From positions 1 through 45,800 of the IMG/VR virus record IMGVR_UViG_3300012356_000002: DNA of 45,800 nt, one strand, 5' to 3'. The position numbers were made by a program, and so were the translations under genes. Numbering within the stretch: the first letter of the stretch is position 1; the number at the start of each line of letters is the position of its first letter. The notes under the pieces are model-generated. The model saw only the letters and a list, made by a program, of their open reading frames with translations, was not told where the DNA came from and did no database searches. Shown piece after piece: positions 1-45,800 of the stretch. This stretch comes from a virus.

Positions 1-48
1 GAACCTGGGATTTCAATACAGTTTGCCATTTTGGTTTGTTTTGTGGTG

Positions 49-91
49 GTGCTAAGGGGACGCTTCGCGTTACAACCTGCGGCCCCCTAGC
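49..91 (-). terminator. Possible hairpin end of the leftward DUF932 operon
   Basis: Just downstream of the leftward gene that ends at 103 there is an inverted repeat, GCTAAGGGG paired with CCCCCTAGC, around a loop of about 25 bases. Read on the minus strand the only imperfect pair is a G-U wobble; on the plus strand it is an A-C mismatch, so a minus-strand RNA is favoured. There is no T-run after the stem, so this is not a classical intrinsic terminator. It could be an RNA 3' end, a processing site or chance. Confidence 0.3.
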
Positions 92-102
92 TGGTTTGGC
101 TT

Positions 103-318
103 CTACGACTTCACGTCCTTGTTTCGCCGTATATCCTCACTCACTTCGACGTAATATGGCACTAAAGCAGGATACTCGGTAATGCTTGCCAATACAGTGC
201 CAACCAGTTTAGACATTCCTTCCGGTGTGGGTGCAAAGAAGGGGTAATCTTCCGTATCGATTATGGTAGTTATTATGACCCGATATTTCATAATGTTGCT
301 CCTATTTGGTTCATTCAA
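103..318 (-). CDS. Small hypothetical phage protein
   Basis: A 71-residue protein that I do not recognise. It has a beta-rich start (KYRVIITTIID) followed by a predicted helix (EGMSKLVGTVLASI) and a second strand (YYVEVSEDI), a simple alpha/beta small-protein pattern. There is no signal peptide or membrane segment. It overlaps the end of the upstream DUF932 gene by eight bases and is probably translated from the same leftward transcript. An internal methionine at residue 10 (MKYRVII) is a possible alternative start. Confidence 0.55.
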   Translation of the reverse strand: MNEPNRSNIMKYRVIITTIIDTEDYPFFAPTPEGMSKLVGTVLASITEYPALVPYYVEVSEDIRRNKDVKS

Positions 319-1357
319 ACTCCGCCTGCCCTGCTTCGATCAGTTCGGCACCACGCTGTTCGCACAGGTAGCGTTTGTCCTCGTCCCCTAGCATGGTGAG
401 CAGGTTTTGCTTCCTTTTTGCGCCAAGCCCATACTCGCTGCTTTCCCACTGCCTTTGCATGTCGAGCGTCTGGGTGTGTGCATGGGTGTAATAGTCCGTG
501 CCTGCTTGGAACACGTCGAGAAGGCTAGAGCCTTGGTTGCCACGGCCCTTTTTGAACAGGTAGACGAGGTCCTGCACCCGTCTTCTGGTGAGCTGTGCAA
601 CGCTCTCCGCCTGCGGCGATGCTTCGAAGCCGGTGAACAGACGTGTGGCCTTGCTTTCGTCACACGGTTTCGCCGCAATGGTTTCGAGAGTCTCGTAGAA
701 CTCCGCCCTTACTCCGATGGCACGGTCAATAACCTTAGCAATGTCTGGCAGTCTTGCTACGGCGTGTTTGGAATGCCTGAGTCTCACGTTAGTGGTGTCC
801 TCATCCTGCTCGTCCAATGCCACTTCTCGGCGAACGCTCGCCAGGTTCATGCTGTAGGTGTTGTCACACACTGTACATATAGAGCTATTCATCCAGAAAA
901 GCTCCGAGCTTTGGTCGTGACTACTTCCCGCGGTGAGGAAGTCTTTGAACTCCCGTTTTGCAACCTTTCGCACGTGATCTTGGTCGAGCTTGATCGTGAC
1001 GAATATGCGCCCACGATTGCGGAGACTGCCTGCGGAGACTATTTTGTGGGCTGTGCCCCCAATGGCGCTTTCTACCATGTCGAGGAATTGTGTGTTGGTG
1101 ATCACGCCGTAGGACGGGCCGATAGGTTTCCCGATCAGGTGATTGTTGTCAGTGCAACGAAGCATGTCGAAGCCCGTTTGGCTAAACGCCCCTTCGATGC
1201 CTTGCTTGTCGTTTACCACGTAAAGCGGAATGCGCTCCACGTCCCATTTCGTAAGCCAACAGGATCGCAAGGCGATTCGTGGCACGATCGTGGTCAAGCC
1301 GTGCCATGCTTGCTCGACGCCTTCTTGGCGATCAAGGTTGAGGATGTTGTGACTCAT
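311..1357 (-). CDS. DUF932 phage/plasmid-like protein
   Basis: A 348-residue protein matching the DUF932 (phage/plasmid-like TIGR03299) family. The early AWHGL motif is near residue 17, and the family block GKPIGPSYGVITNTQF is near residues 76-91, followed by the LDMVESAIG helix. The C-terminal half is helical and charged. The family is widespread on phages and plasmids, but its biochemical role is not established. The start codon overlaps the stop of the upstream small gene (ATGA), so translation is probably coupled. This is the main gene of a short leftward operon diverging from the early arm, a position that fits early expression or host takeover (inference). Confidence 0.8.
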   Translation of the reverse strand: MSHNILNLDRQEGVEQAWHGLTTIVPRIALRSCWLTKWDVERIPLYVVNDKQGIEGAFSQTGFDMLRCTDNNHLIGKPIGPSYGVITNTQFLDMVESAIGGTAHKIVSAGSLRNRGRIFVTIKLDQDHVRKVAKREFKDFLTAGSSHDQSSELFWMNSSICTVCDNTYSMNLASVRREVALDEQDEDTTNVRLRHSKHAVARLPDIAKVIDRAIGVRAEFYETLETIAAKPCDESKATRLFTGFEASPQAESVAQLTRRRVQDLVYLFKKGRGNQGSSLLDVFQAGTDYYTHAHTQTLDMQRQWESSEYGLGAKRKQNLLTMLGDEDKRYLCEQRGAELIEAGQAEFE

Positions 1358-1536
1358 ACGTAGCGGTCCCTTTCTACTTGGTTTTGTGTTTTTGGTTTTG
1401 TTGGAGTGAAAGCCTTTTGGACCTGCGGTCCATATCGCCCTTGCCTTGCGTACCGGACGATTGCGTAATCACTCATTGGCCTTGCGCCCAGCCGGAGTGC
1501 TTGCAAGGGATAATTGGTGACCAGAGTCTTTTGCAT
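1354..1536 (-). CDS. Small protein, paralogue of the 5554-5919 gene product
   Basis: A 60-residue protein read from the ATG at 1536, which has an AGGA about nine bases upstream. A longer reading frame extends to 1683 but lacks a comparable ribosome site. Residues SDYAIVRYARQGRYG closely match TDKAIEQYAREGRYG in the 121-residue protein encoded at 5554-5919 on the other arm. This supports a real gene and suggests duplication of a short helical module. It lacks the cysteine-rich tail of its relative. It is the first gene of the leftward operon and is coupled by ATGA to the DUF932 gene. Function unknown. Confidence 0.6.
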   Translation of the reverse strand: MQKTLVTNYPLQALRLGARPMSDYAIVRYARQGRYGPQVQKAFTPTKPKTQNQVERDRYV

Positions 1537-1605
1537 GGCATTATCCTGGCAGAATCGCCGGCGGGAAGAAAGCAGAATATCTGCTTTTATTTGGCAGGGA
1601 ATTGC

Positions 1606-1665
1606 AAGCTTGGCATGCTCTGTGGAGCAAAGCTTAGGATGCCCGAATGAAGCAGCTTTGATGCC
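1606..1665. repeat. Iteron-like direct repeats
   Basis: Three imperfect copies of AAGCTT followed by a GATGCC-like hexamer begin near 1606, 1630 and 1653, spaced about 23-24 bases apart. The unit reads AAGCTTGGCATGC, AAGCTTAGGATGCC and AGCTTTGATGCC. Spacing near two helical turns in a divergent intergenic region suggests protein binding sites, such as operators or origin iterons. Seen by eye; statistical significance was not calculated. Confidence 0.45.
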
Positions 1666-1702
1666 AAGATTGCCAAAATGCAACTTTTTTCACTTTTTTC
1701 TT

Positions 1703-1789
1703 GCAATCGCTCCTAGCCTCTGCCAGGGTTGCTCTATGCCAGAGCTATCAGCTAGAGCGCAAGCAATCGCGACTTGGTTGCATCCTAGC
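1703..1789. repeat. Second set of direct repeats in the divergent region
   Basis: GCAATCGC occurs at 1703-1710 and 1763-1770, and TCCTAGC occurs at 1711-1717 and 1783-1789. The two words are adjacent in the first copy and 12 bases apart in the second. Together with the iteron-like set they give the region a binding-site-rich look. A promoter or origin role is inference. Confidence 0.4.
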
Positions 1790-1815
1790 GCAATTTGGCT
1801 TCTGGCTATGCAGGC

Positions 1816-1980
1816 ATGAAAAGAGCTTTACAGGTCCGACGCTGCCCAAACTGTGACAAAGAATTTAATCAAACCAGGCACTGGCAAGTTTATTGCAGTA
1901 AAAGGTGCCGGAACAATTTCTACTGGAAGACTCATGAGGTGGTGAAGATAGATCAAGAGAGGTTAAAAGAATCAGCGTGA
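1816..1980 (+). CDS. Small zinc-ribbon protein, first gene of the early arm
   Basis: A 54-residue basic protein read from the ATG at 1816. An upstream TTG at 1795 is possible but has no ribosome site. It has paired cysteines CPNC and YCSKRC separated by about 16 residues, a classical small zinc ribbon of the type often annotated as a zinc-ribbon DNA-binding or phage early protein. The ATG itself has only a weak Shine-Dalgarno match. As the first gene of the rightward arm it could act early, but no specific function can be assigned. Its stop overlaps the GTG start of the next gene. Confidence 0.55.
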   Translation: MKRALQVRRCPNCDKEFNQTRHWQVYCSKRCRNNFYWKTHEVVKIDQERLKESA

Positions 1981-2300
1981 GTGAACCCGATTTAAAAATC
2001 TCGGTCAAGCTCCTTGAAAGTTTTGTCTATGGCTGGTATAGACCAGCAATGGGTCGGTATCTTTATATCGGCTCGTCGTCATCATACATGAAACGGGTCA
2101 TAAACCATAGGGTTCTCAACAAAGTTGATAAGTATTTAGAGGACGATGAAATACACTTTTGGAAGGTGCCGAAAGAAAACAGAGTGGTTTTCGAAAATCA
2201 TCTAATAGAGGTTTTCAATCCAGTCTATCAGCACTACGGAAATGTTATGAGAACCAGATGGTGGAAAAACACCAACATAAATCAATGGAAACCTAAATGA
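1977..2300 (+). CDS. GIY-YIG-like endonuclease domain protein
   Basis: A 107-residue protein starting at GTG (GTGA overlap with the previous stop). Its layout follows the GIY-YIG nuclease core: a first strand FVYGWYRP, the YLYIGSSSS segment standing for the YIG element, an Arg/His helix (MKRVINHRVLNK), and the glutamate helix ENRVVFENHLIEVFNP with its conserved E. The first GIY triplet is degenerate (VYG). It is single-domain and could be a free-standing homing endonuclease or a repair-type nuclease. The region is visibly A+T-richer than most of the window, consistent with mobile origin. Confidence 0.6.
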   Translation: MSEPDLKISVKLLESFVYGWYRPAMGRYLYIGSSSSYMKRVINHRVLNKVDKYLEDDEIHFWKVPKENRVVFENHLIEVFNPVYQHYGNVMRTRWWKNTNINQWKPK

Positions 2301-2566
2301 GCGCACACTTAGCATCGTCAGATTTTGGATTCGTGAAAGAAAAGCTTTGGCGGCCTGCCTTCGGCACGGGCTTCTTTCACGGCATTCCCGTGTCCGGTAA
2401 AGCCATCGCAACGGACGGAGTGCTTTTAGTAGTCGAGAGAGAAGATGGCCAGTTGTTCGTGGGACATTTGGCGAACTTCGTACGGCCTGAAAAGCCAAAG
2501 GCTTTGCACGAACGAAAGAAGAAAGAAGACATGGAAAACGCCATAGAGCGGGAAAGGTTTGAATGA
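2297..2566 (+). CDS. Hypothetical phage protein with basic coiled C-terminus
   Basis: An 89-residue protein, not recognised. The N-terminal half looks beta-rich (FGTGFFHGIPVSG, VLLVVERED). The C-terminal third is a highly charged helix rich in K, E and R (KALHERKKKEDMENAIERERFE). It overlaps its neighbours on both sides by ATGA, so it is firmly embedded in the early operon. The codon pattern looks coding and no other frame competes. Confidence 0.6.
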   Translation: MSAHLASSDFGFVKEKLWRPAFGTGFFHGIPVSGKAIATDGVLLVVEREDGQLFVGHLANFVRPEKPKALHERKKKEDMENAIERERFE

Positions 2567-2742
2567 GCGAAATGCCAGCGGTGTTACGGAATTTTTTAGC
2601 ATCTACCACACTAGACCAAGCGTGGGAAATATGGGAGTATCTGGAGTGCTGTCCCAGTGCTCTAGACAATATGGTAGAGATAGTTGCACAAAGACATGAC
2701 GACCTTATGAAGGAAGCTAAGTGGAAGGAGAAAGCAAAATGA
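2563..2742 (+). CDS. Small acidic helical hypothetical protein (59 aa)
   Basis: A 59-residue frame from ATG 2563 to TGA 2742. It begins MSEMPAVLRNFL, has a helix with WEIWEYLECC in the middle and ends with a basic KEAKWKEKAK tail. It overlaps both neighbours by ATGA, and the purine-rich GGAAAGG sits upstream of the start. It fills what would otherwise be an empty stretch in a tightly packed operon. It is predicted to be all helical. Function unknown. Confidence 0.6.
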   Translation: MSEMPAVLRNFLASTTLDQAWEIWEYLECCPSALDNMVEIVAQRHDDLMKEAKWKEKAK

Positions 2743-2957
2743 ACAACGACGCAGGCGGGTTGATTGTGTTAGCAGGATTGTTTCTTTATCTTGCAATGCG
2801 GGACGATGTGAGGAAAAGTGCCCGCGAAACGTGGGGAAGCATTGGCCGATTCGTGTGGTGTATGGTTGTAGCGGTAGCTTTCCTTGCCGTGTTGTTAATA
2901 TTGCAAGGCCTTTTGTTAGCCGGGATTGGTGCAGTGGTGAAAGAAGGACTAAAATGA
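2739..2957 (+). CDS. Small membrane protein, one or two helices
   Basis: A 72-residue protein from ATG 2739, which has GGAAGGAGA upstream and overlaps the previous stop. A first hydrophobic stretch (GLIVLAGLFLYLAM, residues about 7-20) is followed by a charged segment and then a strong transmembrane helix (MVVAVAFLAVLLILQGLLLAGIGAVV, about 48-68). An early-expressed small phage membrane protein could alter the host envelope or mediate exclusion, but there is no direct evidence. Confidence 0.6.
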   Translation: MNNDAGGLIVLAGLFLYLAMRDDVRKSARETWGSIGRFVWCMVVAVAFLAVLLILQGLLLAGIGAVVKEGLK

Positions 2958-3250
2958 GCGAATTGCGACAGGTCGGGCACCATGACAAGAACAGTGTGCT
3001 TTACTGGTCTGTAGTCGAGACCATTTATTTTGACGATGGCCAGGTGTATGGACGAGTGCGCTTTGTGGGCACGGAAGAAGAATGTGACAAGTGGGCTTCA
3101 TTGCACGGAAAGGACCAGTTCATGCATTTGGAGTGGCCTTCAGGTTTTGGCAAAGCCCAGGTGATGAGTGTCATGTTAAACATCATTGCAACAAACAAGC
3201 CATGCCGGATTTACGGCATGGGTGACTCTAACGTAATAGGAAGGAGTTAA
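2954..3250 (+). CDS. Hypothetical phage protein
   Basis: A 98-residue protein starting at ATG 2954 (AGAAGGA upstream, ATGA overlap). An upstream in-frame start at 2831 would run through the previous gene and is not used here. It is beta-rich and aromatic (VLYWSVVETIYFDDGQVYGRVRF), followed by a helix (EEECDKWASLHG). Near its 3' end the DNA forms a stem CCATGCCG/CGGCATGG (3200-3221), which may be incidental. No family recognised. Confidence 0.55.
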   Translation: MSELRQVGHHDKNSVLYWSVVETIYFDDGQVYGRVRFVGTEEECDKWASLHGKDQFMHLEWPSGFGKAQVMSVMLNIIATNKPCRIYGMGDSNVIGRS

Positions 3251-3251
3251 T

Positions 3252-3551
3252 ATGGACAAATTGAAACCAAGTCAGTTGCTAAGGTTAGGAGCAAAACAAG
3301 TTGGCCAATGCAGATTTCGAACATTTGTCAGCCTTGAAGGAGTTGTTACGCAGGCCTGTGCTTACGGAATGATGGTGGTAGCTAAGACTGGAAGTTTGGA
3401 TTTTGAAGTTTGTCGTGCATTCTCTCTTGATGGAGAGAATGTACTGGGAGAAGCAACGAATCAAGTGCTAAACGAAATGGTTAATCGCAACGACAAGCAG
3501 TATCAAACCCCAGAAGAAATAGCTCAGTGGTTAGAAAGCAAAGGATTATGA
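3252..3551 (+). CDS. Hypothetical protein, DUF6197-like pattern
   Basis: A 99-residue protein with GGAAGGAG directly upstream. The layout resembles the phage DUF6197 type: an N-terminal helix (SQLLRLGAKQV), a hydrophobic and alanine-rich middle (CAYGMMVVAK), and a closing NDKQYQTPEEIAQWLESKG block, similar to the WND...T.EEV..WL ending of that group. The match is by pattern only and is weak. Function of the family is unknown. Confidence 0.5.
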   Translation: MDKLKPSQLLRLGAKQVGQCRFRTFVSLEGVVTQACAYGMMVVAKTGSLDFEVCRAFSLDGENVLGEATNQVLNEMVNRNDKQYQTPEEIAQWLESKGL

Positions 3552-4198
3552 TAGAACACTACGTCGCATCGCTGGGCCTCAAGAAGGGGTTCAGAGTGAA
3601 GGATTACGAATCGGCCACCGAGCTAGACAACGCAGCCGGCGAAAAAGGCAAGACGCTGTCTTTAGCCAACAAGTATCTTGTCGAGAAGGTTGCTCTTGTG
3701 GAAGGCCGAGACACGTTTGCAACAAAACTCAACGAGGCCACGGGGTTTCCTTTTCTCGTGGTGACGAAGACGAAAAAGAAAACCGACGGCACAGTCGAGA
3801 CGACTGAGGAGGTGGACGAGACAGAGGTCCAGTATGTGAACCGCTTTAGGAAAGCGGTGATGGGTGGCACGTTTGTCGCAAAAGGATTCCCGTTGACCGA
3901 AGAAGCATTGGAGGCTCGGTTGCAGGACTTTGCCGACGAACTTGGCGCTTTCGTAGCAGACGCCAAACGAGCAGAGAGGTTGCCGGGACGCTCCCGCCTG
4001 CCCAAGTGGATTTTGGAACGGGTCACTGTAATCTTTAACAACGGAACAGCTCATCGTTGGTGGGAAGTGATGAAGAGTGAAGGTGTCCCGATTGACGAAA
4101 TGACCGGCGAACGTGCAAGGGACGAGGTGGCCTTGGCGTGGGCCATTAAAGAAAGAAAAGACCGTCAAGATGCCGAGGAAGCAAATCGTTACGCGTGA
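3548..4198 (+). CDS. Hypothetical early phage protein (216 aa)
   Basis: Read from ATG 3548 (AAAGGATT upstream, ATGA overlap), giving 216 residues. An upstream GTG at 3527 in the same frame is less likely. The protein is charged and mostly helical. A lysine-rich linker with alternating charge (KTKKKTDGTVETTEEVDETE) sits near the middle, and a long helix follows (ALEARLQDFADELGAFVADAKRAERL). The C-terminal part ends in a charged helix. Not recognised; no catalytic motif seen. Confidence 0.6.
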   Translation: MIEHYVASLGLKKGFRVKDYESATELDNAAGEKGKTLSLANKYLVEKVALVEGRDTFATKLNEATGFPFLVVTKTKKKTDGTVETTEEVDETEVQYVNRFRKAVMGGTFVAKGFPLTEEALEARLQDFADELGAFVADAKRAERLPGRSRLPKWILERVTVIFNNGTAHRWWEVMKSEGVPIDEMTGERARDEVALAWAIKERKDRQDAEEANRYA

Positions 4199-4210
4199 GG
4201 AAAGGGAAAC

Positions 4211-4573
4211 ATGGGCTATTACATAGAGACGGGGTCGCTAAAGGGTAAGGCAGAGTGGCTAGTGAAGAACCACGGAGCTTTTGAAATGCTCATTGCGCCA
4301 CAGTGGCCACCGTTGAAGGGGAAAGTGTTCGTGTGTGTCGTAGACAACGGACCCTTCGAGGCGGCTGCGGTTGCGTATGATGAGAAGGAGTTTGAGGTTT
4401 TTAAGAGACCGGACCAGGTTAGGTTGCCGAAGAGGGAGGACTACGGCAACATCACCGTCTTTAACCTCCAAAGTGAAGCACAGCGTCAGGGAAAGCAGCG
4501 TTCTCGATGTTGGCTTGTGATGGCGAAAGACACGGTCGCCAAGCTTTGCCCAGCGGTGAAGGATTTGTTGTGA
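4211..4573 (+). CDS. Conserved phage hypothetical protein (MGYYIET family)
   Basis: A 120-residue protein with GGAAAGGGAAAC before the start. The opening MGYYIETGSLKGKAEWLV, the central VCVVDNGPFEAAAVAYDEKEF and the late RSRCWLVM block match a conserved hypothetical family that I know from many tailed-phage genomes, where it sits among early genes. Biochemical role unknown. The conserved core suggests a compact alpha/beta fold with a helix after the first strand. Confidence 0.65.
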   Translation: MGYYIETGSLKGKAEWLVKNHGAFEMLIAPQWPPLKGKVFVCVVDNGPFEAAAVAYDEKEFEVFKRPDQVRLPKREDYGNITVFNLQSEAQRQGKQRSRCWLVMAKDTVAKLCPAVKDLL

Positions 4574-4613
4574 TAGTAGAAAAACAAAATGCAAAACGAG
4601 AAAGGACGCAAGT

Positions 4614-5072
4614 ATGTCAATGGGAACATTGGGTAGGATCCGTAAATCGTTTCCTCAGGTTGAGGAATTGCGGGATGCCACGAGTGGTATTGTGATTAAC
4701 GTTACTGAGAAAGACTCACAAACGGCTAGAAAGAAGGACCCGGAAGATTGTGCGCTTGCCAGGGCATGTATGAGGCAAAACCTAGCGGACGGGGCCATCA
4801 TCGGTATCGGTTATTCGTGGCTGATAAAGGGCAAAGTGGCGACACGGTATAAGACAACGACAACGGTGAGCCGAGAAATCACGAGCTTCGACAGACACCA
4901 CGACTTCGCTCCTGGGAAAGATTATATGTTGTCGAGGATTAGTCCCGGTTCTAGAATGGGAAGGCAACGTACGCCTTTGTCGTTAAAGAGTGGCAAGCAC
5001 AACGGAAGCGCACGGCAGAGGACTGTGCACCACACGGAGAACATTAGGGTTATTCATAAGTACGGAAAATGA
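4614..5072 (+). CDS. Conserved phage hypothetical protein (152 aa)
   Basis: A 152-residue basic protein starting at ATG 4614, with AAAGGA ten bases upstream; the methionine two codons later is an alternative. A stretch EDCALARACMRQNLADGA is followed by beta-rich IGYSWLIKG and an Arg/His/Asp-rich middle (SFDRHHDFAPGKDYMLSRI). The tail is basic and low in hydrophobics, suggesting nucleic-acid contact (inference). Family not named. Confidence 0.6.
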   Translation: MSMGTLGRIRKSFPQVEELRDATSGIVINVTEKDSQTARKKDPEDCALARACMRQNLADGAIIGIGYSWLIKGKVATRYKTTTTVSREITSFDRHHDFAPGKDYMLSRISPGSRMGRQRTPLSLKSGKHNGSARQRTVHHTENIRVIHKYGK

Positions 5073-5087
5073 GAAAGGAAAAACACT

Positions 5088-5552
5088 ATGCAAAACGATG
5101 GAGAAGTGAAGAACGGTCTGGACCCAGTCGATGCCTATTTGCGTGATGTGGGCTTGTGGAGGGAACGTCTTGAGCGTCAACGCTTGGAGATTATCGGGCA
5201 TGTGCAGAGGAAGTTGCACGAATTGGTGGAAAAAATTGCGGACATCAATCAGCGTGGAGGGTTCGAGATCACGATGCATGATGAGTGTTTTCAGAAGGAC
5301 TTGAGGGCGTTGGGGTTAGAGGTGGTAGGAGCACCGGAAAAGAAGCCAATGGCGAGAGGACCGTACGTGAAAAGAGGCTCTGTGTTGCAGAAGTTTGATG
5401 AGTTTCTTTCCATGTATAAGCCGGGAGAGATGGTTACCCGAGAAGACTGGGGAAAGTATGGGAAAAAAGACCAGTTTTATTACAACGCGGCACGGTGCGT
5501 GAAACGTGGCAAGCTTTTGAAGAGAGGACCAGGTTGCTACACCATTCCCTAA
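5088..5552 (+). CDS. Hypothetical protein, coiled-coil plus winged-helix-like tail
   Basis: A 154-residue protein with AGAAAGGAAAAAC upstream. Residues about 20-60 form a long charged helix likely to be a coiled coil (LWRERLERQRLEIIGHVQRK). The C-terminal 55 residues (VLQKFDEFLSMYKPGEMVTRE...YNAARCVKRGKLLKRG) have the helix-helix-strand rhythm of a small winged-helix domain, so a DNA-binding role is possible. The gene lies in the unknown part of the early arm. Confidence 0.55.
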   Translation: MQNDGEVKNGLDPVDAYLRDVGLWRERLERQRLEIIGHVQRKLHELVEKIADINQRGGFEITMHDECFQKDLRALGLEVVGAPEKKPMARGPYVKRGSVLQKFDEFLSMYKPGEMVTREDWGKYGKKDQFYYNAARCVKRGKLLKRGPGCYTIP

Positions 5553-5553
5553 T

Positions 5554-5919
5554 ATGCCAGAATTCGTTCCAGGTGTGACACGGTTTCCTTGTTGGTTTCC
5601 TTCAACGTGGAGGGACCCTCTGGGTTCGGAGTTGACGGACAAGGCTATCGAGCAGTACGCGCGAGAAGGTCGGTATGGGGCTGAAGAACAACGCAAACAG
5701 CTCGCCTTGGACAAGGCACGGGTTGTGGATGGTGTGCTTTTGCTTGCCAAGCCTTGTGAGGGTTGCAAAGACGGCAAGACTCTAGGCGGCTTTATGCGTT
5801 TCTCGTATTTGCCGAAGTCTGGCTATTATTGTTCTCGTTGTAGAGAATACTTTAGAAAGAAAAAAGAGAAGGAACTACGGGAAGCCCAATGGTGGTCAAA
5901 GCAAGAAGCCTATGAGTGA
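5554..5919 (+). CDS. Zinc-ribbon protein sharing a module with the 1354-1536 product
   Basis: A 121-residue protein starting one base after the previous stop. Residues about 28-43 (TDKAIEQYAREGRYG) match the small protein of the opposite arm. The C-terminal half has CEGC and CSRC pairs about 30 residues apart, a treble-clef or zinc-ribbon arrangement, then a lysine-rich tail (FRKKKEKELREAQ). It plausibly binds nucleic acid. Function unknown. Confidence 0.6.
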   Translation: MPEFVPGVTRFPCWFPSTWRDPLGSELTDKAIEQYAREGRYGAEEQRKQLALDKARVVDGVLLLAKPCEGCKDGKTLGGFMRFSYLPKSGYYCSRCREYFRKKKEKELREAQWWSKQEAYE

Positions 5920-6163
5920 TGGTTTTCTTACAATCCACGTTTACACATCAAGCGGCGAAAGGGATGCGCGGGTTCGTGTGCTTGGAAAACTCAACGGCTT
6001 CATCGCCGTGGCAGACGAGGAAACGAATGTGGGCTATTTAGTCCACGAACAGACGATTAGGCAAGCGTATGAACGACAACGAAAAAAGCAAAAGCCGGTT
6101 CACCGATCCATACGGCGCTCTGCCGGCAACGGAGAAAACAAACACTTCGATCACGGTGGGTGA
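5912..6163 (+). CDS. Small hypothetical protein overlapping the next gene
   Basis: An 83-residue protein starting with an eight-base overlap of the previous stop. The first 55 residues look like a beta-barrel domain (FLTIHVYTSSGERDARVRV, FIAVADEETNVGYLVHE). The last 30 residues are basic and low in complexity and are read from the same DNA as the start of the 6069-6365 gene in another frame. The long overlap means the tail may be incidental or one start may be misplaced. Confidence 0.45.
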   Translation: MSDGFLTIHVYTSSGERDARVRVLGKLNGFIAVADEETNVGYLVHEQTIRQAYERQRKKQKPVHRSIRRSAGNGENKHFDHGG

Positions 6164-6365
6164 TGCGGACAGAGCGTTGGTGTTCTCGGTGTATCCACAC
6201 CAGAGTGTGGTGCAGGTTACGATTAACACTCTTTTCGCGGAATTTGTAAGGGCTTTGAAGGCGAATGGGTTCAAGACGTATGACCCTGAAGGGTTCAAGG
6301 AAGCTTTGCGCACGGTGAAGATCACGTTTAACAAAAAGAAGAAGGAGGTGGTGAGCCATGAATGA
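6069..6365 (+). CDS. Hypothetical phage protein (98 aa)
   Basis: A 98-residue protein starting inside the previous gene (95-base overlap), with TAGGCAAGCGT before the ATG. The middle is beta-rich (ALVFSVYPHQSVVQVTINTLF), and a helix with FVRALKANGF is followed by a basic end (FNKKKKEVV). The coding pattern is good over its whole length, so it is probably real. Function not recognised. Confidence 0.5.
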   Translation: MNDNEKSKSRFTDPYGALPATEKTNTSITVGDADRALVFSVYPHQSVVQVTINTLFAEFVRALKANGFKTYDPEGFKEALRTVKITFNKKKKEVVSHE

Positions 6366-6585
6366 GGACGAATTGAGGGAGTTGGAGAAACTGGAAGGCC
6401 CGAATCTTCTACTCGGGGCCAAGCCAATCGTCGAGATGACGGATGAGGAACTCACCGCGTTCGTGCAGAGCATACGGGATTGTGCCACACAGCACCAGAC
6501 TCTCGTGGCACAGAATAGGGTGAGAGACGAGAAAGAGAAGAAAAGTGACGCGGAGAACGAAGAACAAAGGGCGATGTTTGAGTAA
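6358..6585 (+). CDS. Small acidic hypothetical protein
   Basis: A 75-residue, highly charged and probably helical protein that begins MNEDELRELEKLEG and ends EEQRAMFE. It has a strong GGAGGTGGTGAGCC leader and overlaps the previous gene by eight bases. The DELTAFVQSIRD core has leucine-type helix spacing, so it may form a short coiled coil. No family recognised. It immediately precedes the recombination nuclease gene. Confidence 0.55.
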   Translation: MNEDELRELEKLEGPNLLLGAKPIVEMTDEELTAFVQSIRDCATQHQTLVAQNRVRDEKEKKSDAENEEQRAMFE

Positions 6586-6592
6586 GGCGAAT

Positions 6593-7552
6593 ATGAACGA
6601 TCAAAGACATCCTTTCCCATTTTATAATGGAGCGTATTGGATTGACAATTCCCTGCTCTCCACCTGGCGTGAGTGTCCCCGTGAGCACGAGTATGAGAAC
6701 CTTGAGAAGCGCAAGGCGGTCTTTGCAAAGGCAGCTTTGAATTACGGGAAGGCAATGCACGTGGCTCTAGCAGGGCTTGTGCTTTCCTGTGGCAATGAAT
6801 ACACTAAGGCCGACCTTGTCAAGCTTAACGCCTTGCTTGCAACGCATTTTGAACGCTTTCCTCAACCACTCGACGATCACCGTCAGCTTGGTCTGGCCCA
6901 GGAGACGTTGAAGCGTTATGTTAAAATGTACGAAATCGAACCGTGGACGATTCTCCAAGCCAACGGCTTCCCGATGGTTGAGCGGCTTGTGTGGTTCCCT
7001 GGCTTTATGGAGTGTAATGGTGTGCCAATCAACGTGTATGGATTGCTCGATTTGGTGGTGACGAAGTATGGAGAAGTGTGGATCATAGACCACAAGACGA
7101 CAAGCATGCTTGGCACAATGTTTGACTTTGAAATGCAGACCACGTGGCAGATGAAAGGATATGCGTGGCTTTTCAAGCAAGCGTTCGGCCGAATGCCGAT
7201 GGGGTATATTGTGGACGCTATTCGTTCGCTTGCTCCGAGTGAGAAGATTGCCGGGAACGGAGCAACGCTTGACAAATGGTGGACCGATCAGTTTCGTCGG
7301 TTACCTTTCTTCGTTAACGAGGCACAGCTTGCCGAGTGGGAAGACAATACGAAGCAGGTGATTGAGGAGATTTTGTGGCAGCATGGACGAGGGTTCTACC
7401 CCATGAATGACAAGTCATGCGTGACGAAGTATGGGCGTTGCCAATTCTACGATGTCTGTACATTGCCCCAGGCACAAAGATTGGTTGCACTGAACAGTAA
7501 CAACTTTGAAGACAACACGTGGACGGAACAAACGCTAGGAGGTAAGCTATGA
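6593..7552 (+). CDS. PD-(D/E)XK nuclease with Fe-S cysteines (RecB/Cas4-like)
   Basis: A 319-residue protein from ATG 6593 (AAGG upstream). It follows the RecB-family nuclease layout: LSTWRECPREHEYE with Cys28, the GKAMH motif near residues 52-56, GLLDLV with Asp153, IIDHKTT with Asp166 and Lys168, then QMKGYAWL with the motif IV Gln/Tyr. Cys276, Cys283 and Cys289 in the C-terminus pair with Cys28 to form the four-cysteine set typical of Cas4/AddB-type 4Fe-4S nucleases. It is followed by a RecA-like ATPase and a ssDNA-binding candidate, so it probably resects ends for phage recombination or replication. Confidence 0.82.
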   Translation: MNDQRHPFPFYNGAYWIDNSLLSTWRECPREHEYENLEKRKAVFAKAALNYGKAMHVALAGLVLSCGNEYTKADLVKLNALLATHFERFPQPLDDHRQLGLAQETLKRYVKMYEIEPWTILQANGFPMVERLVWFPGFMECNGVPINVYGLLDLVVTKYGEVWIIDHKTTSMLGTMFDFEMQTTWQMKGYAWLFKQAFGRMPMGYIVDAIRSLAPSEKIAGNGATLDKWWTDQFRRLPFFVNEAQLAEWEDNTKQVIEEILWQHGRGFYPMNDKSCVTKYGRCQFYDVCTLPQAQRLVALNSNNFEDNTWTEQTLGGKL

Positions 7553-7986
7553 ACGATGAAGTGGAACAAGGTGTGGAGGGCCAAGTCAAGGAAGACCTAC
7601 AAACAATGGTCAAGATGTACCAGTCGTATGCGGACAACATGTTGGCGTTGAAGCGGTGGGTTGAGGACCACTTTAATGTGTTGGCAAGAATCGGTGCTGT
7701 GCCCTCACGGTCGATTAGTTGGTATTCGTGTTATCTGGACTTTGACGACTTGCCACGCGAAAAGGCTCTGGAGCTTATGATGGCCTTGGGTGGAAAGTGG
7801 GACAAGTCCGTGAACGGCACGAAGATCGATTACAGGCAAGTGGTGGATGGTGTGATGATACGGCTATGGAGAACACCTCCGCCGCCATCGTGTAGGTTGA
7901 TAGAGAAACGCATCGTCGTGCCGCCTCAACCAGAGAAGGTGGTGGTGCAGTATGAGTTGGATTGTCGGGTGGAGGACGTTTTGTGA
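7549..7986 (+). CDS. Hypothetical protein within the recombination block
   Basis: A 145-residue protein with GGAGG upstream of ATG 7549 and ATGA overlap with the nuclease gene. The N-terminal 50 residues are helical (KEDLQTMVKMYQSYADN). The middle is mixed alpha/beta with SWYSCYLDFDDLPREK. A proline-rich patch (RTPPPPS) precedes a final beta-rich segment. No catalytic motif. Its position between the nuclease and the ATPase suggests a partner in recombination (inference). Confidence 0.6.
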   Translation: MNDEVEQGVEGQVKEDLQTMVKMYQSYADNMLALKRWVEDHFNVLARIGAVPSRSISWYSCYLDFDDLPREKALELMMALGGKWDKSVNGTKIDYRQVVDGVMIRLWRTPPPPSCRLIEKRIVVPPQPEKVVVQYELDCRVEDVL

Positions 7987-8753
7987 GCACCCAAAAGTTT
8001 GTTAGAGAGGGACGTATGGGTCCTCCAATGAGTTATAAGACAGGAGCAGTCGTGGAATCTTACCCGAAACCCATGCTCGTTTTCGAGTTCGATATTGGTG
8101 GGTTGGATGTGGTGAAGCAACCTATCGAGCGACTTGCGCCGGTCGAGACGTTCAAGCTCCGAGAGTATTGTAAGAAGCCTATTGAGCAACTGCCAAAGAT
8201 TCTCGCTGTGGAGTTTGGGACTGCGGTCCCTAGAATGCTTAACCTCACGATCAAGACCTATGAAAGCCTCACGGCGATTAAGTTTGCAGACCTGGTTAAC
8301 GAGGTAGTGGTGTCAGGCTGTCCTTGGCGAACGGTCGTGCTTGACCCGATGACTGGATTGAACGAAGCGTTCTTTGGCCAGATCGGGGTAACGGACAGTG
8401 CAGCTATGAACGACGCAAGGCAATGGGCGTTTAAGGTGGGTGTGCTTGTGCAACGCACAATCATGGTGTTGCAAGGTTTGCCTTGTCATACGGTGTTTAT
8501 CATGCATAGTGAGACAGAGAAGAATGACATTACGGGAGAAATCATCACGGAACCGATGATTCCGAGCAAGTTCCGCCAACGTGCTGCGAGCATGTTTTCA
8601 CAGTTCTTTTATGCGGCGATTGAAGGTGGTAAGCCGGTGGTGTACGCACAGCCTACGGGGTTTGTGAAGTCCGTTGGCATGAGGAGACCAGAAGCAAGCC
8701 CTGCGAAGATGGGTGCGTTGTTTAACGACATCTATGGGAAGGATTACGAATGA
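7983..8753 (+). CDS. RecA-like/AAA_24 ATPase, Sak4-type recombinase candidate
   Basis: A 256-residue protein starting at GTG 7983, chosen for the GGAGG at the right distance and the GTGA overlap. The N-terminus carries a P-loop-like GPPMSYKT (residues 13-20), then MLVFEFDIGG, and later a Walker B-like strand VVLDPMTG with Asp121. This is the arrangement of the phage Sak4/AAA_24 group, which are RecA-core single-strand annealing proteins. The usual Gly before the P-loop Lys is Tyr here. It sits between an exonuclease and a ssDNA-binding candidate, as Sak4 proteins usually do. Confidence 0.72.
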   Translation: MSTQKFVREGRMGPPMSYKTGAVVESYPKPMLVFEFDIGGLDVVKQPIERLAPVETFKLREYCKKPIEQLPKILAVEFGTAVPRMLNLTIKTYESLTAIKFADLVNEVVVSGCPWRTVVLDPMTGLNEAFFGQIGVTDSAAMNDARQWAFKVGVLVQRTIMVLQGLPCHTVFIMHSETEKNDITGEIITEPMIPSKFRQRAASMFSQFFYAAIEGGKPVVYAQPTGFVKSVGMRRPEASPAKMGALFNDIYGKDYE

Positions 8754-8884
8754 AAGAGTTTCGAGAAAACCCTGATGGTGAAAAGAACCAAAAGCTGACG
8801 AAGGAAAACCAAAGAGCTGTCTTTGCCGCACAACAAATGTACAAAAAGCAAACTAAAAACCATAAAACCAAAAAACCAAAATGA
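8750..8884 (+). CDS. Tiny lysine-rich protein (44 aa)
   Basis: A 44-residue frame from ATG 8750 to TGA 8884 that overlaps both neighbours by ATGA. The sequence is very basic (MKEFRENPDGEKNQKLTKEN, ending KNHKTKKPK) and probably disordered or helical. The A+C-rich 3' end also forms the leader of the next gene. It may be a small nucleic-acid-binding accessory to the recombination block, or simply a coupling frame that delivers ribosomes to the next start. Confidence 0.45.
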   Translation: MKEFRENPDGEKNQKLTKENQRAVFAAQQMYKKQTKNHKTKKPK

Positions 8885-9378
8885 ACGAAACAGTGCATAC
8901 GAGTGTACCACGCGAACTGCTGGACCTCGATCTGAGTCAGGTGGATACGAGCTTTACGGTCCTGTCTGGAGGCCTGTACGAGCTGGTGGTGAAGGAGGCA
9001 AGTGTTGAGAAGACAAAGGACGGTCAAGGCGACATGCTTGTCCTCAAGCTCGCCACGCTCCGGCCTGCGAAAGACATCAAGGGCCAGGATGTGAAAGAAG
9101 GCCAGATGGTGTTTCACCGTGTCGGGTTGCAGCCTACGGATAAGTACGACTACGTTGCGATAGCGAAGAACGTAGCGAGAGTCACGCAAGCCTTGCGCCC
9201 TTCAGTTTCTATGAAGGTGGAGCAAGTGTTCAATGGAGCGTTTGCTTCGGCTTGCAAAGCGTTCGAGGGAAGAACGCTCACGGCCAAGCTAGAAGCCCTA
9301 CCAGAGGGTGTTGACAAAAAATCGGGTAGACAATTACCTCCTAGAAATGAAGTTTCCCAATTAGAGAAAGCGAAGTAA
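8881..9378 (+). CDS. Putative ssDNA-binding protein of the recombination block
   Basis: A 165-residue protein. Strands such as SFTVLSGGLYELVVKEASVEK and MLVLKLATLRPA, followed by VFHRVGLQP, suggest an OB-like beta barrel. The helix IAKNVARVTQAL and the lysine-rich end are similar to the DUF669/SSB-type proteins that follow Sak4 genes in phages. The assignment comes from context and pattern and was not confirmed by a profile. There is no Shine-Dalgarno; the leader is A+C rich (AACCAAAAAACCAAA) and translation is probably coupled to the preceding tiny gene. Confidence 0.55.
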   Translation: MNETVHTSVPRELLDLDLSQVDTSFTVLSGGLYELVVKEASVEKTKDGQGDMLVLKLATLRPAKDIKGQDVKEGQMVFHRVGLQPTDKYDYVAIAKNVARVTQALRPSVSMKVEQVFNGAFASACKAFEGRTLTAKLEALPEGVDKKSGRQLPPRNEVSQLEKAK

Positions 9379-9639
9379 GGCGCTTCGCGGTGAGAGTCAT
9401 AGCGCGACTCTCACCTTGCAAACGGACACGTGGCGGAATAAGACGCAGTCCTAGGTCGCGATTAGGATTTCGATTGACCTCGAAGTGCAGAGTGAAATTC
9501 TCTGCCGTGTCCACCAATCTTTCCAACCCTGCCGAATAGAGCGTGAGGAGAACTCACGACATGGCTCCAGACTTACCGAGTCATCGTGCCAGCATTGAAC
9601 ACGGAGGGTTGGTTTGGCAGCTTTGTTGAGAAAGGAAAC
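9379..9639 (+). ncRNA. Hairpin-rich gap, candidate structured RNA with a short leader frame
   Basis: The largest gene-free stretch of the rightward arm. It holds a perfect 10-bp stem (9389-9415), a weaker AGGTC/GACCT stem (9452-9479), GCAGAG/CTCTGC (9487-9505), CGTGAG/CTCACG (9542-9558), and a GACT/AGTC stem (9570-9582). The fourth stem contains the GAGGAG that would serve a 22-codon frame at 9561-9629, just before the next gene at 9640. No tRNA fold or T-run was seen. It could be a leader or attenuator, a stable small RNA or an origin element. Existence of the stems is seen; function is inference. Confidence 0.4.
9389..9415 (+). repeat. Recurrent stem-loop, copy 1 (perfect)
   Basis: GGTGAGAGTC and GACTCTCACC form a perfect 10-bp stem around the loop ATAGCGC, eleven bases after the stop codon of the ssDNA-binding candidate. 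Two diverged copies in the same orientation lie at 25018-25042 and 33007-33031. There is no T-run, so it is not a simple intrinsic terminator. Confidence 0.65.
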
Positions 9640-9978
9640 ATGAATAAGGAACTATTGTATCAGATTATTGACGTCATAGCGAAGGAACCAAAGACGTTTG
9701 ACATGAGTACGTGGGGTTGTGGCACGACCGCCTGCATAGGTGGCTGGGCTTTGCGGTTAACCCACTCAACGTGGTTATCAGTTCACGAGGATATTCACTT
9801 AATGGCTAGGCGCGTCCTTGAACTCTCAGACGATGAAGCGAGAAGGCTTTTCTACACTAAACACTGGCCAGAGTCTTTCAAAAGAGACTACGTTCTCTGC
9901 TACGCCAACCCTGAAAAGCAAACCGACGTAGCCATCCGTCGCATACGTCACTTCATCGCAACAGATGGGAGGGAGTGA
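9640..9978 (+). CDS. Conserved phage hypothetical protein (TTACIGGWA family)
   Basis: A 112-residue protein read from ATG 9640, with AAAGGA upstream; an in-frame ATG at 9586 lacks a site. The block TFDMSTWGCGTTACIGGWA, the later LELSDDEARRLFYTKHWP and the closing HFI are hallmarks of a conserved hypothetical family seen in many phage and bacterial genomes, usually with a CG(T/S)xACIAGWA core. The molecular role is not known. It follows the hairpin-rich gap and so may be the gene controlled by it. Confidence 0.65.
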   Translation: MNKELLYQIIDVIAKEPKTFDMSTWGCGTTACIGGWALRLTHSTWLSVHEDIHLMARRVLELSDDEARRLFYTKHWPESFKRDYVLCYANPEKQTDVAIRRIRHFIATDGRE

Positions 9979-9982
9979 GTGT

Positions 9983-10267
9983 ATGGAACTATTCACCGAA
10001 ATCGAGCGGTTGGTGGGCGAGGAGTACGTGATCATCCCCGTCACTGTGCAGTTTATTTACCACAGGGCAGTGAAAGGAGCACGAGATTCTTTGTGGGGCA
10101 AACGTGGGGCTGGTGCTCTGTTGGAACCAGACGAGCCAGAGGAGGTAGTGATTGAGGCAGTATACGATTCTAACACGAAAGAGGACATCACGCTCACAAA
10201 GGCCGAAGAAAGGTGGGTCCTCGCCCGATGTTGGAAGAAACTTGACGATATGGCTAGCGATATATGA
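9983..10267 (+). CDS. Hypothetical phage protein (94 aa)
   Basis: A 94-residue acidic protein read from ATG 9983, after GGGAG and just past the previous stop; a frame from 9965 gives six extra residues. It begins MELFTEIERLVGEEYVIIPV and has a mixed middle and a closing helix (AEERWVLARCWKKLDDMAS). It precedes the nucleotide-modification block and is coupled to it by ATGA. No family recognised. Confidence 0.55.
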   Translation: MELFTEIERLVGEEYVIIPVTVQFIYHRAVKGARDSLWGKRGAGALLEPDEPEEVVIEAVYDSNTKEDITLTKAEERWVLARCWKKLDDMASDI

Positions 10268-10746
10268 CAAGAGAACCTTTAGACGAGAAGTTTGTTATAC
10301 CGCTTTACGAGACCTTGGGATTGGAAACCAAGGCTGGCAAGGAGGCTTTGCTGGTTGCCCTAGACAATGTACGGTTGCTCGACGCTAAGCAACGTGACTA
10401 CGGGCCGCATAACATTTCGGCCTTTGGCTTGTTTGGGTGTGTGGTGAGGCTGAACGACAAAGTTGAGCGTCTTAAACACATTCATGGGTTTTCCGGTGAA
10501 CAAAAGAAAGCCATGCGTCGGGTTGGTGAGATCATGCGTTTGTGCGAGAAGAACTGGCACCGCTTTAATTTGATCGAGACCTTGGACCATCTCGAGGATT
10601 CTATGACGCAGTTTAAGGTGTTGTTCGCTAAGAAGCGTCGTCCTGTTGTCAATGAGAAGTTGCGCGACACTTTTCGTGACATCGCAAACTATGCCGTGAT
10701 TGCCCTGCTGCTTGACAGCGGAAAGTGGCCCACAACGGAGGACTAA
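10264..10746 (+). CDS. Nmad1/DUF1599 nucleotide-modification-associated protein
   Basis: A 160-residue protein with the DUF1599 (nucleotide modification associated domain 1) signature: KQRDYGPHNISAFGLFGCVVR near residues 42-62, the LNDKVERL helix, and NEKLRDTFRDIANYAVIALL near 130-150. Comparative-genomic work linked the family to phage systems that alter DNA bases; its activity is not firmly established. The Asp, Asn and Glu residues of these blocks could bind a metal. It is followed within 1.5 kb by ParB-methyltransferase and methyltransferase genes, and by a MazG-like and a glycosylase-polymerase gene. Confidence 0.75.
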   Translation: MTREPLDEKFVIPLYETLGLETKAGKEALLVALDNVRLLDAKQRDYGPHNISAFGLFGCVVRLNDKVERLKHIHGFSGEQKKAMRRVGEIMRLCEKNWHRFNLIETLDHLEDSMTQFKVLFAKKRRPVVNEKLRDTFRDIANYAVIALLLDSGKWPTTED

Positions 10747-10748
10747 CC

Positions 10749-10925
10749 GTGATCGAGATAAAAATGGTGCTGAAAGAAGAAGGGAACATTGGTGATGTTT
10801 GTTTGGCAATTCGCGTTGTCAGCACGGAAAAAGAAAGCACGGAGAAAGAACGCCTCGCGTTAATTGCTTTAAGGAACGCAATCACGGAGAACTTTGAGGC
10901 ACAAATACCAGGCAAAGGGAATTGA
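10749..10925 (+). CDS. Small hypothetical protein (58 aa)
   Basis: A 58-residue protein read from GTG 10749 because GGAGG lies seven bases upstream; a longer frame from 10725 overlaps the previous gene without a site. An N-terminal strand (IEIKMVLKEEGN) precedes a charged helix (EKERLALIALRNAIT). Unrecognised. It sits between the Nmad1 gene and the ParB-domain gene in the same operon. Confidence 0.5.
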   Translation: MIEIKMVLKEEGNIGDVCLAIRVVSTEKESTEKERLALIALRNAITENFEAQIPGKGN

Positions 10926-10926
10926 C

Positions 10927-12180
10927 GTGGAAACGATACAAATAAAAGACATCATCGTAACCGACCGCCAGCGTAAGGCGTTGGGGGACTTGGAGAAAGA
11001 CTTTGCCAGCGTGCGTGAAGTGGGGTTGATTCAGCCCGTGGTGTTAGAGACTGATTCAGAAACTTTAGAATGGCGGCTTGTGTCAGGTGGGAGACGTCTC
11101 GCCTGGCTTTCGGCGAATGGGTTTACGACATTGTGGCATGGCACGTCGTGTGATCCGGCAAAGCCAGGCTTCGTGTTCACCAACGAACTTTCCCAGTTGC
11201 AGCGCCAGGAAGCCGAGCTTTATGAGAACCTTAAACGCAAAAGCCTTTCGTGGCAAGAAGAATGCGTGGCGATTGCGAAGGTTCATCGTATGCGGTGGAT
11301 TGACAAAAAGGCCGAGGGTCTTGAATGGTCACAGCAGCATACGGCTCACCTGCTCGGTATTGAAGCGAAGGCCAAGGTTGGTTACTCACTCATGATTGCG
11401 GAGGAATTGATGAGAGACCCTGACGGTCCGGTGTCGAAGGCCGAAACGTACACCGACGCACAAAAGATTCTGTTCGAGCGTAAGGACAGGGAAGCTCGTG
11501 ATGAGCAACAGCGTCGGAGGCAGGCCTTGCTGCGTGAGGAAACGGTCACTGTCGTGACCGAAAACGGTGAGGTGAAAGAGTTCCCGGCTGCCGATCCGAA
11601 CGAGCAACAGGTGGTGCAGGTGTGGCTCTCGAACATGCTTTATCATGGGGACTTTGTAGAGATAGCAAAGAGGGATTTTCCGGCGGACGTGTATTCGTGT
11701 GCGTTGGTGTTTCGCTATACAACGGATGAGCAGGATGAGCAAGTCTGGAGATTGTTAAAGGGAGATTCTTTTGCCATCTACTTCAAGTTTCACCACAGTG
11801 TGGATTTCGAGGTAGTCTTGTGGAACGTTCTTGGCTTAGAACCTGAGGAGAACGTAGCGTTCAAAGAAAGTATCAAGACGATCACAATAGAAAAGAAAGG
11901 CAACCCTCGTCCTGTTTGTCCTTCGCCCACCAACGTCGTGACCGCCAACCCCGACGGCGATGAATGGCCTCCGGTAGAGGTGTTGGCGTTCCTGTTGCAC
12001 GCGGTGACGTTACCTGGGGACAGCATCCTCATGCCCACGGGTGGGCCAGTACGCAGGGTGCTAGAAGCTGGCCGTCTCCCGATTTGCTTCGAGACGGACG
12101 AGGCACGACACCTGCAAAACGTCAAAGAGGCTAAGGAGTTTTACGAAGAGTTACATCCTGGGAATGTGGAGTTCAGATGA
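10927..12180 (+). CDS. ParB-like domain fused to a decayed DNA methyltransferase domain
   Basis: A 417-residue protein read from GTG 10927 (AAAGGG seven bases upstream). Residues 1-70 form a ParB/Srx-fold domain with IKDIIVTDRQRKAL, VGLIQPVVLE and the GGRR motif at 54-57. A helical middle follows (EAELYENLKRKSLSW), then a charged linker rich in Arg and Gln. From about residue 240 the order matches N4/N6 DNA methyltransferases that follow ParB domains in other phages (LYHGDFVEIA, later LPGDSILMPTGGPVRRVLEAGR and CFETD), but the catalytic DPPY motif is absent where expected (DVYSCALVFRY). It may be a DNA-binding or regulatory partner of the next methyltransferase. Confidence 0.7.
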   Translation: METIQIKDIIVTDRQRKALGDLEKDFASVREVGLIQPVVLETDSETLEWRLVSGGRRLAWLSANGFTTLWHGTSCDPAKPGFVFTNELSQLQRQEAELYENLKRKSLSWQEECVAIAKVHRMRWIDKKAEGLEWSQQHTAHLLGIEAKAKVGYSLMIAEELMRDPDGPVSKAETYTDAQKILFERKDREARDEQQRRRQALLREETVTVVTENGEVKEFPAADPNEQQVVQVWLSNMLYHGDFVEIAKRDFPADVYSCALVFRYTTDEQDEQVWRLLKGDSFAIYFKFHHSVDFEVVLWNVLGLEPEENVAFKESIKTITIEKKGNPRPVCPSPTNVVTANPDGDEWPPVEVLAFLLHAVTLPGDSILMPTGGPVRRVLEAGRLPICFETDEARHLQNVKEAKEFYEELHPGNVEFR

Positions 12181-12350
12181 ACATCTTTCTCGACATCATT
12201 TGCGTTGCAATAGTAGTTTGTGGAGTAATACTCTTTGTCGGGATGGTGGTGTACGCAGCTTTAAAAGATCCAAGTAGTGTCACCATTGGTATAGGGATAA
12301 CAGTTTTCTTTCTTGCTTTGATGAGAGTGATTTTTAGAATAATAAAATGA
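12177..12350 (+). CDS. Small two-helix membrane protein (57 aa)
   Basis: A 57-residue frame from ATG 12177 to TGA 12350 that overlaps both neighbours by ATGA. Two hydrophobic helices (ICVAIVVCGVILFVGMVVYA and IGIGITVFFLALMRVIF) are separated by a short polar turn (LKDPSS), and it ends with basic RIIK. It is A+T-richer than its neighbours. A small membrane protein between two modification genes is unexplained. Confidence 0.55.
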   Translation: MNIFLDIICVAIVVCGVILFVGMVVYAALKDPSSVTIGIGITVFFLALMRVIFRIIK

Positions 12351-12916
12351 AACCACTTTCCTTGTACAACCGCACTGACCTTTTCAACGCTGCTTTCCCA
12401 AAGACACATCCTTTAGTATACCACGATGGGTTGATCTATGGGTTTTGGTTCCTAGGTGGTTCACGTCACGATACGACTTTCTATGGTGCTTACAGTAAGA
12501 ATTACCTCGACCGCATCCAAGCACTGTTCCCCGATGCTTCTAGGGTGGTCCACTTATTTGCAGGAGCAATGCCAGTTGGACCGTACACTAGAGTGGGAAT
12601 GGGTGAAGGTGAAGAGCCTGACATTGTCGGTAACGCTGAGCAGCTTGCGTCGTTTTTACCGTTCAAGCCTGATTTGGTGTATGCTGATCCACCTTACTCG
12701 CAAGAGGACGCCGAACATTACGGGCCAAGCCTTGTGAACCGGGACAGGGTATTGAAAGAGGTTGCGGTGGTGTTGCAACGTGGAGGATTCTGTGTGTGGC
12801 TCGACCAATGTTTGCCTGTTTACGACAATAGCACGTTGAATTTGGTAGGTTTAATAGGATATATCCGGTCAAGTGCCAACCGATTTCGTGTCGTGAGCAT
12901 CTTTCGCAAACCATGA
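12347..12916 (+). CDS. DNA adenine/cytosine-N4 methyltransferase-like protein
   Basis: A 189-residue protein with a short SAM-binding core. VVHLFAGAMP (68-76) resembles motif I, and LVYADPPYS (110-118) contains the catalytic DPPY of N6-adenine or N4-cytosine DNA methyltransferases. It then has VLQRGGFCVWLDQ and ends in a beta strand. It has no obvious target-recognition domain. With the preceding ParB fusion, whose own methyltransferase is decayed, it may form the active partner. Substrate (DNA or a nucleotide) is not known. Confidence 0.75.
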   Translation: MKPLSLYNRTDLFNAAFPKTHPLVYHDGLIYGFWFLGGSRHDTTFYGAYSKNYLDRIQALFPDASRVVHLFAGAMPVGPYTRVGMGEGEEPDIVGNAEQLASFLPFKPDLVYADPPYSQEDAEHYGPSLVNRDRVLKEVAVVLQRGGFCVWLDQCLPVYDNSTLNLVGLIGYIRSSANRFRVVSIFRKP

Positions 12917-13326
12917 CCTACTTCACCGCCCACCAGTATATGATAGACTTCCACACGATCCATTTTCTCTACGACGGCAGACCAATCTGCGGTCACAAAG
13001 CCGCTTCGCAAGGTGTGCATAAGGATTGGTCCAAGGTCGATTGCCCTGATTGCTTAAAGTTCCGCAACGCTCCGCTTGAGACGCTTGAAGTGGTCACGCC
13101 AAAGCCTGCTGTGACCGAAGCAACGAAAAAGCGTTCACCAGCCTATGATGACGATAGTTTCATGCCATTTGGTAAGTACAAGGGAGAAAGGCTCGGCAGC
13201 GTGCCAGCAGAGTACTTCCACTGGCTATGGTCACATCGTCCAATCAGCAACGTGCAGTTGGAGAATTATATTTACAACAATATCGAGGCACTTCGCAAAG
13301 AACACCCGGATGGCATTTGGACTTAA
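12913..13326 (+). CDS. DUF3820-containing protein with N-terminal zinc-binding cysteines
   Basis: A 137-residue protein. The N-terminus has C-G-H and C-P-D-C (residues about 26-48), likely to bind zinc. After a linker (ETLEVVTPKPAVTEATKK) the C-terminal half carries MPFGKYKGERLGSVPAEYFHWLW, the signature of the DUF3820 family that also forms the C-terminus of exonuclease X-like proteins. It probably binds DNA or acts with the polymerase-associated genes. The catalytic exonuclease part is not present. Confidence 0.7.
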   Translation: MTYFTAHQYMIDFHTIHFLYDGRPICGHKAASQGVHKDWSKVDCPDCLKFRNAPLETLEVVTPKPAVTEATKKRSPAYDDDSFMPFGKYKGERLGSVPAEYFHWLWSHRPISNVQLENYIYNNIEALRKEHPDGIWT

Positions 13327-13335
13327 GAACAAAAC

Positions 13336-13497
13336 ATGAAAAAAGAATATGAGGTAACGATCACCGCAACAATCATCGTTGAGGCAGACGATGAGGACGA
13401 CGCTCGTGCAGTGGTGCTTGAGCTTGCCGAGGATGGAGACTTGGAATGGAACTCTGACGAGTTTAAGATTACCGATGTTAAAGAGGCTAAGGAATGA
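13336..13497 (+). CDS. Small acidic protein (53 aa)
   Basis: A 53-residue frame from ATG 13336 to TGA 13497. It opens MKKEYEVTITATIIVEADDE, a strand then a helix (DDARAVVLELAEDG), and closes with strand-like DEFKITDVKEA. This is a common small phage alpha/beta protein pattern. The start lies ten bases after the previous stop and has an A-rich leader (AAGAACAAAAC). Function unknown. Confidence 0.55.
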   Translation: MKKEYEVTITATIIVEADDEDDARAVVLELAEDGDLEWNSDEFKITDVKEAKE

Positions 13498-13506
13498 CCT
13501 CACAAG

Positions 13507-13830
13507 ATGACTATTTATCGTATTGTGGCACCGCATTTCGCTGCAGCGGCTGTGGTGGAGGAGAGCATGGTAATGCAGTCAGCACCGATATTGCGGTGGG
13601 CTGTAGGGAAGCCGTGGGAAGTGCTTCGCAGTTATTGCAAAGACAAAGGGTGGGTGATCGAACCATTGCCGGAGACAACGCACACGGAATGGATTGACCA
13701 GGGGGATGTGTTGTTCGAATTGCATTGGGTTGGCAACCGGTGTCTGAGGATCACACGATACGAAGAAGGGTTGGAGGAAGACGTGGCATTCAGCGACCTG
13801 CCGGAGGAGGTGGCGAGGTTGGTGGAGTAA
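13507..13830 (+). CDS. Hypothetical phage protein (107 aa)
   Basis: A 107-residue protein. The N-terminus is alanine-rich (YRIVAPHFAAAAVVEE) and contains a helix (WEVLRSYCKDKGW). Strands VLFELHWVGNRCLRITRYE follow, then an acidic end. No ribosome site is evident, so the start (ATG 13507) is uncertain and a position near the previous stop is possible. No family recognised. Confidence 0.5.
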   Translation: MTIYRIVAPHFAAAAVVEESMVMQSAPILRWAVGKPWEVLRSYCKDKGWVIEPLPETTHTEWIDQGDVLFELHWVGNRCLRITRYEEGLEEDVAFSDLPEEVARLVE

Positions 13831-13835
13831 AGATT

Positions 13836-14177
13836 ATGGAAACCAAAAGCTTGGTTCAAATTCAATCCGAGATTCTGCAATGGGCTTTGAAGAACTTTGG
13901 TGACGTGCCATCATGGCAACCGTTGCTTGGGTGTCAGGAGGAACTGGGAGAATTAACCCATCACCACCTCAAGCGCGAACAACGCATACGGACAAATGAG
14001 GATCACCGAGAAGGTCAGAAAGACTCCGTGGGCGACTTGATGATTTACCTCATGGACTACTGCAACCGTGAGGGACTTATCCTGGACCAGATAATTAACG
14101 ACACATGGGAGAAGGTGTCGCGTAGAGATTGGAGGAATAACAAGAACGATGGTTCCCAACCTCTTTCCAAAGTCTGA
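13836..14177 (+). CDS. MazG-like nucleotide pyrophosphohydrolase
   Basis: A 113-residue protein read from ATG 13836. The single-domain MazG pattern is present: a first helix (ILQWALKNFGD), the metal-binding CQEELGELTHHHLK with the EExxE-type acidic cluster, and DSVGDLMIYLMDYCNREG with the second acidic pair, then a C-terminal helix ending RRDW. MazG-type enzymes hydrolyse dNTPs or ppGpp to monophosphates. In a phage they may adjust the dNTP pool or counter host alarmone. It overlaps the start of the polymerase gene by 29 bases. Confidence 0.72.
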   Translation: METKSLVQIQSEILQWALKNFGDVPSWQPLLGCQEELGELTHHHLKREQRIRTNEDHREGQKDSVGDLMIYLMDYCNREGLILDQIINDTWEKVSRRDWRNNKNDGSQPLSKV

Positions 14178-16791
14178 CGCCACCCAACGCATCGCGTTGA
14201 TCGGCGAAGCTCCTGGTGTTGACGAGGTGAAGTCGGGCCAACCCTTTACCGGTGCAAGTGGCAAGTTCTTGTCCATTCTCCTTGCCCGTGCAGGAACGTC
14301 GCGCGAGTCGTGCTTTGTCGGTAATGTTTGTCAAACCCGTCCCGATAGCAACGAGATAGCGGCCTTCGAGTGGGGTGGAGACGAGATTCAACACGGTATT
14401 GCCCAGCTTCGTGAAGACCTCATCGCGTACAAGCCCGACCTGATCGTTTGCCTTGGTGGCGCACCCTTGCACCTTTTCAAAACCGGCAACATTGCACCTC
14501 GCAAAACCAAACGCCAGGGAAAGCTCGTGTTCAAATGGCCGAACAGCCCTGTGTTGTGGAGAGGATCGTTTTTTCGATCCACGCTAAACGATTGCAAGGC
14601 GTTGGCCACGTTGCATCCCGCGTATGTGTTGCGCGATTACGAGGCGGCTCCTTTGCTCCAGTTAGATTTGAAGAAGGCAGTCAGTCGTGCAACATTGCCT
14701 CTCGAAAAGATTCTCCCAAAGCGTCGTTTCGACCTTAACAAAGAAACCACTATCGCAAGCCTTTACGCTCTAAAGGAAAGCAAGCAGCCTGTGGCCATAG
14801 ATATTGAGGGTGGCATAGGAACGATGTCGTGCATCTCGTTCGCCCTGTCGCCGGAGTATGCTTTTATCGTTACGTTCTTCGACAAAGCCGGCAAGCGTAC
14901 GTACGACCCGGTAACAGAAGTTAAGGTCTGGCGACTTCTAGCCACGGTGCTCGAAGACCCCACGATTCCCAAGATTCTGCAAAACTCGCTTTATGATCGT
15001 TTTGTCCTGCAATACGATTATGGCATCCGAGTGCGAGGAGTGCGTGACGACATCATGCTGAAACACTGGGAAAAGTATTGTGAGTTGGAGAAAGCTCTGG
15101 ATGTGCAGGCCTCCATATATACGGACGAACCGTGGTATAAGGGGGACAGAAAAAGCCAAGACGATAAGGAGTTTTTCTCCTACTGCTGCCGGGATTCAGC
15201 GGTGACGTACGAGATCAATGAACGCCTTCGCCCTATGATCCACGGCACGAGTCTTGAACATTATCGGTTCAACATGTCCTTGTTGATTCCGTTGCTTTAC
15301 ATGGAAATGCGTGGCATTCGATATGACGAGGCCAAAGCCCGCCTTCGGCGAAACACAGTTCGCCAGGAAATGTTTGAGGAACAAGCTCGGTTGAACGGCT
15401 TGACTGGTCGGTTCGTGCGAGGAAAGCAGTATTTGTTTGACAAGGCACGAGAAGCACTGGCCTACAAAAAAGCCCTGATAGCTTTTAACGATTTTCCTGC
15501 CCTTATTCGCAACGCGTACAAGGACAGTCTTGGCGATGCAACGAGGTTGGGCCAGTTAGTTAACGAGCCAAAGCCTTCACTTGCGACGATTGGAGAGGTA
15601 GAAGATGTGATAGGTGTATCGCTCAACGTTGGTTCGCCCAAGGTCATGGCTGGGTTCTTATACGACGAGCTTGGCTTGCCGAAACAGTACAACGTAAAAG
15701 GGCGCGACAAAGAAGGTTCGCTGACTTCCGATTACGAAGCTCTTTTGAAGCTGTCGAAACACTGCATCAGGGAAGGCGAAAAGCACAGGCTTCGCATCCT
15801 TACGCATTGCATCAACATCCGTTCGCTCACGACGCGCCAAAGGATGCTCGGTATCTCGGCGGACAAGGACGGACGAATCCGCTGCGGTTACAACATCGTA
15901 GGCACTGAAACCGGTCGAGTTTCCTCGTACGAGAGTCCCACAGGTTCTGGTTACAATCTTCAGACGATCCCGAAAGCGGACCGCGATCTTTTCGTTGCTG
16001 ATGACGGTTGCTACATCTTCCAATGTGATCTATCAGGTGCGGATGGTTGGACCGTGGCTGCATACTGTGCCATGCTTGGGGATCACACTATGCTTGATGA
16101 TTACCTTAACGGACTCAAGCCGGCCAAGATACTTACGTTGGCCCTTCATGGCGATACGGTGGACTTCTCGAACCGTGAAGCATTGCGGGAATCTTGCAGA
16201 AAGGTGGACCCAGAAGACTGGGACTACTTCGCCATGAAGCGTTTGCAACACGGTTGCTCCTACGTCGAAGGCCCACAACGCGTCAGCGATCAAATCTTCA
16301 CCGACAGCGAGGGAAAGTTCTATCTTTCCACCGCCGATTGCAAAACACTCCGTGACAAGTTCTTTTTCAAACGCTACCCCGGCATCCCAAAATGGCACAC
16401 TTGGCTGGGTGCACGCATTCGTGAACGACCCACGCTAATTGCGGCAAGTGGTCAGGTGAGGCATTTCTTCGGTCGACGTGAGGACCTCTTGCCGAAAGCA
16501 GCAGCACATGAACCACAAGCCAATACCACATATGCTACGAACCTTGCCTTGTACCGACTCTGGACCGACTCAGAAAATTGCCTTCCTGAAGGCCGTTTAC
16601 GAATCGAACCATTGCACCAGGTCCACGATGCACTTATCGGACAATTTGCCCAGTCCGATACCACTTGGGCAGTTGGCAAAATACGGGAATGGTTTAATAA
16701 TAAGCTCAACATCGCGGGGCAACAGTTGGTTATCCCGTTTGAAGGGTCTTATGGGGAAAGTTGGGGGAAGTTGGATGAGGGGGTGATATGA
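14149..16791 (+). CDS. Uracil-DNA-glycosylase-like domain fused to family A DNA polymerase
   Basis: An 880-residue fusion. Residues about 14-185 match family 4/5 uracil-DNA glycosylases: LIGEAPGVDE (17-26), GQPFTGASG, NVCQTRPDS, LIVCLGGAP and TLHPAYVLR. A 3'-5' exonuclease domain follows with AIDIEGG (D218, E220), LQNSLYDRF (N279, D283) and YCCRD (D349). The polymerase domain has TGRVSS (588), motif A FQCDLSGADGW (D627), a divergent motif B around 697-705, and VHDAL (H826, D827) as motif C. The N-terminal cysteine pair of family 4 glycosylases is missing, so the Fe-S cluster is probably lost. It is the likely replicative polymerase. Confidence 0.85.
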   Translation: MVPNLFPKSDATQRIALIGEAPGVDEVKSGQPFTGASGKFLSILLARAGTSRESCFVGNVCQTRPDSNEIAAFEWGGDEIQHGIAQLREDLIAYKPDLIVCLGGAPLHLFKTGNIAPRKTKRQGKLVFKWPNSPVLWRGSFFRSTLNDCKALATLHPAYVLRDYEAAPLLQLDLKKAVSRATLPLEKILPKRRFDLNKETTIASLYALKESKQPVAIDIEGGIGTMSCISFALSPEYAFIVTFFDKAGKRTYDPVTEVKVWRLLATVLEDPTIPKILQNSLYDRFVLQYDYGIRVRGVRDDIMLKHWEKYCELEKALDVQASIYTDEPWYKGDRKSQDDKEFFSYCCRDSAVTYEINERLRPMIHGTSLEHYRFNMSLLIPLLYMEMRGIRYDEAKARLRRNTVRQEMFEEQARLNGLTGRFVRGKQYLFDKAREALAYKKALIAFNDFPALIRNAYKDSLGDATRLGQLVNEPKPSLATIGEVEDVIGVSLNVGSPKVMAGFLYDELGLPKQYNVKGRDKEGSLTSDYEALLKLSKHCIREGEKHRLRILTHCINIRSLTTRQRMLGISADKDGRIRCGYNIVGTETGRVSSYESPTGSGYNLQTIPKADRDLFVADDGCYIFQCDLSGADGWTVAAYCAMLGDHTMLDDYLNGLKPAKILTLALHGDTVDFSNREALRESCRKVDPEDWDYFAMKRLQHGCSYVEGPQRVSDQIFTDSEGKFYLSTADCKTLRDKFFFKRYPGIPKWHTWLGARIRERPTLIAASGQVRHFFGRREDLLPKAAAHEPQANTTYATNLALYRLWTDSENCLPEGRLRIEPLHQVHDALIGQFAQSDTTWAVGKIREWFNNKLNIAGQQLVIPFEGSYGESWGKLDEGVI

Positions 16792-17276
16792 CAGTAGAAT
16801 TCATACTAAAGGGTGGGGAGAGGTGCATTGTTGACATAGAGGACGTTCCTAGGTTGTCAGAGGAAACATGGTATCTTAATAAGTGGGGTTACGCCATACA
16901 CGATAACCCGAAGAAGATGAGGTCGATGAGCAGATTCATTTTAAACTATGACGGTCCTTTAGAAGTTGACCACATTAACGGAGACAAATTAGACAACAGA
17001 AAAAAGAACCTAAGAATAGTGCCACACTCTGTAAACATTCTAGGTGGCAAAAAACACAAGGACGGAAACAATACTTACAAAGGAGTAGACTTCAAAAGAA
17101 ATTGGGGATACATAGTGTGCATAGACGGAGAAAGGTTTTCTAGATACCGCTACAAAACAGCAGAAGAAGCAAGAGACGCCAGGAAAGACTTTATAGACTA
17201 TGCACTAAAACAAAAGGAAAAAGGGGAAAAGATTGAAAAACCAAGTAGCAAAAACAGGCCACAATGGGCGCGATAG
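16788..17276 (+). CDS. HNH homing endonuclease with AP2-like tail
   Basis: A 162-residue protein inserted between the polymerase and the helicase genes and overlapping both. The HNH_3 core LEVDHINGDKLDNRKKNLRIV lies near residues 60-80, and the C-terminal part YKGVDFKRNWGYIVCIDGE then TAEEARDARKDF matches the AP2-type DNA-binding tail. The DNA is visibly A+T richer than the polymerase gene, typical of a mobile intron-less endonuclease. Many polymerase-adjacent HNH genes are known in phages. The polymerase frame is intact, so this is a free-standing insertion. Confidence 0.85.
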   Translation: MTVEFILKGGERCIVDIEDVPRLSEETWYLNKWGYAIHDNPKKMRSMSRFILNYDGPLEVDHINGDKLDNRKKNLRIVPHSVNILGGKKHKDGNNTYKGVDFKRNWGYIVCIDGERFSRYRYKTAEEARDARKDFIDYALKQKEKGEKIEKPSSKNRPQWAR

Positions 17277-18475
17277 CGGACTATTGTTTTTACAATTCTG
17301 GTAATGAGTGCCCTACTCAATATCATGTATGGAGCTATCTATCTACCTTCTCGGCTATTTTGTCCCGTAGAGTATGGATTGCTAGGAACTACTTTAGTAT
17401 TTTTTCAAATTTGTATGTTTGTCTAGTAGGAGATGCTGGTTCGGGAAAAAATACTGCGAAAAATATTGCCACCAAAAAACTTCTAATGGAACTATTCCCA
17501 GACGTTCCTGTAAGTGCTAGTGTCACTTCCAGAGAAGATATATGTCGATTTATGGGTTCCGAAGAATGTTTGAGAAGCTTTCGCCGTGAAGATGGTTCCA
17601 TCCAAGAGTATCGCCCGTTCCACTTCGCAGTCAATGAGCTTGCCAACCTCTTATCAGTGGACTTCCGCAAGATGGTGGATTTTCTTGTCGACGTTTATGA
17701 CTCAGAATACTTCTCGACATCGTTCAAGCGTGACTCGGTCAAAGACAAGATTCCCTTTCCTTGCGCCACGATGTTGGCTTGTGCGGTTCCTGACTGGTTC
17801 ATGCGTGCACTTCGTGCCGACCTGTTCACGGGGGGATTCGGCAGGCGGCTTACGATCGTGTACGAAAACAAGACCATCCTGAATGCAAACCCTTCTATCC
17901 CACCCGGCGGTGAAGAAGCCTGGCAACGGGTTGTCGAACACATGCACGCCGCGAGAGATTTGTGCGGAGAAGTGCGATTGTCGGACGCTGCCACGAAATG
18001 GTGGAATGCTTGGTACGAAAACCCCCAACGTTTGCAAAGTGAGGACCCCATTTTGAGGCAAATGTATGCCGGCAAGCACATCATGTTGCAGAAGGTGGCG
18101 ATGTTGATGGCGTTGGACGAACGGCCTTTTCGTATGGTGATAGAGCCAGGCGACTTTGAACACGCCTTGGCGTTGCTCGAAGTGCTCGAACCTCCTATCC
18201 GCAAACTCTCCGCTGGCATTGGCCGTAACGAGCTAGCGGCAATTAGCGTTCAACTGCTCGACACTCTTACCAACATGGGAGGCTCTGCGCCGGAGAAGAA
18301 GCTTCGCGCGATGTTCTTTCGTGATTGCAAGGTCCAGAGTAACGAATTCAATGCGATGCTGAACCACTTGTCGGAAACTGACCAGATCCACGTCACGCAA
18401 GGTGATCGCAACGGACACGTGATTATGCTACCCGAGGTGCACGAACGGTGGTTGAAGGAAGGCGAGAAAAAATGA
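17264..18475 (+). CDS. DUF3987-like replicative helicase/ATPase
   Basis: A 403-residue protein. It opens with CPTQYHVWSYLSTFSAIL and RRVWIARNYFSIFSNLYVCLVG, the hallmark lead-in of DUF3987/phage helicase-like ATPases, then GDAGSGKNT (P-loop near 56-64, with Asn where Ser/Thr is usual). AVNELANLL follows as a possible Walker B region, then a GGFGRR finger, and the C-terminus has a winged-helix feel. It probably unwinds DNA for the adjacent polymerase, with or without primase activity. The first 300 bases are A+T richer than the rest, like the HNH gene before it. Confidence 0.68.
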   Translation: MGAIADYCFYNSGNECPTQYHVWSYLSTFSAILSRRVWIARNYFSIFSNLYVCLVGDAGSGKNTAKNIATKKLLMELFPDVPVSASVTSREDICRFMGSEECLRSFRREDGSIQEYRPFHFAVNELANLLSVDFRKMVDFLVDVYDSEYFSTSFKRDSVKDKIPFPCATMLACAVPDWFMRALRADLFTGGFGRRLTIVYENKTILNANPSIPPGGEEAWQRVVEHMHAARDLCGEVRLSDAATKWWNAWYENPQRLQSEDPILRQMYAGKHIMLQKVAMLMALDERPFRMVIEPGDFEHALALLEVLEPPIRKLSAGIGRNELAAISVQLLDTLTNMGGSAPEKKLRAMFFRDCKVQSNEFNAMLNHLSETDQIHVTQGDRNGHVIMLPEVHERWLKEGEKK

Positions 18476-18681
18476 AAGAAGTCTACTCGATGGGTGAGGA
18501 CGGATTTTGGAGGAAGGTTGTGGAGTTCCCGTCGTACGGCAGAGTCACGATCATACGAGACAAGCAATGGCGAGTGGTGAGCAAGTCCTTTGTGGCTACT
18601 GCGGCACAGACTGATAAAGAGCCTGCCGCCTTCGTTCCGCCGGCGAAGTCATCCGGGACGCAAGCAAGCGCGCCTGGGTGA
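18472..18681 (+). CDS. Last gene of the rightward arm, hypothetical
   Basis: A 69-residue protein from ATG 18472 (ATGA overlap with the helicase gene). It opens MKEVYSMGEDGFWRKV, has a beta-rich first half (YGRVTIIRDKQWRVVSKSF) and a low-complexity Pro/Ala/Ser tail. The last 86 bases overlap the 3' end of the giant virion-protein gene on the opposite strand, so the tail is under two-strand constraint. Function unknown. Confidence 0.5.
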   Translation: MKEVYSMGEDGFWRKVVEFPSYGRVTIIRDKQWRVVSKSFVATAAQTDKEPAAFVPPAKSSGTQASAPG

Positions 18682-21600
18682 GGGAGAGTTTGGGGTTTTG
18701 TGCCATGAGAGCATCGACGAGCGAAGCTGTTCGCATTTGGCCCATGTTTGGTCGCCCAAACCCCATTTGAGACATCATGGAGGTCTGCTGCAAGACACGT
18801 TGCACCTCTCCAATATTCGCCCCCTTCGGATACAACCCCGCTAATTGAGCAAGGCGTTCGGCCGTGGCCCTTGTGCCGTGCCTTCGTTCGCTTACTGACC
18901 CCATTTCCACCGCCAGCTGCGCTGCACTTCGTGCCATTTCTATCGGGTCGTAGGGTCCTGCTTCTTCCATTCCTTGAAGAATACGCGTGCGTGCTCCTGC
19001 CACGTCGCCTTGAGTAAGCATGTTTGCGGCATCCGAGCGAACGGTCTGCGCCTTCTTCGCGTAGTTTTCATCAATCCGTTGCTGGATGTGTTGCCTTTCG
19101 TAGTAATCTGTTGCGGCCTTTGGCTTAAAGCCTGCGAGGGCGAACGCTCTTTCGACCGGGGAGGTCTCCTCAACAAGCCGTCCAGCTTTGTCGCGCACGT
19201 TGAAATCGTCGTGAACGAGACGAGCAATCTGGCGCATGGAGACGGGGAGGGCGTTTTGGCTAGCGTCGTACCAGTTGCCTTGTGACGCGCTTCCCACAGC
19301 TTTCACGTATCCGCCAAGCATATTCGCAGCCGGTCCCATTAGGTTGGCCCACGAAAAGCCGTCATATGGCGACACGCCGAGTAAGTTGCCGAGTTGAAAC
19401 CTCGACCCAACATCGGCTGGTCCTACGTTCAAAGCACCACGCATTGCCCCGTCTGCCACGGTGTGGCCCCAATCGGAATCGTTCGATACAAGCTTCCCGA
19501 ATTGTTCCGCACCACCACGCATTAGATCCATAGCGTTGAAGCCTGGAAAGACCTGTTCCAAGGCTGCCAAACCTGCCGCCACGAGCGGCAGTCCTAGCAC
19601 GCCACCGAAAGCAAGCTGAGTGACGAACATCGTTGCACCGGCCTTCATCGCGTCCTTTTTCTCAGCAGCAGTCATCGTAGCGTCACTCATAACGCTTTTA
19701 CGAAACAGCCTAGCCATCATAGTGACGGTGTTGATGGTGTAAGAGCCAAGAGTGTACATCACTCCACCCACTCCGCTCATGGAGCCGAAACGTTGCAGGA
19801 TCATTGGGCGTGACGCCCGTCCACCGCCATACATTGTGGCGTCCGTGGCTTGAGTGGCGAAGGCTACAGCTTTGTTGTAGCGAGCTGTCTCATCGCCGCT
19901 TGCTCTCGCAAACTCATGACGGAACGCTGTGAGGAAAGCTGTCTTCCCGTTCGATGCTGTGAACCAACTATAGGCATGTCTGGCCACGGCAAGCATTTGG
20001 TAGAGAGGCTTTTTAAACAGGTCCGCCTTGCTCGCAATGTTGTCGTTTCCCATGATTGCACTGTTCTGGGCAGCAAAGTCGAGGTCGGTTTCCCCATAAA
20101 GATCAGCGGTGAACCCAGTGTCCACCGTGCGCTTCGTGATGGCTTCTTGGAGAGCCTTTTCTTCTAACGGGGTGAAGTTATCCTTTAGCACATCAAGGGT
20201 TGACTTGCGCACGGCATCGTACGCCTGACCAATCCCCATGCCGTTTTCGATCATGTAGGGCACCAGGGTAATCAACCGTTGCGTAGGCTCGACAAGAGCC
20301 GTTGCCGGATTGAAGCCTATGTAATGGAAGAACACCAGATTCTTGAGAAAGTTGAACTCCTTCCCCTCGGCGTCGGTGACAAAACGTAGGTATTGATCGA
20401 ATTTATTGCGAACGTCAGGATTCGCTCGCATGTCTGGGTTGAACAGGACGACCTGCCCAGCTTCCTTGACATAGCGTTTGGCGATCTGGTACGAAACGGC
20501 ATCCACGTAACGCACCAACCCCTCGACCATGTTGAGCTTCTCGCGTCCAGGGATAAATTCCCTTTCACGCATGTAGGGTGAAACGGTGACTTGCGAGAAG
20601 GCAGTAGCTGGTTGGAACTCTTGCTTTAGGCGGGTGATGATGTCTTGGGCTTCCGGGTGGTCGCTCGAGATGCCGGACACCACGCTGTTGAGCAAGGCAT
20701 CCAAAGCGTCCTGTTGCGCTGATGTGATTTCCTCTTGCACCAAACCTCTAAAGCGTTCTGTGCGATCCGTGCGATTGAACGTCTTCACCCACTCCTTGTC
20801 CGGCATCGCATCGACCTCTTTGAAACGCTTCGCCAGAAGCGCCTCGCTTTTGAACGCTTCATGGTGTGGCACGTCTTCGTCCTTCACCTTGAACGCTATG
20901 TGCCAGTCACGAGTGCGCACTTCGGGCAAGTAGGCCATGCGACCAGGGCGTTCTCCTGTGAACGTGTCTGCCGTCCCAAGTAGCCTGTCACCGAGTTTTT
21001 GCCAGGGTTCAAGATTATCGTTGATTTTCTCCTCCAACGTTTTCTTACCAATATCAGGCAGTGGAAGGGAGGCAAAGAACGCATCGCGCTGTGCCCTCCA
21101 CGCCGGTTGTTGCTCGATGTCGCCTGGCTCGTCAAACACCCAGTGCACAGCCTGATCGGCGAGAGGTTTAGCCTCACCATGGTAGAGGTTCTTATTAAAT
21201 GACATGATGATGCGGGTCATGCCCCACGAGACACGATCACGGTGGGCATCCCATTGGCGACGGGCAAGCAGCCTCGTCATCGCCCACGCTTGTTCTAGGC
21301 TCTTGTCGACCTTGGCTTTGTCCTCGTCACTTAGGGCTTTGTACTCGGGCGACACCTTTTCCTTGCCCTCACGAGTCAAAGGAATGTCTGCTTCCGAAAG
21401 TTGAGTGCGAACGTTTTCCACCAACCCAATAGTGCTAAATGCACGCTCTTGCGGTGATTCGTCTTTGCCCAACCAGCGCAGACGTTTCCAATCCGCTATA
21501 CCACCAAGTAACTGCTGCCATTTTGTTGGCGGTGTGTCCGGTGCCCACAGTTTCCATGTGTCGGTTTGTGCTTGACTAACCTTGCCTCGATAGTCAAAGC

Positions 21601-24600
21601 CAAGAGCCTTTACATCAACAGCGGAAGGCACTTTGTTCCGCAGTGACTCCACCAACTGGGCCATCGGCTTGATATTGCGGTCCCAAAAGCCCATCCTTTC
21701 CCCCGCAACACGTGGTGTCTCGTACGGCCTGATCCACGCAAGAGCCTGTTCCGTGAACGATTCAGCTGCCTCGGTGTAGGCTTTGGGCAAAACGCCCATC
21801 ACTGCTCCGCTCGCCTTGTCAATCTCACGGAACAAAGCGTGCATTTGCTGCATACTGGCGCTTGGCGGTGGATCGAGTGGTTTGCTCGTTGCCCTTTCAA
21901 CCAACGCCTCGAAGCCAGCCCTCATGCGTTCGGCCTTCTGCCTTGTGACCATGAGGCTGTTAAGATTATTGTAGACATCGTCAATCGCCTTCGCAATCTT
22001 CTGGCCTTGTGGGAACGTGAGTTTCACCATCTCACGAAAGCCCGACCATGCGCTTGATATGTCGCGGTAAATGGCGTTGCCAAAGTCTTGTAAAGCTGCA
22101 TCGCCGAACGTCATAGCATCGCGTATGGTTTGCACTCCCTTGCTATCCGTTGCGCCCATTGCGAGCAATGCGCCAACGTCCGCGAGCATTTCTTCGGGGT
22201 TGGTCTCGTACCGCTGCATGTTGAAACGTGAGATTTCACCCTGGAACTTGGGTGGCACGATGAGTTTCAACATGCCCTCGACGATCGGTGCACGCTCCTT
22301 GGGCGGTATAGACTCCACCCCTATCAAGGCTCGTGATCCCATACGCCTTTGCTCAAGTGTTGCATTGCCCGTTGGGTTCATGACCTCGCTGATCGTGTTG
22401 TGCCACGACTCGTGGGCGAGAGTACGTATGGAGGAAAAAATCTGTGCTTCGGGGCCTTGTTTGAGGTTTTTGAAGTTTGGGTAATCGAACAGGGCAATGA
22501 GGTACTGGGGCATGTCGGCGGTGAGGGGTTTCACCCCATACATCTTGCTTGCTCCCTCTTTCGCTGGTGCGATTGCGAGGGAAGTCTGTTGCAAAAACGG
22601 CTGAAGCCTCGACCACGGCACCATTGCCTGCTTTGCAAGGTTAGCAGCTTTCTGCACATCGTAGCCATAGTTGTAATGGAACATTGCCGTGAAGAAGTCG
22701 AACGCTCTAGCGTTGGCTTCTCCGGGTGCCATTTTTCTTAGCAAATTTGGGTCCAAACCAACCGAACGGGCAAGAGTCTGGGTCAGGCTCTCGCCAGGTA
22801 ACGGTTGAAGCTGGCGAATATTCTGCACCGACGCTGCAATCTGGTCAGGATCGTAGCCTTCTTTTGACAAGCGTTCGATGTGGTCCTTGATGAATTTCTC
22901 TGAACCAAACATGGGAAAGCCACCGCGTCGGGCTAGCTCGGCTTTGGTCTTGGCGAGAGAGAAAGAATTGGCGGTGACGGTGGTCTTGAGAGAACCATCG
23001 GGGTTGCGGAGGATGAGGTCGGGACGAGGGGTTATGTTTGCATCACCACCAAGTGGAAGCCTTGGATCGTCACCGACAAAAGCCATATTGTGCTCGCCAA
23101 AATCCCTCACCACGCCCTTCTCCCCCGTAAGCTTTCGCAGGGCTTGAGGGATGGTTTGGTCGTAGTGGAGGACCATGCCTTTTTCTTGTTCGATGGTCGG
23201 CTTCTCGACACCACGAAGGTCAGGAACAATCTGCATCGCCGCACGCTGGTCATGCCCCTCCGTCATCATTGCCGTCTTTGCATCACTCACCGCAATCTCG
23301 TCGGCACCGTTACGGATTGCGTGGTCAATGGCAGCTTTGAGGGTGATGGACTCCCATTGTGAAAGGAGAGGGTGGCCTTTGGCTTGAATAGCTGCTATCT
23401 CACGTTCTTGCTGGCCACGAATAGGACGTTCCTTGGCTCTTTCCAAGGCGTCGCGTTGCTGCTGCGCCCAATCACTCTGCAATTCGACAATGTGAAAAAC
23501 CTTCTTCCCGTTCGCTAGCGGTTCCATGTAACCGCGGAACCAGCCAAGTGTGTTAGGGGGAAAGTGATGAGAAGATGGAAAGAGAACTCCGAAGCGTTCT
23601 GCCGATTCTGGACTCAACTGCATTATATCCCGATTAGCACTTCTTTCAAAAGGAGTCCCTCTCTTAACCGGCACCACCACCGCCCCTTCCACATAGTCCC
23701 GCATCTCGGATTCGGGTTTGGGGGCGATGGATTGCCATTGAGCCTCGTTCATTGGTTGAGACAGAACCTTATTTCTTAGCCCAATATAATTATCAAGCTT
23801 TGTCAAGAACTCGTTAGTTTTAAACTCTGGACGGGTATTTAGCGTTGGACTCCACGTTCCTCTCCTATTTACTTCCTGGGTAATCTCCAACGGAAGGTTA
23901 TCGAACCATTCGTGAGTGAGTGTCACAAATTCTCGTTGCTCAGGAGAACCACCACCTTCGCCTATCGTCCTCACCTCCACCCTTGGACCGTTCTCCTTAA
24001 GCCATTCCAACGCCTGTTGTGGGTTCGCTCTCGGTTGTGCCTTGAGAAACTCCTCAAACCCCGGCAACGCCTCTAGCTCGTTTGGTGGAATCCTGTTCTT
24101 AACGTATCCCGCCATCTGCTCACCGGGCATGTCGCGCTGTGGCATGTCTCGGAGCACCTCATGCGTGCGTAGCCCCAAAAACCCCGCCTGCAAGTCTTCC
24201 GGCTTAAACGCCATAGAGTGCTCAATGTAGGAACGAGGCACCATAGCACTCGGCGAAACAAATGGCTCGAAACGCTGCTTCCTCAACTCGTCCGAGAAGT
24301 CTTGGGCGGTTTGTTGGTCCGTGAAGTTCCTTTTCCTCGGCTCGTCATGGGCTTGCCATGACACGTCCCACGATGGCACCTGATCGGTGATAGGAGTTTG
24401 GTTAACGAGTGGAGAAATAGCACGACGGTAACCCTTAATCATTCCAGGCACGTGCAAAGCTTCAAACGGGAGCACGTTGGCTGCTAAGCCGACAAGGTTT
24501 TCTGGAGCCAGTGGCCGATAAGGTTCCCCACTACGATAAGCCTCTAAAGCGTTCGCCACTTCAAACGGTGCCACCCCACCCGCTATTCCCCCAACCCTCT

Positions 24601-25009
24601 CCGCCGCCTGTCTTGCCCAATAGCGTGCCCCAGGCGAAGCAATTTGTTGCATAGAAGGTTCCATCATCCTAGCAACCTTGCCACCTAGGGCACGTCCTGT
24701 AAACGGAGAAAGGGCGAAGGCACCAGTCTGCGCCAACGTACTCTCAAGATCAGCACCTGGCTGAGTGTAGCTCTTAAGCGCCACATCTGCAAGCCCGAGT
24801 GCCTTAAACGGAATACGTTTAGCAGCGTAAAAGGCAGCCTCCGCCCCAAGACGTGGTAGAGCCTCACCAGTCCTTGCGGCTATGTCAGAGTACTGAGGCG
24901 CGACAAGGCCAGTGACGCCTCCGAATAGTTGTCCGATTGGTTTGCCAATGGGACGTAAAGCGTTCTCGATAAACTCGTTAACGGTTTGAAGAAGGGGCTG
25001 GTCGGGCAT
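18596..25009 (-). CDS. Giant polyvalent internal virion protein with HExxH motif (2137 aa)
   Basis: A 2137-residue multi-domain protein, by far the largest in the window and last in the late arm. The N-terminus has glycine/alanine-rich helices. Around residues 500-640 there are blocks (VELQSDWAQQQRDALE, YDQTIPQALRKL) known from large polyvalent phage proteins. LAHESWHNTI contains HExxH at 866-870 with an acidic NPEEMLADVG downstream, so a zinc metallopeptidase-like domain is likely. A hydrophobic segment lies near 1790-1820. By size, position and neighbours it is an ejection protein, carried in the head and injected with DNA. No lysozyme or transglycosylase motif seen. Confidence 0.75.
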   Translation of the reverse strand: MPDQPLLQTVNEFIENALRPIGKPIGQLFGGVTGLVAPQYSDIAARTGEALPRLGAEAAFYAAKRIPFKALGLADVALKSYTQPGADLESTLAQTGAFALSPFTGRALGGKVARMMEPSMQQIASPGARYWARQAAERVGGIAGGVAPFEVANALEAYRSGEPYRPLAPENLVGLAANVLPFEALHVPGMIKGYRRAISPLVNQTPITDQVPSWDVSWQAHDEPRKRNFTDQQTAQDFSDELRKQRFEPFVSPSAMVPRSYIEHSMAFKPEDLQAGFLGLRTHEVLRDMPQRDMPGEQMAGYVKNRIPPNELEALPGFEEFLKAQPRANPQQALEWLKENGPRVEVRTIGEGGGSPEQREFVTLTHEWFDNLPLEITQEVNRRGTWSPTLNTRPEFKTNEFLTKLDNYIGLRNKVLSQPMNEAQWQSIAPKPESEMRDYVEGAVVVPVKRGTPFERSANRDIMQLSPESAERFGVLFPSSHHFPPNTLGWFRGYMEPLANGKKVFHIVELQSDWAQQQRDALERAKERPIRGQQEREIAAIQAKGHPLLSQWESITLKAAIDHAIRNGADEIAVSDAKTAMMTEGHDQRAAMQIVPDLRGVEKPTIEQEKGMVLHYDQTIPQALRKLTGEKGVVRDFGEHNMAFVGDDPRLPLGGDANITPRPDLILRNPDGSLKTTVTANSFSLAKTKAELARRGGFPMFGSEKFIKDHIERLSKEGYDPDQIAASVQNIRQLQPLPGESLTQTLARSVGLDPNLLRKMAPGEANARAFDFFTAMFHYNYGYDVQKAANLAKQAMVPWSRLQPFLQQTSLAIAPAKEGASKMYGVKPLTADMPQYLIALFDYPNFKNLKQGPEAQIFSSIRTLAHESWHNTISEVMNPTGNATLEQRRMGSRALIGVESIPPKERAPIVEGMLKLIVPPKFQGEISRFNMQRYETNPEEMLADVGALLAMGATDSKGVQTIRDAMTFGDAALQDFGNAIYRDISSAWSGFREMVKLTFPQGQKIAKAIDDVYNNLNSLMVTRQKAERMRAGFEALVERATSKPLDPPPSASMQQMHALFREIDKASGAVMGVLPKAYTEAAESFTEQALAWIRPYETPRVAGERMGFWDRNIKPMAQLVESLRNKVPSAVDVKALGFDYRGKVSQAQTDTWKLWAPDTPPTKWQQLLGGIADWKRLRWLGKDESPQERAFSTIGLVENVRTQLSEADIPLTREGKEKVSPEYKALSDEDKAKVDKSLEQAWAMTRLLARRQWDAHRDRVSWGMTRIIMSFNKNLYHGEAKPLADQAVHWVFDEPGDIEQQPAWRAQRDAFFASLPLPDIGKKTLEEKINDNLEPWQKLGDRLLGTADTFTGERPGRMAYLPEVRTRDWHIAFKVKDEDVPHHEAFKSEALLAKRFKEVDAMPDKEWVKTFNRTDRTERFRGLVQEEITSAQQDALDALLNSVVSGISSDHPEAQDIITRLKQEFQPATAFSQVTVSPYMREREFIPGREKLNMVEGLVRYVDAVSYQIAKRYVKEAGQVVLFNPDMRANPDVRNKFDQYLRFVTDAEGKEFNFLKNLVFFHYIGFNPATALVEPTQRLITLVPYMIENGMGIGQAYDAVRKSTLDVLKDNFTPLEEKALQEAITKRTVDTGFTADLYGETDLDFAAQNSAIMGNDNIASKADLFKKPLYQMLAVARHAYSWFTASNGKTAFLTAFRHEFARASGDETARYNKAVAFATQATDATMYGGGRASRPMILQRFGSMSGVGGVMYTLGSYTINTVTMMARLFRKSVMSDATMTAAEKKDAMKAGATMFVTQLAFGGVLGLPLVAAGLAALEQVFPGFNAMDLMRGGAEQFGKLVSNDSDWGHTVADGAMRGALNVGPADVGSRFQLGNLLGVSPYDGFSWANLMGPAANMLGGYVKAVGSASQGNWYDASQNALPVSMRQIARLVHDDFNVRDKAGRLVEETSPVERAFALAGFKPKAATDYYERQHIQQRIDENYAKKAQTVRSDAANMLTQGDVAGARTRILQGMEEAGPYDPIEMARSAAQLAVEMGSVSERRHGTRATAERLAQLAGLYPKGANIGEVQRVLQQTSMMSQMGFGRPNMGQMRTASLVDALMAQNPKLSLTQARLLASRMTSPAERRRQALYQSVPQ

Positions 25010-25017
25010 AGGCTGGG

Positions 25018-25042
25018 GTGAGGGTCATGGCGCGACTCTCAC
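25018..25042 (+). repeat. Recurrent stem-loop, copy 2
   Basis: GTGAGGGTC and GACTCTCAC form a 9-bp stem (one G-U wobble on the plus strand, one A-C mismatch on the minus) around the loop ATGGCGC. It sits at the end of the 25039-26442 gene and includes that gene's TGA stop codon. It is the same orientation and almost the same sequence as the copy at 9389-9415. Confidence 0.6.
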
Positions 25043-26442
25043 GGAGCGCCTGGCGGAATTGGAGTCTTCTTGTACAGTTGTTGCAAAATCTGCATGATTC
25101 TCGGGTCTCTCATTATGGGACCAAGGTAGTTGGCAACTGGAGAAGGCACATTGCTCATGCTTGGTGGGGTGGCGGACGGTGGCACAACGCTTCCTGGCGC
25201 AAGCCCTGACCCTGTGGGGAACATTTGACTAGTGTAAGGAGTGCCTGGCTGCATAGGTGTCGGTGGTGGGGCCACGGTTCCTCCTGGTGTCACGTTGGCC
25301 ATGCTAGGATTCCATTGGCCCGGTGGAGGAGGTGGGTACATAGGTGGAACATTGCTCATGCTTGGAGGTGCACCTGGTTGTGGTTGGGTATAGGAATACT
25401 GTCGTGGTGGCACGTTTCCCGCTCCTGCCGCTCCACCTCTCATGCTTCCGACGAACGCGGAAAAGCGTTGAGCCATGCCTGGTCGTGTACCGGGTCTCAC
25501 ACGTGCACTAGGAGCATTCGGTCTTTGTGGTGCAGGACCAGGACCACCGGGTCGTACTCGAGCACCGCCAGGTGGTAATGGCGGAGGACCTGTTGGTGGC
25601 GTCGGACCACCTCTCGCTGCCTTTAGCCCTCCTCCGCCTAACAACGCTCCACCAAGCCATCCAGCTCCCGTTCCAAGACCGGCCGCTAACGGATGGGCTG
25701 CTGTTTCTTCTGGTGTAAGTTCTCCACCGTACATTCTAGCTAGCCTATCACCAAGCAAGTAAGCTCCAATCCCTGCTGCGCCTTTGGCGTAAGGTCCACC
25801 AGGCATGGCTTTCGCTGCTGCCCACGCACCTCCACCGCCCACGAGTGGAGGGACCGCTTCGTGGAGGAACGTCCCAACCGGCCCATAGCGAGGCGTGGGA
25901 GGTGCAGGAGCGGCGGGTGCTGGTTGTCCCGTTGCACCAGGCACAACAGTCGGTGGAAGGCGTTGCTTTGCCCAGGTGACCTCTGGTGTATCGGCCTCGC
26001 CTGGAACCTTCTGGTGCCACCTAATAATGCTCTCCGCTATTGCTTGTTCGTGCTGCTTCTGCGCTAACGCTTCTTTCGCAAGTTCATCCTGGTCCTTTAT
26101 CTGTTGCGGATAAAGCATTGGACCAGTCGACGGAAGACCCATGCGTTCCTGATAAGCCTTCCACCCAGCCTGGCCTTCTGGGGTTTGGAGGAATTTGTAG
26201 TAGTCCTGTTCTTGCCCAAAACGATAGCCCTCTTGTCGGTTCATCAATTCTTGGTGAGCATTACGCAACTCCTCCTCCAAGATGTCTTGGGCGAACTTCT
26301 TCCTTCCCATTTGTCGTTGCTCCTCGAACCGCGGCTGTGCCTCTTGCCACTGTTGTTGGATCATCTTGGGCACGTCCATGCCCATACGTTGAACCGACTG
26401 CTGGCGCAGCGTATCGTTGTTGCCGAATATGTTAGTTGGCAT
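25039..26442 (-). CDS. Proline/glycine-rich internal virion protein candidate
   Basis: A 467-residue protein. The N-terminal 130 residues are charged and helical (RQQSVQRMGMDVPKMIQQQW). The middle is a glycine-zipper-like region that could insert into membranes (GPYAKGAAGIGAYLLGDRLA, then GLGTGAGWLGGALLGGGG). The C-terminal half is proline-rich and repeats PPSMSNVPP at least twice, with a variant NPSMANV, before a hydrophobic end. Next to the giant virion protein, this fits a DNA-ejection protein. Name and exact role are inferred from context. Confidence 0.6.
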   Translation of the reverse strand: MPTNIFGNNDTLRQQSVQRMGMDVPKMIQQQWQEAQPRFEEQRQMGRKKFAQDILEEELRNAHQELMNRQEGYRFGQEQDYYKFLQTPEGQAGWKAYQERMGLPSTGPMLYPQQIKDQDELAKEALAQKQHEQAIAESIIRWHQKVPGEADTPEVTWAKQRLPPTVVPGATGQPAPAAPAPPTPRYGPVGTFLHEAVPPLVGGGGAWAAAKAMPGGPYAKGAAGIGAYLLGDRLARMYGGELTPEETAAHPLAAGLGTGAGWLGGALLGGGGLKAARGGPTPPTGPPPLPPGGARVRPGGPGPAPQRPNAPSARVRPGTRPGMAQRFSAFVGSMRGGAAGAGNVPPRQYSYTQPQPGAPPSMSNVPPMYPPPPPGQWNPSMANVTPGGTVAPPPTPMQPGTPYTSQMFPTGSGLAPGSVVPPSATPPSMSNVPSPVANYLGPIMRDPRIMQILQQLYKKTPIPPGAP

Positions 26443-26446
26443 AGTT

Positions 26447-27226
26447 CTACCTCCAAATAGACATTCCGTGCATGGATGTTGAGCCTTGTTGGAATCCTTG
26501 ACCGATTAGGTCTTCCTCAATGCCCATTTGTGACTGACCAAGAAACTCCACTCCCGCCGCAATCGAACGAATGTTGGCCTCACGAACCCGGTCAAGGCTT
26601 TCGCTGGCACTTATGCTTTGCACGACCCGGCCTTGCTCGGTTGCGGCCTGTTGTTGTTGGGCTTGAAGTTGAAGCCTCCATCGTTCGGTCTCGGCCTGTA
26701 CAGCGGTTTGTACCGACGCTATGACAAGTTGTGCAATCGCCACCTGTGCCTGCCATATTTCTTTGAAGCGGTTGTTGGCCATCTCCACGTCCAACGCTGC
26801 AAGCTCAAACGCTTGGCGGGCTGTTGCGCCTCGCACGTTGGTTGGGCCACTCTGCACTGTGGCCCTTGCTTTGTCGTATTGGCGTTCGTAGAGGGCACGG
26901 GTTTGTGTCTCGAACTCTGTGCTGAAAGGGTCTTTTTGATAAAGCAGTTGAAGGTCCGCTGCACCACCAAACGCTGCGGGAAAGATGGATTGGACGTTCT
27001 TGAGCGTTATGCCACCTGGGATGAACGTGGGGTCCTGTAAGAGCAAATTGAGCAAGAACACACGCTCCGCTGCTCCAAGGACTGCACCTGGTGACGTAGC
27101 ATTGTAAGCCGACGAGAGCACGCCAGAGATTTCACCAGGGAAGATGTAGCCCTTGCGATGAAACGAGTTGCCGGAACGCCGGAACGACGTGTCCTGTGCT
27201 TGAAAAATGAAGTCCTGGTCAGCCAT
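26447..27226 (-). CDS. Coiled-coil internal virion protein candidate
   Basis: A 259-residue protein. Residues about 90-215 form long helices rich in Ala, Gln and Glu (AETERWRLQLQAQQQQAATEQ) typical of ejection proteins such as T7 gp14/P22-type internal proteins. A glycine/serine-rich end (FQQGSTSMHGMSIWR) follows. It is located between the GNAT gene and the proline-rich protein, in the usual order of podovirus internal virion genes. Assignment by architecture and context. Confidence 0.6.
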   Translation of the reverse strand: MADQDFIFQAQDTSFRRSGNSFHRKGYIFPGEISGVLSSAYNATSPGAVLGAAERVFLLNLLLQDPTFIPGGITLKNVQSIFPAAFGGAADLQLLYQKDPFSTEFETQTRALYERQYDKARATVQSGPTNVRGATARQAFELAALDVEMANNRFKEIWQAQVAIAQLVIASVQTAVQAETERWRLQLQAQQQQAATEQGRVVQSISASESLDRVREANIRSIAAGVEFLGQSQMGIEEDLIGQGFQQGSTSMHGMSIWR

Positions 27227-27231
27227 GTCGT

Positions 27232-27675
27232 TTAGAGAGGTTGGGTAAAGATCATTGCATCACGGCGAAAGCCGAGCGATTTTTCAATGTACCGAAAGTT
27301 CGACCCGTTGAGCCGGTGTGTGATGAGGATAAGACGTTCCACGCCCTGCTCCCTAGCCCATTTGCGGACGAATCGGATGCACAGGTGAGCTGAGGGGCCT
27401 GTTGGAAGACAGTGCACGGTCGCAAGGCCCTTCCCAGACTCACTCGCGGCACAGAAGCCGACGAGGTCGTTGTTTAACGAGACGCACAGCAAAAGTCCTT
27501 CCATCGCACAGTGCAAAAGGACCTCGGCAAGGGTTTGCTTGTCGTGGTCATTTGCGCCGGCAACCATCTTAGGCCATAGGTCTACGAACTGGTCAAGGTC
27601 CCTAACCCTATAAATTAGCAAACCCGACGAATTGTCGGGCCTGTAGACCAGTTCCTGTAGCTGATGTGTTTCCAT
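27232..27675 (-). CDS. GNAT-like N-acetyltransferase domain protein
   Basis: A 147-residue protein read from ATG 27675; a TTG at 27711 extends it by twelve residues without a ribosome site. It follows the GNAT pattern: an N-terminal helix-strand unit (LIYRVRDLDQFVDLWPKM), strand LLLCVSLNNDLVGFCAA, then LATVHCLPTGPSAHLCIRFV followed by EQGVERLILITH, and the closing NFRYIEKSLGFRRD typical of motif B. GNAT-like genes in this location are common next to the internal virion genes of podoviruses, where they are of unclear substrate. Confidence 0.68.
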   Translation of the reverse strand: METHQLQELVYRPDNSSGLLIYRVRDLDQFVDLWPKMVAGANDHDKQTLAEVLLHCAMEGLLLCVSLNNDLVGFCAASESGKGLATVHCLPTGPSAHLCIRFVRKWAREQGVERLILITHRLNGSNFRYIEKSLGFRRDAMIFTQPL

Positions 27676-27853
27676 AGAACCAAGACCGACCCTGTGACGA
27701 CGGACCGCCAAAGGCGGGTGTGCTGCTCAGTGAAAGAGCAGTGTTAATCACCTGTTGGCCAACGGGAAGAAAGGCTCCATAGTCGTCGAGTGTGTCGAGG
27801 ATGTCGGGGAGGACGGGGTGAGGCATTTTTCTAGCAAGGGATTGTTTTTTCAT
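27608..27853 (-). CDS. Small hypothetical virion-region protein
   Basis: An 81-residue protein beginning MKKQSLARKMPHPVLPDIL. It has an amphipathic middle (LDDYGAFLPVGQQVINTAL) and a glycine/serine-rich end. Its start is coupled by ATGA to the previous gene, and it overlaps the GNAT gene by 68 bases, so one of the two starts may be later than called. No family recognised. Confidence 0.5.
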   Translation of the reverse strand: MKKQSLARKMPHPVLPDILDTLDDYGAFLPVGQQVINTALSLSSTPAFGGPSSQGRSWFYGNTSATGTGLQARQFVGFANL

Positions 27854-29013
27854 ACTATGGTGAGGGTGGCTGGAGCGGACACGTCATTAGGACTCCCGTA
27901 GACACCTAGCGGGGTTGAGAGCATGTCGGTTTTGGTGTAGACGAGGTTAAAGTCGAACGCGTAGGAGAAAATATAAATTGTGCGGGGTGTGTCAAAGTTT
28001 ATGGTGTACGTAATGCCACGATAACCAGCCGGCCCTCCAGAATGAAACCCCTTGCCTTCCCAACGCCAAGTGGATTCAGGATCAGCGGAACCCCCAATGG
28101 CACGAAGAACTCCATCCATAGAAGCAATGGGGTTGCCAAAGGCTTCGATCCATGTTTTAAGAGCAGCAACGTTCTGTATCGTAACAGGGTTGCGGACACT
28201 GGTTGTGAAAGATTGTGTGCCGCGAATGATGCCGTTTTTCTTGAGCCGGACTGTGAACGGGTAATCGCCCACCGTGGTCGGGGTGCCTACAAGGTCACCT
28301 GTCGCAGCATCGAGTACGAGACCGGGTGCCAGCGAGCCGGCAATGATTGACCACTCAACCGGACTAGCAAGGTCGAATTGGTAGACATCATCAGGAACCG
28401 AACCCATCGGCGTGTCATCGGCATTGTTCTGGTTACTAATGAAACGATGAGGCCAGCCCACGGTGCCGACGTAGCCATCGTAGTGGATGGTCACCGTGTC
28501 GCCTGGACACGTCAAGGTGGCCGAGAACGATCCTGTTTCATAACGGTTCAGCGTAGACACCTCAATCGTCGCTGGTCCGGTTTGTCCTGCACCCACCGTA
28601 AACTCAAATATCCCGTCACCGTCCGGAACGCCCTGCCATTGGATTGCGGTGGAGCGGTGGACGGTGACATACGGAGAGAATCCATGCACGCTACCGAGGC
28701 AAAAACAGTAGTAGCCCGTGTCGGTTAGTGTTGTGTTGATGAAACGAGCAAAGTAGGCCCGATTTGTGACGAGGTTGTTGGTACGGTAGAAGGAATGGCG
28801 GGAGTTTTCGGTTATTCCGACGTTCGTAAGCGACCCGCCGCAAGCAATGGTTAGGAAGCCCTCACGTGGTTGGAGACGCGGGAAAACTGAGGGAAACTCG
28901 TAATCACCGAGCAAGATGTCGAAAGTGTAATCAAGACACGGCTCGATTCCTACCACACCTCTCCCACGAAGCATGGCGTCGCCTCGATAGTCTGCATCGT
29001 AACGACAGCTCAC
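27850..29013 (-). CDS. Tail-associated protein with a putative Ig (He_PIG) domain
   Basis: A 387-residue beta-rich protein beginning with GTG directly after the nozzle gene stop. Around residues 235-265 it has SLAPGLVLDAATGDLVGTPT, the signature of the He_PIG type Ig-like fold common in surface proteins. The N-terminal part has several cysteines (CYCFC-like), and the end is a C-terminal beta domain. A role in host binding or tail decoration is likely from its position but not shown. Confidence 0.6.
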   Translation of the reverse strand: MSCRYDADYRGDAMLRGRGVVGIEPCLDYTFDILLGDYEFPSVFPRLQPREGFLTIACGGSLTNVGITENSRHSFYRTNNLVTNRAYFARFINTTLTDTGYYCFCLGSVHGFSPYVTVHRSTAIQWQGVPDGDGIFEFTVGAGQTGPATIEVSTLNRYETGSFSATLTCPGDTVTIHYDGYVGTVGWPHRFISNQNNADDTPMGSVPDDVYQFDLASPVEWSIIAGSLAPGLVLDAATGDLVGTPTTVGDYPFTVRLKKNGIIRGTQSFTTSVRNPVTIQNVAALKTWIEAFGNPIASMDGVLRAIGGSADPESTWRWEGKGFHSGGPAGYRGITYTINFDTPRTIYIFSYAFDFNLVYTKTDMLSTPLGVYGSPNDVSAPATLTIV

Positions 29014-30582
29014 TTACTTTTCGGCTTGTTGTGCGTAGATGGTGGGTTCGTACGCGGTGAATTTGATCCCTCGTGCGTTGCGGCCCACAAAACGGTAGCG
29101 AAGGACCTTGCCCGACCTTTCCCGATGAGTAAGTCGACCTTCTGGAAGTGCCCTGTTCCACAACCCTGCCTTGTTTGCCGGGTCTGACCAATCCACAGCG
29201 TCGTCGAGGTAATCACGCGCCGACACACCCACTTCCAATGTCGTTAAAGGGTCAGGCCACGCAGCGTTTATCGACAATGCACGCGCCTCCTTGACTGCGT
29301 GGAGAGACCCATAGAGGAAGTCGCCAGTTTCGAGGACAGGGTCGTCGGCGATGATTAGACTGCTCGTGGCGTCGCCTGGTATTTCCTCACGATACACTTT
29401 TCCGTCCTTCGATCCATAAAGCCGTGGCACCTTTGTCAGCCCGGCACCCAGGTTGGCCATCGTGCCTGTTAGGGCGTTCATTGCACCGGTAAGCTGTGAC
29501 ATGGTTTGGTTCGTGAATGTAGAACCACAGAACGCATGGACGTTCTCGGTGGATGCCGTGAACCAATTTTTGAAACGGTAGTTAAACACGATCGCTTTGT
29601 CGAAGTCACCTGACGAAGCGGTGCTCACGAAGCGCCACCAGATCTCACGGTTCTCTACGTCCACACTCCCCCACATCTTTGCAGCAAGTGAGGGATCGGT
29701 GGAAAGATTTTGCTCAAGGAAACGCCTTATTGGTTCGCCAATCGGTGTGATCTGTTGCCCATCGAATGCGAGAATGTTGTTTTCAATCCCGTCATAGAAA
29801 AAATGCACCCTGTCGAGTGCTACGAGTGCCCAAGGGTGGGTGTTTCCACAACGCGTCACGATCTGATCGTCTAAAACCTGCGTTACGCCCTCCTGAATCC
29901 CCACGTAACGCAATGGCACGATGGCTGTAGGCGTGTAAACCCAAAGAGTTCCGCCGAGCTTCGCCATGCCAGTGACCCCCGTGAACGGGTAGTCGGGCTG
30001 TTGCCATTCGACAAAGTCGTAGTGATCCGCCTCATTAGTGGCGTCGGGTTCCCATTTTGAAAAATCGTAGAGGTGGGACCACGTCACGCGATCAGCGTAG
30101 CGTTGGCCTTTGTACGTTGGAACGCCAACCACAAGGTGATCATACCATGTCGCGACGTAGCGTCCCGATGGAGCATTCAAAAGCGCGGCATCTGAAGACC
30201 CCGAAGTGCAGCGCACGCCATTTAACTCGTTCGTGTAATACAAACACCCATTGTATAGCACTATGGACCAGCGACGGTATGACGTATCTGTTAGTAGTCC
30301 ATCGACTATTAACGAATCGCCGATAGTCCGAAGCTGGTCCGGTAAGAACGCGATGGTTTTGCCGTAGCCTGGGAGCGCACCAGGAATCGTGGCAAGGGCA
30401 AGCACGGTTGTACCCGTGAGAGTGGTGTGGAGCGCCTTGCGCGGCACTTGCTCACAATTCGGAGAAAAGCGGAAATTATATCCCGTGATCCACTGCGGCG
30501 GCACGACAAGATGGGTTGGCGAGGTCGTATCCACTCCCCCGGTGATGCGCTCGACGAGTAACGGCCTATTGCTTGGTGGCAT
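29014..30582 (-). CDS. Tail nozzle-like/tubular protein B-like protein
   Basis: A 522-residue beta-rich protein. Repeated Trp/Tyr/Gly strands (WSIVLYNGCLYYTNELNGV, ATWYDHLVVGVPTYKG, TLWVYTPTAIVPLRYVG, VHFFYDGIENNILAFDG) are spaced like blades of a propeller, as in T7 gp12/P22 gp10-type tail tubular and nozzle proteins. It follows the fibre gene and precedes the Ig-like protein in the late order. The match is by architecture; no profile was run. Confidence 0.65.
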   Translation of the reverse strand: MPPSNRPLLVERITGGVDTTSPTHLVVPPQWITGYNFRFSPNCEQVPRKALHTTLTGTTVLALATIPGALPGYGKTIAFLPDQLRTIGDSLIVDGLLTDTSYRRWSIVLYNGCLYYTNELNGVRCTSGSSDAALLNAPSGRYVATWYDHLVVGVPTYKGQRYADRVTWSHLYDFSKWEPDATNEADHYDFVEWQQPDYPFTGVTGMAKLGGTLWVYTPTAIVPLRYVGIQEGVTQVLDDQIVTRCGNTHPWALVALDRVHFFYDGIENNILAFDGQQITPIGEPIRRFLEQNLSTDPSLAAKMWGSVDVENREIWWRFVSTASSGDFDKAIVFNYRFKNWFTASTENVHAFCGSTFTNQTMSQLTGAMNALTGTMANLGAGLTKVPRLYGSKDGKVYREEIPGDATSSLIIADDPVLETGDFLYGSLHAVKEARALSINAAWPDPLTTLEVGVSARDYLDDAVDWSDPANKAGLWNRALPEGRLTHRERSGKVLRYRFVGRNARGIKFTAYEPTIYAQQAEK

Positions 30583-30754
30583 CTTCGATTGCTTTTACGA
30601 CCTCGCTAGTAAGGCGGACCGTGGTAAACGTCTTTCCATCGGTTAGCTGGACAAAGGTCAGGTTGCCCTCCCTGTAAACGTAGCAGACGTGATCAGGGTG
30701 TATGTAAACGGGTTGACCAGTTCCAGCATCGTCGACTTTCACCATGTTTCTCAT
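30566..30754 (-). CDS. Small hypothetical protein in the tail region (62 aa)
   Basis: A 62-residue protein that starts MRNMVKVDDAGTGQPVYIHP. Strands VCYVYREGNLTFVQLTDGK then TVRLTSEVVKAIEDATK give a beta-beta-alpha pattern resembling FlbD-like small proteins, but without clear function. It is coupled on the upstream side to the fibre gene and overlaps the start of the nozzle-like gene by 17 bases. Confidence 0.5.
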   Translation of the reverse strand: MRNMVKVDDAGTGQPVYIHPDHVCYVYREGNLTFVQLTDGKTFTTVRLTSEVVKAIEDATKQ

Positions 30755-31923
30755 GCAATGCGCTGGATTCGGATTTGGGTGTAGACCTCGTATGTGCCAC
30801 CAGACGAGCTTGGGTGGCCCATTCCGTCCGTTGCATTGGCGGTCTTTGTCCAGTGTTCTACTTTGAAATAGTCTGACGCAGCAAAGGCCATTTTCGCAAG
30901 GATGCTGCTTGACGTTTGTACCACGGCAGCCGCCGTGGACATTTCCGAGGTCCCATAGGCTGTTTCTTGTAGGACGTCCGAGCTATTATAACGTGCCAAG
31001 CGGGCAATGTGTTCGTCCACCTTGTAGCCTGGCACGGTGACTTCGATTATATACGTTCCCGCTGCCAAGCTGATTTTGCCACTTGCCCCTATAGTAACGA
31101 GGCTTGTCACTGTCTCGTACTCCTTCACCCAAGCCACGGTGACCCCGCGAACGTTCCAAGCCGCTGCGGTGTTTGCCCCTGCGACGACGGTGTTTCCTGC
31201 TCGTTCAACAACCTTCGCATGGCCTGACGCGCCAACGGTGACAACGCCAGAGGCGTTGATCGTGGCATCACCTGACATGGTGACGGCGGTGAACACCCCT
31301 CCAGAGCTTGCCACGAGAATTTGGCCTGACGAACCGGCGACAAGCTTTGCCCCGGTGACCGCGTTCGCCGCAATCTTGGCGGACGTGACAGAACTGTCCC
31401 TAATGTGGTCTGACGTGACGGCACGGTCAGAATCAACGCTGGCGCTATCTTTTAGCTTCGTCGCATCAACGGCATCGTTGATTAACTGTGCTGTGCCGAT
31501 GGCAGCATCGTTAACCTTGCCTGCACCGACACCATTTGGCGCATCTGCTATTTTGACCGTTGTGACAGCACCGGTGGCTAGTTCACCGGTCGTGACTGCA
31601 CCTGGCGCGATCTTGGCCGTTGAGACTGCCGAATCACGCAAGTCTGGGGTAGAGACGGTGCCTTGAACAATGGCTTGTTGTGTCCCAGCGTTGGAGGTGG
31701 AGCCTTTAACTTTGCCAGCAAGAGTCGTATCTGCAACGGATGCGGGTTTGAGAACGTCTGAGGCCGAAGAATCGAAGCGTGCGGTGAGGAAGTCATAGAT
31801 GAAGCGACGGGTTTGGAGGTCCACCTCGTTGACCTTATTGGCGTCTTCGGCACCAGTTGGGTCGTTGATTACGGGAGACCAGTTAGCGAGTGTTGCTGGA
31901 ACTATACGTGGATAAGAGGCCAT
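30751..31923 (-). CDS. Trimeric tail fibre-like protein with short repeats
   Basis: A 390-residue protein. From residue about 90 to 200 it has repeats of the type AVTTGELATGAVTTVKIADA and DSSVTSAKIAANAVTGAKLV, about ten residues each, typical of phage fibre shafts with GAV/AKI pattern. The C-terminal third (GTYIIEVTVPGYKVDEHIARL and the last YTQIRIQRIA) resembles a C1q/TNF-like jelly-roll tip. It probably binds the host surface. Confidence 0.68.
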   Translation of the reverse strand: MASYPRIVPATLANWSPVINDPTGAEDANKVNEVDLQTRRFIYDFLTARFDSSASDVLKPASVADTTLAGKVKGSTSNAGTQQAIVQGTVSTPDLRDSAVSTAKIAPGAVTTGELATGAVTTVKIADAPNGVGAGKVNDAAIGTAQLINDAVDATKLKDSASVDSDRAVTSDHIRDSSVTSAKIAANAVTGAKLVAGSSGQILVASSGGVFTAVTMSGDATINASGVVTVGASGHAKVVERAGNTVVAGANTAAAWNVRGVTVAWVKEYETVTSLVTIGASGKISLAAGTYIIEVTVPGYKVDEHIARLARYNSSDVLQETAYGTSEMSTAAAVVQTSSSILAKMAFAASDYFKVEHWTKTANATDGMGHPSSSGGTYEVYTQIRIQRIA

Positions 31924-31924
31924 G

Positions 31925-32932
31925 TTAATCGAGGTCTACGTCGTCGGTTGCCTGCATGATGAGGTTTTCATTGTAAGACCTTAACGCATTCCAAGCGTCC
32001 CCAATCAATGCTGAGGAGATTTGCACTCGCTCGTCCTCTTTGAGGTAAAAATTTAGTTCCCAGATTGCACGGTACATTAACCAATCGAAACACGACTCGA
32101 GGAGAAAGTCGTCCTCATCCGCGGTAAGAATAGAGTAAGACTGACCAGCAGAAAAAATGTTAGCATTGAGGTCGAGAGTTGTCCCGCTTTCTATTGCGGT
32201 AATCGTGGCAGAGGCGCCTGTAGTGGTATTAGTGACCGCCATTCCGATTTTAACGTCCTGATTGATGAAGTCACCAACCGTGTTCACAAGCTTTCCTGCC
32301 GTGGTACTAGAAGCTACCCCGATCACTGGTTCTTGACCGTAATCCGGCAGCCACTGCAAAACATCGAAGTAAAGAGTAAAAGGATCACTTCCGGTGGCTT
32401 TTTCGTCAGCAGGAACTAAGTAGACCTGTCTTCCCATTTGGATCACTGCGAATTGCTGAATCACGCCAAAATACTCTTGGGACCACCATTCAACGCTTTT
32501 ATTAGCCACCGACAAAAAAATAGCAGGATCGACAGGTCTTATTCTTTCCCAATTTCGTTGGACACGACGTAACCATTTGTCTCGGCTGTAAAAACTTACG
32601 GGGAAAGTATTAACGTTCCCAAGGAATGCCACGAAAGACTTCTTTATTTTCTTGACATTAACAGGAGTAGTGTGGTCAGAATGCAACACAGCGTCATCCA
32701 AAGAACCTCCGTTAGCTATCGAAACGTTAGGAACCTCCACAGAGACTCTCGAAAGCTCAAAGTCTACGAAACGTTCGGCATAAAGACGAGCGTTGTTGCA
32801 AGCTCGCAATAACACGTCAAACCCGTTCCTAATGAACGTGCTCCTATCGCGGCCCATGAACGAGGCCACAGCGGTCATTAGATCATTCGCGTTAGGCATG
32901 AAAAAGTGTGGGAGGGGAGCATGGTCTCCCAC
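31925..32932 (-). CDS. Virion adaptor/head-tail connector candidate
   Basis: A 335-residue protein. An N-terminal helical domain (LLRACNNARLYAERFVDFELS) and C-terminal helices (LLESCFDWLMYRAIWELNFY) flank a beta-rich middle (VIGVASSTTAGKLVN to GQSYSILTADE) that looks like an inserted Ig- or OB-type domain. It is located after capsid and decoration genes and before the fibre genes, where adaptor or neck proteins are usually found. The DNA is visibly A+T richer than the flanking fibre gene, and the gene lies next to an endonuclease gene. Confidence 0.5.
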   Translation of the reverse strand: MGDHAPLPHFFMPNANDLMTAVASFMGRDRSTFIRNGFDVLLRACNNARLYAERFVDFELSRVSVEVPNVSIANGGSLDDAVLHSDHTTPVNVKKIKKSFVAFLGNVNTFPVSFYSRDKWLRRVQRNWERIRPVDPAIFLSVANKSVEWWSQEYFGVIQQFAVIQMGRQVYLVPADEKATGSDPFTLYFDVLQWLPDYGQEPVIGVASSTTAGKLVNTVGDFINQDVKIGMAVTNTTTGASATITAIESGTTLDLNANIFSAGQSYSILTADEDDFLLESCFDWLMYRAIWELNFYLKEDERVQISSALIGDAWNALRSYNENLIMQATDDVDLD

Positions 32933-33006
32933 TGCAATTATCGCATTGCACCTTCCCGGAGAACGCTAGAAAACCGGGCAACTACTCGCGTTGGGCGTCG
33001 CTTGCG

Positions 33007-33031
33007 GTGATGGTCATGGGGTGACTGTCAC
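33007..33031 (+). repeat. Recurrent stem-loop, copy 3
   Basis: GTGATGGTC and GACTGTCAC pair over nine positions on the plus strand, two of them G-U, around ATGGGGT. The copy overlaps the stop of the endonuclease VII-like gene. Pairs 5 and 6 differ from copy 1: pair 5 changed on both sides (G-C to U-G), keeping pairing only in the plus strand. Confidence 0.55.
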
Positions 33032-33483
33032 TCAGCGACAGAGCTTTCTGCCAAAAACTTTGCTGGCTCGTTACGCAATTTGCGTCTGACATATTCGATG
33101 GCTTTTTGAAGAACTATAGGATCTTCGTAAAGCATCCCGATCCCGGTATTACATCTCTTACATAGCAACCCAGCAATCATTCCGGTGACTTTGTCATGGT
33201 CGACACAAAGCTTTTCACCATGATAAACTCCACAAATATCACACCTTCCCTTTCTATACTCCACCATCTTGACAAAAATCTCGTGTGAAATCTTGTAGGA
33301 ATGCTTCAGATACCAGTTTCTATCACATAAACGTTCTTTGTCAGGGTTGGCTTTTCTCCACGCTTTTATGGTAGCCAACTTTTCTTCTCTGGATTTCTTA
33401 ACATTGCCGTTATTGCTGCGAATTGGATACTTCCAATTCTCCAGGTACTCCTTAGTCTCCCTGTCAATCTCTGCCTCGTCCAT
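33028..33483 (-). CDS. Recombination endonuclease VII-like HNH protein
   Basis: A 151-residue protein with the endonuclease VII fold pattern: CDIC (81-84), LCVDHDKVTG with the catalytic Asp-His-Asp (95-97), and LLCKRCN (108-111) completing the zinc site, followed by IGMLYEDPIVLQKAIEYV. The N-terminus is charged and helical. It starts inside the U-tract of the intrinsic terminator that ends the upstream transcript. It may be a resolvase for packaging or, as in many phages, a mobile homing endonuclease. Confidence 0.8.
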   Translation of the reverse strand: MDEAEIDRETKEYLENWKYPIRSNNGNVKKSREEKLATIKAWRKANPDKERLCDRNWYLKHSYKISHEIFVKMVEYRKGRCDICGVYHGEKLCVDHDKVTGMIAGLLCKRCNTGIGMLYEDPIVLQKAIEYVRRKLRNEPAKFLAESSVAE

Positions 33484-33484
33484 A

Positions 33485-33518
33485 AAATAAAGGCTGGACC
33501 GCTGTTAACGGTCCAGCC
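33485..33518 (-). terminator. Intrinsic terminator after the capsid operon
   Basis: GGCTGGACCG and CGGTCCAGCC form a perfect 10-bp stem around a 7-base loop (33492-33518); on the minus strand the stem is followed by TTTATTTTAT. It lies just after the last gene of the capsid block (33529-33720) and just before the endonuclease gene, so it separates capsid transcription from what follows. This is the clearest terminator in the window. Confidence 0.85.
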
Positions 33519-33528
33519 AGGAGTTGGA

Positions 33529-33720
33529 TTATTCAAACTTACTCTCACCGCCCAGGTTATCCTTCGGTTGGGCAGTGGTTTTGTATTCGGACAACTCGTT
33601 CATGCCTGGCGAGATTGCCGGCATCTCGTTGACTGACTTTAACGCCTGGTCATATTCGATTGCACCAGGATCGGGAGGTGTGAAGTCCCGTAGGTTTGTC
33701 TTGTTTCCTAAGCTAGCCAT
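33529..33720 (-). CDS. Small hypothetical protein after the decoration gene
   Basis: A 63-residue protein with AAAGGAAAC before the ATG. It is hydrophilic and probably extended (MASLGNKTNLRDFTPPDPGA, then ALKSVNEMPAISPGMNELSE), without membrane helices. It is the last gene before the intrinsic terminator and part of the capsid block. Function not recognised. Confidence 0.5.
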   Translation of the reverse strand: MASLGNKTNLRDFTPPDPGAIEYDQALKSVNEMPAISPGMNELSEYKTTAQPKDNLGGESKFE

Positions 33721-33740
33721 GTTTCCTTTCTTTGTTGCGC

Positions 33741-34085
33741 TTACACACCCTCGATGGTGCAGTAAGCATAGTCCGTACTTGTCGCCAAGTCGATTACTTT
33801 GTCACGATCACCGTCAGTGACCACAGCAGGGTCGATCACGAACACCTGACTCCCGTCCGCCGATGGGGTGGCGGGATAGAGTTTCTTCGTCGTCGCATCG
33901 AGCAGGATGTTCGAGCAACGAAGAATTTTTGTAAACCCGAAAGCGGAAGCGAGAAGCTTATTCGAGCCACCGCCTGCGGTTGTGCCTGTCCATTTGACTC
34001 GCTTTACCTTATTGCGCCGGGATGATGTCGAACCCGTAAGCCACGAGTCAAGAACCGTGACATTTGTTGATAGCAGGTCTGCCAT
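33741..34085 (-). CDS. Putative capsid decoration protein
   Basis: A 114-residue protein placed directly after the major capsid gene. Ser/Thr/Gly-rich beta segments (NVTVLDSWLTGSTSSRRNKV, KWTGTTAGGGSNKLLA) and YPATPSADGSQVFVIDP suggest a small beta-sandwich. The location and size match head decoration proteins of SU10-like phages. Assigned by context. Confidence 0.5.
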   Translation of the reverse strand: MADLLSTNVTVLDSWLTGSTSSRRNKVKRVKWTGTTAGGGSNKLLASAFGFTKILRCSNILLDATTKKLYPATPSADGSQVFVIDPAVVTDGDRDKVIDLATSTDYAYCTIEGV

Positions 34086-34093
34086 AGTGTGCC

Positions 34094-35500
34094 TTATGGG
34101 ACGTACGACAAGAGGTTCTGGAAAAACAAGAACGTCTCAGGGAACTTCATCTCAAGGCCCATTTCGGTCATCCACTCGTCCATGCGGCCGTCCATGGAAG
34201 GCGTTTGAATGCCTTTGCGGAGGAACGTATCGCTCTTGCTGAACGGGCGATAGCGAAGGTTGTGGATGTCGAGAAACAACATCGAGGCCCATAGTTGTGA
34301 GAGGTCCTCACTGAACAATGGATGGGTCTTGTAGTAGACCGTGCCGAACGGGCACTCGTGCGATACGATGCGCATCCCGAAGGCGTCTTGGCCAGGAACC
34401 TTGTAGGGGAGTGTTCCAAGCTGGCGGTACATTTTGTTAAGCGTCTTGAGTGCACCTGAGCCACAGATCGCAAGCCTTTCATTCGTCACGTTGTTCGTCT
34501 TGCGGAAGATACGTTCGAGGTAATCGTCCCACGAACCCTCGTTAACCGTGCCGCCGGAGTTGGTGATGATGCGCTTGTCATCACTGGAGTCAGCGGTTAG
34601 CGCGGCTGCTCCCGTTCCGCCCCGATAAGCCGAGTCCGCTTCCTCCCATTTTGGTAGGAACCAACCAAGGATTCCCCCTGTCTTGTACTCTGGCAACCCT
34701 GCACCCGTGGCGCTGTCCGTCGTGCCAGACTTCACATAGATCGCACGTTCGCCCCATAGCACGGAGCGTTCCATTTCGACCATGTGGTAGAGGGCATGTT
34801 GCTTGGCTTTTTCCCGGTAGACACCTGATTCGTCAAACTTTGTCGGGGTGAGCAAAGCGTTGCGTGTGAACGAGTAAGGCGTGCGGAAGATTTGCGTATA
34901 GTTGGTGAACTTGTCTGGCAGATAGAACGTTTCGCCAGAGAGATTCACAACACCTTGAGCAAACGAGGTGCCGATGGCTTGAACGTTGAGGCCCACGTTC
35001 TCGTTCGTTGCACCGTTGTCAAAGCCTGGCGAGCCTGCGAGTGTAGGCACGGAGATAAGACGGACCTTCATTTTCGTGGCTGCCGAGATTGCCGTGACAA
35101 CACCGCGAACCGTGACGATGTCTGTAGCTGCTCCGCACGTGACGTTTTGGATCATGATTACGTGGCCAACACGAAACAGGCTTGTGTCGGCTACGTAGAG
35201 CATGAAGTCAACGTTGATGACCGGGATAAACGGGTCAAGGCCATCGACCGAATCCGCTGCGAGGCGGAACGGGCCTTTGGACGAGCCTTGGGTTAGGGTC
35301 GTGGTGAGTTGGCGCTTGAAGCGTTCCTCCCACCAGTAGAATTCTGGAGCGTTGACTTCTTCCGTTTTCATTAGCGAGAGAAGTCCGATTATACTTAGCG
35401 CCCCGTTTGGATACTGATGGAACACTTTACGCCTATAGTTTTCTTCCCAGTAAGTCTGCCGAGTCAGGCTTTCTGTGGAGACCAAGCCAAGAATTGGCAT
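34094..35500 (-). CDS. Major capsid protein, SU10/DUF5309-like
   Basis: A 468-residue protein with GAAAGGA before the start. It has the order of the SU10-type (DUF5309) HK97-fold capsid family: an early NAPEFYWWEERF block, a beta domain (YVADTSLFRVGHVIMIQNVT), and YTQIFRTPYSFTRNALLTPT with the long spine-helix region (REKAKQHALYHMVEMERSVL). A late GRMDEWMTEMGLEMKFPETF closes it. It sits between scaffold and decoration genes as expected. Family call by motif order and not by profile. Confidence 0.75.
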   Translation of the reverse strand: MPILGLVSTESLTRQTYWEENYRRKVFHQYPNGALSIIGLLSLMKTEEVNAPEFYWWEERFKRQLTTTLTQGSSKGPFRLAADSVDGLDPFIPVINVDFMLYVADTSLFRVGHVIMIQNVTCGAATDIVTVRGVVTAISAATKMKVRLISVPTLAGSPGFDNGATNENVGLNVQAIGTSFAQGVVNLSGETFYLPDKFTNYTQIFRTPYSFTRNALLTPTKFDESGVYREKAKQHALYHMVEMERSVLWGERAIYVKSGTTDSATGAGLPEYKTGGILGWFLPKWEEADSAYRGGTGAAALTADSSDDKRIITNSGGTVNEGSWDDYLERIFRKTNNVTNERLAICGSGALKTLNKMYRQLGTLPYKVPGQDAFGMRIVSHECPFGTVYYKTHPLFSEDLSQLWASMLFLDIHNLRYRPFSKSDTFLRKGIQTPSMDGRMDEWMTEMGLEMKFPETFLFFQNLLSYVP

Positions 35501-35572
35501 AGTAGTCCTTTCAATTTGTTTAGTTTTGCTCTGTCACTACAATGCCCTTCACTTCCAAGTGCGGACGTAAAT

Positions 35573-36154
35573 TTACTCAAAGACGGTATCGTCCTTGATC
35601 TTCTTGGAAACATAAGGTCTTTTCTTCCTTTGACTGCCTCTAGGTTCTCTAGAGACGTCATAGGGTGCAGACTTATGTCCAGGAAAATTCAACTTGGCGA
35701 ACCCTGCAAAATAATAAACAGCAGCAGAATCGTACGCCAAGGCAGCGTTAATTTCTTCTTCAAAGTATCCGAGAAAAATGTTTCTTCCGTGTACGCAAAT
35801 CTGAGCCATCCACTTTCCATGTCTATTATACCAAGTGACACCCTTGAAAGTAGAGTAAGTCCACTTCTTGGTCTTCGATGTGTTAGCATGATTCTGATGC
35901 GGAGTAACCGACCTAAGATTTCTTTCCGTGTAATTTCTAAGATCTCCGTCTATATGGTCCGTCCACATTCCATCAGGAGCACGATTAACTAGCCTGGCAA
36001 GGTGTAGATCCTCCAACGAGTGTGGACCTTTCCCAGCAAACACGTAGCCATCATCTCGACGATACCATACCGATTTCCTAAGTTCATCGAACCTATGAGC
36101 GTCAACAACCACAAATCCTCCACCTTTTAAGTCTAAGAAAGCCAAATCATTCAT
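35573..36154 (-). CDS. HNH-AP2 homing endonuclease near the capsid gene
   Basis: A 193-residue protein with an N-terminal VVVDAHRFDELRK segment, the HNH block WTDHIDGDLRNYTERNLR, and the AP2 tail YSTFKGVTWYNRHGKWMAQI to YDSAAVYYFAGFAKLNFPG. It is inserted between scaffold and capsid genes. It is strongly similar to the protein encoded at 37218-37781, so the two are recent relatives. It probably cleaves DNA of phages lacking the insertion, which spreads the gene. Confidence 0.85.
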   Translation of the reverse strand: MNDLAFLDLKGGGFVVVDAHRFDELRKSVWYRRDDGYVFAGKGPHSLEDLHLARLVNRAPDGMWTDHIDGDLRNYTERNLRSVTPHQNHANTSKTKKWTYSTFKGVTWYNRHGKWMAQICVHGRNIFLGYFEEEINAALAYDSAAVYYFAGFAKLNFPGHKSAPYDVSREPRGSQRKKRPYVSKKIKDDTVFE

Positions 36155-36162
36155 AGTGGGAC

Positions 36163-36966
36163 CTAATCTTCGTCGAAAATACTCATGTCTTTCAGCTTCC
36201 CATCACGGCCTTTAGTGTCCCCTTTCTCTCCACCACCTTGACCACCGCCGGCAAGGCTTGCCATTCTTGTCCCCGCTGGCTTGGCCGGCTTGGTTTTGTC
36301 CACCTTGACATTCATGCGCTTGAGAACCTCATGAGTGTTCTTTGCTATTTCCTCGAAGACCTTGGTTTGTGTCGGTGCTTTGAAGCCTTGGCTTTCGAGT
36401 TTCGCTGAGACGGCTTCTACGACTTCTTCGTACTGCTCAAGCTCCGGATTTGCCGTGTAGAAAGCTTTCGTGGTTGCTTCGGCACGCTGTTCTGATACAT
36501 ACGAGCGCAACTCCTGAATCTCAGCCTCACGCTCCGTAAGGAGCTGCTGGATACGTGCCTCGGACATCGTGTTAGCCTGGCGCACGAGGGCGTCTCTCAT
36601 CTCGTGGATCGCCGCAAGCTGCTCCGCCGTCGGTTCTGCAAAGCCCATTTTCTTGAGGAACGAGGCATCTGGCTTCCAAACGTTTAAGATTTTCTCGATT
36701 TCTTCCGGCGTGTACTGCTTTTCTGGTTGCTTCGTTTCAGGAGCACCGCCGGCGGGGATGACACGAGAGAGTATATCAGTAATGTCGTCTTTCGTAAGGC
36801 CCGTCGACGGCGCAAGCTTAGTCTTTCCTTCGCCCTCGTCTTCACCTTCGCCTCCATCACCGTCTTCCTGGAAGGTTTGGTCTTTACGTTCCTCCCCACC
36901 TTCATCGCCCTGACCTCCACCCCCGGCGTCACCCTCCGGGCTGAGTAATATTGGGTGCTTCTTCAC
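36163..36966 (-). CDS. Capsid scaffold protein candidate
   Basis: A 267-residue protein from GTG 36966 with GAGGG six bases upstream. It has the classic layout: an acidic, glycine-rich N-terminus (residues about 12-50), a long alpha-helical coiled coil (AAIHEMRDALVRQANTMSE to LTEREAEIQELRSYV), a variable middle and a basic C-terminal end. It lies between portal and major capsid genes, the usual place of scaffolding proteins. Function by analogy, good confidence. Confidence 0.75.
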   Translation of the reverse strand: MKKHPILLSPEGDAGGGGQGDEGGEERKDQTFQEDGDGGEGEDEGEGKTKLAPSTGLTKDDITDILSRVIPAGGAPETKQPEKQYTPEEIEKILNVWKPDASFLKKMGFAEPTAEQLAAIHEMRDALVRQANTMSEARIQQLLTEREAEIQELRSYVSEQRAEATTKAFYTANPELEQYEEVVEAVSAKLESQGFKAPTQTKVFEEIAKNTHEVLKRMNVKVDKTKPAKPAGTRMASLAGGGQGGGEKGDTKGRDGKLKDMSIFDED

Positions 36967-37225
36967 GTTGTGCCCTCGCTTTCTCGTTGTAGAGTGTTAT
37001 CTGTTCGTTCAAAATATCTGCAAAGCGTTGCAAACCGTTCACAAAGCCGATTGCTTTGAAGTGGACTGGAATGTTTTCGCCAGAGTCTTCCATAACTTCA
37101 CGCAACTGCTGCTGCGCCAGTTCCATTGCCTCCTGCACCAGGTGACGGTAAAACAGATTCTCCGCCAGGTTCCTGAGACCCCGAAGGCACTGCTCCGGAT
37201 CGGATGGCAGTGGTTGGTCACTCAA
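36929..37225 (-). CDS. Small head-region protein between portal and scaffold
   Basis: A 98-residue protein, called here from TTG 37225 because AGAAAGGG lies just upstream and it overlaps the HNH stop; an ATG at 37306 would add 27 residues and overlap the HNH gene further. Almost all helical (LRNLAENLFYRHLVQEAMEL, AQQQLREVMED) with a hydrophilic tail. Position suggests a role in head assembly. No family recognised. Confidence 0.5.
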   Translation of the reverse strand: MSDQPLPSDPEQCLRGLRNLAENLFYRHLVQEAMELAQQQLREVMEDSGENIPVHFKAIGFVNGLQRFADILNEQITLYNEKARAQREEAPNITQPGG

Positions 37226-37781
37226 AAACGGCCCTTTCTCTCTCGTTCTTAATGTCTCTAACACTTTTGTTTGATCCAGGAAAGTAAGGTTCTGGCAAAC
37301 CTTCAAAATTTCTCTTCGAGAAGTTTATGTAGAAATACCACGCAGCAGAATCGTAACGCTTGGCAGCATCCACTTCATTATCGAACAAACCTAACCGAAT
37401 TAACTTTCCATCTACCATTATTCTGGCGTGCCAAAGATTAAGGTGAACGTTCCAAGAAACACCTTTGTAGATCGAAGAACACCCTTTCCTTTTTCTAGCA
37501 TTAGCTAAGTTCTGAGAGTGAGTAGCAGTCCTAAGGTTTTTCTCAGTGTAGTCGTTAAGATCCCCGTCCACATGATCGGTAACGAAACCTTTAGGAGTCT
37601 TATTGATAATCTGAGCAAGACTAACAGACTTAATACCATTAACACGTCCACTCTTATCCCGAGACCACGTATAATCCCTCAAATCAGAAAGCCTATGCGC
37701 GTCAACTATCACGTAGCCACCATTAGACAGCTTGAGGTACACCTGGTTGTTCGCTAGCAGCTTCATTTCCGGTTCCTCCAT
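37218..37781 (-). CDS. HNH-AP2 homing endonuclease near the portal gene
   Basis: A 187-residue protein with VIVDAHRLSDLRDYTW, then VTDHVDGDLNDYTEKNLRTA and the AP2-type SSIYKGVSWNVHLNLWHARI to YDSAAWYFYINFSKRNFEG. It overlaps the last 59 bases of the portal gene, and an internal methionine at residue 6 would reduce the overlap by 15 bases. It is a close paralogue of the protein at 35573-36154. The element probably moved between these head-gene sites. Confidence 0.82.
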   Translation of the reverse strand: MEEPEMKLLANNQVYLKLSNGGYVIVDAHRLSDLRDYTWSRDKSGRVNGIKSVSLAQIINKTPKGFVTDHVDGDLNDYTEKNLRTATHSQNLANARKRKGCSSIYKGVSWNVHLNLWHARIMVDGKLIRLGLFDNEVDAAKRYDSAAWYFYINFSKRNFEGLPEPYFPGSNKSVRDIKNERERAVFE

Positions 37782-39636
37782 TTCCTGTTACACCTGACCT
37801 CATAGCGGTTATTATATTAGACATGGTGGCGTTGTCAAGGGCAAATCTTTCTGGGTTTTTGATCCCTCTAAGGATCATAATTTCACGAAGAATCTTTTTC
37901 GGGTCAAGGCCGAACAGAACGGCAGCGTTGGGGTTTTGTAGTAACATGGTGAGCACTTCTTCGAGAGCTTGGGCAGTGTTGTAACGCTCCGAGGGTAGCG
38001 TGCCGTCGAACAACTCGAACTCATAACTGCCGACGAGGTCTTGTTTTGTCACACCAACAAAGCGTTCCGCGTCGAGGGAGTTTTGCAGTCCCACAAGCTT
38101 GACAAATTGTTCTTCGTCGAGTCCATCTTGGAGGTTCGACAGCATTTGCCGCGCCATTGGTTCGAGGGCAATTTTGAACAGGACAGAGGCGCAGGCTTTC
38201 AGTCTGGCGGCGCTTCCGCTTGTGACATTGCGGTGTTCAGTGGCAGAGCGTCGCCCTGGCTGGAACTGCCCTAGTAACGAGTCATTGATCCCTGTTACAA
38301 TCTGCACTATCTCTTGCAAGTATTTCGTGTCCGCAATGTGGTTCGCAGTGACGTCGGTAAGCTGGAGTTGTTTGAGACTACGGTCGATGTCACCCGTGGC
38401 GGACGAGGTGAGTCGGATCACCGGACGACGTTGCTCCAGATCGTCCATGTTGACGTTCTTTGGCTGCACGATCAGCTTGTCGCCGATGACTTTGCGGACG
38501 TTGGTGATGCGCGAGTTAATGAACCAGGTGATCACGTCAGCAAGCATCCCGATCGTGTCCATGAGGCCATCACCGACATGGACGTTGTCGTCATAGACAA
38601 ACGGGGCAACTATGTAGGTGAACTCGTTGTGGAGGTAGCCGAGAGGCTCGCACTTGATCACGCGTTGGTTGTTGGCGAGCCATATGACGTATTTAACGGG
38701 GTAGTCCTCTTTGCCAAGCGGAACGCCGTCGATCTCATACTTTGCCGGGACGATTGTGCGCTGGATTTCCGTAACCAGCACGGTCTTCTTCACCTGGCCA
38801 TCCCCACGCATCCCGGAACCAGGTGAAAACGCCCCAAGGCTTTCTTCGCCAGTGTCGAAGCGGTAACCACGGATCATTTCAAAGTCCTTGTTGATGGGCT
38901 TAATGTTGTCCACGCCAGCCACAAGGCCCTCGTGCTCCCATTGTTTGAGTTGAGACATGCTGTAGAGGTCCTCTGAAGCACAGAACTCGCCTTCCTGGTA
39001 ACGGGTAAGTGGAAGACGGGTATCGGGGAAGAAACGGTAGGGCGAGATGTGGGTTAGTTTGTTACCTTGGTACGACACGACCTCCTTCATGGCTTCCGTG
39101 GTGCTTGGCGACATCAAGCGAACGCCCATGAACGATTTGCCAGGGGTGGTGGTTTGCTCACGAATCATTTGCTTCTCGGTGACCCAGTGAACCTTGATGA
39201 TGCCAAGGCCGAAACGTGCGATGTCTAGCAGCCACAGGTTTAAAAGGGCTTCAAAGCGGTTGTGGGATAGGTTCTGAGCCAGTAAGGCTTCCGCTACCTT
39301 AGCTGGCTTATCATCCTCCGCCGTGAAGCCCTCGAGTTCGAAGATACGGTCCCTTTGAGTATAGAGTGAATAGCAAAAGGCAATGAAGGTCATTACCTGG
39401 GAGTAGGGGATAGGCACGACGAGTTTCTCAGGCTCCCCCCGTTCGCGGGCCTTTACGTCGTCAGCGTCACGTGGCCGAATGTTGCGAAAGATTTCATCGT
39501 TGCGATCCCAGCGAGGGTAATAGCCCTGCATTTTGCGACGTGAGATCATCACGAGAGCACGGCAGTCCGTGAGCATTTGCGTCTGGAACTTCGATTGTTC
39601 CTCGTTCGAGAGGTCCTTGTAAATGGAATCGTCCAT
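37723..39636 (-). CDS. Portal protein
   Basis: A 637-residue protein read from ATG 39636; a longer frame to 39690 lies within the previous gene. It has the layout of podovirus-type portal proteins: KLVVPIPYSQVMTFIAFCYS, a central FGLGIIKVHWVTEKQMI, RFFPDTRLPLTRYQEGEFC and the stem region GMLADVITWFINSRITNVRK, with a late SLLGQFQPGRRSATEHRNVT block. The C-terminus is Gly/Asn-rich and disordered. The next genes encode scaffold and capsid, which supports the call. Confidence 0.82.
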   Translation of the reverse strand: MDDSIYKDLSNEEQSKFQTQMLTDCRALVMISRRKMQGYYPRWDRNDEIFRNIRPRDADDVKARERGEPEKLVVPIPYSQVMTFIAFCYSLYTQRDRIFELEGFTAEDDKPAKVAEALLAQNLSHNRFEALLNLWLLDIARFGLGIIKVHWVTEKQMIREQTTTPGKSFMGVRLMSPSTTEAMKEVVSYQGNKLTHISPYRFFPDTRLPLTRYQEGEFCASEDLYSMSQLKQWEHEGLVAGVDNIKPINKDFEMIRGYRFDTGEESLGAFSPGSGMRGDGQVKKTVLVTEIQRTIVPAKYEIDGVPLGKEDYPVKYVIWLANNQRVIKCEPLGYLHNEFTYIVAPFVYDDNVHVGDGLMDTIGMLADVITWFINSRITNVRKVIGDKLIVQPKNVNMDDLEQRRPVIRLTSSATGDIDRSLKQLQLTDVTANHIADTKYLQEIVQIVTGINDSLLGQFQPGRRSATEHRNVTSGSAARLKACASVLFKIALEPMARQMLSNLQDGLDEEQFVKLVGLQNSLDAERFVGVTKQDLVGSYEFELFDGTLPSERYNTAQALEEVLTMLLQNPNAAVLFGLDPKKILREIMILRGIKNPERFALDNATMSNIITAMRSGVTGNGGTGNEAASEQPGVPQAV

Positions 39637-39637
39637 G

Positions 39638-39844
39638 TTACGTCTGGGTGGACTCGAACAGGGCCTTCTTGCGCTTTGCAAGGTCTTCACTCACGTAGTC
39701 TGCAAGGCTTTTCTCGCTCGCTTTTTGCAACGCGTTGATAGCGTCATCTATGGTTGCGCCTCGACTCTGCAAAAAGGCCATCGCCGCGTCTATGCCGAAC
39801 CTTGCGGCAAAGTTCAGGATCGCTGCTAGGAGGACTTCGCTCAT
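39638..39844 (-). CDS. Small hypothetical protein before the portal gene
   Basis: A 68-residue, mostly helical protein (MSEVLLAAILNFAARFGIDA, then DDAINALQKASEKSLADYV). The N-terminal helix is moderately hydrophobic, but too short and polar to be a sure membrane anchor. It overlaps the lipoprotein gene by ATGA and ends one base before the portal start. Could be a small terminase or a lysis accessory; neither is supported by a motif. Confidence 0.5.
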   Translation of the reverse strand: MSEVLLAAILNFAARFGIDAAMAFLQSRGATIDDAINALQKASEKSLADYVSEDLAKRKKALFESTQT

Positions 39845-40266
39845 AATGCGGTAGCTTTCACAAGCTGGGTTTGCAGGCTTTGGGCCTGTGGTTTGGTTAG
39901 TAGCGGTACGATGAAGTCTACAAAGTTCTTCGCCGCCTGCTTCGCAGCATCGAACGCGGTAGCGTAGTCACGTGAGTCACCGCTAGCTTTGTAGGCCACA
40001 AGGGCGTCGTGGGCGACCTTGGAAGCTCGCTGGTAGGCCAGGTGAGCCTCTGCGGCTTTTGCTGCAACATCCTGTGGCACAAGTCCGTCGTTGTAAAGCT
40101 GGGCGTATTGTTGAGAGGCCGAGTCCACGACCTTGGTCAAGGTCACTGCACCAATGTAAAGTCCCTGGCAAGCTGTGAGCAGGGTTAGTGCAACCAGGAC
40201 TGTGACTTGGACTCCAAGTCGTCGAATAGCTTTTGCTGTTCTTGGAGCAGGGTGAGTAGACTGCAT
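39841..40266 (-). CDS. Phage lipoprotein, outer-membrane spanin candidate
   Basis: A 141-residue protein read from ATG 40266. It has a basic start (MQSTHPAPRTAKAIRR) and a hydrophobic signal ending in the lipobox LTAC with Cys33 as the lipid site. Then a long helical periplasmic part follows (DSASQQYAQLYNDGLVPQDV, YQRASKVAHDALVAYKASG). Its start lies inside the preceding 63-residue gene in another frame, as in Rz/Rz1 pairs. Usual Rz1 proteins are shorter and the partner here has no transmembrane segment, so the spanin assignment is only a possibility. Confidence 0.6.
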   Translation of the reverse strand: MQSTHPAPRTAKAIRRLGVQVTVLVALTLLTACQGLYIGAVTLTKVVDSASQQYAQLYNDGLVPQDVAAKAAEAHLAYQRASKVAHDALVAYKASGDSRDYATAFDAAKQAAKNFVDFIVPLLTKPQAQSLQTQLVKATAL

Positions 40267-40376
40267 AACAAAATCGCATCGGAGTAGGAAAGGCGGACTT
40301 CTGTGCCTCGTTCCTGACCACTCAACTGATCCATGATTTTCCCGATTATACGCTTTGAGGCTTCCTGAATTGCCAT
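40185..40376 (-). CDS. Small helical protein overlapping the lipoprotein gene
   Basis: A 63-residue protein coupled to the receiver-domain gene by a one-base overlap (TAATG). It is amphipathic and helical (KRIIGKIMDQLSGQERGTEV, then YSDAILLCSLLTLLQEQQKL) with no full transmembrane span. Its last third shares DNA with the start of the lipoprotein in another frame. A possible lysis-control or spanin-related role rests on context only. Confidence 0.5.
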   Translation of the reverse strand: MAIQEASKRIIGKIMDQLSGQERGTEVRLSYSDAILLCSLLTLLQEQQKLFDDLESKSQSWLH

Positions 40377-41128
40377 TAGTCATTGTAGTTTAGGCGATGT
40401 TTGCGGAGGATTTCGTGAGCCACGGAGACGGAGAATGGCTTCATTAGCACACCGATGTATCCTAGCCCTTGTGCCTTGGTAAGCATGTCGGGAAAGCCAG
40501 AGGTGATGATGACCATGCAGTTGCGGGAGACCTCTTTGATCTTTCGTACGATCTCAACCCCGGAGCCATCGGGCATTTGTAGGTCTATCAGGGCAAGGTG
40601 GAAGAAGTATTTATTCACGACTTCGAGGGCATCCTTGATCTTGGTAACAGCGGTGATCACGGTGTTTTGAACCTGGAAAAGTTGAGTTAGCAGTTCTAGA
40701 ATGTCCTCGTTGTCTTCGACGATTAGTATCTCAGCCTTCACCGGGTGAAGTTGCTCGCGTCTTGCTCGGGTCTTGTTGAGTTCCAAAGCTACGGCAATAG
40801 AGTGGGCTAACCGGCCTATGTAGCTTTTCAAGATGTAGTCTGCCGCGCCCATACGGAGAGTTTTTGCGGCAACCCTGTCATCGAGCGTACCGGTGACGTA
40901 GATGAGGGGAGTGTGTTTCGCAAGCCGGTCACGGATTGTGAGGGCTTCGTAGTCAACGAAGCCAGGCACGGAGAAATCGGCAAGGATAACGTCATTGGTA
41001 AAAAGGGTTAGCTCGCTTTCGTAGGATGCTCGGTCACGGACCGTGGAAAGGTTCGCCAGATCACGAAGCTCGTGGCGAATGATCGTGGCATCGTTTTCAT
41101 CGTCTTCAAGCAGGAGGACTCGCCACAT
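40376..41128 (-). CDS. Tandem response-regulator receiver (REC-REC) protein
   Basis: A 250-residue protein consisting of two receiver domains and no output domain. REC1 (about 1-115): acidic pocket E8/D9, phosphoacceptor D51 (ILADFSVPG), T79 (YVTG) and K101 (ILKS). REC2 (about 132-250): E138/D139, D182 (LIDLQMPDG), S210 (ITSG) and K230 (MKPF). Both sets of key residues are complete, so both could be phosphorylated. A phage virion/lysis region is an unusual place for such a protein. No histidine kinase is encoded in the window, so it may intercept a host phosphorelay. Confidence in domains is high; role unknown. Confidence 0.85.
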   Translation of the reverse strand: MWRVLLLEDDENDATIIRHELRDLANLSTVRDRASYESELTLFTNDVILADFSVPGFVDYEALTIRDRLAKHTPLIYVTGTLDDRVAAKTLRMGAADYILKSYIGRLAHSIAVALELNKTRARREQLHPVKAEILIVEDNEDILELLTQLFQVQNTVITAVTKIKDALEVVNKYFFHLALIDLQMPDGSGVEIVRKIKEVSRNCMVIITSGFPDMLTKAQGLGYIGVLMKPFSVSVAHEILRKHRLNYND

Positions 41129-41393
41129 TGGGCTTTTCGCGTTTTTCGAGTTCAGAGACCTTTTTGCTCACGAAAGCAAGCCAGTTCGTGAAGCCAACCC
41201 AGACACAGGTGGCCCAAAAGATTTGCACGTCGAGAACAGTAATGTTGGCTTCGTGAGACTTCCATTCTTTGAGGGTGATCACGACAATGCCCGCCACGGC
41301 TGCACCGACGTAGAGGAAGCCGTGAAGGATAACGGGGCTGTAGTACTTTGCCCATGCAGCCTGGCGTTTGAAGAATAGTGCTGTGTCGCTCAC
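41106..41393 (-). CDS. Two-helix membrane protein, holin candidate
   Basis: A 95-residue protein starting at GTG 41393 (GTGA overlap). Two transmembrane segments (VILHGFLYVGAAVAGIVVIT and IFWATCVWVGFTNWLAFV) are separated by a short polar loop (LKEWKSHEANIT), followed by a charged C-terminal tail (KKVSELEKREKP). This is the size and shape of class II holins. It precedes the receiver-domain and lipoprotein genes, so a lysis function is plausible but not proven. Confidence 0.6.
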   Translation of the reverse strand: MSDTALFFKRQAAWAKYYSPVILHGFLYVGAAVAGIVVITLKEWKSHEANITVLDVQIFWATCVWVGFTNWLAFVSKKVSELEKREKPNVASPPA

Positions 41394-41581
41394 GAAAGAA
41401 TGCAGAAGACGGCGATGGCCGCAACGATTATTATGATGAGAAGAATCACGCCAGGGTGTTTGTCAAGCCAGGTAGAGGCTTGTTTTAGTTTGTTAACGAG
41501 GAACATAGAAGAAGCGCAAGCAGTGGCCACGGACACAAACGAAGCGTTTGTGAGAGTGTGGTGAGCCATAGACACGTTCAT
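41390..41581 (-). CDS. Small single-span membrane protein
   Basis: A 63-residue protein; the internal methionine at 41569 (MAHHTLTNASF) is an alternative start. It has a weakly hydrophobic N-terminal third and one strong transmembrane helix at the C-terminus (VILLIIIIVAAIAVFCILS). It overlaps the 49-residue frame upstream and is coupled to the following holin-like gene. It may take part in lysis or be a membrane anchor. Unrecognised. Confidence 0.5.
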   Translation of the reverse strand: MNVSMAHHTLTNASFVSVATACASSMFLVNKLKQASTWLDKHPGVILLIIIIVAAIAVFCILS

Positions 41582-41642
41582 CTATGCGCCGCCATTTGTG
41601 GAGGCCGACGAAACAGAGGATTTTGCCAAGGATGCGTTTCAT
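41493..41642 (-). CDS. Tiny cysteine-containing protein (49 aa)
   Basis: A 49-residue frame from ATG 41642 to TAA 41493 that overlaps the stop of the upstream fibre gene by ATGA. It opens MKRILGKILCFVGLHKWRR and has FVCVRGHC near the end, like small phage proteins with a short Leu-Gly-x-His-x-Trp motif plus cysteines. It overlaps the next gene by about 90 bases, so it is less certain than its neighbours. Confidence 0.4.
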   Translation of the reverse strand: MKRILGKILCFVGLHKWRRIDERVYGSPHSHKRFVCVRGHCLRFFYVPR

Positions 41643-42511
41643 CGTCCCAGGGAAGTTTGGAACTTTTGACAAGCGGTGGTGTAACCTGCGGCCTCCGCAG
41701 CAGTGAGGCCAATCCCGATAGAGTAGCAGCCCACGACCTTTGTCGAAAATTGCCCTATAACCGGGATCGTATCGTGAAGTCCGAACATGGTGAAGCTTAG
41801 GTCAGGCAGGGTCGGGCCATCATCGGTAGTGTTCGTGCCGACCGATGTGCCATTCTTGTAAAGAGTGTTGAGTGTCGCAGAGGTGCGGCTTGCCAGGTAC
41901 ATCCCTGTCCCGTTGGAGTCGGAATAGGCGATGTAGCTGGTCGCAGTGATAAATGGCTCGGCATAGGTGTTGCCATCGACGTAAGGTCCAACGGTCAGAG
42001 CAAAAGTGCTGTTGACTCCAGTTTTCTGACAGCCGCAAAAGCCAGCTTGGTTTGCAGCAGTGCGGACGTAGAGAAGAATATGCCCGTTCGTGGCGCTAGC
42101 GTAGACGGTGGAGGGTACGAGGCCGGTTGAAAGGTAAGACCCAGCAGAGGACGAAAGACCACCACTTGAGCCTCGTTCGACGTAGGTCCAAGTGCTGTTG
42201 GCAGCAGTGCTGTCCTCGACGGCAAGACCGTAATCGTTGATGATGGGTGCTTGGACGGCACCCATGACGGTGCTCGAACTGGCCGTGAAGGCGTCACCGG
42301 CGAATTGGTTGTTGCGATAGATTTTGGCTCGAATGCCTAGAGAGTAGATGTCACGGATCAAGACTGTGGCATCGGCAAGCGTTCGGGCGCTAATTGATCC
42401 AGCGTTGGTGGTAGCAGCGTAGCTCCAACGGTTGACCTCGGTCGAAAAACCGGGGCGCATTGCGGCCTGCGCGTTGAATGCGATGAGAAGAATGACCAGG
42501 GCTGCTTTCAT
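41639..42511 (-). CDS. Secreted or virion lectin-like protein (LamG-type)
   Basis: A 290-residue protein with an N-terminal hydrophobic signal-like segment (MKAALVILLIAFNAQAA). A beta-rich body follows with strands typical of concanavalin-like domains (TYVERGSSGGLSSSAGSYLS, HILLYVRTAANQAG) and a C-terminal STKVVGCYSIGIGLTAAEAA helix pattern. It probably binds carbohydrate as a tail or capsid fibre. The signal-like start is odd for a virion protein; it may be a genuine secretion signal. Confidence 0.55.
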   Translation of the reverse strand: MKAALVILLIAFNAQAAMRPGFSTEVNRWSYAATTNAGSISARTLADATVLIRDIYSLGIRAKIYRNNQFAGDAFTASSSTVMGAVQAPIINDYGLAVEDSTAANSTWTYVERGSSGGLSSSAGSYLSTGLVPSTVYASATNGHILLYVRTAANQAGFCGCQKTGVNSTFALTVGPYVDGNTYAEPFITATSYIAYSDSNGTGMYLASRTSATLNTLYKNGTSVGTNTTDDGPTLPDLSFTMFGLHDTIPVIGQFSTKVVGCYSIGIGLTAAEAAGYTTACQKFQTSLGR

Positions 42512-43272
42512 CAGAAGTAAGGAGTCTGCACCACGCTGAAGATGTTGTTGGTGAAGGCGTGTGCGGAGAGCGTGTAGATGTCGATGGCGTTAGCGTTAGT
42601 CGTTTGCTGCGGGGCCGTGCGGTTCATGAATGCGTAGTTAGTGGCCCAGGTGACGGACCAGGTGCCGATGTTATTCTCCAAAATCCACAGCTCGATGTTT
42701 TGCGGGGTGGTTGTGCTAGGCAGTGTTGTGGGGGCTGGGATGAATGCGGTGTTGGTGATGGTTAGCTTGAAGTAGTTACCGAGCGATGGGTCAAAGCCGA
42801 AGATGTTGGTGCCGATTTGGGTGAGAGTGATCCAAGTCAACGCCGCTGTGGAAGCAGTTGCAGTGACGTTCGAGCCGCTAATTGCCCAGGTGACTGTGGA
42901 GCTGTTCGTGAAGTTGGGCGTGGAAACATTCGTAGCGTTAACCGAAACCGTTGTGCCCCCAGCGGCTGAGGTTGCCGTGATGTTGGTGCCGTTGATGGAC
43001 CAGGTGACCGTGGCAGAGTTGGTGACGTTGGGTGTGGGGACGTTCGTGGCGTTGACGGAGAATGTGTTCGTGAGGTTGATAGCAGCTTTCAGATTGGCGT
43101 AGGTGATGTTTTTGTTCGTGGTACCGGACTCCACGACGAAAAGATCGTTGGTCGCGGGTGTGGTGACGGCGGGGTACTGGCTGATCTTTGTGACGATGGT
43201 TGCAGCGATAAAAGCTAGCGCGGCCAAGACCGTGGCGGCTGCTAGGATACGTTTGCGGGTCAGTGAACTCAT
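42511..43272 (-). CDS. Membrane-anchored or fibre protein with tandem repeats
   Basis: A 253-residue protein with a hydrophobic N-terminal segment (ILAAATVLAALAFIAATIV) and an Asn/Thr-rich body. A roughly 37-residue unit repeats twice: VNATNVPTPNVTNSATVTWS and VNATNVSTPNFTNSSTVTWA. Before this there is a TNKNITYANLKAAI motif frequent in phage fibre starts. Likely a short tail or capsid fibre. The stop overlaps the next start by one base. Confidence 0.55.
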   Translation of the reverse strand: MSSLTRKRILAAATVLAALAFIAATIVTKISQYPAVTTPATNDLFVVESGTTNKNITYANLKAAINLTNTFSVNATNVPTPNVTNSATVTWSINGTNITATSAAGGTTVSVNATNVSTPNFTNSSTVTWAISGSNVTATASTAALTWITLTQIGTNIFGFDPSLGNYFKLTITNTAFIPAPTTLPSTTTPQNIELWILENNIGTWSVTWATNYAFMNRTAPQQTTNANAIDIYTLSAHAFTNNIFSVVQTPYF

Positions 43273-43424
43273 GGCGTGCCTCCCCCGATTTCCTCACCAC
43301 CTGCTCCGCCGATTATTTCGCCTTGTGCACCACCGATGACCCAGACATCCGTGGTCGCAGGAGGAGGCTCCGCAGCAGGCGTCTGGCTCTTAATCATGAC
43401 CAGGTTACCGATTATTAGTATCAT
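43269..43424 (-). CDS. Tiny glycine-rich protein (51 aa)
   Basis: A 51-residue frame from ATG 43424 to TGA 43269, overlapping both neighbours by ATGA. It has a short hydrophobic start (MILIIGNLVMIKS) and a Pro/Ala/Gly-rich body (AAEPPPATTDVWVIGGAQGE, then GGAGGEEIGGG) that looks like a short fibre or collar peptide. Function unknown, but the couplings support a real gene. Confidence 0.5.
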   Translation of the reverse strand: MILIIGNLVMIKSQTPAAEPPPATTDVWVIGGAQGEIIGGAGGEEIGGGTP

Positions 43425-43699
43425 ATGCGGTAGGCAATAATCTTACCCGTTGCCAGTTTGATGACCGTGAAAAAGCCCCGAATCTCCATGCCCGCGCTTA
43501 GTGCCACGCCCGCAAGTGCGCCGGTCATGCACACGGTAGCAGGGATGGACGGGAGGTTGCCGCTGGTGAGAGTGGTGAAGGTACAAGCTGAGAGGCATTG
43601 GATTATGCCCCACGAGCCGGAGTGGGAGCCGGTGTCCTCGATGAAGTCCGAGCCGAGTTGCCCGAGTGCCAGTGACTGTGGAGCCTGTTTGCTGAGCAT
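43421..43699 (-). CDS. Small virion protein candidate after terminase
   Basis: A 92-residue protein. Beta-rich, with the patterns DTGSHSGSWGIIQCLSACTF and TLTSGN, then FFTVIKLATGKIIAYRI at the end, similar to small proteins found beside fibre genes in many phages (often named hypothetical or head fibre-related). Starts seven bases after the terminase gene. Function unknown. Confidence 0.5.
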   Translation of the reverse strand: MLSKQAPQSLALGQLGSDFIEDTGSHSGSWGIIQCLSACTFTTLTSGNLPSIPATVCMTGALAGVALSAGMEIRGFFTVIKLATGKIIAYRI

Positions 43700-43705
43700 T
43701 TTGTT

Positions 43706-45172
43706 CTATATGGTTAAGGTTACCTTGCCAAGATCAAGCAAGGGCTTGTCGATGACTTCGTCTCCGATTGGCCTGTTGTAATTTTTCTCATCCACCCAAC
43801 ATGGTTCGTCAAGCACGAGGCGGTAGAGGTTCTCCATCGCATGGTCGTCCTTGTCAACGGGCTTGTTCTTTTCCTCGTTCCAATACCAACGCTGGATTTC
43901 CCACAGTGTGCGTCTGGCGGTCTCGGTGAAGAAAAGTATGGGAGGGTTGTGAGAGAGAAGTTCCTTGACACGGGAAATGCCGCGCATGGGGTCCTTCACA
44001 CCTTTCTCGACCGGGAAGCCGTTCATGGCGAAGTCGTCGGACCATGATTGTTCGGTAGTCTGGACTTCGATGAAGGCGAGAGGGTCGGCAATGCCGCGAA
44101 TGAGATTGCGGCCATTGGTGACTTTTTTCATCATCTTGCACAAGTCGCCCACGTTCCCGTGCTCGAAAATGTCGTTGAAGATGTAGAAGCGTCCACGTGG
44201 GTCAACGGCGAGAAAGAGCACGCAGTGGGGGACTTTAGGATGGGGGTCAATGGCGTAGTAGATTGGCCACGACTTCGGGGGAGAGTCTGGCGCGCTCCAA
44301 CCGGTTGGTAGCTGCTGAAGCACGTGCTTGTCATAGCGGAACTCTTTGTAGACCAACCCAGCCAAATGTAGTGGTTTGCCCCATAGACGGCATTCCTTTT
44401 CCTCGTCCGTTAACGAGTCCTCGAAAATCTTTATCGCTTCGCTTGAGATGTAGGGGTTGTCGTAGATCGAGCACTCTACTTTGAAAGCAGACCTCTCAAA
44501 CGTCCCGCCTGGTAGAAAAGCATCAGTAATCCAAGGCTCAGTGAGAGCCGTGAGCGTGAACCAAGCGTGGCCATCGCGGTCAATAAGGCCCCGTGAAGCA
44601 CCCACCCATAGACCCTCCGGGCATGGTTCGTCAATGTGGATGAAGTCGTAGTCGGTGCTTTCCACACTTTGTGGATCGTTGAGCCAGGAACGAACGGTTG
44701 CGAACCGGAGCACCGAGCCATTGCTGCACTCCACAATGTAGATTTTGCCCTCATGGTTGCGTGTTGTGCGCTTGATGAAACCATCGCGTGGGAGAAACTT
44801 CCAAAGTTTACCCTCATCGCCACGGTTGGACGTGTAGACTTCATCAATCTTTTCCCAGTTTGTTCCTACGACTAACCCCTTGACGGGGCGTTGGGGAATG
44901 CCGTCCCGTCGTGCTGGATCGTCCTCTGACATCCAAGCACGTTCGCCACGGAGCCATGCACAGTCTTCGGCACAGCCTGAGGTGCTTTTGCCCGAACGGT
45001 TGCCGCCAAAGATGGCTTTGCGGCGAACGATGGAACGGTGAAATGCATCTTGCTTGGGGTGTGGCTTATAGTAAAGTAAACCGTCATTACGTATCGCTGC
45101 TATCTTCTCCCTAAGAAGTTTTACCTTCTTACGACGTATTAAAGACAGCTCGATGTTGTCCGTGGCGATCAT
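43706..45172 (-). CDS. Terminase large subunit
   Basis: A 488-residue protein. The ATPase half has Walker A GGNRSGKS near residues 55-62 and Walker B FIHIDEP near 180. The nuclease half has YYAIDPHPKVPHCVLFLAVDPRG and IADPLAFIE as likely RNase H-type acidic motifs. The start overlaps the DnaQ-like gene by ATGA. It packages DNA into the procapsid with the portal. The small subunit was not identified. Confidence 0.85.
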   Translation of the reverse strand: MIATDNIELSLIRRKKVKLLREKIAAIRNDGLLYYKPHPKQDAFHRSIVRRKAIFGGNRSGKSTSGCAEDCAWLRGERAWMSEDDPARRDGIPQRPVKGLVVGTNWEKIDEVYTSNRGDEGKLWKFLPRDGFIKRTTRNHEGKIYIVECSNGSVLRFATVRSWLNDPQSVESTDYDFIHIDEPCPEGLWVGASRGLIDRDGHAWFTLTALTEPWITDAFLPGGTFERSAFKVECSIYDNPYISSEAIKIFEDSLTDEEKECRLWGKPLHLAGLVYKEFRYDKHVLQQLPTGWSAPDSPPKSWPIYYAIDPHPKVPHCVLFLAVDPRGRFYIFNDIFEHGNVGDLCKMMKKVTNGRNLIRGIADPLAFIEVQTTEQSWSDDFAMNGFPVEKGVKDPMRGISRVKELLSHNPPILFFTETARRTLWEIQRWYWNEEKNKPVDKDDHAMENLYRLVLDEPCWVDEKNYNRPIGDEVIDKPLLDLGKVTLTI

Positions 45173-45747
45173 GCAAGGCTACGTTCCACCAATTTGTCTT
45201 TCAACCACTTGTAAACCCGCCATGTTGCGCGAAGGTCGTGGAGAGCGTTGTGTGCGTGCTCGAGGGTTTCTCCAAAGGCGAATTGGTAAACTTCGCTCAA
45301 GCGTGGCCACTTTGGTCCGTACGGGCCAGGAACGTTGCAGACGTCCGTGCTATTACGCATTGTGCAGAACAAAGGTCGCTCGACAAACGGGTCAGGGAGT
45401 CCGAAGCGAACAAATTCACTTTTCAACACGAAAGAATCGAAGTCGATGTTGTGGGCAACGAACCAGTCAGCATGGACGGCAAGGTCTTGGAAAAGCACAA
45501 GGGCGTTATGAAGGCCGACGCCGGTTTCGACAGCTTTCTTCGTTGTGATGCCGTGGACGCGCGCAACGTCGTCGGGGATGGAGAAAGATGGAGTGATGAC
45601 AACGTTGATGCAAGCTAGCTCGTCGAGGCCCTCAGTGAGGAGGCAGGCCAGTTGGACGAGCCGTGGCTGGAGAGGGTCGGTGAGAGGGCGCTTGAAGTCG
45701 GCCTTCCCGGTTGTTTCCGTATCAAATAACAAAACCTTGTCCGGCAT
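45169..45747 (-). CDS. DnaQ-like 3'-5' exonuclease (DEDDh)
   Basis: A 192-residue protein of the DEDDh family: FDTETTG (motif I) near residue 8, HGIT, AHNIDFDSFVLKSEF (motif II) near residue 98, and HAHNALHDLRATWRVY (motif III) near residue 165. The start has no clear ribosome site. It is the first late gene on the right end and stands apart from the polymerase, so a role in proofreading, repair or host DNA degradation is equally possible. Confidence 0.8.
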   Translation of the reverse strand: MPDKVLLFDTETTGKADFKRPLTDPLQPRLVQLACLLTEGLDELACINVVITPSFSIPDDVARVHGITTKKAVETGVGLHNALVLFQDLAVHADWFVAHNIDFDSFVLKSEFVRFGLPDPFVERPLFCTMRNSTDVCNVPGPYGPKWPRLSEVYQFAFGETLEHAHNALHDLRATWRVYKWLKDKLVERSLA

Positions 45748-45800
45748 AACAAAGGAAAACTAACTAGCTAGCGCGACTACGTCGCACGGCCCTTGTGACC

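Follow-up and report, generated by a model that had tools for sequence, protein, structure and literature searches.

Inhibitors of host kinases and the occasional signalling gene are known from phages. In bacteria, stand-alone receivers (Spo0F, Osp, FixT and MrrA) take part in phosphorelays or bind kinases. What, then, might a phage do with a protein that consists of two receiver (REC) domains and has no output domain? The question is raised by a gene, here called REC-REC, in the window, that is, the whole 45,800-nucleotide stretch of DNA analysed. The window is a virus record, carrying a terminase, an SU10-like portal and capsid, and PolA, and the carrier of REC-REC is a soil phage.

Domains and gene neighbourhood of REC-REC

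The initial annotation had read two receiver domains in the 250-residue product, with D51, D182, K101 and K230 among their catalytic residues. When each half was scanned separately with Response_reg (PF00072), both exceeded the curated cut-off of 30.2 bits on their own (Table 1), and the four residues aligned with receiver active-site positions. All five such positions are intact in each receiver: E8/D9, D51, T79 and K101 in the N-terminal one (N-REC), in which the proline after the lysine is absent, and E138/D139, D182, S210 and K230-P231 in the C-terminal one (C-REC). The reading that DNA-binding, enzymatic and kinase domains are lacking also stood: the C-REC extends to the C-terminus, no further Pfam domain above cut-off was found, whether output domain or histidine kinase core, and neither HATPase_c nor HPt was matched anywhere in the 45.8-kb record. 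Since the record has no kinase or HPt protein of its own, any phosphodonor would need to come from the host. An AlphaFold model from a three-row alignment showed two receiver-like units at low confidence (pLDDT 61, pTM 0.42), and Foldseek with this low-confidence model retrieved receivers, the top matches being the tandem-receiver proteins PleD and 3luf.

Table 1. Features of the REC-REC locus in the window (positions refer to the whole stretch).
Feature	Coordinates	Strand	Evidence or remark
REC-REC protein, 250 aa, without output domain	40376..41128	-	Pfam Response_reg, two stretches, E=3.1e-28
N-REC, residues 3-107	40808..41122	-	Pfam 32.0 bits alone
C-REC, residues 133-237	40418..40732	-	Pfam 72.0 bits alone
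Linker HPVKAEI, residues 128-134	40727..40747	-	Alignments; HPV/HPA partly retained in single-REC relatives
Conserved C-terminal tail	40376..40417	-	Alignment: window ..EILRKHRLNYND; L003 ..MLIVHRLPVPD; L152 ..EILWKHRLPSAN
95-aa membrane protein	41106..41393	-	Holin-like by size and position; one hydrophobic segment
63-aa single-TM protein	41390..41581	-	
63-aa protein directly downstream of REC-REC	40185..40376	-	Weak similarity to L003:6039-6242
Lipoprotein, 141 aa from ATG at 40266	39841..40266	-	Conserved site marker; 49-54% identity to L003, L025 and L096 counterparts
68-aa protein ahead of portal	39638..39844	-	54-63% identity to L003 and L025 counterparts
Large terminase	43706..45172	-	PHROG phrog_2, 2.8e-12; bounds one side of the receiver site
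Portal, SU10-like	37723..39690	-	Pfam SU10_portal, 1.6e-17; in-frame ATG at 39636; anchors the receiver site

REC-REC is encoded on the packaging and structural strand, between terminase and portal, a position that points to late expression. The gene order is terminase, a 92-aa protein, a fibre-like and a ConA-like protein (both working labels only), the 63-aa TM protein, the 95-aa membrane protein, REC-REC, the second 63-aa protein, the lipoprotein, the 68-aa protein and the portal, the last being 85-87% identical to the portal of the related contig L003. Coupling of the receiver gene to small membrane and lipoprotein genes, as first annotated, is borne out by its overlaps, which measure 23 nt at the upstream holin-like gene and 1 nt at the downstream 63-aa gene; lying between a membrane gene and a lipoprotein gene, the receiver is probably co-translated with them. 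The lipoprotein start is nested, in another frame, in the downstream 63-aa ORF; this is reminiscent of nested Rz/Rz1 spanin genes, but the product of that ORF has no TM segment. The 95-aa membrane protein is the positional counterpart of the small membrane proteins in L003, L025 and L152. Because no holin, spanin or endolysin family in Pfam or PHROG was matched near REC-REC, whose neighbours include small membrane proteins and a lipoprotein, "holin-like" and "lysis" are used here as labels from size and position.

Several other genes of the window were recorded. An 880-aa DNA polymerase A (14149-16791) has a fused N-terminal domain of the uracil-DNA-glycosylase superfamily (Pfam UDG 1.7e-20, DNA_pol_A 1.1e-16), and a 2137-aa protein on the structural strand (18596-25009), without Pfam match, may be a large protein of the ejection or polyvalent kind. 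Several genes of HNH/AP2-like or endonuclease VII-like type are dispersed among the structural genes (35573-36154, 37218-37781, 16788-17276 and 33028-33483), the last alone having a family match (PHROG endonuclease VII).

Conservation of the gene and of its site

A full-length orthologue of 250 aa, of the kind that the initial annotation had suggested looking for, was found at the equivalent site of L096 (L096:7515-8267), with 63% identity overall (62% in the N half and 65% in the C half). L096 is MNJR01000086.1, an 8.8-kb phage contig binned in the Acidobacteria MAG 13_1_20CM_3_53_8, probably through binning contamination; it is the sole bacterial-genome match close to the window terminase and, being a phage contig, a weak pointer to the host. 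Between the two phages the core genes are 67% (terminase) and 69% (exonuclease) identical, while the flanking genes show 21% (63-aa neighbour), 26% (holin-like neighbour) and 52% (lipoprotein), and for REC-REC itself dN is 0.28, dS having reached saturation (about 2). REC-REC is therefore held like a core gene amid a fast-changing neighbourhood, and the substitution pattern indicates that purifying selection has been strong in both of these diverged phages. Such constraint speaks against a chance ORF or one in decay, readings that the orthologue and the substitution pattern together rule out. Host contamination of the record was likewise rejected, because several records, drawn from different samples, have the receiver gene in this terminase-portal interval.

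Relatives were surveyed with PF00072 over 84 records and four further ones, and with a local profile at portal- and terminase-bearing loci. Six receiver-bearing genotypes, in four architectures, were found at the site between the holin-like gene and the lipoprotein or portal; several of the records are fragments, and the viral-contig scans used short peptide patterns, which distant members may escape. This site is a receiver hot spot. The tandem form is present in the window (identical in L002) and in L096. Single receivers are encoded in L003 (144 aa; portal 85% and terminase 79% identical to the window's) and in L081 (165 aa; terminase 34%). L152 (portal 75%) has two separate single-receiver genes on either side of the lipoprotein gene (L152:1896-2336 and 2906-3355), one after the membrane gene and the other overlapping the portal start. 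In L025, L026 and L093 (terminase 53%), a 487-aa REC-HK-REC protein is encoded (L025:6909-8372, L026:16227-17690 and L093:144-1607), with HATPase_c between the two receivers (2.1e-24) and, in the L025 type, an H-box region that reads HDLNNLL and leaves Pfam HisKA unmatched; the L025 gene overlaps both the membrane gene and the lipoprotein gene by 4 nt. The absence of a kinase, stated earlier for the window, holds for that record but does not extend to the site in these three relatives, and a pure phosphate sink therefore cannot describe the whole locus.

The catalytic positions (acidic pair, Asp, Thr/Ser and Lys) are kept in 10/10 receivers of the six genotypes, many pairs of which are only 20-40% identical. 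The terminase-portal interval is variable in the clade and receiver presence is patchy; where present, a receiver always follows directly after the small membrane gene, in L003 with a gap of 275 nt. In most relatives of the wider clade a receiver is absent from the site, where small membrane and lipoprotein genes occur nonetheless, which implies a function dispensable in many hosts. Among named phages, a tblastn search of 50,697 phage records with REC-REC as the query gave no place covering 80% of it, and neither the cassette DNA nor the lipoprotein had a match; the hits labelled as Listeria, Acinetobacter and Salmonella phages are presumably bacterial sequence within those records. Separately, an unrelated phage-like contig encodes a receiver followed by an apparent HD-GYP domain, recognised by eye, in a gene that overlaps one for a TM protein (L149:7980-8936).

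Lineages of the two receivers

In the receiver tree, the C-RECs of the window and L096, the L003 receiver and the first L152 receiver form one clade (support 100/99), whose members have a common short C-terminal tail (HRLN/HRLP). The nearest matches to the C-REC in 199 genomes of the phylum of the Acidobacteria MAG, at about 30-36% identity, are mostly proteins of 450-500 aa, a length that we take to be that of NtrC-type regulators. Its PDB matches include Spo0F and NtrC-family regulators, and Spo0F, a phosphorelay intermediate, matches in both sequence and fold search. The C-REC thus placed in its own clade represents a phage receiver family of its own, distantly like the receivers of Spo0F and NtrC. 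The nearest bacterial matches of the N-REC (36-48% identity) are N-terminal receivers of sensor kinases (9/9 checked by Pfam; clade support 96/98), and the N-REC is of the sensor-kinase input type.

The two halves lie in different parts of the tree and are of different receiver lineages, so that duplication of one receiver is ruled out. The N-REC of the L025 kinase groups with those of the window and L096 in the best tree, a grouping that is not significant (91/64), and the C-RECs of the window and L025 are not close and form separate lineages. Simple deletion of the kinase from an L025-like ancestor was rejected on these two grounds, and REC-REC is better read as a probable fusion or swap, in which a kinase-type input receiver was joined to a resident phage receiver. 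In addition, the pairing of L003 with L152 in the receiver tree conflicts with the terminase similarities, suggesting recombination at the cassette.

Possible roles and known systems

Two roles had been put forward at first, a phosphate sink or decoy and a timer of lysis; both are inferred, and nothing in the present data separates them. The phages with receivers at this site seem to tap or tamper with host phosphorelay signalling late in infection, and the reading that we tentatively put first, at a confidence just short of probable, is that REC-REC is a late-operon signalling adaptor that takes host phosphoryl groups, binds partners and diverts or blocks a host phosphorelay. Host histidine kinases or HPt proteins would donate phosphoryl groups to both receivers, the N-REC being of a type that serves as input to sensor kinases, after which the protein would act on its partners through protein-protein contact, the most likely outcome being a host phosphorelay diverted or blocked late in infection. 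The relatives may do the same job with one receiver, with two separate receivers, or with a REC-kinase-REC protein that would add a kinase or phosphatase of its own. Phosphotransfer, the host partner and the direction of the effect are all parts that we infer.

The main rival to this adaptor reading, a real possibility though on the unlikely side, is that REC-REC is a phosphorylation-gated partner of the adjacent membrane protein or lipoprotein, through which the host signalling state advances or delays lysis. In 6/6 genotypes the gene immediately upstream of the receiver gene encodes a small membrane protein, and the two genes overlap in the window, in L025, L096 and L152 (4 nt each) and in L081; such adjacency hints at a local target instead of a host-wide one and keeps lysis timing through the membrane and lipoprotein module alive. 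However, the lysis label is positional, as the membrane proteins have no holin family match and no endolysin is near; the membrane proteins of the window and L025 share only 15% identity despite the high constraint on REC-REC, which makes tight co-evolution look unlikely; and the second L152 receiver stands apart, before the portal. A host phosphorelay target is slightly favoured on two grounds: the constraint on REC-REC is not shared by its would-be membrane partner, which diverges freely, and one of the L152 receivers is encoded at a distance from the membrane gene.

That the protein instead inhibits a kinase by binding it, without accepting phosphate, seems improbable to us. Stand-alone bacterial receivers such as Osp and FixT can block kinases in this way (PMC9430884), and docking of a receiver to a kinase is possible without phosphorylation; however, the active site is complete in every site receiver, whereas nothing would stop a pure binder from losing it. 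The active site could, for its part, be kept for structure rather than for phosphorylation. We consider it very unlikely that REC-REC is part of the virion or an ordinary cargo gene with no regulatory effect: the gene does lie among late structural genes in a variable interval, but for a structural part it would be hard to explain why the catalytic residues are conserved and why a kinase variant occupies this site in relatives. Least tenable, and as a case of decay already largely refuted, is a kinase-deleted remnant of the phage REC-HK-REC protein on its way out, which the kinase at the same site in three relatives and the N-REC grouping would favour, but which conflicts with the different C-REC lineage, the strong selection in both diverged phages and the lack of any sign of decay, fusion or swapping of domains fitting better than deletion.

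On a wider scale, and as a rather unlikely proposal based on six genotypes, a small number, this soil-phage lineage may possess a swappable two-component module wired to the late membrane/lysis cassette. The forms with one receiver, two separate receivers, tandem receivers or REC-kinase-REC would each read or rewrite the host phosphorelay state, which would decide the timing or manner of lysis. If the receiver proteins are phosphorylated by the host, they would provide a direct link from host signalling to the late stage of phage infection, and the four forms are a natural series that makes this link testable.

In the open-access literature, to which the search was limited, no description of a comparable phage receiver, response-regulator or histidine-kinase locus was found. 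Relative to the literature found, what is new is a phage locus that keeps receivers under selection, in several layouts and in a constant position next to late membrane genes, one of these layouts having its own kinase. The nearest precedents that the search gave are the kinase-blocking receivers Osp and FixT, phoR as carried by soil phages (PMC10987575), PIT4 and the cREC domains. The protein PIT4 of Pseudomonas aeruginosa phage LSL4 is, like the adaptor proposed here, a phage protein acting on host two-component systems; it differs in that it is described as the product of an early gene that binds histidine kinase domains, with no receiver architecture described for it (PMC10714779). The cREC domains of jumbo phages also have a receiver-like fold, but they are divergent, tied to NAD/ADP-ribose enzymes and never part of histidine-kinase systems, whereas the receivers of the window are canonical (PMC7824862).

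Among the other known systems, PleD and 3luf (REC-REC-GGDEF) have tandem receivers and were the top structural matches of the low-confidence model, but REC-REC has no GGDEF or other output domain. The hybrid kinases of the REC-HK-REC type have N-terminal input receivers to which the N-REC is akin, and a complete one occupies the site in three relatives, whereas the window protein has no kinase core and a C-REC of another lineage. With Spo0F, Osp, FixT and MrrA, REC-REC has in common a receiver fold, predicted in its case, an intact phosphoacceptor pocket and the lack of an output domain; it differs from them in being phage-encoded, in joining two receivers of different lineages, and in its co-location with a membrane protein and lipoprotein cassette between terminase and portal.
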